A stretch of DNA of 34,134 nt. Source: Nitrospiraceae bacterium (lineage in GTDB: Bacteria > Nitrospirota > Nitrospiria > Nitrospirales > Nitrospiraceae). Shown one piece after another: positions 1 through 34,134 of this stretch. Each line of letters starts with the position of its first letter. Positions within the stretch are counted from its first letter, which is position 1. Position numbers and translations under genes: made by a program. The notes beneath the pieces were generated by a model that was not told where the DNA came from, ran no database searches, and saw nothing but the letters and a program-made list of their open reading frames with translations. The stretch is from assembly GCA_900299245.1 (NCBI GenBank), contig OMJA01000122.1:1-34134 (forward strand). Direction: 5' to 3'.

Positions 1-1
1 A

Positions 2-277
2 GGCGGCATCACAGACACGATCGGAGATCTCAACGACGGCCTCAGTCAAACGGGCGCCGTCATCGGTGAAGTCGGAGCTCTCTCCAATCGGCTCACCGCA
101 AGCGGAGATCGCCTGCAGGATACCAAAACATTCTATTCCAGAACCCTGTCTGAAACCGAAGACGTCGACCTGGCAAAAGCCATTTCTGATCTGACGATCC
201 AGCAATATGCCATCGAAGCAGCCAGCCGCACGCTGAATCAGGTGTTCAGTAATTCACTGCTGAACTATTTGAAATAA
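2..277 (+). CDS. flgL: Flagellar hook-associated protein 3 (FlgL), C-terminal fragment
   Basis: This open frame enters from the left edge of the window and ends at TAA 275-277, giving about 91 C-terminal residues. The fragment has the flagellin-type C-terminal D0/D1 pattern: amphipathic helices and a Glu-Asp-Val-Asp-Leu-Ala-Lys-Ala-Ile stretch, followed by IQQYAIEAASRTLNQVFSNS and a final Leu-Leu-Asn-Tyr-Leu-Lys. That ending is typical of FlgL, which joins the hook to the filament. The position directly before csrA and fliW agrees, because flgL-csrA-fliW-flagellin is a common gene order. A flagellin paralogue is possible but less likely, because flagellins usually end in Leu-Leu-Gln-Arg or similar, as the one at 33235 does. 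The N-terminus lies outside the window. Confidence 0.85.
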   Translation, partial: GGITDTIGDLNDGLSQTGAVIGEVGALSNRLTASGDRLQDTKTFYSRTLSETEDVDLAKAISDLTIQQYAIEAASRTLNQVFSNSLLNYLK

Positions 278-291
278 GAAGGGGAGAAGGC

Positions 292-318
292 TCAAGGTTT
301 CAGCAGAAAGACCGATAG
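292..318 (+). promoter_or_regulatory. Sigma-28 (FliA)-like promoter for csrA-fliW
   Basis: TCAAGGTT (292-299), an 11-base spacer and ACCGATAG (311-318) fit the flagellar sigma-28 consensus TAAAGTTT-N11-GCCGATAA at 6/8 and 6/8 positions with exact spacing. The predicted start near 325 leaves a leader of about 35 nt before csrA. Three other sites of this form occur in the window, two of which share the TCAAG opening. The match is visible in the sequence; activity is inferred. Confidence 0.55.
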
Positions 319-321
319 GCT

Positions 322-354
322 CGTGGAGGGCATCGGTTCTTCGGCCACGGAAGG
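322..354 (+). promoter_or_regulatory. csrA leader with two GGA motifs, one in the ribosome-binding site
   Basis: The ribosome-binding site GGAAGG (349-354) lies 5 bases before the csrA ATG. It contains a GGA (349-351), and a second GGA lies at 325-327. CGTGG (322-326) and CCACG (345-349) can pair across an 18-base loop. CsrA binds GGA motifs, often one overlapping the ribosome-binding site, so autorepression is plausible. This is inferred from the motif and was not tested. Confidence 0.35.
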
Positions 355-359
355 CGTTC

Positions 360-605
360 ATGCTGGTCCTAACAAGAAGACGCGGTGAAGGCGTCACTAT
401 CGGCCCGGATATCCGGGTCATCGTCCTGGGAGTCAAGGGTGGACAGGTGCGCCTGGGCATCGAAGCTCCCCATACGATCGAGGTGCACCGAGATGAAGTC
501 TTTGCCAGGATCCAGGATGAAAATCAGCTGGCGTCCAAAACACAGGTTATTCCACTCGACGCCTTTCGGCAGCTTGTACCGCCGAAACGCCGGATCGCTC
601 CGTAA
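360..605 (+). CDS. csrA: Carbon storage regulator CsrA (flagellar type)
   Basis: This is an 81-residue RNA-binding translational regulator. It starts with the family signature MLVLTRRRGEGVTIG and contains VRLGIEAP and VHRDEV; the Arg of VHRDEV is the conserved RNA-contacting residue. The protein works as a dimer that binds GGA motifs in mRNA leaders. It has about 20 residues beyond the core of roughly 60. C-terminally extended CsrA proteins are typical of species where FliW, rather than small RNAs, antagonises CsrA. fliW starts 9 bases downstream, so the pair is almost certainly co-transcribed. The likely main target is the flagellin mRNA at the far end of the window, whose leader is rich in GGA. 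The start is set by the invariant N-terminus and the GGAAGG site. Confidence 0.95.
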   Translation: MLVLTRRRGEGVTIGPDIRVIVLGVKGGQVRLGIEAPHTIEVHRDEVFARIQDENQLASKTQVIPLDAFRQLVPPKRRIAP

Positions 606-614
606 GGACAGATA

Positions 615-1097
615 ATGCAATGTCGCTCGACCCGCTTCGGCGTCTGTGAAGTGCCTAACGAATCGGTCCTGACGTTTCCCAGCGGGATTCTCGGGTTTCC
701 CGACTGCCACCGCTACGTCATTCTCGATCACGACACGGATGCCCCCTTCAAATGGCTGCAGTCCCTCGACGAACCGGGATTGGCCTTCGTAATCCTCGAT
801 CCCGCCAGCTTTCATCCGGGATATACCGTACAGGTGCCCAATGAGGCGCTTCTCGAGGTGAAAGGCGGGGACAACGATGAATTGGTGGTATCCGTACTGT
901 TGACCATTCCCTCAAGCGACCCGACAGGCATCACCGCCAATCTGCGTGGGCCGCTTCTCATGAATCCCCGGACAAAACTCTGCAAACAACTGATCTTGTC
1001 CTACAGCTATCCGACTCGCTTCCCGCTCTTCGCCAATATGCCGCCGAGCGGGACGCCATCCAAAGAACAGCCATCATCGACAGTCTGTTCTGCCTGA
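615..1097 (+). CDS. fliW: Flagellar assembly factor FliW
   Basis: This 160-residue protein belongs to the FliW family. Recognisable segments are the N-terminal RFGVCEVP, LTFPSGILGFP, FKWLQSLDEPGLAFVILDP and, near the C-terminus, NLRGPLLMNPRTKLCKQLIL. In Bacillus and Campylobacter, FliW binds either unsecreted flagellin or CsrA. When flagellin is exported, freed FliW binds CsrA and lifts its repression of flagellin translation. Here the gene sits 9 bases after csrA with AAGGA (604-608) ahead of its ATG, matching that partner-switch module. About 20 disordered residues at the C-terminus (after FANMPPSG) extend beyond the usual fold. The gene converges on the kinase gene with only 29 bases between the stops, and no terminator is visible there. 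Confidence 0.95.
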   Translation: MQCRSTRFGVCEVPNESVLTFPSGILGFPDCHRYVILDHDTDAPFKWLQSLDEPGLAFVILDPASFHPGYTVQVPNEALLEVKGGDNDELVVSVLLTIPSSDPTGITANLRGPLLMNPRTKLCKQLILSYSYPTRFPLFANMPPSGTPSKEQPSSTVCSA

Positions 1098-1126
1098 TTC
1101 AGATATCCGCCCATTTGTCCTATGCC

Positions 1127-3970
1127 TCACGCGGCCGTGCTCGTGATGAGACCGGTGTCTCCGCGGTAGGCTTGAAGCGTCTGGATCAGGCGGATCATTT
1201 CCATCTCAAGATGAGCATAGACCGGCGGAGCATCGTGCAATGCTCCCAGACGGCCGACCGCTTCCAATTGTCCCGCTGCCAGAGCAACCTCCGGCGCGCA
1301 CAGATTGGCCGCCGTCCCCTTGAGCGTATGCGCGACACGCTCAACCGTCACCGCATCACCCTCCGATAACGCCTGCCGAATGCTCGTCATAATATCGGCC
1401 TGCCGTTCTAGAAACAGATCGATGAGCTGCGTCAGGAGATCCTGATCGCCTCCGATGTTCCGAAGCATCTGAGCCGGGTCAAACAGCGCTGGCATAACCG
1501 CAGGCAGCGGCTCAGAACCCGCCGATGGAACAACTTCAATTTCCTGCCGGGAAGACGCCACCCACCGAGACAACGTTGTGCGGATATCCTCTAACTTGAT
1601 GGGCTTGGCTAAATAGGCGTCCATGCCGGCCGCCAGACAGCGCTCACGATCACCCTGCATGGCGTTCGCCGTGACGGCGATGATGGGCAGATGCCCTATA
1701 ACGACATACCGCTTTCCTTCGGCCTCATTTCTGCGGATCGCGGCTGTCGCTTCGAATCCATCCATCACCGGCATCTGGCAATCCATGAGAACGGCGTCAT
1801 AGACACCGACCTCCAGCGCGGCCAAGGCTTCCTGTCCGTTCTCGACAAGGTCGGGACGATAGCCGAGCTTTTCAAGCATGCGCACGGCAAGCTTCTGGTT
1901 CACACTGTTGTCTTCCACAACCAGAATCCGTCGGCGCTCGGCATGTTCCGCCAACGTGTGGCGGGTGACCAGACGCGGCTGTGCCGGGTCGCCTGCGGCC
2001 CCGCGCTCCTCTGCGGGCAGTTCCATCCCCAGTACGGTGCGCAAACAGTCCCGCAGTTCATCATGCCGGACAGGCTTCGTGAGATAGCCTTTGGCGCCTA
2101 CATTCCGTGCCCGTTCCGCATGTCCGCGCTGCAACAACGATGTCATCACAATAACCCGCAAGGTTGCGGCACACGGGAGCTTTTGTAGTTCGCCGGCCAA
2201 CTGCAGCCCGTCTTTGCCAGGCATGACGACGTCAAGAATCGCGCAATCGAACGGCGCGCCGATTCTGAAAGCCTCCTCGATTTGCGCAATCGCGCCGGCC
2301 GCATCTTCCGCCTGCCTGTCCTGCATGCCCCAACCGGAGACCAGATGATGGAGAATGAGGCGGTTCGACTCATTGTCGTCCACGATAAGAACACGGCGCC
2401 CCTGGAGTTCCGCCATCGGAAGAATCGCCGTCACCGACGAGGCCTGTTTAACGAACCGTGCCGTAAACCAAAACGTACTCCCGCGTTGAGGCGCACTTTT
2501 CACCCCGATCTGTCCGCCCATCAGTTCGACCAGCTGTTTCGAAATAGACAACCCCAGTCCTGTGCCCCCATATTTCCTGGTCATCGTCGAATCGGCCTGA
2601 ACGAACGGTTTGAACAGTTTCTCCTGCGTCGCGGACGCGATTCCGATGCCGCTGTCGGTGATGTCAAACCGGAGCAATGCGCCGCCCTCCCGGTCCTCTT
2701 CCAGGTAGACCTGCAACGTGACGTCCCCGCGATCGGTAAACTTGATGGCATTGCCCACCAGATTCGTCAGGACCTGCCGGAGTCGGCCGGGATCTCCGCG
2801 CAACCCGGTTGGCACGGCCGCATGAATGAGACCGGTCAATTCCAAGCCTTTGGACTCGGCCCTTTCGGCGAATTGCTTGAGCACGTCGTCCACTGTGGCG
2901 CGAAGATTGAAGTCGATGGTTTCCAACTCAAGCTTGCCGGCTTCGATTTTGCTGCACTCCAGAACATCGTTGATGAGCTGCAACAAGGCTTCACCGCATT
3001 GCCGGATGGTATCAGCATAGGACCGCTGCTCGGGAGCCAATGCGGTATCCAGCAGCAGACTCGTCATGCCGATCACTCCGTTCATCGGCGTGCGCAACTC
3101 ATGACTGATTGTGGCCAGGAATGCCGCCTTCGTTTGCGTCGCGGCCTGCGCTTCCTGAAGCGCCCGGTCCAGTCGCTGGTTCTTCGCCCTGAGTTCTTCC
3201 GCCGACGCGTGCAGCGCTTCTTTCGCGCGATGAATTTCCGTGAGATCCACGGCATATCCTCGGACATGCCGTTCCGCTCCCACGGGACAGAGCACCCAGG
3301 CAAATCTCGCGTCAGGCAGGCCGAGAGCGATCTCCTGGATCGGTATGCCCGAAGTCAGGCAGCGTTGCACCAAACCGGCCAACCCCTCGGGAGTCACTCT
3401 GGGATATCCGTCACCGCGATAGCCGTAGCGCGTCAGCAGTTCCGTCATCACAGGATTGGCATAGACGAGACTGGCGTTGGCATCGAGCTCGAGAATCGGG
3501 TAGGGACTTTCATCCGCGATCGACGCAAGTCGATTGCGGTCGTGCATGAGTTCTTGTTCCCGCGTCACATCTTTGAGACTGACCACAAAACCGGGCTGCC
3601 CGTCAAATGAGGCTGGCAGGCACGTCCATTCGACCGGAGTCGAACTCACCGGCCGCTGACACATCAACACCTGGGACCCCTGCCAGGGGTGCTTTTCCTG
3701 ATGAACCTGTTGAAGGCGCTGCCGTGTGGACTCGGGAGGCATTCCGGTCAGCTTCTGCCACAACTCAGGAAACGGCCTGCCGACTTGCCCCGAGGCGGAG
3801 CCACCGCATAATCGTCCGGCTTCGGCGTTCATCGCGTGGATGCCGTGAGCGACATTCACGAGGATGACGCCCATCGGCAGCCCGTCCAGAAGTCCTTCGT
3901 ATGAATACGATGAACACTGTTTGATTTGGCGGGATATCGCCGGGCGCCGATTGGCAGAAGGACGCTTCAT
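1127..3970 (-). CDS. Soluble hybrid sensor histidine kinase (PAS-PAS-HisKA-HATPase-REC-REC-HPt)
   Basis: This 947-residue protein has no membrane segment, so it should sense a cytoplasmic signal. Two PAS-like regions (about 25-140 and 148-248) are followed by a short coiled coil. The dimerisation domain has the phospho-acceptor His290 in SHELRTP. The ATPase domain has an N box (NLVGNAIKF, 403-411) and a GTGLGLSIS G box (469-477). Two receiver domains carry phospho-acceptors Asp580 (LDVVMPG) and Asp730 (MDCQMPVMDG). A C-terminal HPt domain has His881 in AHTLKGTAANL. A four-step phosphorelay to an unseen response regulator is therefore expected. The ATG overlaps the stop of the upstream HD-GYP gene by one base, which indicates translational coupling. 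The module order resembles BarA/GacS-type kinases, which act upstream of Csr systems, but those have membrane segments. A link to csrA is only suggested by proximity. Confidence 0.9.
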   Translation of the reverse strand: MKRPSANRRPAISRQIKQCSSYSYEGLLDGLPMGVILVNVAHGIHAMNAEAGRLCGGSASGQVGRPFPELWQKLTGMPPESTRQRLQQVHQEKHPWQGSQVLMCQRPVSSTPVEWTCLPASFDGQPGFVVSLKDVTREQELMHDRNRLASIADESPYPILELDANASLVYANPVMTELLTRYGYRGDGYPRVTPEGLAGLVQRCLTSGIPIQEIALGLPDARFAWVLCPVGAERHVRGYAVDLTEIHRAKEALHASAEELRAKNQRLDRALQEAQAATQTKAAFLATISHELRTPMNGVIGMTSLLLDTALAPEQRSYADTIRQCGEALLQLINDVLECSKIEAGKLELETIDFNLRATVDDVLKQFAERAESKGLELTGLIHAAVPTGLRGDPGRLRQVLTNLVGNAIKFTDRGDVTLQVYLEEDREGGALLRFDITDSGIGIASATQEKLFKPFVQADSTMTRKYGGTGLGLSISKQLVELMGGQIGVKSAPQRGSTFWFTARFVKQASSVTAILPMAELQGRRVLIVDDNESNRLILHHLVSGWGMQDRQAEDAAGAIAQIEEAFRIGAPFDCAILDVVMPGKDGLQLAGELQKLPCAATLRVIVMTSLLQRGHAERARNVGAKGYLTKPVRHDELRDCLRTVLGMELPAEERGAAGDPAQPRLVTRHTLAEHAERRRILVVEDNSVNQKLAVRMLEKLGYRPDLVENGQEALAALEVGVYDAVLMDCQMPVMDGFEATAAIRRNEAEGKRYVVIGHLPIIAVTANAMQGDRERCLAAGMDAYLAKPIKLEDIRTTLSRWVASSRQEIEVVPSAGSEPLPAVMPALFDPAQMLRNIGGDQDLLTQLIDLFLERQADIMTSIRQALSEGDAVTVERVAHTLKGTAANLCAPEVALAAGQLEAVGRLGALHDAPPVYAHLEMEMIRLIQTLQAYRGDTGLITSTAA

Positions 3971-5241
3971 CAGGCCGCCTGATCGGTAAGATCGCCGAGA
4001 TACATGGCAATATTCACACGCTCCTGGACTGGATCCAATACGCGCAACACCGTGCGAGCGCTTCGGCCCTGCGAGGGTGTCGCTAAGTCCACCCGTTCAG
4101 GATTGACATAGGATTCTCCGTGAGGCCCCCCGGTGATCTTTACTTGTGGTTTCAACCGTTGTTCGGGATTCACACCCACCACCACGGCCTGCTCTCCGGT
4201 ATTCAGACGAACGAGACTTCCGACCGGATACACGCCGATGCTGCGAATAACGGCCTCAACCAGCGCTTTAGGATATTGGCCCCGTTCCCCGACCAGGAAT
4301 AGCTGACGGACGGCATCGTGCGGAATCATCGCCGGTCGCCCCCCGCGTCGGCTGACCAACTTGTCGTAGAAATCCACGATGCCGACTATCTGAGCCAGCG
4401 GATCGATATCGTGCGATTTCAATCGACGAGGAAATCCGCTCCCGTCGCACCGTTCGTGATGCTCCATCACAATCCGACACACTTCGTCATGAAATCCTGA
4501 TTGCTCTCCCAGCACGGCCAGCCCTAATTGAGCGTGTTGTTCCAGCAGGCGCCGTTCCGCCTCATTGCATTCCTCACGCTTGCGGACCAGATTCCGAGGA
4601 AGACGGACATACCCAATGTCATGCAGCAATGCCCCGGTCCCCAGATGCTCATAGAGCGCCGGGTCTACACCACTTTCAACAGCAACGACCAAAGACAGGA
4701 TCGCGGTATCCAGCGCATGGGCCCCCAGCGAACGATCGAACTGTTTCACTTTAAGAAAGGTGCTATGGAGAATGAGTTCGTTCCGGACACTCAGCACCTG
4801 ATGTAACACGCCTGTGACCACCACCTTGGTCGTGGCCGGCGTCGGCGGCACACCGCGTTCCAGATCCGCAAATATTCGTTCCATCGCCTCCTGCGCCTCC
4901 GTATACACGGAAGCGGCGACGGACGGATCGCTCTCGCCGGCCGGGGAGGGTGCCGTTGCGTCGAGCGACATGCTGTCGGCAGCCGATGCAGGCTCCCGGC
5001 TCTCGACAGGTGGTGCCGGAGGAGCAGTGGAAAGAACCGGAGCCTCCTGCACATCAAGCCCCTTCGCCGTATCAATAGTGACCGATTGCACACCGTGCTG
5101 CTTCATGACTGCGATGGTTTCAAGGTCTTGAATCAGGCGTTTATGAAAGAGAAAGGGAGTCCGGTACCAGGGAAGATCCATCTCCACGATGAACATCCCC
5201 GGCCGCAGCTGTTCGATGGAGATACGCTTCGTTCCGCTCAT
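3970..5241 (-). CDS. HD-GYP domain protein with altered motifs (DUF3391-HD-GYP)
   Basis: This 423-residue protein has an N-terminal DUF3391-like domain (ISIEQLRPGMFIVEMD, about 7-60). A Pro/Ala/Ser-rich linker (about 65-112) leads to a HD-GYP domain (about 140-345). HD-GYP enzymes hydrolyse c-di-GMP. His207-Asp208 and the HHExxDG motif (261-267) are present. Two signature positions differ: HDIGK is HDIGY (Tyr211), and GYP is GFP (269-271). The protein may therefore have weak activity or act as a binding or sensing protein. It is divergent from, and paralogous to, the canonical HD-GYP protein at 5480, sharing the same domain order and the motif VYPVGSLVRLNTGE. The ribosome-binding site GGAGGAG lies 10 bases before the ATG on the minus strand. 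The gene is co-transcribed with the hybrid kinase. Confidence 0.88.
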   Translation of the reverse strand: MSGTKRISIEQLRPGMFIVEMDLPWYRTPFLFHKRLIQDLETIAVMKQHGVQSVTIDTAKGLDVQEAPVLSTAPPAPPVESREPASAADSMSLDATAPSPAGESDPSVAASVYTEAQEAMERIFADLERGVPPTPATTKVVVTGVLHQVLSVRNELILHSTFLKVKQFDRSLGAHALDTAILSLVVAVESGVDPALYEHLGTGALLHDIGYVRLPRNLVRKREECNEAERRLLEQHAQLGLAVLGEQSGFHDEVCRIVMEHHERCDGSGFPRRLKSHDIDPLAQIVGIVDFYDKLVSRRGGRPAMIPHDAVRQLFLVGERGQYPKALVEAVIRSIGVYPVGSLVRLNTGEQAVVVGVNPEQRLKPQVKITGGPHGESYVNPERVDLATPSQGRSARTVLRVLDPVQERVNIAMYLGDLTDQAA

Positions 5242-5308
5242 GAAATGATGGCTCCTCCGCCACGCGTGGTGAACAGACCAACCCCCTTTGTAGAGGATCC
5301 CGCATGTT

Positions 5309-5335
5309 ATATCGGCAACTTATAAGTCGATCTTA
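5309..5335 (-). promoter_or_regulatory. Sigma-28-like promoter for the degenerate HD-GYP/kinase operon
   Basis: On the minus strand, TAAGATCG (5335-5328), 11 bases and GCCGATAT (5316-5309) fit the FliA pattern. The -10 element matches 7/8 positions, but the -35 element only about 4/8. The leader to the ATG at 5241 would be about 60 nt. The weak -35 lowers confidence. Confidence 0.4.
5318..5327. repeat. Perfect 10-bp palindrome ACTTATAAGT in the divergent control region
   Basis: ACTTATAAGT is self-complementary. It lies inside the 11-base spacer of the minus-strand sigma-28-like promoter, where a bound regulator could block polymerase. A chance palindrome of this length is also possible in a window this large; only its position makes it notable. 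Confidence 0.3.
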
Positions 5336-5404
5336 ACGAGGAGAGCCGAATGTTCAGGCCCATAGGTTTGTGATCGCTTGGGGAACGGTTCCTCTCGGCT
5401 TTTC

Positions 5405-5431
5405 TCAAGAATTTCCTCTCGTTTCCGATAC
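5405..5431 (+). promoter_or_regulatory. Sigma-28-like promoter for the HD-GYP/PilZ operon
   Basis: TCAAGAAT (5405-5412), an 11-base spacer and TCCGATAC (5424-5431) match the FliA consensus at 5/8 and 6/8 positions with exact spacing. Initiation near 5438 would leave a 40-nt leader before the ATG at 5480. The TCAAG opening is shared with the csrA and flagellin sites. Confidence 0.5.
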
Positions 5432-5479
5432 AGGGACACGTGCCGCTCTGCACCTTATGCCCGATCACGGTTGTCACCG

Positions 5480-6712
5480 ATGGCCACACGTATCCACATC
5501 ACTCAACTGCGCCCCGGTATGCGTATCGAGAAACTGGACCGTTCCTGGTTTGCAACACCGTTTTTCCGCCATCGCATGGCCATCACCTCCATGGATCAAG
5601 TGGAACAGCTCCGAGCCTGCGGAGTAGAAACACTTGATGTATCAGGAGAAATCGAGATCGATTCACCGCCGGATTCACCGCCGATCGACAAACCGAGTTC
5701 ACCTCCCACGGATCAAGCTGCGACAGTTGCTGAAGACGGGGCTCCCGAGCTTCCCTCAAAGTCCTTCGAAGAAGAACTCCCGGCAGCCAAACTCGTGTAT
5801 ACCGCCGCCAAGAACGTCATCGAACAGGCCATGCTTGATGTCCGAATGGGCCGCGACATCAATATGGACGCAGTCAATCAGGTTGTGTCCGAGATGGCGG
5901 ACAGCGTCCTGCGCAACCCCGATGCATTAACCAGCCTGTCACGGTTGAAACACTTCGACGAATATACGTTCTTCCATTCCGTCAATACCTCTCTCCTGGC
6001 GCTGTCGCTCGGACGTAATCTGGAAATCGAAGAATCGCTGCTGCATCAGCTCGGTGTCGGCACTCTGCTTCACGACATCGGCAAAACGAAGGTCCCGCTG
6101 GAGATTCTGAATAAGCCGGGCAAATACGAAGCGCATGAATTCGAAATCATGAAGCAGCATGTGATGCGGGGAGCCGAAGTCCTCTCCGGCACCACCGGGT
6201 TGACCGACAATTTCCTGAGACCGGCGCTGGAACATCACGAACGGGTCGACGGAACCGGCTATCCCTATCAACGCCGTAAGAGCGAGCTCAGTCAATTCGG
6301 GATGATGGCGGCCGTCGTGGATATCTACGACGCCATCACCAGCGACCGTTGCTATCACAAAGCCAAACCGGCCCACGAAGCGCTGCAATTCCTCTACACC
6401 ATTTCGCAGAAGGGACATCTGGAGCACACACTGGTCCAGCGGTTCATCCAAGTCGTCGGTGTGTATCCGGTCGGCTCTATTGTCCAGCTCAATACGGGCG
6501 AGATCGCCGTCGTCAGCCGTCTCAATCGTCAGGCTCCGCTTGAACCTGTCATCATCCTGGTCAAGGGACCGGGCAATACGCTGCTCTCCCGTCCGGAAAC
6601 CATCGACCTCGCTCAACCGGAGCGGGCACCACGCCGATCCATCCTTGCCGTAACGGATCCGGCAAGCACCGGCATTCACGCCTCGACTTATCTCGATCAG
6701 GAGCCCGCATGA
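5480..6712 (+). CDS. HD-GYP c-di-GMP phosphodiesterase (DUF3391-HD-GYP)
   Basis: This 410-residue protein has an N-terminal DUF3391-like domain (MATRIHITQLRPGMRIEKLD), a Pro/Ser-rich acidic linker (about 58-100) and a full HD-GYP domain. All signature elements are intact: HDIGK (198-202), HHERVDGTGYP (252-262) and DIYDAITSDR (281-290). It should hydrolyse c-di-GMP in the cytoplasm, which generally favours motility. The frame is open from 5378, but the start at 5480 is chosen because the N-terminus then aligns with that of the divergent paralogue. No clear ribosome-binding site precedes it, so the start is the least certain part of this entry. The stop overlaps the ATG of the PilZ gene by four bases, so a c-di-GMP-degrading enzyme and a c-di-GMP receptor are translationally coupled. 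Confidence 0.9.
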   Translation: MATRIHITQLRPGMRIEKLDRSWFATPFFRHRMAITSMDQVEQLRACGVETLDVSGEIEIDSPPDSPPIDKPSSPPTDQAATVAEDGAPELPSKSFEEELPAAKLVYTAAKNVIEQAMLDVRMGRDINMDAVNQVVSEMADSVLRNPDALTSLSRLKHFDEYTFFHSVNTSLLALSLGRNLEIEESLLHQLGVGTLLHDIGKTKVPLEILNKPGKYEAHEFEIMKQHVMRGAEVLSGTTGLTDNFLRPALEHHERVDGTGYPYQRRKSELSQFGMMAAVVDIYDAITSDRCYHKAKPAHEALQFLYTISQKGHLEHTLVQRFIQVVGVYPVGSIVQLNTGEIAVVSRLNRQAPLEPVIILVKGPGNTLLSRPETIDLAQPERAPRRSILAVTDPASTGIHASTYLDQEPA

Positions 6713-7431
6713 ACGACATCACGACGACCCAACCCGTTCCCGCTTCTTTTTTGACCGTGGGGCTCTCGTTGAAACTCTCGCTGACGCTGAACGGACAGAA
6801 GGGAATGTACGGCTCAACGCTCCTCGGCTGGAAAGACTATGCCTGGCTGGTGTGTGAATGGCCGCTGCAAATCGGGCATGGGACGGAGATCCCGGTCGGC
6901 ACAGCCTGTACCGTGAGTTACCTGCACGACGGGAAACTCGTCGGCTACAGAACAGAAGTCCGGGACATGCTGACCTCGCCGGTGCCGCTCCTGTTCATTG
7001 CCTTTCCTCAATCGGTGGAAGAAATGCATCTACGCAAACACACCCGCGTCTCATCCTGCGAACCGGTTGTGCTCGAACGTCTGGATGGAGAGTCGGGGAA
7101 CGGGAACTCGGCTTCTTCCAAGATCGTCGGCGGACTGCTTCAGAATCTGAGCCTTGGCGGGTGCAGTGTCGTCGTGCCGCAGGCTCCGGCCTGGATCAGG
7201 CCCGGAACCAGGATGCGGATGGAATTCGAGCTGGCCGGGTTGGGCCATGTCACAAACTTGACGGGAATCGTCAAAACGGCCGACGCCCGGGAGGGCACGT
7301 CCTCGCTCGGTATCGAATTCCGTTTCCAGGAAATGGAATACATCGAATACCGGGGGTGGGGAGGCTCCGTCCGGCAAGCCATCGAGCAGTGGACCACCCA
7401 AAAGGCAACCGATTCGTTGCCGCTTCAGTGA
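6709..7431 (+). CDS. PilZ-domain c-di-GMP receptor, YcgR-like
   Basis: This 240-residue protein has an N-terminal YcgR/PilZN-like beta-barrel (about 15-105) and a C-terminal PilZ domain (about 107-235). Both ligand motifs are intact: RKHTR (109-113, the RxxxR switch) and NLSLGG (146-151, the [D/N]xSxxG loop). YcgR-type proteins bind c-di-GMP and then act on the flagellar motor as a brake. The overlap with the upstream phosphodiesterase (ATGA, 6709-6712) suggests that the receptor and the enzyme that removes its ligand are made together. I do not assign the ycgR symbol, because only the domain order is similar. The gene ends 205 bases before the sugar operon. Confidence 0.88.
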   Translation: MNDITTTQPVPASFLTVGLSLKLSLTLNGQKGMYGSTLLGWKDYAWLVCEWPLQIGHGTEIPVGTACTVSYLHDGKLVGYRTEVRDMLTSPVPLLFIAFPQSVEEMHLRKHTRVSSCEPVVLERLDGESGNGNSASSKIVGGLLQNLSLGGCSVVVPQAPAWIRPGTRMRMEFELAGLGHVTNLTGIVKTADAREGTSSLGIEFRFQEMEYIEYRGWGGSVRQAIEQWTTQKATDSLPLQ

Positions 7432-7567
7432 TGTCTGAGTCTCTCTCGACTCGCTTGACTCTTCTTTCCGTCGTTTCTTTCCCGGTCTCCCGGCAAATCC
7501 TGCCGAGTCTGCTGCGCATGTTCCCGCCGTTTGAGCCGCAACCCGCATATTTCCAGGCTGAACCATT

Positions 7568-7583
7568 GGCATATAACTTGTAC
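7568..7583 (+). promoter_or_regulatory. Candidate sigma-54 promoter (alternatively sigma-70) for the sugar operon
   Basis: TGGCATATAACTTGTA fits the sigma-54 -24/-12 pattern TGGCAC-N5-TTGCA with correct spacing; the -12 GC is GT. Many flagellar systems use sigma-54. A sigma-70 reading is also possible: TTTCCA (7550-7555), a 17-base spacer and TATAAC (7573-7578). The sequence cannot decide between the two, but a promoter in this 205-base gap is expected. Confidence 0.4.
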
Positions 7584-7596
7584 TAACTCCTTCCGC

Positions 7597-7611
7597 CGGA
7601 CTCAGTCCGGG
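7597..7611. repeat. 15-base inverted repeat CCGGACTCAGTCCGG in the sugar operon leader
   Basis: The seven-base arms CCGGACT and AGTCCGG flank a single C. The repeat lies just downstream of the candidate promoter and 25 bases before the first ATG. It could be an operator bound by a dimeric regulator, or a small leader hairpin with 5 pairs and a 5-base loop. No poly-T follows, so it is not a terminator. Confidence 0.45.
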
Positions 7612-7636
7612 TAATGATCAGCGAGGAGAGTACGCC

Positions 7637-8833
7637 ATGAACGGCCGTCAATCAGTACAGCAGACGTTGAACCCGCGTTGGTGCCTGGCCTATGACACGA
7701 TCGATCGGCAGGACATCAATCGACTGGTGGAATGGCTCCAGACCTACCCCCGACTGACAAAGGGAGCACTGACTGTCGAGTTCGAGTCCCGATGGTCTCA
7801 ATGGGTGAACGCATCCCGCTCGGTATTTTGTAATTCCGGATCTTCGGCCAATCTGCTCATGTACTACGCGCTTCAGGCATCCGGCCGGTTGCGGAACAAG
7901 AAAGTGATTGTGCCCAGCGTCGGCTGGGTGACGTCGATCGCTCCGGCCATTCAGTTCGGCTTCGAGCCGATCATGTGTGAGGCGGACCCGGACACCTTCG
8001 GGCTTGACCTGAATCACCTCGAAGACCTCTTGAAACGGCACCAACCGCAAACCGTGATGCTGGTTCAGGTCCTGGGTGTCCCGCATAAGATGCGGGAACT
8101 GATGGCGCTGAAAGCGCGATATGAATTCTTTCTGCTGGAAGACGCCTGCGCCGCCATCGGCGCCAGTTATGAAGGGAAGAAAGTCGGTTCCTTCGGCGAT
8201 ATGGCCAGCTTTTCCTTCTATTTCGGCCATCAAATGTCGACCATCGAGGGCGGCATGGTCTCCACCGATGACAAAGGCCTGGCCAATCTGCTTCTGATGC
8301 TCAGGAGTCATGGCTGGAGCAAGGATCTGGACTCCGATAGCCATCATGCGCTGGTGACGCAGCACCACATCGACGACTTCCATTCTCCGTTCGTCTTTTA
8401 CGAGCCTGGATTCAATCTCCGCTCGACCGATTTAAATGCCTTTATCGGAATCGGGCAACTGGAAAAGCTGGACTGGATGACGGAACAGCGTCGGGCAAAC
8501 CACGAGCGCTATCTTGAGCGCCTCAGTGCAAATTTCTATGTGCAACGCCCCCCGCAGAACAGCCAGGTTGCCAGCATTTCTGTCGGGCTGTTGGCGGAAT
8601 CCCGCCAGCAGCGCCAGCGGATTGTCCAGGCGCTCGCGGCGCGGGGAATTGAAACCCGCATTTTCTCAGCCGGCAATCTGGGGCTCCATCCGTTCTGGAC
8701 AAGCCGGTACGGCACAACCAGTTTCCCGGTGGCCGACCGTATTCACCACTGCGGGTTCTTCCTGCCGAACCATGCCGCGCTCACACCGGAAGACGTCGCC
8801 ACGATTTCGCAGGTTGTCCTGGAGGCGGCATGA
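7637..8833 (+). CDS. DegT/DnrJ-family PLP enzyme, ColD-like sugar 3-dehydratase
   Basis: This 398-residue protein has the DegT/DnrJ/EryC1/StrS fold: SGSSANLLM (67-75), LLEDACAAIGA (166-176) and SFYFGHQMSTIEGGM (193-207). In aminotransferases of this family the PLP-linking residue before T-x-E-G-G is Lys; here it is His198. This Lys-to-His change is the hallmark of ColD, which removes the C3 hydroxyl of GDP-4-keto-6-deoxymannose, and of the related CDP-sugar 3-dehydrase RfbH. The regions around RSHGWSKDL and PGFNLRSTDLNAFIGIGQLEKL also resemble ColD. The predicted role is 3-deoxygenation of a nucleotide-linked 4-keto sugar, not amination. A GAGGAG site precedes the ATG. The stop overlaps the next gene (ATGA). 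No obvious 4,6-dehydratase supplying a 4-keto substrate lies in the window. Confidence 0.82.
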   Translation: MNGRQSVQQTLNPRWCLAYDTIDRQDINRLVEWLQTYPRLTKGALTVEFESRWSQWVNASRSVFCNSGSSANLLMYYALQASGRLRNKKVIVPSVGWVTSIAPAIQFGFEPIMCEADPDTFGLDLNHLEDLLKRHQPQTVMLVQVLGVPHKMRELMALKARYEFFLLEDACAAIGASYEGKKVGSFGDMASFSFYFGHQMSTIEGGMVSTDDKGLANLLLMLRSHGWSKDLDSDSHHALVTQHHIDDFHSPFVFYEPGFNLRSTDLNAFIGIGQLEKLDWMTEQRRANHERYLERLSANFYVQRPPQNSQVASISVGLLAESRQQRQRIVQALAARGIETRIFSAGNLGLHPFWTSRYGTTSFPVADRIHHCGFFLPNHAALTPEDVATISQVVLEAA

Positions 8834-9786
8834 CAGGCCCGTTACTGGTGACCGGCGGAACCGGCTTGCTGGGATCGGCGGTTCGCAGGATCCGGCCTGA
8901 CGCCATTTTCCTGTCGCGTGCCGACGGCGATCTCCGTGACCGCAGTGTTGCGCATCGCCTGCTTGCAGAAATCCGGCCCGCGCAGGTCCTGCATCTGGCC
9001 GGATTAGTGGGTGGGGTAAAGGCCAACGCCGCACAAAATTCCCGTTTCTTTGAAGAGAATGCATTGATCAACACGGCTGTATTATCCGCGGCCAGATCCC
9101 TTCGAATACAAAGACTTGTATCGCTTCTCTCAAGTTGTGCCTTTCCTCTCTTTTCGGATCGGGCAACGACCGAAGACGATCTCCAATCAGCCCTGCCATA
9201 CGACGGCAATGCGGGATACGGCCATGCCAAACGTATGCTGGATATTCATACCCGCCTCGTCGCGAAAGAAGAAGGCTGGAAGTGGACGACGCTGACACCC
9301 GTCACGCTCTACGGCCCCCAGGATTCCTTTGATCCTGAAGGCGGCCATGTGGTGGGCTCACTCATACGTCGGTGTTGGGCGGCCAAAACTACGGGCGCCC
9401 CCTATGTCGTGTGGGGAAGCGGCCGCGCAGTCCGGCAATTCGCCTTTGTCGAGGATGTCGCCAACATCGCCGTGGACGCGGTTCAACGCAACCTCGATGC
9501 GACCACGACCATCATCGCCCCGGATGCCGGCACCACGATTCAAACTCTGGCCGAAACCATTGCAAGCGCCATGGGATATACAGGCCCGATCGTGTTCGAC
9601 CGGAGTCAGCCGGAAGGCGTGCTGATCAAGCGGCTGCAGAGCATGACGTTCTCCACACGATTTCCGGATTGCCGGTTTACCAGCCTTGCAGCCGGCCTCG
9701 AAAAAACAGTGCGCTGGTTTCTGGATTACGCAACGGCAGAGGACGGGGTTTCGAGCGGCCCCCCTCCGCTGTGCCATCAGTCCTAA
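8830..9786 (+). CDS. GDP-L-fucose synthase-like NAD(P)-dependent epimerase/reductase
   Basis: This 318-residue extended SDR begins with a GGTGLLG nucleotide-binding loop. It has the WcaG/Fcl hallmarks LAGLVGGVKAN, the SSC motif (VSLLSSCAFP), catalytic Tyr130 and Lys134 (YGHAK), and TPVTLYGPQDSF. Family members epimerise and reduce GDP-4-keto-6-deoxy sugars. ColC, which completes GDP-colitose after ColD, belongs to the same family, and this gene directly follows the ColD-like gene with overlapping ATGA. A paired deoxygenation and epimerisation/reduction step is therefore likely. Campylobacter MlghC-type enzymes, which act on GDP-heptose derivatives, are related and would fit the heptose genes downstream. 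The exact substrate cannot be read from the sequence. Confidence 0.82.
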   Translation: MTGPLLVTGGTGLLGSAVRRIRPDAIFLSRADGDLRDRSVAHRLLAEIRPAQVLHLAGLVGGVKANAAQNSRFFEENALINTAVLSAARSLRIQRLVSLLSSCAFPLFSDRATTEDDLQSALPYDGNAGYGHAKRMLDIHTRLVAKEEGWKWTTLTPVTLYGPQDSFDPEGGHVVGSLIRRCWAAKTTGAPYVVWGSGRAVRQFAFVEDVANIAVDAVQRNLDATTTIIAPDAGTTIQTLAETIASAMGYTGPIVFDRSQPEGVLIKRLQSMTFSTRFPDCRFTSLAAGLEKTVRWFLDYATAEDGVSSGPPPLCHQS

Positions 9787-9800
9787 GGAGTCGCCTTGCC

Positions 9801-10748
9801 ATGACCATAGGTAACACACATGTGCTTGTGACCGGTGGAGCGGGGTATATCGGATCGATGCTGTGCAAACAGCTGCTCGAACGGGGACACCGCGTCACCG
9901 TCCTCGACAGCTTTTTGTTCCGGCAGAACAGCCTGCTGGATTGCTGCGCCTACGAGACATTCCGGGTCGTGCGCGGGGATTGCCGGGACGAACGGGTCGT
10001 GACAGACCTGCTGCGCGACGCCGACATCATCATTCCGCTCGCGGCGCTGGTCGGAGCCCCGCTGTGCAACCGCGACCGGATCGGAGCCTACAGCATCAAT
10101 TTCGAAGCGGTACACATGCTGACCAAGCTCGCCTCGCCACAGCAACAGATCATCTTCCCGGTCACCAACAGCGGATACGGGATCGGACAACCGGGCATAC
10201 CCTGCACGGAAGACTCGCCGTTACGGCCTATCAGCTTGTACGGCGAAACGAAGGTCAAGGCGGAGCGGGTCGTGCTGGATCGCGGCAATGCGATTACCCT
10301 CCGGCTGGCGACGGTCTTCGGAGCGTCTCCGCGGATGAGGATGGACCTGCTGGTCAACGACTTCGTCTGGCGCGCCGTGCACGATCGGGCCGTTGTGGTG
10401 TTCGAAGGCCATTGCAAACGGAACTACATTCATATCCGCGATGTCGTGAAGGCGTTCCTCCACGCAATGGACCGCTTCGAGAGCATGAAGAATCGCGCCT
10501 ATAACGTCGGCCTGGACGACGCCAACCTCTCGAAGCTGGAGCTGTGCCAGGAGATCCGGCGACACATTCCCCAGTTCGTCTTCTTCGAAGCCCCGATCGG
10601 AGAGGACCCCGACAAACGGGATTACATCGTGTCGAACGAACGGATTCTCTCGACCGGTTTCCGTCCGGACTGGTCGCTCGAGCGCGGCATCCGCGAATTG
10701 GCCAAGTGTTACACCATCGTGACCGGAACAGGATACGGCAATGTCTAA
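9801..10748 (+). CDS. NAD-dependent nucleotide-sugar epimerase/reductase (extended SDR)
   Basis: This 315-residue protein has an N-terminal VLVTGGAGYIGS loop, a VTNSGYG segment and catalytic Tyr147/Lys151 (YGETK). RNYIHIRDV and YNVGLDDANLS are typical of the extended SDR sugar family. It lacks the Asp-Glu pair in the T-D-E-x-Y-G motif of 4,6-dehydratases, so an epimerase or reductase role is more likely. The frame runs upstream into the previous gene, but the start at 9801 is supported by AAGGAG (9785-9790) and by the Rossmann motif starting close to the N-terminus. In the operon it sits between the GDP-fucose-synthase-like enzyme and the heptose kinase, so a GDP-heptose or GDP-deoxyhexose derivative is the likely substrate. 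Confidence 0.8.
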   Translation: MTIGNTHVLVTGGAGYIGSMLCKQLLERGHRVTVLDSFLFRQNSLLDCCAYETFRVVRGDCRDERVVTDLLRDADIIIPLAALVGAPLCNRDRIGAYSINFEAVHMLTKLASPQQQIIFPVTNSGYGIGQPGIPCTEDSPLRPISLYGETKVKAERVVLDRGNAITLRLATVFGASPRMRMDLLVNDFVWRAVHDRAVVVFEGHCKRNYIHIRDVVKAFLHAMDRFESMKNRAYNVGLDDANLSKLELCQEIRRHIPQFVFFEAPIGEDPDKRDYIVSNERILSTGFRPDWSLERGIRELAKCYTIVTGTGYGNV

Positions 10749-10781
10749 CGCCGGCATCGTACGCACAGAAGGAGGGGCTCG

Positions 10782-11861
10782 ATGATCATCAGCCGCACAC
10801 CATTTCGCATCTCCTTCTTCGGAGGCGGGACCGATTACCCGGTCTGGTTCAAAGAGCACGGCGGTGCCGTGCTCGCCACCACGATCGACAAGTATTGCTA
10901 CATCTCCTGCCGGCACCTGCCGCCGTTCTTTGAACATAAAACGCGGATCGCTTATTCGCGAATCGAACACGCCAAGAATAATGCCGAGATCGAGCATCCG
11001 GCCGTCAGAGGCGTCCTGCAATATCTGAATATGACGGAAGGCCTCGAGATTCATCATGACGGCGACCTTCCGGCCCGCACCGGATTAGGCTCCAGCTCCT
11101 CGTTCACGGTCGGCCTGCTGCATGCTCTCTACGCAATGCAACACCGGATGCCGACCAAATCGGAACTGGCACATGCGGCGATTCACATTGAACAGAATAT
11201 CGTGCAGGAATCCGTCGGCTGCCAAGACCAGGTCCTGGCTGCCCATGGCGGTCTGTGCCGCCTGAATTTCTCTCCCACCGGGGAAATCGGCTACACCCCG
11301 CTGATCATGAAACCCGAGCGGCTCAAAGCCTTCCAGGACCATCTCCTGTTGTACTTCACCGGATTCTCCCGAACGGCGTCCGAAATCGCCAAAGAGCAGA
11401 TCGAAAAGACCAAACATCGCCGGGTCGAACTGTTCGCCATGTTGCAGATGGTGCAGGAAGGAATCTCACTGCTGACCGGGGACCATGACCTCTCGGAGTT
11501 CGGCGAACTCCTGCACGAGGCCTGGATGGTCAAGCGGGGACTGACCAGTAAGATTACCACTCCGCTCATCGATCAGATTTATGAGGCGGCGCGCAATGCC
11601 GGCGCACTCGGAGGAAAACTGCTCGGCGCCGGCGGGGGAGGCTTCATGCTGATCTATGCCAGGCCCGAGCTCCACGCCAGGATCAATGCCGCCTTGCCCG
11701 GCCTCCTCCAAGTGCCGTTCCAGTTCGAGGGTTCGGGAAGTCAGATCGTATTTTTTCAACAGGACGTTCCCGTCCGGCGGGCGCCGTTATGGCATGACGT
11801 ACCGACGGCCGCAGAACTTGAAGAACACACGGCTCAGACATGGAAGAAGGACGCCGCCTGA
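10782..11861 (+). CDS. hddA: GHMP-family sugar kinase, D-glycero-D-manno-heptose-7-phosphate kinase-like (HddA)
   Basis: This 359-residue protein opens with IISRTPFRISFFGGGTDYP, the HddA-type start. It has the GHMP ATP-binding motif GLGSSSSF (about 101-108) and a C-terminal GAGGGGFMLIYA motif 3 (about 283-294). HddA phosphorylates D-glycero-D-manno-heptose 7-phosphate at C1 on the way to GDP-D-glycero-alpha-D-manno-heptose. The next gene encodes an HddC-like guanylyltransferase, which strongly supports this over galactokinase- or fucokinase-like roles. GmhA and GmhB, the isomerase and phosphatase of the pathway, are not in the window and would have to come from elsewhere in the genome. An AAGGAGG site (10769-10775) precedes the ATG. 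The gene overlaps the next by one base (TGATG). Confidence 0.8.
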   Translation: MIISRTPFRISFFGGGTDYPVWFKEHGGAVLATTIDKYCYISCRHLPPFFEHKTRIAYSRIEHAKNNAEIEHPAVRGVLQYLNMTEGLEIHHDGDLPARTGLGSSSSFTVGLLHALYAMQHRMPTKSELAHAAIHIEQNIVQESVGCQDQVLAAHGGLCRLNFSPTGEIGYTPLIMKPERLKAFQDHLLLYFTGFSRTASEIAKEQIEKTKHRRVELFAMLQMVQEGISLLTGDHDLSEFGELLHEAWMVKRGLTSKITTPLIDQIYEAARNAGALGGKLLGAGGGGFMLIYARPELHARINAALPGLLQVPFQFEGSGSQIVFFQQDVPVRRAPLWHDVPTAAELEEHTAQTWKKDAA

Positions 11862-12589
11862 TGCAGCACGCAATGACCAATGTGGTCATCCTCTGCGGAG
11901 GCCTGGGAAACAGGCTTCGACCGGTCGTGCAAGATCGCCCCAAACCCATGGCCCTGATCAATGGCCGCCCGTTTCTCGATCTGGTAGTTGATCATGTGCT
12001 CTCCTACGGGTTGCGCCGGATCGTGTTCTGCACCGGCCATCACGGGGACTGGATTGCGCAGCATGTCAGCCGACGAACGGACTGTGAGGCGATCATCTCG
12101 CAGGAACAGACACCGCTCGGCACAGCCGGAGCACTCCGGGCCTGCGGCTCTCTGCTGACTACGCCGACCATTCTCGTACTGAACGGGGATTCCTTGTGCC
12201 GGATCGACCTGCATGCTTTTTTGACGGCGCATCACAACAGACAAGCCGTGGCCACGATGGCGGTCATACCGTCAAATGGACGGACCGACGCCGGAGGCGT
12301 GACGATGGATGCGTGCGGCAGGATCCGCACGTTTCAAGAGAAGCAGAGCGGTTCATTTCTCAATGCTGGCATCTACGCCGTTCAGCGACACTTGATCGAT
12401 GACATTCCCGACTCCGCCCCCTGTTCCCTCGAACGGGACATATTCCCGCAGCTGACGGACGGCAGGCTCTACGGCTATGCCTGCACTGTTCCGCTATACG
12501 ATATCGGAACGCCGGCTCGCCTGGCGGCGTTCGAAGCTCTTGAGAAAGACTCAACCAAGCACCATTACATCACCTCACTGTCACAATAG
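11861..12589 (+). CDS. hddC: Sugar-1-phosphate nucleotidyltransferase, heptose-1-P guanylyltransferase-like (HddC)
   Basis: This 242-residue protein has the nucleotidyltransferase signature VILCGGLGNRLRPVVQDRPKPM at the N-terminus, TPLGTAGAL in the sugar-binding region and LNGDSLCRID carrying the metal-binding Asp. The length and the lack of a C-terminal beta-helix match HddC-type enzymes, which form GDP-heptose from heptose 1-phosphate and GTP. The start at ATG 11861 overlaps the kinase stop (TGATG) and has AAGGA about 9 bases upstream. ATG 11840 and 11873 are in-frame alternatives. Assignment to heptose rests mainly on the preceding HddA-like kinase; a mannose-1-phosphate or glucose-1-phosphate nucleotidyltransferase cannot be excluded. 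Confidence 0.75.
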   Translation: MQHAMTNVVILCGGLGNRLRPVVQDRPKPMALINGRPFLDLVVDHVLSYGLRRIVFCTGHHGDWIAQHVSRRTDCEAIISQEQTPLGTAGALRACGSLLTTPTILVLNGDSLCRIDLHAFLTAHHNRQAVATMAVIPSNGRTDAGGVTMDACGRIRTFQEKQSGSFLNAGIYAVQRHLIDDIPDSAPCSLERDIFPQLTDGRLYGYACTVPLYDIGTPARLAAFEALEKDSTKHHYITSLSQ

Positions 12590-12599
12590 GAGCGGCGCT

Positions 12600-13430
12600 A
12601 TGAAACATGCTTTGACACTCGCGAAACCGGTTTGGGGCATCGGAAAACACGTGGTGATTACCGGCGGTTCCAGCGGCATCGGGTTTGAAGTCGCCAAACG
12701 CCTCAACGGAGTCTGCCGAAAGATTTCCCTGATCGCGCGCAACGAGAACGGCAAGCTCGCCGAAGCGAAGGAAACACTGCTCCGCCTCCAAAAGAATAAA
12801 CGAAACGGGGTCCACACGGAAATCACTACCTGCGCGATGGACGTGCGCAATATCGAATCCGCCCAGGCCTGGATCGGCGATGTGTATTCCAAAGGAAAAG
12901 ATCAGATCGATATTTTCGTGAGCTCGGCGGGCGGCAGCCACGTCTACGGCACGCTGGAAGAAATGACCATGGCGGACATCAATGCGATTTTCGACGTCAA
13001 TGCCAAAGCACCGATCCTGTGGATGCGCGCCTTGTTGCCCTATATGAAGCTCAACAAGATCGAACGGCGGGAAACCAAGCGGGGCCACGTGCTCATGTTG
13101 TCGTCCCGTTCAGGCGAGCGCACCTTGCCCAAGCTGAGCGTCTATACCGCTGCGAAAGGGGCGGTGGAGAAGCTGGTCGAGGCGATGCAGAAGGAATATG
13201 TCCAATATCGCATGGTCTTCACCCTCATCAATCCCGGATCCGTGAACACCGATTTCACCGCCCATTGGGATATGGCCACGAGAAAAGCTCATAACGACGA
13301 AAGCATGTCCGTGCAGGAAGCCGCCGATTCGATCCTGCATGCCATTCATTCTCACGTGGCCATCAACAAGATCTCCTACGAGTCGGTCAGCCAGTGGATG
13401 CATGAACCCGGCGTGCTTGTCGCGAGCTAA
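12600..13430 (+). CDS. Classical short-chain dehydrogenase/reductase
   Basis: This 276-residue protein has the classical SDR elements: TGGSSGIG cofactor loop, a Ser-Ser-Ala-Gly-Gly version of the NAG motif, MLSSRSGER with the catalytic Ser, Tyr182/Lys186 (YTAAK) and INPGSVNTDF. It should oxidise or reduce a hydroxyl/keto group with NAD(P)(H). The frame is open from 12477, but the ATG at 12600 with AGGAG just upstream places the Rossmann motif normally. Its place between sugar activation and the aminotransferase/E1 genes suggests a reduction step on the same sugar. If the E1 pair adds a two-carbon keto branch, this enzyme could reduce that ketone, as YerF does for yersiniose. That role is speculative. 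Confidence 0.8.
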   Translation: MKHALTLAKPVWGIGKHVVITGGSSGIGFEVAKRLNGVCRKISLIARNENGKLAEAKETLLRLQKNKRNGVHTEITTCAMDVRNIESAQAWIGDVYSKGKDQIDIFVSSAGGSHVYGTLEEMTMADINAIFDVNAKAPILWMRALLPYMKLNKIERRETKRGHVLMLSSRSGERTLPKLSVYTAAKGAVEKLVEAMQKEYVQYRMVFTLINPGSVNTDFTAHWDMATRKAHNDESMSVQEAADSILHAIHSHVAINKISYESVSQWMHEPGVLVAS

Positions 13431-13432
13431 CC

Positions 13433-14635
13433 ATGACGATCACGGCTTCACTCATGACGACGGCTGCCCGGCACAGGGTGAACGAGGTGTTGGGCACACT
13501 GCCTCGTTCCGGCATCCGCCGGCTGACGGACCAGGTCATGGGAAGCCGGGACATGGACGATGCGATCCAGCTGGGATTCGGACAGCCGCAGGAAGCAACG
13601 GATGACCTCATCCGGGAGGCCATCGGCAAGGCCGCCGGAGCGCGCACGCTGGCGTACACGGAAAATGCCGGCATGCGGACGCTCCGTGACGCCATTGTGA
13701 CGAAACTGGCCCTCCGCAATCAGGTCGAGACGGATGCCGAGAGCATATTCGTCACGCCCGGCGCCACCTATGGCGTGGCCGTCACCATCGGATGCCTGAT
13801 CAATCCGGGCGATGAAGTTCTGGTGCCGGATCCCGGCTATCCCAACTTCGCCGCCGCCGTGCGCCACTACGGCGGCGTCGTGAAGTTTTATCAGCTCCGC
13901 CAAGAGACGGGCTTTCTTCCGGATGTGAATGAGCTGACGGCGCTTATCTCGCCGGCCACCAAAGTGCTTATCATCAATTCTCCCGGCAATCCCACCGGTG
14001 CAGTCATAGACGCCGGCATGATGGAACAACTGGTCCTGCTTACCCGCGAGCGGGGAGTGTGGCTGGTGTCCGACGAAGTCTATGAGACCTATGTGTACGG
14101 GCGCCGGCACGTCTCACCACTGTCATTCGCCGGCAGCGACCATGTCGTGGGACTCTACAGCTTCTCAAAAAGCTACAACATCACCGGCCTGCGCGTGGGC
14201 TATGTCGTCACCCGGCATCCGGCGTTGCGCCGGGCTTTGCTGAATGCCCAGGAACTGTATATCTCCTGCGCTCCATCCGTCTCTCAAACGGCTGCGCTCC
14301 AGGCGCTGGCCGATGGCGGCGCCTATCCGGAGACCATGCGAGCAATCTATCAGCAGAAGCGCGACCTGGTGATGAACATCCTGGGCTCCTACGCGGGACG
14401 CCGTCCCGATGGCGCCTTCTACCTGCTGGTCGATATCGGTTTCACCGGCCTGCATTCGGATGACTTCGCCGATCGTCTGCTCAAAGACACCCATGTTGTC
14501 GTGGCACCGGGAGCGACCTTCGGTCCGACGTCCGACAGGTACATCCGTCTCGCGTTTACTCCACCGGTCGAAAAGCTGGAGGCAGGGCTGACGCGCCTCA
14601 AACAGTTCCTGAGCCAGTGGCCTATTGCCGACTAA
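13433..14635 (+). CDS. Class I/II PLP-dependent aminotransferase
   Basis: This 400-residue fold-type I aminotransferase has YTENAGMRTLRDAI, PGATYG, DPGYPNF, the NSPGNPTGA motif, SDEVYE and the PLP lysine Lys246 in FSKSYNITGLRVGY. RLAFTPP near the C-terminus carries the carboxylate-binding Arg. These features fit aspartate- or alanine-type aminotransferases acting on amino acids and 2-oxo acids, unlike the DegT enzyme that opens the operon. The gene starts 2 bases after the SDR stop. It may supply a 2-oxo acid such as pyruvate to the E1 enzyme encoded next, or make an amino-acid substituent for the glycan. Either role is an inference from gene order. An alternative in-frame start lies at 13454. 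Confidence 0.85.
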   Translation: MTITASLMTTAARHRVNEVLGTLPRSGIRRLTDQVMGSRDMDDAIQLGFGQPQEATDDLIREAIGKAAGARTLAYTENAGMRTLRDAIVTKLALRNQVETDAESIFVTPGATYGVAVTIGCLINPGDEVLVPDPGYPNFAAAVRHYGGVVKFYQLRQETGFLPDVNELTALISPATKVLIINSPGNPTGAVIDAGMMEQLVLLTRERGVWLVSDEVYETYVYGRRHVSPLSFAGSDHVVGLYSFSKSYNITGLRVGYVVTRHPALRRALLNAQELYISCAPSVSQTAALQALADGGAYPETMRAIYQQKRDLVMNILGSYAGRRPDGAFYLLVDIGFTGLHSDDFADRLLKDTHVVVAPGATFGPTSDRYIRLAFTPPVEKLEAGLTRLKQFLSQWPIAD

Positions 14636-14647
14636 GAAGGATCATCG

Positions 14648-15553
14648 ATGAATTGTGAGCTTGAACAAAGAACTCCCGCGTTCGGCCTCATCTCCGGAGT
14701 AGCAGGTACGTTTTCAAAAGACTATACCCTGAAGCTGTTCGCGCAGACCTGCTTCAATCGCTTCTTCGAGTTCGAAGTGAAGAACGCGTACGACCGGGGT
14801 TTAATGAAGCTGCCGATTTATCTGTCGGTCGGGCAGGAACATATTCCCGCCGCCATCACGTCGGTGTTTTCCGACTGTTTGATCTTTGCCCAGCACCGGG
14901 CTCACTCGGTCTATCTGTCGTTCGGCGGCGATCCTCGTCAACTGATCGATGAGCTTCTGGGTCGGCCGACCGGATGTGCCCGCGGCATGGGGGGCTCCGC
15001 CTCAATTCATTCTCCGCAGATCGGCATGTTCGGACACAGCGGGCTCATGGGTGACCAGGTTCCCATCGCCGTGGGCGCCGCATTGGGCTCGGCGAAACCC
15101 GTTCTGACGGTGATGGGTGATGCCTCCGCTGAAGAGGACTACATCTACGGAGCCCTGGGGTTTGCCGTCACCAAGAAACTCCAGGTCCTCTTCGTCTGCG
15201 AAGACAATGATCTGTCGATCTTGACGAGGACCCCTGTGCGTCGCTCCTGGACGCTCTGCGGTCTCGCGCAGGGCCTGGGACTTCCCGCAGTCGATATCAC
15301 GGATGACCCCTGGCTGATTGCGCATCACGTGAAGCAATTCAGCCGGCAATTACCCGCCGTGATCAACATTCGTACCTGTCGCGGCTTATGGCACGCGGGC
15401 TCCGGTTGCGACGGGCCTCCGGAGTGGAATCGCTTTGCATTGATCAAGGAGACCATGAAGACCCTTGAGCTGGAACAGGATGCCCTGGCCATCGAATCCG
15501 AGACTGAAAGGACCGTGCAGAATCTATGGGCAGAACAGTTGCGGAAGTCATAA
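14648..15553 (+). CDS. Thiamine-diphosphate-dependent E1 component, alpha subunit
   Basis: This 301-residue protein aligns with the alpha subunit of 2-oxoacid dehydrogenase E1. It has QHRAHSVYLSFGGD (82-95), GCARGMGGSASIH (109-121) and HSGLMGDQVPIAVGAALG. The ThDP/Mg motif runs from GDA (157-159; usually GDG) to EDND (185-188), with the normal spacing. The alpha subunit binds the diphosphate and metal end of ThDP; the active site is completed by the beta subunit encoded next, with a 28-base overlap. No E2 or E3 gene is present, so a dehydrogenase complex is unlikely. AviB1/AviB2-type pairs, which attach two-carbon branches to antibiotic sugars, are a precedent. AAGAAGGA precedes the ATG. Confidence 0.85.
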   Translation: MNCELEQRTPAFGLISGVAGTFSKDYTLKLFAQTCFNRFFEFEVKNAYDRGLMKLPIYLSVGQEHIPAAITSVFSDCLIFAQHRAHSVYLSFGGDPRQLIDELLGRPTGCARGMGGSASIHSPQIGMFGHSGLMGDQVPIAVGAALGSAKPVLTVMGDASAEEDYIYGALGFAVTKKLQVLFVCEDNDLSILTRTPVRRSWTLCGLAQGLGLPAVDITDDPWLIAHHVKQFSRQLPAVINIRTCRGLWHAGSGCDGPPEWNRFALIKETMKTLELEQDALAIESETERTVQNLWAEQLRKS

Positions 15554-16470
15554 GAGAGACGACCAGAGACCATCTAACGAACCACCGCGGTCTTTTTTTG
15601 GGACAGTGCGTGACGGCCGTCGGATGGATCGGCGGCACAGTCCCGGCTATGTCGGAAGCGGAAGGTATCGTCGAACTCTCTCTCGCCGATGTCACCAATG
15701 CCGGGATCGCCGTCGGGGCGGCATTGGCCGGCCGGCGACCGATCTATACGGTTCGCTATCAAGGATTCATGTGGTACAACGCCGCTCCCATCGTGAATTA
15801 CGCGGCAAAGTCCAAAGACGTCTGGGGTGTCCCCTGTCCGGTGTTTCTTCGCGCCATCGCGATGGAAGGAAACGGCATCGGTCCGGTGGCCTCGGCATCG
15901 CAGCACGGCCTCATCATGAGAATGCCCGGGATGCCGGTTTGCGCACCCATGTCGCCAGGCGAATGGACGGAGGCCTGGAACTGGTTTATGCGTCACGACG
16001 ACCCTCTCTACGTCAGCGAGCATCGTCGGAGCTTTGCCATCGACTATGAATTTCACAACAGTATCGAGCCGGAGGCGGATATCACGCTCTTCCCCATTTC
16101 AGCCGCCCGCCTGAATGCCGTCGAAGCGGCTCACGCGTTGCGGAAAGAGGGGATCCTCTGCAACATCCAGCACCTGGTCTGGCTCAAACCGTTCACAGTA
16201 ACCGACGACATGCGTCACGCACTGTCCCAAACGAAACTCGGACTCGTGATCGATTCGGACTTTGAGATCGGCGGCCCGTCTCGATCGATTGCCTATGACC
16301 TGATGCACCAATGCGGCGCGCCGGTGTTCGCCCTTGGTCTGGAAGACCGTTCAGCCGGCGTCGCTGACGCGCTGGACAACCCGACTCCCACTCCGGAACG
16401 GATCGTGCGCGTCGTTCGGGAACTGGTTCGGAGCGGACGGACCGTGCCGGCGGGAGCCACGATTGAATAA
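15526..16470 (+). CDS. Thiamine-diphosphate-dependent E1 component, beta subunit (altered active site)
   Basis: This 314-residue protein aligns without gaps to E1 beta subunits around LADVTNAGIAVGAALAGRRPIYTVRYQGF. The Glu that activates the ThDP pyrimidine in canonical E1 beta (the E of DTPLAE) is Asp55 here. The HS-x-S active-site segment is also changed: ASASQHGL, with Ala at the His position. The C-terminal transketolase domain is complete (IQHLVWLKPF; VIDSDFEIGGPSRSIAYDL). The fold is preserved, but the chemistry probably differs from pyruvate dehydrogenase. The alpha gene overlaps by 28 bases, and the next gene begins 45 bases on. Possible roles are a sugar-branching ketolase or another acyl transfer from a 2-oxo acid. 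An inactive partner subunit is also possible. Confidence 0.8.
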   Translation: MGRTVAEVIRETTRDHLTNHRGLFLGQCVTAVGWIGGTVPAMSEAEGIVELSLADVTNAGIAVGAALAGRRPIYTVRYQGFMWYNAAPIVNYAAKSKDVWGVPCPVFLRAIAMEGNGIGPVASASQHGLIMRMPGMPVCAPMSPGEWTEAWNWFMRHDDPLYVSEHRRSFAIDYEFHNSIEPEADITLFPISAARLNAVEAAHALRKEGILCNIQHLVWLKPFTVTDDMRHALSQTKLGLVIDSDFEIGGPSRSIAYDLMHQCGAPVFALGLEDRSAGVADALDNPTPTPERIVRVVRELVRSGRTVPAGATIE

Positions 16471-16515
16471 CAGCGGCCACAGCCGTCTCTCGTTGACGGG
16501 CAGGGGAGGGGAGCA

Positions 16516-18072
16516 ATGATCCAGATCGGACCAGTACCTTCAGCGCACCGTTCACAGGAGCCGGCGACAACACTTCCAGGCCGGCTCGATCTCCTGCTCA
16601 TCAATCCGAACTCGCGAGCCAGGGTCTATCAAAGCCTTGCGTCTGATCTCGCCGCGGTTGAACCGCCGGTCTGGATCGGATTGATCGCGACATTCATCAG
16701 GGACCGCGGTTATTCCGTCAAGATTATGGATGCGGAAGCGGAAGGCTTCGGGTCGGACGGGGTCGCAGAACGTGTCCGGCGCCTGAATCCCAGATTGGCC
16801 GCCGTCATCGTCTACGGCCAACAACCGTCCGCGTCGACCCAGAACATGACGGCTGCCGGGGAGGTCTGCAAAGCCATCAAACGGCTCACGCCCCGGCAAC
16901 CGCTGCTCATGGGCGGATTGCATCCGTCGGCTTTGCCTGAACGGACGATGCAAGAGGAGTCCGTCGATTTTGTCTGTCAGGGCGAAGGTCACTACACGCT
17001 TCTCGGCCTCCTGCGCCAGCCCGAATGGAAGGGCCCGGTTGACTACAGCCAGGTCAACGGACTCTGGTACCGGAAGCAGGGCGTCATCTGCTCGACTCCG
17101 CAAGCCCCGGTGATCGAAGATCTGGATACAGATTTACGCGCCGTGGCGTGGGATCTGCTCCCGATGGACAAATACCGCGCCCACAACTGGCATTGTTTCG
17201 GGCATATCGGCGACCGCAAGCCCTATGCCTCGATGTATACAAGCCTCGGGTGTCCGTTCAAATGCTCGTTCTGCTGCATCAACACACCCTTCGGGAAACC
17301 GATGATCCGCTACCGCAGTCCGGAAAGTGTAATCCGGGAAATCGACGAGCTCGTCACGAAATACGGCGTGCGGAACATCAAGATGGCCGACGAGATGTTC
17401 ATTCTCAATGAACGGCAGGTCCTCGGCATCTGCGATCTCATCATCGGGCGGGGATATGACCTGAACATTTGGGCATATGCACGGATCGATACGGTCAAGG
17501 ACAGCATGCTGAAGAAGCTCAAACAGGCCGGGGTCAACTGGCTGGGAATCGGCATTGAATCCGCCAGCAAATACGTCCGAGACGGAGTGGACAAGAGCTT
17601 CGGCAAGAAGGACATCAAGGAGATATTCGAGAAGATCCGTGCCGCGGATATCAATATCGGGGCAAATTTCATTTTCGGACTTCCCGACGACACCCTGGCC
17701 ACCATGCAGGAAACGTTGGACCTGGCCATCGAACTCTGCCCGGACTGGGCGAACTTCTATTCGGCCATGGCCTATCCCGGCTCAAAACTCTACGACCTCG
17801 CGCTGACAAACGGCACCGCCTTGCCGGACACCTGGGTGGGGTACTCGCAACATGCGTACGAGGCGCTGCCCTTGCCGACGGATCACGTGTCGGCTGCCGC
17901 AGTCCTTCAATTCCGCGACCAGGCGTTCCACACTTTTTTCGAGCACCCGCAATATCTCGCGCATGTGGAGCGGCGCTTCGGACAGGACACGGTCGCGCAT
18001 ATCCAATCGATGACAGCCCATCGTTTGAAACGTAAATTTGCTGACGCACCGCTTCAACCCGAGGCGGCCTGA
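16516..18072 (+). CDS. B12-binding-domain radical SAM protein
   Basis: This 518-residue protein has an N-terminal cobalamin-binding-like Rossmann domain (about 24-165: LLLINPNSR, GLIATFIRDRGYSVKIMDAEA, LLMGGLHPSALPE). It is followed by a radical SAM core with the [4Fe-4S] triad Cys246, Cys250 and Cys253 (GCPFKCSFC). GIESASKYVRDGVDKSF and FIFGLPDDT are typical of the class. The DxHxxG motif of strict B12 ligation is absent, as in many class B enzymes. Such enzymes often methylate unreactive carbon; the substrate here is probably a sugar or the finished glycan. The ribosome-binding site is a GGGGAGGGGAG run just before the ATG. About 65 C-terminal residues beyond the core are unassigned. C-methylation is an inference from family and context. 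Confidence 0.82.
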   Translation: MIQIGPVPSAHRSQEPATTLPGRLDLLLINPNSRARVYQSLASDLAAVEPPVWIGLIATFIRDRGYSVKIMDAEAEGFGSDGVAERVRRLNPRLAAVIVYGQQPSASTQNMTAAGEVCKAIKRLTPRQPLLMGGLHPSALPERTMQEESVDFVCQGEGHYTLLGLLRQPEWKGPVDYSQVNGLWYRKQGVICSTPQAPVIEDLDTDLRAVAWDLLPMDKYRAHNWHCFGHIGDRKPYASMYTSLGCPFKCSFCCINTPFGKPMIRYRSPESVIREIDELVTKYGVRNIKMADEMFILNERQVLGICDLIIGRGYDLNIWAYARIDTVKDSMLKKLKQAGVNWLGIGIESASKYVRDGVDKSFGKKDIKEIFEKIRAADINIGANFIFGLPDDTLATMQETLDLAIELCPDWANFYSAMAYPGSKLYDLALTNGTALPDTWVGYSQHAYEALPLPTDHVSAAAVLQFRDQAFHTFFEHPQYLAHVERRFGQDTVAHIQSMTAHRLKRKFADAPLQPEAA

Positions 18073-18090
18073 CACAGGACCGGTAGGAGC

Positions 18091-19146
18091 ATGGGATTAG
18101 ACGTCAACATCATCACGGGCAATCTCGGACAGGCCATTCACACCGAAGACCTGCTGGAGTATGTACGGGAAGGCCTGACCAGCGCAGGACTGAAGGTCGG
18201 GTATTCACAAACCGAATACCTAACCCATGGCATCAATATCCTGATCGAACATCCCTTCGGAGCGGTCTATGACCAACTGTACGTCATGCGAAAGCTCTTG
18301 CCGCACTCGAAGCTCTACATGATTGTGACCGAGTTGCTCACTCCGTCGGGCTTCAACTCTTCGAATTCGAAACAAACGGGCCGGATAAACCCCGAAGACC
18401 ATTACGATGACGGCGAATACTGGACCAACAGAACCCGGGAGTTCATGAGATTCGTGCCGGTCGTTGACGGGTTCATCATGGTCGGCCTGCACAAGGTCCG
18501 GGGAATGCTCCCGGCGGGATATGAGGAAGGAGTATCGAGCTATTTCCAATTGGGCAAGCCCGTGTATCTCGTGCCACTCTGTCATCCGCCGGCACCATCA
18601 CGCCCGACAACTTCGCTCCGGCACCGTGAAAAAGATATCGATATTCTGTTTACCGGCACACTCACGCCTTATCGCATCAAAGTGCTCGACGAACTCCGGT
18701 CGAGAAACTTCAAGGTCGTGGCGCTCGAAGCGCATATGCCGGCTTATCTGAGAAATGATTTTATCGATCGATGCAGACTGTCACTCGGCCTCAAATTATC
18801 CGAGGAGACGAAGATTCTGTCCACGATGCGAGCCTATCATCACCTGGTGCATCGCATCCCGCATGTCTTCGAACGCACCTCAATACGCTCGCCCCTCGAT
18901 CCGTTCATTAACGTAATCGACAGCGGGGAGCCGTTTATCGAGGCGTGCACGGAACTCTTATCCGGGAGACGGGAGTTTCCGGCACAACGTTTTGCGGAGT
19001 TTCAACAGTCCCCAGAATTCAATTATCTGGATACCTTTGCGGAATTTCGCTCAGTGCTGACTGCCAGACCGCGGCAGCGCTCGTCAGAGGAGAACCGGCA
19101 TGAAATCACTACTCTTGAACGTCATACACCAGCCTACAGATACTGA
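18091..19146 (+). CDS. GT-B-like protein, possible CgeB-type glycosyltransferase
   Basis: This 351-residue protein is not firmly recognised. The second half has KDIDILFTGTLTPYRIKVLDELR (about 181-203), then RCRLSLGLKLSEETKILSTMRAYHHLVHRIPHVFE. This arrangement resembles the nucleotide-binding half of CgeB-like GT-B glycosyltransferases. The first half shows alternating strands and helices but no clear motif. Its neighbours are two radical SAM genes, so it belongs to the glycan assembly line either as a transferase or as an accessory protein. The gene starts 18 bases after the previous stop, and its last 47 bases overlap the next gene. A GGTAGGAG sequence lies before the ATG. No signal peptide or membrane segment is seen. 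Confidence 0.6.
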   Translation: MGLDVNIITGNLGQAIHTEDLLEYVREGLTSAGLKVGYSQTEYLTHGINILIEHPFGAVYDQLYVMRKLLPHSKLYMIVTELLTPSGFNSSNSKQTGRINPEDHYDDGEYWTNRTREFMRFVPVVDGFIMVGLHKVRGMLPAGYEEGVSSYFQLGKPVYLVPLCHPPAPSRPTTSLRHREKDIDILFTGTLTPYRIKVLDELRSRNFKVVALEAHMPAYLRNDFIDRCRLSLGLKLSEETKILSTMRAYHHLVHRIPHVFERTSIRSPLDPFINVIDSGEPFIEACTELLSGRREFPAQRFAEFQQSPEFNYLDTFAEFRSVLTARPRQRSSEENRHEITTLERHTPAYRY

Positions 19147-20995
19147 ACCGTCTGGGGGATGCAGCGAATCCCTGCCCGGAACAAAAGCCGTCATCTTCGA
19201 GCATCTCAAGGCCTTATTTCCCCATGGGTGCCGCCGCGTGCTCTTGATCACGCCGCCGGAATCTCCCGAGAAGGACTTCAACCGCGATCTGGTCCTGAGC
19301 AAACGCTATCCCTGCTTTCCTCCCTACGGCCCGGGGGTTCTGGCCAGGAATCTTGAGAACCGTGGTTATCAGGGAGCGTTGCTGGATTTGAATTATCACG
19401 TCCTCAAGCATGTGCACGAACATCCGCAGGACTTCAATTTCCGCGTATGGGAAACGTGCCTGGAGGAAAAGATTCAGGCATTCCAACCGGACCTGATCGG
19501 CATCAGCGTGATGTTCACCATCTCACGGCCGTCGCTCGGCGACGTGGCCGCCTATCTCAAGAAGACTCATCCGTCCATTCCCATCATCGCCGGAGGAATC
19601 TGTGTCTCCAACGATGTCGAGTCGGTTCTACGAAGTGTCCCGGAAATCGATATCGGAAGTTTTTACGAAGCGGATCGCAGCTTACCGGATCTGCTGGACG
19701 TCGTGAACAACACCAGGCCGGTGTCCGATATACGCCAGATCGCCGTCATAAAAAACGGGACCTTCGTCTCAACCAGGGAGCGCGCCACTCCGACCGATCA
19801 GGAAATCGACGTGCAGCCGGAATATTACGATCTGCCGATCGGGGAGTATGCCCGGTATGGCTCCATGGGCGCCTATAACTTTATGCGGGGAGAACGCCCG
19901 GCCTCGACCGTCATCAGTAACCGGGGCTGCCGGGCGAAGTGCTCCTTCTGCGCCGTACGCAACTTCAACGACATCAGCGTGAGAGGGCGCGAGGTGACAA
20001 GCGTGGTCGACGAGATGGAGCAGGTGCGCGATCGCTACGGCGTCACCCATTTCATGTGGCTCGACGACGATTTGCTCTATAACACCACCCGTGCGATCGC
20101 GCTGTTCAAGGAAATCACGCGGCGCAAGCTCAATATCACCTGGGATGCCAGCAACGGATTGATCGCGGCGGCCATTACACCGGAACTGATGCAGGCCGCG
20201 TCCGATTCGGGCTGTATCGGATTCAATCTCGGACTCGAGTCGGGAAACGACCGGATTCTGAAATTAATCCACAAACCCGGCACCACGAAAAGCTATCGAA
20301 AGGCCCGCCGCATCCTTGACCGGTACCCGCACGTCTTTGTGAAAGGCTTCATGATCATCGGCTTCCCCCATGAGACGATTGCGCAAATTCGCGACACCGT
20401 GAACCTCGGATGCGAACTGCAATTCGGCTGGTATCCGTTGCAACTGCTGACCACCTTGCCCGGGACGGAAATAACCTTGAGTATGATCGAACAGGGGCTG
20501 ATCAAACCGCCGACCGACGCCAGTTTCAAAGGCCTGGCGGCCGGCTCCAAGAGCAAAGGCGGCGGCACACTCCGGCATCGCGAACAGACCGAGAAAGTAT
20601 CCGCGAGAGAGTTTGTCGATCTGCTGGCGACACTGCCCGCCGATCATGTTCCGACGACCGCCGAACTAGACGACCTCTGGTTCGTTGCCGACTATAAAAT
20701 GAATTATGAAAAGATTCTGTCTGTGCATGAACCGGTCAAGCTGCGCAACATCAGGGTGATGCTGCAGCAAATCACGGACGACTACACCGTCGACAATGCC
20801 ATGGGCAACCTGTTTCTTGCCGTCATTGCGTCAAAACTCCAGGAGTTCGGCGAGAGTCAACGGCGGCTTGCGCTGGCAACACGATACCAGGAAGAGTCGG
20901 CGTACTGGACTAAACGGTTTACCGTGCTGGGCATGAGTGCGATCGCCGAACGAGTCCGCGCCGCGAATGCACTGGCGATTCCGCTGGCGGCATAA
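19100..20995 (+). CDS. B12-binding-domain radical SAM protein (second, longer)
   Basis: This 631-residue protein has an N-terminal cobalamin-binding-like region (about 45-200: RRVLLITPPES, YGPGVLARNLENRGYQGALLD, LIGISVMFTISRP, IIAGGICVS). It continues with a radical SAM core containing Cys277, Cys281 and Cys284 (GCRAKCSFC), MWLDDDLL, GLESGNDRILKLI and GFMIIGFPHET. A C-terminal helical region (about 480-631) is unassigned. It is the last gene of the biosynthetic operon and is followed by a probable terminator. The start overlaps the previous gene by 47 bases but is supported by GAGGAG 8 bases upstream. Its sequence is clearly different from the first radical SAM protein, so the two probably act at different positions or substrates. 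B12-dependent methylation is the likeliest class; other radical chemistry is possible. Confidence 0.82.
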   Translation: MKSLLLNVIHQPTDTEPSGGCSESLPGTKAVIFEHLKALFPHGCRRVLLITPPESPEKDFNRDLVLSKRYPCFPPYGPGVLARNLENRGYQGALLDLNYHVLKHVHEHPQDFNFRVWETCLEEKIQAFQPDLIGISVMFTISRPSLGDVAAYLKKTHPSIPIIAGGICVSNDVESVLRSVPEIDIGSFYEADRSLPDLLDVVNNTRPVSDIRQIAVIKNGTFVSTRERATPTDQEIDVQPEYYDLPIGEYARYGSMGAYNFMRGERPASTVISNRGCRAKCSFCAVRNFNDISVRGREVTSVVDEMEQVRDRYGVTHFMWLDDDLLYNTTRAIALFKEITRRKLNITWDASNGLIAAAITPELMQAASDSGCIGFNLGLESGNDRILKLIHKPGTTKSYRKARRILDRYPHVFVKGFMIIGFPHETIAQIRDTVNLGCELQFGWYPLQLLTTLPGTEITLSMIEQGLIKPPTDASFKGLAAGSKSKGGGTLRHREQTEKVSAREFVDLLATLPADHVPTTAELDDLWFVADYKMNYEKILSVHEPVKLRNIRVMLQQITDDYTVDNAMGNLFLAVIASKLQEFGESQRRLALATRYQEESAYWTKRFTVLGMSAIAERVRAANALAIPLAA

Positions 20996-21067
20996 GACGG
21001 GGCCTGCCCGCCTTCTGACGCACCATCACGCGGCGTCTCATCCCCTCCGCCACTCGCCAGGTAATTG

Positions 21068-21086
21068 ATGCCGGTTCACCCGGCAT
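21068..21086 (+). terminator. Probable Rho-independent terminator after the biosynthetic operon
   Basis: ATGCCGG (21068-21074), loop TTCAC and CCGGCAT (21080-21086) form a perfect 7-bp stem followed by AATTTT. It lies 73 bases after the radical SAM stop and upstream of a candidate promoter, which fits an operon boundary. The T-run is short, so termination may be partial. Confidence 0.55.
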
Positions 21087-21164
21087 AATTTTCCGCTGCT
21101 TGCCCGGATTGGCGATTGCCTGCGTAATCAGCCGCATATTCTTCGCAGACAAGCCGACAGGCGC

Positions 21165-21180
21165 TGGCACATTCCTTGAA
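21165..21180 (+). promoter_or_regulatory. Candidate sigma-54 promoter for the glycosyltransferase operon
   Basis: TGGCACATTCCTTGAA has a perfect -24 element (TGGCAC), correct spacing and a -12 element TTGAA, with a single change from TTGCA. The start would be near 21192, about 60 nt before the giant gene. Sigma-54 drives flagellar genes in many phyla, which makes this plausible. No activator site was identified. Confidence 0.5.
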
Positions 21181-21254
21181 CATCTCTCATCTGCGCCGCT
21201 GAATCAGAAAGGCGGCATCGCTTTGCAACCCTTTGATCGTTTCATAGGCTATCG

Positions 21255-24200
21255 ATGAAAGTGCTGCTTCTCCAACTCGAGTTTCCGACCTGGAAAACGG
21301 CCAGACCCTGGACGTACGGAGCAAGCTTCGCCGTGTCCGATGGACTCGCCGCCAACGGAGTCACCTGCCTGACCGTTCCGATCGTGCCCGATGAAGCAGC
21401 CACTGCTCCCGATTCATGGCTGTCTCACGCCCGCCGCATGCTGGCTGGACAGCGATTCGATCAGGTGTGGATCTGGCTCGTGCATGCGCCTCTCGACGCA
21501 CGGGTCCTCGAATGGGCGGCGGAATTAGCTCCTGTGCGCATCGGCTTCTTCATGGAATCGCTGCGGTATGAGGAGGAGGACTATCGGTGGGCGCCCGAAC
21601 TGCGGAGTCGACATGTCACCTTTCACCGCCAGCTTGACTACCTCACTCACGCCTTGCTGGTGGATGAACGGGATGTCGCCGAGCTTCAGACCCTTGGAAC
21701 GAAACCGGCCCTCTGGTGCCCCGGTTTAGTGCCGCGACGCTTCATTACTGGCACTTCGCACGCTCCCCGCCACAACCGGGCGGTGTTTCATGGCAATGTG
21801 TACGGCGAACGCTCGCGCTGGATCGAGCATCCGCTGCTGCGCGAACGGTTAACCTTTGCCAAGTCGCCGGATGAATACACCCCGAATCAACGAAAGTTCG
21901 ACGAACTTCAAGCAATTGCAAGCGAGCGCACGCGCCATCTTCCATTAGTGACGGCCGTTGATCTGGAGCGCTATGTTCGGGCGTTGCACAACGTGCGTGA
22001 GGCCGAGTTTCGTGACTGGTTATCCGGACTTGCCGACTGGGCCGGCATCGTCAACCTTCCCGGTCTCACGCGTTGCTTCGGCGGCCGCGTCTATGAAGCC
22101 ATGGCGGTAGGGCGCCCGGTGATTTCCTGGCGTATTCCCGACAGACCCAGAGTCAATGCCTTGTTTGAGGACGAGCGGGAGATCCTGCTGTTCGCGCCGG
22201 ATGATCCTGGGGCGTTGGCCCAGCAGATCGATCGGATTCTCACCGACAAGCATCTTGCCAAGTCGATCGGCACCCAGGGACAGCGCAAACTTCTTGCCTA
22301 CCATACAGCCGAACGCCGGATGAAGGACATTCTCCAGTGGTTGGACACGGGCAAAGAGCCGGATTACGGGATCACGCCAACGGCCGCCGAGCAGCCCACC
22401 GGCCTCGCCTCCGCCACACCTGCCGGTCAACTGGCAGCTCCGCGTTCCAAGTCACAGGCTCCCGTATCCACGACCGTCTTTTTGCTGACGGTCGGTGATC
22501 CGGCCTTCCAAGCCTGTAAAGACTCGGTCGAACGGCAAACCGGGACGACCTTCAAGGTCGAAACGATTCAAAACGTCTGTCCCTTCAATGCTGCCGCCCA
22601 GGAAATGATTACGCGCTGTACCACGCCATACTTCATTCAGGTCGATGAAGATATGGTCCTACATCCCGATGCGGTCAGCCGGATGGAGCAGCAGATGGCG
22701 CACGCTCCATCTGAAGTCGGCATGATTTGCTTTCATCTCTATGACGAAGACCGGGAATGTCCGATCCAAGGAGTCAAGATCTACCGAACCGAGTCGATGA
22801 AACAGGTGTCATTCCTCGATCTCAAAGCCAGCGAAATGAATCTGTTGGACCAGATGGGGGAGCAGGGGATCCGATGGATCCTTCATCCCGACGTGCTCGG
22901 ACGCCATGGCACCCAGTACACCCCCGATACCATCTACCGGCGTTACAAAACAATGTACGAAAAAGATATCCGTCAGTGGAATCTGTTGACGTCGGATATT
23001 CACAAAAAAGCCCATCGCTTCCGGGAGACCGGCGACATCGTCCAACTGTTTGCGTTGCTCGGAGCCGCGCACGGCATTATCGATGCCCCGCATGTGCCGG
23101 ACCGGGAGAAAGACGCCCGCGCGTACAACTTGAAAGAATTGGAAATCTTCGGGCGGCTTTTCAAACACACCCCGCCGGCCAGCCAGGCCTACGATCTTTC
23201 ACGAGCGGCCGTGCCGCTGAAGAATCCACCGATTCCCCATGATCAGGTGAGCGGGACGAATCCGCAGATTCCACCGTCTACCGATCGCACCCGGCCGGCA
23301 TTGGAACAGCCGGCCTCAGTCCCTGCGACATCCGCCACAGGCTCAGCCCGGCAGCCTCGCCACATCCTCATCGTGACTCCTTATTTCTGGCCGTCGGTCG
23401 GGGGCGTGGAGACGGTGGCAGAAGATCTGGCAGCCGGACTCATTGCCTCCGGCATGACCGTCCATGTCGCATGTTATCGGCACCCGGACCGCCGGGCATC
23501 GACGCATCGTGGAATCGGGATTATTGAACTCGCCGAACCCGAGGACTCGTCCGACGGCATGCCCAGGTCTGCGCTTCAAGTCGAACAACTAATCGCATCG
23601 AATCGCTACGACGCCTGCATTCTGCTTGGCTCGCCCATGAATGCATTTTTTTATGCGATGCTCGACCTTGAAGATTTGAAAAGCCGAAATATTATTTTCC
23701 AGCCGACCCTCAATCAAGAGGGGTACAGGTTCATTCAGGAGCGGCCGGTTGTCCTCACTCTGCTCAAACAGTTGGTTAAACAAACGACGGCCGTCGTTGC
23801 ATTGGGGCATGATACCCTTGATGCCCGCTTCTGCCGGGAGATCGGCACTCCCGCGACAATCATCCCGAACGGCACACCAACGCTGAAGCCGTCGGGTGAT
23901 TTTAGACAGAAGCACCGGATCGCTGAAGATCGCTTCCTGATCGTGCATATTGCCAATCTGTATCGAGTCAAAAACCATCCTGGTCTGCTCACGGCACTGA
24001 ATACGCTGCCGCCAAGAGCCACACTCGTCGTCGCCGGACATCCGACACATGAAACCGATTATGTTGCGGAAGTGCAGCAGGCCCTCGCAGCACATCCTGA
24101 CGTCCTCTATATTCCCGGGCTCGATCGAGAGGGTGTTGCGTCGGCGATCCAGGCGGCCAATCTTGTAGTCCTGTCTTCCGACTCGGAAGTGTCACCGTTG

Positions 24201-27200
24201 TGCCTGCTCGAAGCCATGAGCTTAAAGCGGCCGTGGTTGGCTACCCCGGGCTGCGGGACCGCGAATGAACAGGCCGGAGGCTTGATCCTCCCGCTGGAGG
24301 ACTTTCCCTCAGCGATTGAATGCCTGATGGCGCATCCGGACTATGCCTCGCAACTGGCTCACGCAGGGTACGACCATTGGACGACGTGTTATCGATGGGA
24401 ATCGCTGCTCGCAGGTTGGGTGGAGTTGATCCGAGACGGGCGCCTTTCCCGCTCTTTTGATACCCCCGAACATATCGCCCGTCTTCGTGACGACCTTCGA
24501 GCCCGCTACCGGACACTTCATGCTGAAGCATCCGTGCCGCAGGCAGCGGTTCGCAGCCAGAGTCCCGCAGTCAATACGCCGCATCCTTCTGCGACTGTTT
24601 CGCCTGACGCACATCGCGTTCGCCACACACCTGTCACCCCATCACACGAGGGCGCAATGGATCAAGATCAGTTCTATATCAATATGTTCGTAAAGAGTCC
24701 CGGCTGGTCTGCGCCGGAACCCAACGAGGATGAAGCCGCGAGGTGGTCCAAGATCGCGAGCTTCCTGGAGCATATTATCCGGAGAGTGAAAACCGGCAAC
24801 CCCGATGCCACACTCCGCATGCTCGAGGTTGGAAGCGGCCGGGGCTGGCTCAGCCATTTGGCCTCGCAATACGGCTCGATCGAGGGCGTCGAACCGGTGG
24901 CAGGAGTCGTGGCCCATGCCCGCAAGATGTTTCCGAGCATTCGTTTCGAAACAGGAACGGCAGCGTCCGTCCTCAGCCGGCCTGATTTCTGTCCTTATGA
25001 TGTGGTGCTGTGCTCTGAAGTGATCGAACATGTGCCGGACCCTCAAAAGCCGGCCTTCCTCGAGGAGCTTAAGCAACTTCTGACTCCTGAAGGGTACCTG
25101 ATTCTGACCACGCCGAGAGGGGAAATGCGGGAGCAATGGGAACGGATCGCCCCTCCGTGCCAACCGATCGAGGATTGGATCACAGAAGAACGACTTGACC
25201 ACCATCTGAACGCGCAGGGGTTCACCCCGTTGGGCCTCGAACGCATCTACGTCGAGATTCCGACCCTCCGGTATATCCCTGCGCCCACTCCGGATAACTT
25301 ACGGACGATGAACCTGCTTCCCATATATCAGGTGTGGGTTGCACAGAGAACGGCGGGATCACAGGGGCAGCTGCGCGCCATGATCAACAAGACGCCGGCG
25401 GTCAGCGTCATCATTCCGACATACAACCGCCCTGACCGTCTCCGGACGGCGATCACCAGTGTGCTCAATCAGGACTTTCAAGATTTTCAGATTATCGTGG
25501 TCAATGACGGAACGACTCCGGTCGAAGCCGTCGTCAACGAGTTGAATCGTGACGGGCGCATCATCCTGGTGACACACGATCGCAATCGCGGACTGGCGGC
25601 TTCACGCAACACGGGATTGCGCCAGGCGTCTGGAAAGTACGTGTGCTATCTCGATGACGACGACCGGCTGCTTCCGCACCATCTGCGGACACTGGTGACG
25701 CATCTGGAATCCTCCGGCGACAAAATCGCCTACACCGACGCATGGCGGGTGCACGAGCGTCTGATCAATCACGCGGTAACCGAAGTGGGTCGCGACCAGC
25801 CGTACTCCGACGAATTCAATCCGCACCAATTGCTGATCGGTAATTATTTTCCGGTCCTCTGCCTCATGCACGAACGCGCCATCCTCGACGAGGTGGGCAC
25901 ATTCGATGAAAGCCTCTTCGCCCATGAGGATTGGGATCTCTGGATCAGGATGGCCACCAAATATCCTTTCAAACACCTGGCAGTCACCACAGCCGAGTTC
26001 ACATGGCGGACCGACGGGTCCTCCATGTCCAGCGAGTCAAAAGAAGTCTTCGTCCGGACCGCCGAAATTATCTACCGGAAATATGCGCCCTACGCGGCGA
26101 AGTACGCCGGCGTACGGGAGAATCAACAGAAGCGACTCGCGAATCTCAAAAAGACTCATGTACAGAAACGGTTCGTCTGCTCCATCATCATTCCCGTCTG
26201 GAATAAAGTCGAACTCACCCGCCAATGCCTTGTCGCGCTCGGCCCGGCGACCGACGATGTGTCCTTCGAACTCATCGTCGTCGACAATCATTCAACCGAC
26301 GCGACGCCTGAATTGCTGGCGTCGCTGGGCGGCGATGTTCGGATCATCACCAACAACGAAAACCTCGGATTCGCCAAAGCCTGCAACCAGGGAGCCGAGG
26401 CGGCGACAGGGGAGTATCTGGTCTTCCTGAACAACGACACCATTCCGCTCAAGGGATGGCTCTCGGCGTTAGTCAAGGAAGTGCAATCGGATCCGGCCGT
26501 CTCGGTAGTCGGCAGCAAACTGCTCTACGAAAACGGGACCGTACAGCATGCCGGCGTCGCCATCGACCGGAACAACCTCACGCCGTACCATATCTATGCC
26601 GGCTTCGCCGGCGATCATCCCGCGGTCAACAAACGGCGGGAATTGAATGCCGTGACCGGAGCCTGCCTGTTGATCCGGCGCTCGGTGTTCGCTGACCTAG
26701 GCGGGGTCGACGAAGGATTCCGCAACGGGTTTGAGGATATCGATCTGTGCCTGAAGGTACGTGAGAAGCAGGGCCGCATCGTCTACCAGCCACGGAGCGT
26801 GTTGTATCACCTGGAAAGTCAGACACCCGGGCGGAAACAGCACGATCAAGCAAACGGACGCCGGTTGCATCAGCGTTGGGGACACTGCTGGTGGCTGGTC
26901 GATGACGACAGCATCTATGCGGGAGACGGATATCGAGCCGTGTTGGAACATCACAATGGCACGGCCTCGTACAGTCTCCACCTGATCGACGGCCCTCAGG
27001 AACGCGCCGCCTGGGAACTTGTGGCGTTGATGCAGAGAGCCGCAGCGCAACAGGATCTTTCAGCCGTCGAAGCCTGTTTGCGCCGGAACGCCGAATGGCC
27101 GGCCGATGCCTCGGTCCTGCAGTGGGCGGCTTCCGTTGCCGCCGCCATGCACCTTCCAGACGTTGCCAAAGAGTGTCAGCGCAGAGCTGAAACACTGAGC

Positions 27201-27791
27201 GATCCGGCAAGCGGAGAGCTGGAACAGATCCGGACAGCTCTAACTTCCGGCCAGCTTTCACAAGCGTCAAGCCGCGTCGACGCGCTGCTGAGACAATTTC
27301 CCGCGCATGCCGAGGCGCTGCTGCTTCGATCGATCCTCCATATGCAGCGTGAACAATACCGTGAGGCGGAAATCGCGTTTACGACTGCGCTCAATCATGG
27401 CGCCAACCGCAGGAAATGCCTGATGGGCATCGGGATGGCATCGATGGGCCGTGCCTATCCTCAAGGGGCATGGCAGACGTTTCTGCGCGTGCTTGCGGAG
27501 AACCCCGATGACCCGGAGGTTGTGCATTGGCTGCTGCGGGCCGGGACCGCTCAGAACCGTTGGCGGGAATTGAGTGTGCAACTTCGCAACTTCCTGGCCC
27601 GCAATCCCAGTGACCTGTCTGTCCGGTTTGCCTATGCCGTAGTCCTGCTCCGTGCCGATCATGTCGAAGCAGCGCGTCAGGAATACGATCAATTGCGCGC
27701 CTTAGCGCCATCCTATGAAGGACTGGCCGAGCTGGGGCAGGCCATTGCAGGGAAAGAAACTCTCATGGCTGTGGATGTGTCGAACGCCTAG
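21255..27791 (+). CDS. Giant multi-domain glycosyltransferase with methyltransferase and TPR regions
   Basis: One uninterrupted frame of 2178 residues has seven recognisable regions. (1) About 1-370: a CgeB-like GT-B domain (GRVYEAMAVGRPVISW). (2) About 405-640: a GT-A-like domain with Asp464-Glu-Asp466. (3) About 700-1062: a GT4 domain (GGVETVAEDLAAGL; EVSPLCLLEAMSLKRP). (4) About 1135-1360: a SAM methyltransferase (LEVGSGRG, 1190-1197). (5) About 1376-1610: a GT2 domain (SVIIPTYNRP; DDDD 1467-1470). (6) About 1638-1900: a second GT2 domain (SIIIPVWNK; NND 1726-1728; EDIDLCLKVREK). (7) About 1905-2178: TPR-like helices. Proline- and alanine-rich linkers separate the first four regions. The protein could assemble most of a methylated oligosaccharide on flagellin, with the TPR part holding the acceptor. 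No signal peptide or membrane segment is seen. The MT region begins with Met, as if a separate gene had been fused. Confidence 0.88.
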   Translation: MKVLLLQLEFPTWKTARPWTYGASFAVSDGLAANGVTCLTVPIVPDEAATAPDSWLSHARRMLAGQRFDQVWIWLVHAPLDARVLEWAAELAPVRIGFFMESLRYEEEDYRWAPELRSRHVTFHRQLDYLTHALLVDERDVAELQTLGTKPALWCPGLVPRRFITGTSHAPRHNRAVFHGNVYGERSRWIEHPLLRERLTFAKSPDEYTPNQRKFDELQAIASERTRHLPLVTAVDLERYVRALHNVREAEFRDWLSGLADWAGIVNLPGLTRCFGGRVYEAMAVGRPVISWRIPDRPRVNALFEDEREILLFAPDDPGALAQQIDRILTDKHLAKSIGTQGQRKLLAYHTAERRMKDILQWLDTGKEPDYGITPTAAEQPTGLASATPAGQLAAPRSKSQAPVSTTVFLLTVGDPAFQACKDSVERQTGTTFKVETIQNVCPFNAAAQEMITRCTTPYFIQVDEDMVLHPDAVSRMEQQMAHAPSEVGMICFHLYDEDRECPIQGVKIYRTESMKQVSFLDLKASEMNLLDQMGEQGIRWILHPDVLGRHGTQYTPDTIYRRYKTMYEKDIRQWNLLTSDIHKKAHRFRETGDIVQLFALLGAAHGIIDAPHVPDREKDARAYNLKELEIFGRLFKHTPPASQAYDLSRAAVPLKNPPIPHDQVSGTNPQIPPSTDRTRPALEQPASVPATSATGSARQPRHILIVTPYFWPSVGGVETVAEDLAAGLIASGMTVHVACYRHPDRRASTHRGIGIIELAEPEDSSDGMPRSALQVEQLIASNRYDACILLGSPMNAFFYAMLDLEDLKSRNIIFQPTLNQEGYRFIQERPVVLTLLKQLVKQTTAVVALGHDTLDARFCREIGTPATIIPNGTPTLKPSGDFRQKHRIAEDRFLIVHIANLYRVKNHPGLLTALNTLPPRATLVVAGHPTHETDYVAEVQQALAAHPDVLYIPGLDREGVASAIQAANLVVLSSDSEVSPLCLLEAMSLKRPWLATPGCGTANEQAGGLILPLEDFPSAIECLMAHPDYASQLAHAGYDHWTTCYRWESLLAGWVELIRDGRLSRSFDTPEHIARLRDDLRARYRTLHAEASVPQAAVRSQSPAVNTPHPSATVSPDAHRVRHTPVTPSHEGAMDQDQFYINMFVKSPGWSAPEPNEDEAARWSKIASFLEHIIRRVKTGNPDATLRMLEVGSGRGWLSHLASQYGSIEGVEPVAGVVAHARKMFPSIRFETGTAASVLSRPDFCPYDVVLCSEVIEHVPDPQKPAFLEELKQLLTPEGYLILTTPRGEMREQWERIAPPCQPIEDWITEERLDHHLNAQGFTPLGLERIYVEIPTLRYIPAPTPDNLRTMNLLPIYQVWVAQRTAGSQGQLRAMINKTPAVSVIIPTYNRPDRLRTAITSVLNQDFQDFQIIVVNDGTTPVEAVVNELNRDGRIILVTHDRNRGLAASRNTGLRQASGKYVCYLDDDDRLLPHHLRTLVTHLESSGDKIAYTDAWRVHERLINHAVTEVGRDQPYSDEFNPHQLLIGNYFPVLCLMHERAILDEVGTFDESLFAHEDWDLWIRMATKYPFKHLAVTTAEFTWRTDGSSMSSESKEVFVRTAEIIYRKYAPYAAKYAGVRENQQKRLANLKKTHVQKRFVCSIIIPVWNKVELTRQCLVALGPATDDVSFELIVVDNHSTDATPELLASLGGDVRIITNNENLGFAKACNQGAEAATGEYLVFLNNDTIPLKGWLSALVKEVQSDPAVSVVGSKLLYENGTVQHAGVAIDRNNLTPYHIYAGFAGDHPAVNKRRELNAVTGACLLIRRSVFADLGGVDEGFRNGFEDIDLCLKVREKQGRIVYQPRSVLYHLESQTPGRKQHDQANGRRLHQRWGHCWWLVDDDSIYAGDGYRAVLEHHNGTASYSLHLIDGPQERAAWELVALMQRAAAQQDLSAVEACLRRNAEWPADASVLQWAASVAAAMHLPDVAKECQRRAETLSDPASGELEQIRTALTSGQLSQASSRVDALLRQFPAHAEALLLRSILHMQREQYREAEIAFTTALNHGANRRKCLMGIGMASMGRAYPQGAWQTFLRVLAENPDDPEVVHWLLRAGTAQNRWRELSVQLRNFLARNPSDLSVRFAYAVVLLRADHVEAARQEYDQLRALAPSYEGLAELGQAIAGKETLMAVDVSNA

Positions 27792-27797
27792 GACATC

Positions 27798-28973
27798 ATG
27801 TCGCGAACACTGGTCATCCAACTTGCACGACTCGGCGATCTTGTCCAGACCATGCCGATGATCGCAGCGTTACGGAAACAGTATCCGAGGGAGACTATCG
27901 ACTTGCTTTGTCCTGAACCGCTTCGCGACCTCGGCAACTTAATTCCGGGTATCGACCGGGTCATAGGCTGGAATGGCGCACAGTGGCATCACTGGGCCGA
28001 TCGTGCCAGCCAGGGGGTTCAGCCGGAGCAGCTTCGTGAGATCGAGACGGAACTTGCAGCTCTATGTCCGGAACCGTATGACCGGGCTCTGGTACTGAAT
28101 CAACATACAAGAGCCATGGTAGCGGGGACACTCCTGGCTAAAACCTGCATCGGACCGCTTCTGCATGGTCCGCTGAGCGAACAACTGACCCCATGGGCGG
28201 CCTATGTGCGTGACGTTGCGCGGACCAGACGACCGAATCGCATACATTTGTCGGACGCATTTTGCGGGATGTGCGGGCTGTTCCCGACGGGCGCCCCGTC
28301 GCGCTGCCTGACACCGCTGGTAGCACAGTCCCGCCACCTTGAACAGATCGGCCGCAACGGAGGACCTTGGGTTGGATTGATAGTCGGGGCAGGGGATACG
28401 GCCAGGCAGGTGCCGGTCGAAATATGGCGGACATGGATCGTGCGGTTTCTCGGCCTCATCCCCAGAGGACGGGTCGTCCTAATCGGGCACGGTGCGGAAT
28501 GTGAGCGCGCACAGAACATTCAACAGACCCTGCCGCCATCCGTACTCGGCCGTATTTGGGATATCACCGGTCGCACCACGATCCATGAACTGGCGCAGAC
28601 ATTGTCCCGCTGCCAACGGGTGATCGGCTCGGACACCGGCCCGCTCCACCTGGCCGCCGCCGTCGGGGTTCCGGTCATCGGATGGTATTTTGCCCGGGCC
28701 AGAGTACACGAAACAGGTCCATATGGACCGAATCACCGGGTCTGGCAGGCACAGAGCATGGATAACGGACCGGTGGTACCGGCCGATTGGCCGATCGAAC
28801 CGTCCCTGGATCTCCTGTTGAACGATTTCCCTCGATCCGCCCCCCATTGGTCAGAGTGGATCAGTCACATCGACCGCTGGGGAACTTACTACAGTGAAGC
28901 CGGGCAGACTTCGCCACCTCCGCAGGAGCGTGAACACGTGTGGCACGAACTGTCTCAAGCCGTACCCGTATGA
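27798..28973 (+). CDS. GT9 (heptosyltransferase-family) glycosyltransferase
   Basis: This 391-residue protein has the ADP-heptose:LPS heptosyltransferase fold. It opens with TLVIQLARLGDLVQTMPMI, the GT9 start. It then has LIVGAGDTARQVP, a VVLIGHGAE strand-turn and the donor-binding DTGPLHLAAAVGVPVIGWY (about 280-298). GT9 enzymes transfer heptose or related sugars. The biosynthetic operon upstream contains HddA- and HddC-like enzymes for GDP-heptose, so this is a good candidate for using that donor or a derivative. Known LPS heptosyltransferases use ADP-heptose, so donor choice is uncertain. The gene starts 6 bases after the giant glycosyltransferase, with no strong ribosome-binding site, which suggests coupling. 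The final 40 residues are a poorly conserved tail. Confidence 0.85.
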   Translation: MSRTLVIQLARLGDLVQTMPMIAALRKQYPRETIDLLCPEPLRDLGNLIPGIDRVIGWNGAQWHHWADRASQGVQPEQLREIETELAALCPEPYDRALVLNQHTRAMVAGTLLAKTCIGPLLHGPLSEQLTPWAAYVRDVARTRRPNRIHLSDAFCGMCGLFPTGAPSRCLTPLVAQSRHLEQIGRNGGPWVGLIVGAGDTARQVPVEIWRTWIVRFLGLIPRGRVVLIGHGAECERAQNIQQTLPPSVLGRIWDITGRTTIHELAQTLSRCQRVIGSDTGPLHLAAAVGVPVIGWYFARARVHETGPYGPNHRVWQAQSMDNGPVVPADWPIEPSLDLLLNDFPRSAPHWSEWISHIDRWGTYYSEAGQTSPPPQEREHVWHELSQAVPV

Positions 28974-28980
28974 GGACCTA

Positions 28981-30798
28981 ATGCAACATCTGCATGCCAA
29001 CCTGAACGGGATTCGAAGAACCTTCCCCGAGCTGGTATCAGCCTTGGAGGAAAGCTCCGGGGGTAGACTGACCATCTCGTCATCACGGGAAGGCAGCCCC
29101 ACGGCCAAGCAGGAAGAGCATTGGATTCATAGTGCGTACGATCCGAGGAAAGAGGCACGGACCTGGGCCGAGCTTCAGGCCAAAGAGTGGCAAGCAGGCG
29201 AACTCGGCGTCGTACTCGGCACCGGACTGCTGTATCACGTTGAAGCGCTCTTCGCCCTGAAACCGGCAGGAGCGTGCCTGGCAGTGGTGATCTCCGACAT
29301 TACCGCCTTCAAAGACGCGCTCACCGTTCGGGTTATGGGTCCCTGGTTCAACGCAATTGAATGGATATGGGGCAGCACCGATGACATGGCTACGCAGTTG
29401 GCCTCCAAATCGGCCCCGTTACGCTTCTTCACCAACGTGCCGGCGGCACGTCCCTACGCAGCTCAGCATCAGGAGCTCGATGTCCGCCTCCGCCAGGTCC
29501 TGGCGACACGACAACACGGTCGATTGCACGTCGCCGTCGTCGGTCCCATCTACGGTGGCTCACTCCCGATCACCGGCTATGTCGTACGAGCGCTGGAATC
29601 TCTGGGACATCGTTTCACCTGGGTAGACCATAGTGTGCACCACGCAAGTTACAACCGGTTCAACACCTTCCGGGATCCGCGCCATCGTCTGTCGATGCAA
29701 AGCCGGTTCGCCGATGTCCTCAGCATGAGTACCCTGACCGAACTCTCTGAGGATCCCCCGGACCTTGTTCTGGCCATGGCACAAGCTCCGCTGTCGCTGG
29801 GGGCGCTCGAGCATCTTCGTCGCAAAAAATTCATGACGGCCATGTGGTTCGTTGAAAATTATCGCCATCTGACCTACTGGCAACAATTGGCTCCGGGATA
29901 CGACTACTGGTTCGTCATCCAGCAGGACGACTGTCACGCCGCCCTCCGGCGAGCCGGAGCGCCTCATGTCAGCTACCTTCCAATGGCTGCGGACCCGACC
30001 ATTCATCGGCCCCTGACCCTCTCCATGAATGAACAACTGGAGTTCGGATCGGACCTGTCGTTTGTCGGAGCAGGATACCCCAACCGTCGGATGCTGCTGC
30101 CTCGCTGGATACAGAAAGACTGGACGTTCAAAGTGTGGGGAAACGAATGGGACGGCGCCGGGGCCTTATCTTCAGTACTCCAACGGCACGGCGCACGTAT
30201 TGATACCGACACCTGCGTAAAGGTCTTCAACGCGTCGTCGATCAATCTGAACCTGCATTCCAATACCAGCGAAGGCCTCGATCCGGCCGCTGACTTTGTC
30301 AATCCGCGCACCTTTGAACTGGCGGCCTGCGGGGCGTTTCAGCTTGTGGATCGACGGGCCTTGCTTCCAGACTTGTTCTCAGAAAACGAGATGGTCAGCT
30401 TCGAACAGGTCGAGGAGGTCCCGTCGCTGATCCGCACCTGGCTCCGAGATCCCGTCGGGCGACGCACGATAGCCGATGCCGCACGCCAGCGGGTTTTACG
30501 CCAGCACACGTACGAGCATCGCATGAAGGATATGTTGGCCGAATTGGGAATGCGCGAACCGGATCGTTTGGGTTCGATTCTTCGAGGGGATCGCAACGCC
30601 GAGACGCTCGCCGCTCAAACCACCACGCCATCGGAATTAGGACCACTGTTGCGTCAATTTCCCTCAGGTCAACGGGTTGAACTGAAAGACCTGGCTGCAA
30701 ACATACGCTCGCGTGGCGCAGCGACGGAGCTCAGCCGGGAGGATCTGCTCATCCTCATGCTCGATAGCTATCGGACTGAAACCAGGGATCTTGTATGA
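28981..30798 (+). CDS. Maf-like N-terminal domain fused to a CgeB-like glycosyltransferase
   Basis: This is a 605-residue protein. Residues 1-160 resemble the N-terminal part of Maf (motility-associated factor) flagellin glycosyltransferases: NLNGIRRTFPEL, a W-I-HSAYDPRKEA motif (48-59) and VVLGTGLLYH (77-86). Residues about 180-545 form a CgeB-like GT-B protein (LHVAVVGPIYGGSLPITGY; INLNLHSNTSEGLDP; VNPRTFELAACGAFQLVD; YEHRMKDML). The rest is a helical tail. Maf proteins modify flagellin Ser/Thr, and here the Maf N-terminus may guide a different catalytic domain to flagellin. The frame is open from 28894; the start at 28981 is preferred because the upstream part overlaps the GT9 gene and TGAGGA lies just ahead. 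The stop overlaps the next gene (ATGA). Confidence 0.75.
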   Translation: MQHLHANLNGIRRTFPELVSALEESSGGRLTISSSREGSPTAKQEEHWIHSAYDPRKEARTWAELQAKEWQAGELGVVLGTGLLYHVEALFALKPAGACLAVVISDITAFKDALTVRVMGPWFNAIEWIWGSTDDMATQLASKSAPLRFFTNVPAARPYAAQHQELDVRLRQVLATRQHGRLHVAVVGPIYGGSLPITGYVVRALESLGHRFTWVDHSVHHASYNRFNTFRDPRHRLSMQSRFADVLSMSTLTELSEDPPDLVLAMAQAPLSLGALEHLRRKKFMTAMWFVENYRHLTYWQQLAPGYDYWFVIQQDDCHAALRRAGAPHVSYLPMAADPTIHRPLTLSMNEQLEFGSDLSFVGAGYPNRRMLLPRWIQKDWTFKVWGNEWDGAGALSSVLQRHGARIDTDTCVKVFNASSINLNLHSNTSEGLDPAADFVNPRTFELAACGAFQLVDRRALLPDLFSENEMVSFEQVEEVPSLIRTWLRDPVGRRTIADAARQRVLRQHTYEHRMKDMLAELGMREPDRLGSILRGDRNAETLAAQTTTPSELGPLLRQFPSGQRVELKDLAANIRSRGAATELSREDLLILMLDSYRTETRDLV

Positions 30799-32471
30799 GC
30801 CGGCAAGTCTTGATCCTCAACATGACACGGATGGGCGACCTCGTGCAGATGGGTACATTGCTGGCTCGGCTACAGGAAGAATGGCCCGGGGTCGCCATCG
30901 ACCTGGTTGTGGATAGACAGTTTGCGGCCGTTGCGTCGTTACTCTCCGGCCTTCGTGAGATTATCGCCTACGACTTTCATGCACTGATCGACGACAGCCG
31001 GGCAGCCGTCAAGAATGTCGCAGCACTCTACCAGGATGTCGCTTCCTGGGCTCGTCCCTTGGCGGACCGACGGTATGACCGCATCATCAATCTCACCTTC
31101 AATCGGCCCAGCGCCATGCTCAGCTCCTATATCGGCGCACCGGACATCCGCGGAGCACGGAGCGCCTGGGACGGACAAAGCGTCATCGACAATCACTGGA
31201 TGGCCTACTTTACCGACATGCATCACTTTCGTGCCATGAACCGCTTCAATCTCGTCGATGTCTATGCGTTGGGAGGAAGTGGCGTCGGCACATTTGCGCC
31301 TCTGGCCGTGACCGTCACTGCCGCAGCACAAGACTGGGCACGCCGGTTTCTATCGACGGCCTCCGGCGATACCAGAGAATGGATCGCCGTACAGGCCGGG
31401 GCCAGCGATATTATGAAATCCTGGCGTCCAGAATACTTCGGCCGTGCCCTGGCTCATGTGAGTGCTCAATGGGACGGTGGCATCGTGTTGATCGGAACAC
31501 CCGCCGAGCAAAACACGATTGCTCAGGTCGTACGAGCCTATCGGGAGGCAGGTGGCCAGAGCCCGGTACTGAACGCCGCCGGCAAAACTACGCTCGAACA
31601 GCTGGTGGGGCTGCTCGCAGAATGCCGCCTTCTTCTGACAAACGATACCGGGCCGATGCATCTGGCCGTGGGAGTCCGCATTCCAGTCATCGATCTGTCG
31701 GTCGGACACGTAGATTTTCGCGAGACCGGACCCTACGGATCGGGACATTGGGTCATCCAACCGGAGCTCGACTGCGCGCCCTGCGGCTTCGATCAAGTCT
31801 GCGCCCATCAAACCTGTAAAGATCGCTTGCCGGTCAGGATGGTCGCGGACGTGGTGCTGCATGTCCTCGGAAAACATCCGGCGCCACAATCGGCACCAGG
31901 CTATCGAATCTTTCAGTCCGCAATTGATGAGGATCAACTCGGATCGTTTCGTTTGATCGGACAAGCGGACATATCTGACGTCGAGTGGTACAGCCGCTTT
32001 TGGAGGCGCTATTGGTACGAAAGTCTGACGCACACAACCAGCCGCATTCCACTTGACTCGACCGGTCCTTCAAACCTCCAATCCGCGATCCATCACCTTT
32101 CCTGCATGATGCCGTTCGTCGAGACGCTCTGCCGCCAGGCCGACACCATCGTGCGCGCGGCGGCTCAGGCCTCGCAGTCACCGAACAGCCTGCAATCGTT
32201 GCAGCGGGAACAGACAGCCCTCCGCGAACGGGTAGTACAGTCGGGAATGAGCCATCTCGTGAGTTCTCCTGTCACGACGGCCTTCGTACGAAGCCTCCAT
32301 AATGACAACGTCAAAGGATTGGAACGGATGGCCCGGCATCATGCGCTGGCCTACCGCCACTGGAGGCGGCATCTCGAAGAGATTCACAAACTGCTTACCC
32401 AGAGAACATCGAAATCAATGCAGCGTTCATTTCCAATGTTCACCGGTTCACTGGCCGCGCACTCCGGATAG
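30795..32471 (+). CDS. GT9 family glycosyltransferase with a C-terminal helical extension
   Basis: This is a 558-residue protein. Residues 1-370 are a GT9 domain: VLILNMTRMGDLVQMGTLL at the start, VQAGASDIMKSW, a VLIGTPAEQ segment and NDTGPMHLAVGVRIPVIDL (about 282-300). A Cys-rich patch CAPCGFDQVCAHQTCKD follows and resembles the Cys cluster seen in some GT9 proteins. Residues about 385-558 are a mainly helical extension rich in Gln, Arg and Ser, and have no counterpart in the upstream GT9 protein. The extension could bind flagellin or another transferase. The ATG overlaps the upstream stop by four bases. It is the last transferase gene before the small unknown gene and flagellin, 49 bases ahead of the former. 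Confidence 0.82.
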   Translation: MSRQVLILNMTRMGDLVQMGTLLARLQEEWPGVAIDLVVDRQFAAVASLLSGLREIIAYDFHALIDDSRAAVKNVAALYQDVASWARPLADRRYDRIINLTFNRPSAMLSSYIGAPDIRGARSAWDGQSVIDNHWMAYFTDMHHFRAMNRFNLVDVYALGGSGVGTFAPLAVTVTAAAQDWARRFLSTASGDTREWIAVQAGASDIMKSWRPEYFGRALAHVSAQWDGGIVLIGTPAEQNTIAQVVRAYREAGGQSPVLNAAGKTTLEQLVGLLAECRLLLTNDTGPMHLAVGVRIPVIDLSVGHVDFRETGPYGSGHWVIQPELDCAPCGFDQVCAHQTCKDRLPVRMVADVVLHVLGKHPAPQSAPGYRIFQSAIDEDQLGSFRLIGQADISDVEWYSRFWRRYWYESLTHTTSRIPLDSTGPSNLQSAIHHLSCMMPFVETLCRQADTIVRAAAQASQSPNSLQSLQREQTALRERVVQSGMSHLVSSPVTTAFVRSLHNDNVKGLERMARHHALAYRHWRRHLEEIHKLLTQRTSKSMQRSFPMFTGSLAAHSG

Positions 32472-32520
32472 ACGGTTGTTCACTCGCGCCCATTCTGCGC
32501 GCTGAAGAAAAAGGAGCGTT

Positions 32521-33039
32521 ATGCACGTCATGCTTGATCAGGAACACTGGGAAGTCGCCGATGCCAGAACACTCGGCGACGTGCTTGCCGATATCAGCGA
32601 GAGATCTCATGCACGTTCGCGTCTGATCACATCGCTGATCGTCGACCAGCGGTCTATCACGGACCGTGATCTCGATCCCGATTTCCTTCGCGAACCCGTC
32701 GCACGTTTTTCACATCTGACGGCAACGTCACAAACGCTGGACGATGTCATGCGCGGAGCGGCGCAATCGATTCAACAGTACGCCACCCTTTTGCGAAGTG
32801 ATGCCAGAGAATTAGCCGCCGAGTTCAGGATGGGAGAAGAACGTCTCGCTTCATTGGACGCGTGGCTGGGCAAACTGGCCGACTATATCGAACTCGTCGA
32901 ATCCGGACGGCGGACGGCTCCCTCCAGCAAAGCTCTCACTCCGTGGGTTCAAGAATTGCTGGAGGCGAGGGCAGAGAGAGATGTCGTCCGACTGGCCGAC
33001 CTCCTCGAATATGAGCTGATCCCCAGATTGGAGTATTAA
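32521..33039 (+). CDS. Unrecognised small protein upstream of flagellin
   Basis: I do not recognise this 172-residue protein. Residues 1-75 (VMLDQEHWEVADARTLGDVL, then VDQRSITDRDL) look like a beta-grasp (ubiquitin-like) arrangement. Residues 76-172 are predicted to be long amphipathic helices (DDVMRGAAQSIQQYATLL; LASLDAWLGKLADYIELVE). It has no Cys, signal peptide or membrane segment. AAGGAG (32511-32516) precedes the ATG by 4 bases, a strong signal. It sits between the transferase operon and the flagellin promoter, so a role in flagellin handling is plausible, such as a chaperone, a glycosylation adaptor or a regulator. It lacks FliS or FlaG hallmarks. The coding call rests on frame length, ribosome-binding site and orderly spacing. 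Confidence 0.75.
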   Translation: MHVMLDQEHWEVADARTLGDVLADISERSHARSRLITSLIVDQRSITDRDLDPDFLREPVARFSHLTATSQTLDDVMRGAAQSIQQYATLLRSDARELAAEFRMGEERLASLDAWLGKLADYIELVESGRRTAPSSKALTPWVQELLEARAERDVVRLADLLEYELIPRLEY

Positions 33040-33106
33040 GATGTTGCTGCCCGTTGTTGTTCATTCGTGCATCCCCTTCATGTATTCGATCGTTGCATCG
33101 GACGCC

Positions 33107-33133
33107 TCAAGTCCTGAACGCTTCGTCCGATAA
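33107..33133 (+). promoter_or_regulatory. Sigma-28 (FliA) promoter of the flagellin gene
   Basis: TCAAGTCC (33107-33114), an 11-base spacer and TCCGATAA (33126-33133) match the sigma-28 consensus at 5/8 and 7/8 positions with exact spacing. Sigma-28 control is the rule for major flagellins. Initiation near 33140 would give a leader of about 95 nt. Confidence 0.8.
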
Positions 33134-33151
33134 GAGGTGCAACGGCTCTAC

Positions 33152-33227
33152 AGGAGTAGAGAGAGAAGACGCTTCTGCACGGACGCGGAAGCGAGACAAG
33201 GACAGTATCAGCAGTCGGCAAGGAGGA
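33152..33227 (+). promoter_or_regulatory. Flagellin leader with six GGA motifs, probable CsrA target
   Basis: The leader carries six GGA triplets. Two of them form AAGGAGGA, which is the ribosome-binding site 8 bases before the ATG at 33235. A hairpin (CGCTTC 33170-33175, GAAGCG 33188-33193) holds an ACGGAC motif in its 12-base loop, the preferred display for CsrA. In Bacillus, CsrA blocks hag translation at two such sites, one of them at the ribosome-binding site. The csrA-fliW pair at the other end of this window makes the same control likely here. Binding is inferred from the sequence. Confidence 0.6.
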
Positions 33228-33234
33228 AGCATCC

Positions 33235-34062
33235 ATGTCATTAATCATTAACAACAACCCGGCATCAATTTCTGCGCAGCGGAATTTGTCGGTCAGTTCC
33301 GACCAATTGGGACGTTCGGTCGAACGTCTCTCATCCGGCCTTCGGATTACCCGAGCTGCAGACGATGCCGCCGGTCTCGGATTGTCTGAATCCTTGCGGG
33401 CGCAGATCCGCAGCATCAACCAGTCCGTCCGGAACTCATCGGACGGTATCAGCTTGACGCAGATCGCCGACGGAGCCGCGGCGACGATCGGCAACCTGCT
33501 GTCGCGTCTTCGTGAGTTGTCGTCCCAATCCGCCAGCGGCACGGTCGGTAACACTGAGCGGTCCTACATCGATCAGGAGTTTGTGGCGTTGCGTTCGGAA
33601 ATCGATCGTATCGCGCAGGTCACGGAATTCAACGGTCAGGCGCTGACGAGCGGTAGCTCCATCAGCTTCTCCATCGCCATCGGATTCCGGAGCGGAGCGG
33701 GGAACACCCAGACGCTGAATCTCAACGACATCACAACCAGCTCACTCGGCATCAGCTCGGTGAACGTGTCGACGTCGGCCAATGCGAGCAGCGCGCTGGC
33801 GAACATCGACAGTGCGATCAGCGCCGTCGCAACCGCCCGCGCCGAATACGGTTCGATTCAGAACCGCTTCGAAGCGACGATCGCGAACCTGCAGGTGACG
33901 AGCGAAAACCTCACCGCAGCAGAATCGCGTATCCGCGACGCAGATATCGCCCATGAAACGGCCTTGTTTACAAAGAACCAGATTCTGGTGCAAACCGGCA
34001 TCTCGGTTCTGGCACAGGCCAACAACCTTCCGCAACAGGCTCTGGCCTTGCTGCAGAGGTAG
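33235..34062 (+). CDS. fliC: Flagellin (short form)
   Basis: This 275-residue flagellin has a full N-terminal D0/D1 region (SLIINNNPASISAQRNL; LSSGLRITRAADDAAGLGLSESLRAQIR) and a full C-terminal D1/D0 region (GSIQNRFEATIANL; SRIRDADIAHETALFTKNQIL; ending LALLQR). The variable outer domains are almost absent, so it is much shorter than enterobacterial flagellins of about 500 residues. Between residues 138 and 186 there are 20 Ser/Thr among 49 residues, an obvious candidate region for O-glycosylation by the transferases upstream. AGGAGG (33221-33226) sits 8 bases before the ATG. Its promoter, leader and 3' hairpin are all visible. The gene probably forms its own transcript under FliA and CsrA/FliW control. 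Other flagellin copies may lie outside the window. Confidence 0.96.
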   Translation: MSLIINNNPASISAQRNLSVSSDQLGRSVERLSSGLRITRAADDAAGLGLSESLRAQIRSINQSVRNSSDGISLTQIADGAAATIGNLLSRLRELSSQSASGTVGNTERSYIDQEFVALRSEIDRIAQVTEFNGQALTSGSSISFSIAIGFRSGAGNTQTLNLNDITTSSLGISSVNVSTSANASSALANIDSAISAVATARAEYGSIQNRFEATIANLQVTSENLTAAESRIRDADIAHETALFTKNQILVQTGISVLAQANNLPQQALALLQR

Positions 34063-34070
34063 TAAGAGAA

Positions 34071-34101
34071 GGGACGGCCGCTCATAGTGAGCGGCCGTCC
34101 C
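34071..34101 (+). terminator. Strong 13-bp hairpin after flagellin
   Basis: GGGACGGCCGCTC (34071-34083) and GAGCGGCCGTCCC (34089-34101) are perfect complements around a 5-base ATAGT loop, 8 bases after the flagellin stop. A poly-T tract is missing (the sequence continues AATCG). It may therefore terminate inefficiently, or protect the abundant flagellin mRNA from 3' decay. Confidence 0.75.
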
Positions 34102-34127
34102 AATCGTAGGTTCACACGGAGTCTGCC

Positions 34128-34134
34128 ATGATTA
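34128..34134 (+). CDS. Possible start of the next gene (window edge)
   Basis: An ATG at 34128 follows GGAG (34118-34121) at a normal distance, and the frame is open to the window end. Only two codons are visible, so the product cannot be named. In this position a flagellar gene such as flaG, fliD or another flagellin would be expected. Confidence 0.35.

Follow-up and report, generated by a model that had tools for sequence, protein, structure and literature searches.

A predicted ColD-type C3-dehydratase beside a Cj1427-like dehydrogenase gene in a likely flagellin glycosylation island of a Nitrospiraceae bacterium

The window, by which we mean the whole stretch of DNA that was analysed (34,134 nucleotides of contig OMJA01000122.1, assembly GCA_900299245.1, from a Nitrospiraceae bacterium), carries a DegT-family gene in a tight operon. 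The features referred to below are the following.

615-1097: FliW (Pfam)
7637-8833, + strand: DegT-fold PLP/PMP enzyme, predicted GDP-4-keto-heptose 3-dehydratase of the ColD type (PF01041, ColD as best PDB match, His column, tree, no Fe-S cysteines)
8830-9786, + strand: SDR resembling GDP-fucose synthase (GFS) and ColC, predicted C4-reductase (NCBIfam GFS 170 bits, below cut-off; best PDB matches are GDP-L-fucose synthases)
9801-10748, + strand: enzyme resembling the GDP-heptose C4-dehydrogenase Cj1427 and predicted to supply the 4-keto substrate (6vo6 375 bits, Foldseek, motif survey)
10782-11861, + strand: HddA-like GHMP kinase, i.e., heptose phosphate kinase (NCBIfam HddA 119 bits, below cut-off; PDB 3k85 125 bits)
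11840-12589, + strand: nucleotidyltransferase resembling HddC and mannose-1-phosphate guanylyltransferase (NCBIfam 139 and 102 bits, below cut-offs)
12600-13430, + strand: classical SDR oxidoreductase (Pfam adh_short, matched by a longer ORF that starts at 12477; the start at 12600 was picked by ribosome-binding site and overlap)
13433-14635, + strand: class I/II aminotransferase-like PLP enzyme (Pfam 203 bits)
14648-15553, + strand: E1-alpha-like subunit of a TPP enzyme (Pfam E1_dh 56 bits; ThDP motif GDA...N)
15526-16470, + strand: E1-beta-like subunit of a TPP enzyme (Pfam Transket_pyr/Transketolase_C; alignment)
16516-18072, + strand: B12-binding radical SAM enzyme (Pfam)
21255-27791, + strand: multidomain glycosyltransferase with methyltransferase and TPR (Pfam)
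33235-34062, + strand: flagellin, likely glycan acceptor (Pfam Flagellin_N/C)

As genes for large glycosyltransferases stand between those for FliW and flagellin, the window is likely a flagellin glycosylation island. Intergenic gaps from the DegT gene to the radical SAM gene range from -28 to +45 bp. The SDR at 8830-9786 overlaps the DegT gene by 4 bp and contains SSC, YxxxK and GHV motifs. It keeps a Cys and a His that align with the epimerisation residues of GFS. The best PDB matches of the nucleotidyltransferase, 6jq8 and 5xhw, belong to the 6-deoxy-mannoheptose pathway. A GmhA-like and a GmhB-like gene are found elsewhere in the source genome, the latter below cut-off; no GmhB above the cut-off of 149.6 was found in ten genomes, where the best matches scored 101-136 bits per genome. 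The gene at 21255-27791 encodes a protein of 2178 residues with several glycosyltransferase domains, a methyltransferase domain and TPR repeats. Two B12-binding radical SAM enzymes, at 16516-18072 and 19100-20995, may be glycan methylases, although this is a guess. In a Hydrogenedentes locus (L032, 4319-8486), a flagellin-like gene lies close to a DegT/Cj1427-like pair, which is an independent hint at flagellin. Our literature search found no flagellin glycosylation work on Nitrospira and nothing pairing a C3-dehydratase with Nitrospira.

The ORF at 7637-8833 starts with ATG and encodes 398 amino acids that match the DegT_DnrJ_EryC1 family model (Pfam PF01041, 249 bits). His198, encoded by the codon at 8228-8230 within YFGHQMSTIEGG, falls on the same column as ColD His188 in phmmer alignments. 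The residue opposite is h in wild-type ColD, n in the H188N and k in the H188K mutant chains, which are named as mutants in the PDB titles. In ColD, this column corresponds to the PLP-lysine position of aminotransferases, and the role of the His is described in excerpts of PMC8987622. We read the column in 61 rows and found His in 55 and Lys in five, the remaining row being a fragment that stops short of it. The His rows comprise the window copy, 44 close homologues and ten members of a second, distant group (31-39% identity) that further genomes within the same genus carry, while the Lys rows are five other DegT homologues found in the source genome. His in 55 of 61 homologous rows led us to reject a frameshift, a sequencing slip or a local oddity. 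The first-pass annotation had placed His198 at the PLP-lysine position and attributed the same Lys-to-His change to ColD and RfbH; the column match and the counts confirm the former, and both enzymes have His at the aligned column.

A species-genome scan of contigs, which requires exact peptide stretches and thus retrieves close relatives only, yielded 36 loci with DegT proteins 56-91% identical to that of the window. His was kept in all 35 loci that cover the column. Their hosts include Nitrospira, Elusimicrobia, delta/Myxococcota bins, Hydrogenedentes, several CPR groups and one Nanoarchaeota bin. In the second group, the His was read in loci L052-L061, a set that does not include the DegT of genome G016.

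To place the protein independently of its most telling residue, the tree was built without the His column, from 47 of 55 collected rows after near-copies were dropped. A single branch with 100/99 support separated 38 His rows, including the window protein, ColD and E1/RfbH, from nine Lys rows, which are aminotransferases. As several Lys rows form long branches, no feature of this tree other than the His/Lys separation is used here, and the tree was drawn without the Campylobacter HS:5 enzyme and SpnQ sequences. Clustering with Lys-bearing aminotransferases had been named beforehand as the outcome that would speak against a 3-dehydratase; the opposite was found. ColD was also the top PDB sequence match (167 bits, against 134 for the next non-ColD entry). 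With an AlphaFold model of mean pLDDT 90, ColD was the first Foldseek match (E-value 9.5e-32) and ranked first in VIA-align 2 (Z 47.2, best non-ColD entry 44.8). The aspartate-aminotransferase-type fold is common to all DegT enzymes, and the lead of ColD amounts to about 2 Z units.

None of the four columns that hold the [2Fe-2S] cysteines of E1 is Cys in any of 33 rows of clade H1, which includes the window protein. An E1/RfbH-type enzyme was rejected for this reason, and a ColD-type, glutamate-driven mechanism is expected instead. Clade H1 has a constant His-Gln at the active-site position, whereas ColD, E1, RfbH and all other His enzymes examined have His-His. The product of 7637-8833 is best read as a ColD-type C3-dehydratase, which it very probably is. 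The earlier reading of a 3-dehydratase rather than an aminotransferase thus draws support from tree, fold and His column, its catalysis being predicted.

The protein encoded at 9801-10748 has 6vo6 as its best solved relative (375 bits) and is about 55% identical to Campylobacter Cj1427. All top Foldseek matches of its model are Cj1427 chains, with a TM of 0.93 and an rmsd of 1.5 A to 6vo8. The PDB titles of 6vo6 and 6vo8 both name Cj1427, and that of 6vo8 adds NADH and GDP-heptose. The protein has TNSGYG and YxxxK motifs and lacks TDE/TSE, the motif of 4,6-dehydratases. Homologues beside His-DegT genes that cover the motif likewise have TNSGYG (TNSAYG in the second group, SNSGYG in L019) and YxxxK rather than TDE/TSE. 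We considered this SDR as the missing 4,6-dehydratase and rejected it, as it carries TNSGYG and is closest to Cj1427.

The two genes are closely linked. A Cj1427-like gene lies near the His-DegT in 34 of the 36 scan loci. The other two contigs break off within the DegT gene, which makes 34 of 34 evaluable loci. Among 245 Nitrospirota genomes, 22 have this DegT, in every case with a Cj1427-like gene at a distance of 49-980 bp on one contig. A further 25 genomes have the Cj1427-like gene alone and 198 have neither (Fisher 1.2e-18, uncorrected for kinship, the 22 genomes representing three genera). Of 25 genomes chosen by hand, 18 combined a Cj1427-like gene with a DegT that matched the His groups, one had the His-DegT alone (G019), one the Cj1427-like gene alone (G048) and five had neither at the thresholds used. 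In four ColD-like loci, from plasmids and a cyanophage, a GDP-mannose 4,6-dehydratase gene (gmd) is present instead and the Cj1427-like gene is missing. Synechococcus phage ACG-2014f (L103, 3050-6167) has three genes in a row, for a GDP-mannose 4,6-dehydratase, for an SDR and for a DegT with the His. This set resembles a colitose cassette, and its DegT is annotated as a hypothetical protein.

The first-pass annotation had seen no 4,6-dehydratase gene nearby. Indeed, none was found among the scanned ORFs of the window, where the sole GDP_Man_Dehyd signal consists of weak matches to two SDRs (55 and 67 bits), and no GMD-like match of at least 55% was found in any of 12 Nitrospira-type loci. The genome-wide search for gmd that it had proposed retrieved nothing above cut-off from the source genome, which is 88% complete (best match 70 of the 415 bits needed), and we rejected the presence of gmd there on this basis.

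These searches bear on an alternative in which the C3-dehydratase acts on a 6-deoxy-4-keto sugar (GDP-4-keto-6-deoxymannose or -heptose) supplied by a 4,6-dehydratase encoded elsewhere, leading to colitose or a 3,6-dideoxy-heptose. ColD and the HS:5 enzyme both act on such a sugar (PMC8987622, PMC10440746). Supply in trans is possible in six of ten related genomes with the DegT gene, which have gmd above cut-off elsewhere in the genome; in three more of the ten, as in the source genome, none reached the cut-off. In the complete genome G022, moreover, gmd lies about 77 kb from the DegT gene and beside a GFS-like gene, as for GDP-fucose. A GFS-like gene also adjoins gmd in loci L062-L065, where the GMD-like queries deh34 and deh35 detect real gmd. 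Closer to the DegT gene, 11 of the 36 scan loci, none of them among the 12 of Nitrospira type, encode a GMD-like 4,6-dehydratase that has a TSE motif, so the substrate in those 11 may be 6-deoxy. The constant neighbour of the DegT gene is the Cj1427-like gene and not gmd, and for the window we regard a 6-deoxy substrate as unlikely. Likely, the gap left by the 4,6-dehydratase is filled by the Cj1427-like GDP-heptose C4-dehydrogenase predicted from the same operon. This partner favours the heptose equivalent over GDP-4-keto-6-deoxymannose as substrate.

Among the loci with a GMD-like gene, L034 (11195-12178) and L035 (1272-2261) have it next to the DegT gene as well as the Cj1427-like one, and TSEVYG was read in both loci. 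Nine further loci have the same arrangement.

The fold and the nearest general models of the window DegT are those of aminotransferases. Its best NCBIfam matches, the PseC transaminase (204 bits) and RfbH (201 bits), are both far under their cut-offs, so an automatic pipeline would go no further than naming the family, as an aminotransferase. Such a label is indeed carried by three ColD-like plasmid genes that we fetched, and the expectation that automatic annotation would produce this name was well founded. An actual aminotransferase that works despite its His and forms a 4-amino-heptose, in the manner of SpnQ without its reductase, is nevertheless very unlikely. SpnQ has transaminase activity under some conditions (PMC8987622, in part), but the window protein lacks the Fe-S cysteines and is hence unlike SpnQ. 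It also lacks the Lys for the internal aldimine and groups with ColD and E1, for which excerpts of PMC8987622 report no transaminase activity.

A catalytically dead protein or scaffold, which loss of the PLP lysine alone could suggest, is highly improbable given that the DegT gene is kept within a tight operon and that 103 columns, including H198 and D169, are invariant across 33 homologues from several phyla. The invariant columns come from alignment A1, which holds 33 of 37 possible rows and leaves out the near-copies L008 and L009 and the fragments L040 and L041; alignment A2 holds the window copy and 14 of 34 loci.

We conclude that the DegT protein is probably a ColD-type, PMP-dependent C3-dehydratase, and not an aminotransferase, that acts on GDP-4-keto-heptose from its Cj1427-like neighbour. 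The likely product is a GDP-3-deoxy-heptose that retains its 6-OH. The analysis itself shows the His, the clade, the fold, the absence of Fe-S cysteines and the linkage with a Cj1427-like gene; all of the reactions are predicted, as are the nucleotide, the stereochemistry and flagellin as the target. GDP-D-glycero-D-manno-heptose would be made with the help of the HddA-like and HddC-like enzymes, and its C4 would be oxidised by the 9801-10748 dehydrogenase with the 6-OH kept, 2-oxoglutarate recycling the bound NADH, as described for Cj1427 in PMC10680097 (in part). The PMP of the His enzyme would form a ketimine with the 4-keto group of the sugar, His198 would take a proton from PMP, and the 3-OH would leave. 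Hydrolysis would then set free ammonia and the 3-deoxy-4-keto sugar. PMP would be restored from L-Glu, with formation of 2-oxoglutarate that the dehydrogenase could use, a coupling that we infer. Finally, the ColC-like SDR at 8830-9786 may reduce C4, possibly after C5 epimerisation, to provide GDP-3-deoxy-heptose for flagellin. According to the part consulted of PMC10680097, Cj1427 and the HS:5 C3-dehydratase together form 3-deoxy-4-keto-heptose in vitro, and the products are termed novel. Counting against a pathway this simple are the GMD-like genes of 11 loci, the gmd found elsewhere in six of ten related genomes, the sub-cut-off scores of the HddA-like and HddC-like proteins, the absence of a GmhB above cut-off from ten genomes, the His-Gln of clade H1 and the 25 of 245 genomes with the Cj1427-like gene alone.

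An E1-alpha/beta pair of one of two types is present in 20 of the 36 loci, where it often abuts the DegT gene. The AviB1/AviB2 and Pau11/Pau12 pairs and YerE have been linked to two-carbon branches on 4-keto sugars (PMC4753412, PMC4425429, each in part). With these precedents, the frequency of the pair beside the DegT gene makes a C4-branched 3-deoxy-heptose conceivable. The E1-beta-like subunit has Asp for the usual PDH-like Glu in the window (15526-16470) and in L010, L012, L018, L033 and L094, while the other type of pair has Glu there, which calls for caution about a two-carbon-branch role. In L018, a 2-isopropylmalate-synthase-like gene (15105-16379) adjoins a window-type E1 pair. A bolder reading, which we put forward tentatively and think unlikely, treats the His enzyme, the Cj1427-like dehydrogenase and the E1-alpha/beta pair as a single cassette that moves between genomes and serves to make a nine-carbon sugar with a branch. 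The TPP pair would add a two-carbon unit at C4 of GDP-3-deoxy-4-keto-heptose made without a 4,6-dehydratase, with dehydratase and dehydrogenase coupled via 2-oxoglutarate. The spread of this cassette would cover the flagellin islands of Nitrospira as well as Elusimicrobia, Myxococcota-like bins, CPR bacteria and one Nanoarchaeota bin. If true, its product would be the heptose counterpart of yersiniose.

With a C3-dehydratase as the preferred reading of the DegT protein, an 'aminotransferase' annotation becomes a testable deoxygenation step, and a natural gene pair is supplied for the reaction sequence that PMC10680097, as far as consulted, assembled in vitro. Judging from the titles found in our literature search on 3-deoxy-heptose, this paper alone concerned such heptoses.

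Compared with known systems, the window protein is most like ColD (GDP-4-keto-6-deoxymannose 3-dehydratase, PDB 2gms), with which it shares the fold, His for Lys, the lack of Fe-S cysteines, a GDP-sugar context and an adjoining ColC-like SDR. The two differ in sequence (about 26-28% identity) and in having His-Gln versus His-His, and the window locus has a Cj1427-like C4-dehydrogenase in place of gmd. The Campylobacter jejuni HS:5 C3-dehydratase, compared here by its description only, is similar in using a GDP-4-keto-heptose and accepts the 6-OH form in vitro with Cj1427; it is unlike in that its natural substrate is the 6-deoxy form from a 4,6-dehydratase. It is 62-67% identical to ColD-type enzymes by the authors' own figure (PMC10440746, PMC10680097, both in part). 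Cj1427 itself (PDB 6vo6/6vo8) resembles the 9801-10748 protein at about 55% identity and a TM of 0.93, but in HS:2 it feeds a C3/C5-epimerase and a reductase rather than a C3-dehydratase. E1/RfbH (CDP-4-keto-6-deoxyglucose 3-dehydratase, PDB 3bcx) shares His for Lys and the same side of the tree, and is unlike in its four Fe-S cysteines, missing from the window DegT, its reductase-derived electrons and its CDP sugar. YerE, AviB1/AviB2 and Pau11/Pau12 are TPP enzymes tied to 4-keto sugars in the sources as consulted, and the AviB and Pau pairs are PDH-E1-like as in the window; their likeness to the window operon is one of gene neighbourhood only. The 3-dehydratase pathway is already known, and what appears to be new, as far as gene content can tell, is a natural Cj1427-like partner that replaces the 4,6-dehydratase.

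Follow-up and report, generated by a model that had tools for sequence, protein, structure and literature searches.

What does a 2178-residue protein that carries glycosyltransferase domains in series build, and on which acceptor? This question is raised by a gene at 21255..27791 (+ strand) of the window, a stretch of 34,134 nucleotides from a Nitrospira genome, where a single open frame of 2178 codons opens with ATG and appears to encode a multi-domain glycan synthase. The original prediction, made from the DNA letters, was of an oligosaccharide assembly line on one chain. Its domain set, its fusion history and its catalytic motifs held up, but the biological target had been missed: the gene most probably belongs to a locus for glycosylation of flagellin.

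Integrity and domain content of the long frame

The window's own assembly is a fragmented draft of 351 contigs, and some relatives carry the units as separate genes, as would be expected if the long frame were an assembly artefact that fuses separate genes. We ruled this out, and the chance that it is true is negligible, since about 20 genomes share the same frame, some on single contigs. Frames of 2.1-2.3 thousand codons, unsplit by stops, were present in 20 of the 296 genomes drawn from the phylum, and in three of these (G022, G024 and G245) the frame lies within a single contig. The frame is thus not a product of chance or assembly. Pairwise comparison gave dN/dS values of 0.01-0.24 in each domain, indicating purifying selection. 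Rather than being missing from most domains, the catalytic motifs were kept and were near-invariant among the relatives.

Pfam, motifs and structural models bore out a single chain that combines five glycosyltransferase (GT)-type domains with one methyltransferase and ends in TPR repeats. The five GT-type domains had been thought to differ in fold; they appear to fall into just two, in the order GT-B, putative GT-A, GT-B, GT-A, GT-A, an assignment made from the Pfam domains and, for the second, from its weak GT2 similarity, DED motif and GT-A-like order. The N-terminal domain D1 (residues 1-385; 21255..22409, +) is a GT-B type glycosyltransferase with a match to the GT-B C-half family PF13524 at residues 274-361, invariant E281, G286 and P288, profile matches to GT4-type structures, and a swap pattern that marks it as an exchangeable module. 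D2 (residues 405-640; 22467..23174, +), probably a divergent GT2-like GT-A domain, is weakly recognisable as a glycosyltransferase from its sequence. Its region has no Pfam annotation in the window protein, and 13 of 23 members of the family gave a weak GT2 match there, the best at E 1.6e-5; the DED motif at residues 464-466 is invariant, and the strand and helix order is GT-A-like in a model of low to moderate confidence. No relative of D2 was found by sequence in the PDB, and a search for it on plasmids gave no match. D3 (residues 700-1065; 23352..24449, +) belongs to family GT4, with a Pfam match at 716-1022, a GT-B fold and the E-x7-E motif (E978, E986); its AlphaFold2 model matched sucrose-phosphate synthase 6kih with Z 34.1 and rmsd 2.9 over 351 aligned residues.

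The C-terminal half begins with the domain MT (residues 1135-1370; 24657..25364, +), a class I SAM methyltransferase with a Pfam match at 1170-1324, GxGxG at 1193-1197, and a model that matched CmoM 8joz (Z 21.2, 210 aligned). It is followed by two GT2 domains, each with a GT-A fold, a DxD-like motif and an ED acid. In G2a (residues 1380-1634; 25392..26156, +) these are DDDD at 1467-1470 and ED at 1558-1559; Pfam matched GT2 at 1384-1493, and the model matched 9jn3 with Z 26.5 and rmsd 3.0 over 240 aligned residues. In G2b (residues 1639-1889; 26169..26921, +) they are NND at 1726-1728 and ED at 1827-1828, with a Pfam GT2 match at 1642-1875. The G2b model scored Z ~22 against polypeptide GalNAc-transferases, level with its scores against other GT2 enzymes. 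We rejected this likeness as proof of transfer to peptide because GT2 enzymes that use acceptors other than peptides come within about 1 Z unit of it. The chain ends in a TPR-type helical tail (about residues 1914-2178; 26994..27788, +), with a Pfam TPR match at 1995-2051 and helical repeats in the model.

Fusion, a possible internal start, and exchange of modules

D3 is joined to the methyltransferase by a Pro/Ala/Ser-containing linker (24534..24656, +) with pLDDT < 50, at which relatives L083 and L084 are split. The Met that follows this linker had been read as a sign of successive gene fusions, and the relatives agree: units occur as separate genes in L083, L084, L097, L099 and L114, a standalone core occurs in L022, L023, L025 and L089, and residue 1135 aligns with the start Met of the standalone MT-GT2-GT2-TPR proteins. 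Such split or Met-started relatives show that the fused units are able to exist as separate genes. L099 was also considered as separate D2 and D3 genes and rejected as such; it holds one frame interrupted by one stop codon, and is therefore at most a separate D2-D3 gene.

The in-frame ATG at 24657 is preceded by a Shine-Dalgarno (SD)-like GAGGG (24648..24659 with the ATG, +), which is either a relic or an active internal start. If it is active, then one frame would yield both the full chain and a 1044-aa core enzyme of MT-GT2-GT2-TPR, a reading compatible with a flagellin glycan synthase as the best explanation. The standalone core genes begin at the equivalent Met, and the SD-like stretch precedes the Met in 29 fused loci that keep it, the window included, although these loci are kin and not a count of independent cases. 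The median duplex energy at this site was -6.5 kcal/mol, compared with -2.5 kcal/mol for 995 other in-frame ATGs, and the stretch is retained though the residues it encodes vary (EGA, EDR, GGG, EGS, EES). Against this, the start could be left over from a formerly separate gene, the Met has been lost in one clade (L046-L049, L054, L056 and L094), and the site is weak in most MT24-bearing loci. We regard a second product as unlikely, at perhaps the upper end of that term.

Among relatives the constant part is the C-terminal GT2-GT2-TPR, usually with the methyltransferase, while N-terminal modules were gained, lost and swapped with breaks at the domain linkers. The architecture is GTx-G2x-XX-G2a-G2b-TPR in N. 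moscoviensis, for example, and D1-G2x-MT-core in N. defluvii. On the core tree we counted at least 7 changes for D2-D3, D2 being gained or lost together with D3 each time, 5 for MT24 and 4 for D1. A sharp break near residue 350-400 parts shared from unshared sequence in the comparison with L044, and is mirrored in that with L041. Across 39 loci, which share ancestry and are not phylogenetically independent, as holds for the pairs compared, D1 similarity tracked the similarity of the upstream genes once the core was controlled for (partial Mantel r 0.51, p 0.0005), whereas MT similarity did not (r -0.07). In the subset bearing D2-D3, weaker correlations with the upstream genes were seen for MT and G2a too (r 0.32 and 0.27). 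Since D1 adjoins the upstream genes, one recombination event would move both, whether or not they are functional partners. The presence of D2 gave nominal p ~0.03 for two of the upstream gene families tested, not significant after correction.

A gene neighbourhood that ends in flagellin

Upstream of the synthase, sugar-nucleotide and sugar-modification genes (7637..20995, +) vary among relatives; the set comprises a DegT aminotransferase, epimerases, an HddA/HddC-like kinase and nucleotidyltransferase, an SDR, a class I aminotransferase, two thiamine-diphosphate-enzyme-like subunits and two B12 radical SAM proteins. Downstream, in conserved order and with Pfam assignments, lie separate glycosyltransferase genes of the GT9 (27798..28973, +), DUF3880/PF13524 (28894..30798, +) and again GT9 type (GT9b; 30795..32471, +). 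A conserved 172-aa protein with no assigned family (h172; 32521..33039, +) separates GT9b from a flagellin of 275 aa (33235..34062, +), the likely acceptor, with a Ser/Thr-rich middle at ~140-190. The flagellin gene followed GT9-DUF3880-GT9-h172, ~5.4 kb downstream of the synthase, in 42 of the 42 related loci whose contigs extend that far. Glycosyltransferase genes are thus in conserved linkage with a flagellin gene, as in a flagellin glycosylation locus. Of 34 same-genus genomes, 30 carry the synthase core as well as flagellin and 4 carry neither (Fisher p 2e-5, uncorrected for the tree). The genomes that lack flagellin probably lost their entire flagellar region in a single event, and the co-occurrence is therefore no proof of the acceptor. 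We conclude that the substrate of the synthase is very likely flagellin.

If the enzyme instead used a lipid carrier to build an LPS glycan or a surface polysaccharide, then its nearness to flagellin would be mere chromosomal neighbourhood. GT2, GT4, GT9 and HddA/HddC-like genes are characteristic of loci for LPS and polysaccharide synthesis, and WsaE of Geobacillus stearothermophilus, which unites a methyltransferase with two rhamnosyltransferases, acts on lipid-linked S-layer glycans (PMC2943079). The gene order conserved up to flagellin in the 42 loci argues against this reading, as do the shared presence and shared absence of synthase and flagellin throughout the genus and the lack of any membrane protein: none of the genes in the 7.6-34 kb locus has a membrane-span-like segment, which means that the locus encodes neither a flippase nor an oligosaccharyltransferase. 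We hold it to be quite improbable. A reading that keeps flagellin as acceptor takes part of the domains as active and the rest, D2 above all, as structural or acceptor-binding, with a short glycan. The lack of a PDB sequence relative, weak Pfam support and modest model confidence of D2 favour it; the near-invariant motifs in all domains, the DED of D2 included, and the purifying selection in every domain speak against it, leaving it a possibility that we doubt.

Proposed assembly and known systems

Our preferred reading, which we consider probable, is that flagellin is held on the TPR tail of a soluble cytoplasmic multi-enzyme, which assembles a methylated O-glycan on the flagellin before export. 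The tail would bind unexported flagellin, G2b and then G2a would add and elongate the sugars nearest the protein, the methyltransferase domain would methylate a sugar, and D3, D2 and D1 would add outer sugars, with further residues from the separate GT9, DUF3880 and GT9 enzymes. D1 would draw on the unusual sugar that the upstream genes supply, and would be exchanged jointly with them; with D1 swapped and the core constant, the outer glycan would differ between strains while its core stayed the same. We infer that each domain is enzymatically active, and put forward the donor sugars and the order of action at the same strength. The original prediction had suggested that domain order may mirror the order of action; a constant core beside the TPR tail with variable N-terminal modules would fit growth outward from the C-terminus, opposite to the direction in which the chain is read. 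The contact of the tail with flagellin is proposed by analogy, the TPR region of FlmG binding flagellins as a precedent for such docking (PMC7591256).

Caulobacter FlmG likewise combines a TPR region with a glycosyltransferase and modifies flagellin in the cytoplasm as an O-glycosyltransferase, but it has 596 aa, an N-terminal TPR, and one GT domain that adds one sugar (PMC7591256). The synthase thus shares TPR and GT in one chain and departs from the arrangement in which an N-terminal TPR precedes one GT-B domain at the C-terminus, its TPR being C-terminal and its GT domains five. WsaE also places a methyltransferase at the N-terminus and two GT domains behind it on one soluble chain, in an order resembling MT-G2a-G2b, but the S-layer glycan pathway that it serves uses a lipid carrier and ABC export (PMC2943079). 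This likeness is one of domain order, judged from the description of WsaE; as described, WsaE lacks the TPR tail, the three extra N-terminal GT domains and the flagellin linkage of the synthase. In Pseudomonas aeruginosa PAO1, the flagellin glycan enzyme PA1091/FgtA joins GT2 and phosphotransferase in one gene, with two activities against six and neither TPR nor methyltransferase in the chain as described (PMC11833859). The best Foldseek matches of the C-terminal half were chondroitin polymerase K4CP (2z86, 2z87; E 2.7e-22 for 2z87) and heparosan synthase 2 (8vh7), which share a tandem GT pair; they are polymerases of alternating disaccharides without methyltransferase or TPR, and domain placement differs (rmsd 13-22 over both domains). 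A Maf-type enzyme (PF01973) was absent from the Pfam matches of the synthase and was not found in 20 same-genus genomes, its own included. We found no study of flagellin glycosylation in Nitrospira in the open literature, and nothing relevant on multi-domain flagellin enzymes of comparable size in the literature searched.

Multi-activity glycosyltransferases with two or three domains are already known. Here six presumed catalytic domains and a docking tail lie on one chain, conserved across Nitrospira, a globally important genus of nitrifiers. The exchange of its front domains between related strains, together with neighbouring sugar-making genes, points to an assembly line with interchangeable parts that would decorate the flagellum. 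More tentatively, and with somewhat less than even confidence, its logic may resemble that of a polyketide synthase, with a constant docking core, swappable N-terminal modules, glycan growth from C- to N-terminus, and recombination at linkers together with sugar genes; the internal start may then also yield a core-only enzyme. If this is true, strains would change their flagellar glycan in one step, and phages or grazers as drivers of such switching are a matter of speculation. Reshuffling at domain borders together with sugar genes, if true, would be a natural experiment on how domain content specifies the sequence of a glycan. It predicts that flagellar glycans vary between Nitrospira strains, and the synthase family would allow a direct test of whether the sugars follow one another in the order of the domains.

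Reading frame and domains of the chain

The original prediction had placed a single frame of 2178 codons at 21255-27791, and this frame is present on the + strand. The draft genome to which it belongs amounts to 3.0 Mb in 351 contigs, and its nearest named relatives are Nitrospira. Pfam matches were obtained for a GT-B domain (PF13524, residues 274-361, in D1), a GT4 domain (residues 716-1022, in D3), a class I methyltransferase (residues 1170-1324, in MT), two GT2 domains (residues 1384-1493 and 1642-1875, in G2a and G2b) and a TPR region (residues 1995-2051). D2 (residues ~405-640), a second GT-A-like domain, was unrecognised by Pfam in the window protein itself; weak GT2 matches were found in 13 of 23 family members (best 1.6e-5), and DED464-466 is invariant in aligned relatives. 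The chain was modelled with AlphaFold2 as two halves (mean pLDDT 77.6 and 85.0), for which a pTM of 0.44-0.46 places the confidence in the fold of each domain and not in mutual domain placement. The D3 model showed a GT4 fold (against 6kih: Z 34.1, rmsd 2.9, 351 residues), G2a a GT-A fold (against 9jn3: Z 26.5, rmsd 3.0, 240 residues), and MT was CmoM-like (Z 21.2). G2b also showed a GT-A fold, with Z ~22 to polypeptide GalNAc-transferases and other GT2 enzymes tied.

Two doubts raised with the original prediction, that catalytic motifs might be missing from most domains or that stops might split the frame, were not borne out. Motifs are near-invariant in all six presumed catalytic domains (alignments of 22 N-half and 39 C-half sequences), dN/dS is 0.01-0.24 in all domains for the pairs compared (dS being saturated in distant pairs), and of 296 genomes sampled from the phylum, 20 again showed a stop-free frame of 2.1-2.3 thousand codons. 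These 20 fall in two genera of one family, and 3 are single-contig genomes.

Modular architecture and its origin

The C-terminal GT2-GT2-TPR core does not vary among relatives, and the methyltransferase usually precedes it. The N-terminal end is variable: D1-D2-D3, D1 alone, MT24-D1, D1-G2x, NX-G2x, GTx-G2x-XX in chains that lack the methyltransferase, or no module at all (MT24, G2x, NX, GTx and XX being other N-terminal modules). On the core tree, state changes number at least 7 for D2-D3, 5 for MT24, 4 for D1 and 3 for MT; these counts are minima that do not distinguish gain from loss. Among outgroups, D1-D2-D3 and MT-core are separate genes in L083 and L084, a D1-...-MT gene is separate from the core gene in L097, D1-bearing, D2-D3 and core genes are separate in L099, and D1-MT and core are separate in a Deltaproteobacterium of an outgroup lineage. 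Four Nitrospira loci carry MT-core by itself, and the Met at which it starts falls, in alignment, on residue 1135 of the chain, the internal Met pointed out in the original prediction. Since the outgroup units are separate and the standalone start aligns in this way, the sequence comparisons support the predicted origin by gene fusion, with fission of a fused gene possible in some lineages. Two larger relatives were also seen. A 3500-codon frame (L099:12443-22942) carries the G2b-TPR unit three times and is a tandem-module version of the core. A 3007-codon frame from an uncultured Geobacteraceae (L115:5032-14052) has a GT4 module after the TPR region, with DUF3880 and GT9 genes adjoining, so that outside Nitrospirota the modules also occur in another order.

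The in-frame ATG of residue 1135 (24657) is preceded by a Shine-Dalgarno-like GAGGG (24648-24652), the whole element spanning 24648-24659. This Met is kept in 29 fused loci, the window included, and anti-Shine-Dalgarno pairing there has a median of -6.5 kcal/mol and reaches -10. At 995 other in-frame ATGs the value is -2.5 kcal/mol, with 5.9% pairing at -6.5 or more strongly. The encoded residues vary by clade although the stretch is retained; the Met is lost in one clade. Either the element is left over from a time when the gene was separate, or it works as an internal start, in which case a second product is possible.

Exchange of D1 and its correlation with the upstream sugar genes

Relative to the window, D1 of the related locus L044 is 84% identical and all its other domains 49-68%, whereas D1 of L041 is 50% identical and the chain elsewhere 74-90%. 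Identity shifts at residues ~350-400 in each comparison, falling in the first where it rises in the second. The window and L044 also have in common an upstream block at 12473-18004 (85.5%). Across 39 loci, D1 similarity rises with that of the upstream genes when core similarity is controlled for (partial Mantel r 0.507, p 0.0005), and the same analysis gave no link for MT (r -0.066, p 0.83). We infer that D1 uses a sugar made by the upstream genes, although physical linkage alone could produce the D1 correlation. In the 20 loci bearing D2-D3, D3 tracks the upstream genes (r 0.61), with weaker values for D2 (0.36), MT (0.32) and G2a (0.27), the pattern expected of exchanges that extend to different depths in the gene.

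The upstream genes encode a DegT aminotransferase, epimerases, HddA/HddC-like enzymes, a thiamine-diphosphate-enzyme-like pair and B12 radical SAM proteins, and from this content we would guess that the donor sugars are unusual, perhaps heptose-derived or branched. The pair (14648-16467) consists of adjacent genes resembling pyruvate dehydrogenase E1 alpha and beta subunits (transketolase-like halves) inside a sugar locus; its presence, and that of two B12 radical SAM genes, hints at a sugar that is branched or has an extended carbon chain. A 351-residue protein without a Pfam match (18091-19143) is encoded between two radical SAM genes and, among the related loci, is clearly found in L040. 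In Candidatus Brocadia (anammox; L103, 10001-11110), a D1 relative lies near radical SAM, GHMP kinase, nucleotidyltransferase and DegT genes, which suggests that a D1/sugar-gene cassette has been exchanged between phyla.

Association with flagellin and proposed function

Downstream of the chain follow GT9, a DUF3880 glycosyltransferase, a second GT9, a 172-residue protein and flagellin. This order is kept in 42 of 42 related loci with contigs that extend as far as flagellin, at 5.2-5.7 kb from chain end to flagellin (6.6 kb in the outgroup L097). Core and flagellin are both found in 30 of 34 same-genus genomes and neither in the other 4. The window's genome has one true flagellin; a second match lies in a frame of ~583 residues, which is FlgL-like in size. 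The products of the 7.6-34 kb region all lack membrane-spanning-like segments, and no Maf-type enzyme was found among 20 same-genus genomes searched. In FlmG, flagellins are bound by the TPR region (PMC7591256). Taken together, these observations point to a stepwise, FlmG-like glycosylation of flagellin that would take place in the cytoplasm. The 172-residue protein (32521-33039), which belongs to no known family and is kept in nearly all related loci, is perhaps a flagellin chaperone or cofactor.

Most likely, flagellin would dock on the TPR of the chain, and the glycan would be begun by G2b and G2a, then methylated by MT and finished by the N-terminal modules, with the separate GT9 and DUF3880 enzymes contributing; the one basis for this order of action is the pattern of constant core and variable end. 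Four known enzymes each have some of these features and none of the four has the combination: in WsaE a methyltransferase at the N-terminus is joined by two GT domains (PMC2943079), in PA1091 two activities that belong to a flagellin glycan pathway are fused (PMC11833859), FlmG joins a TPR to a GT (PMC7591256), and K4CP holds two GT domains in one protein. For none of these multi-domain enzymes did we find a description of shuffling together with its own sugar genes. We file the chain as a putative multi-domain flagellin glycan enzyme, of a known kind but with a combination of features that none of these four has.
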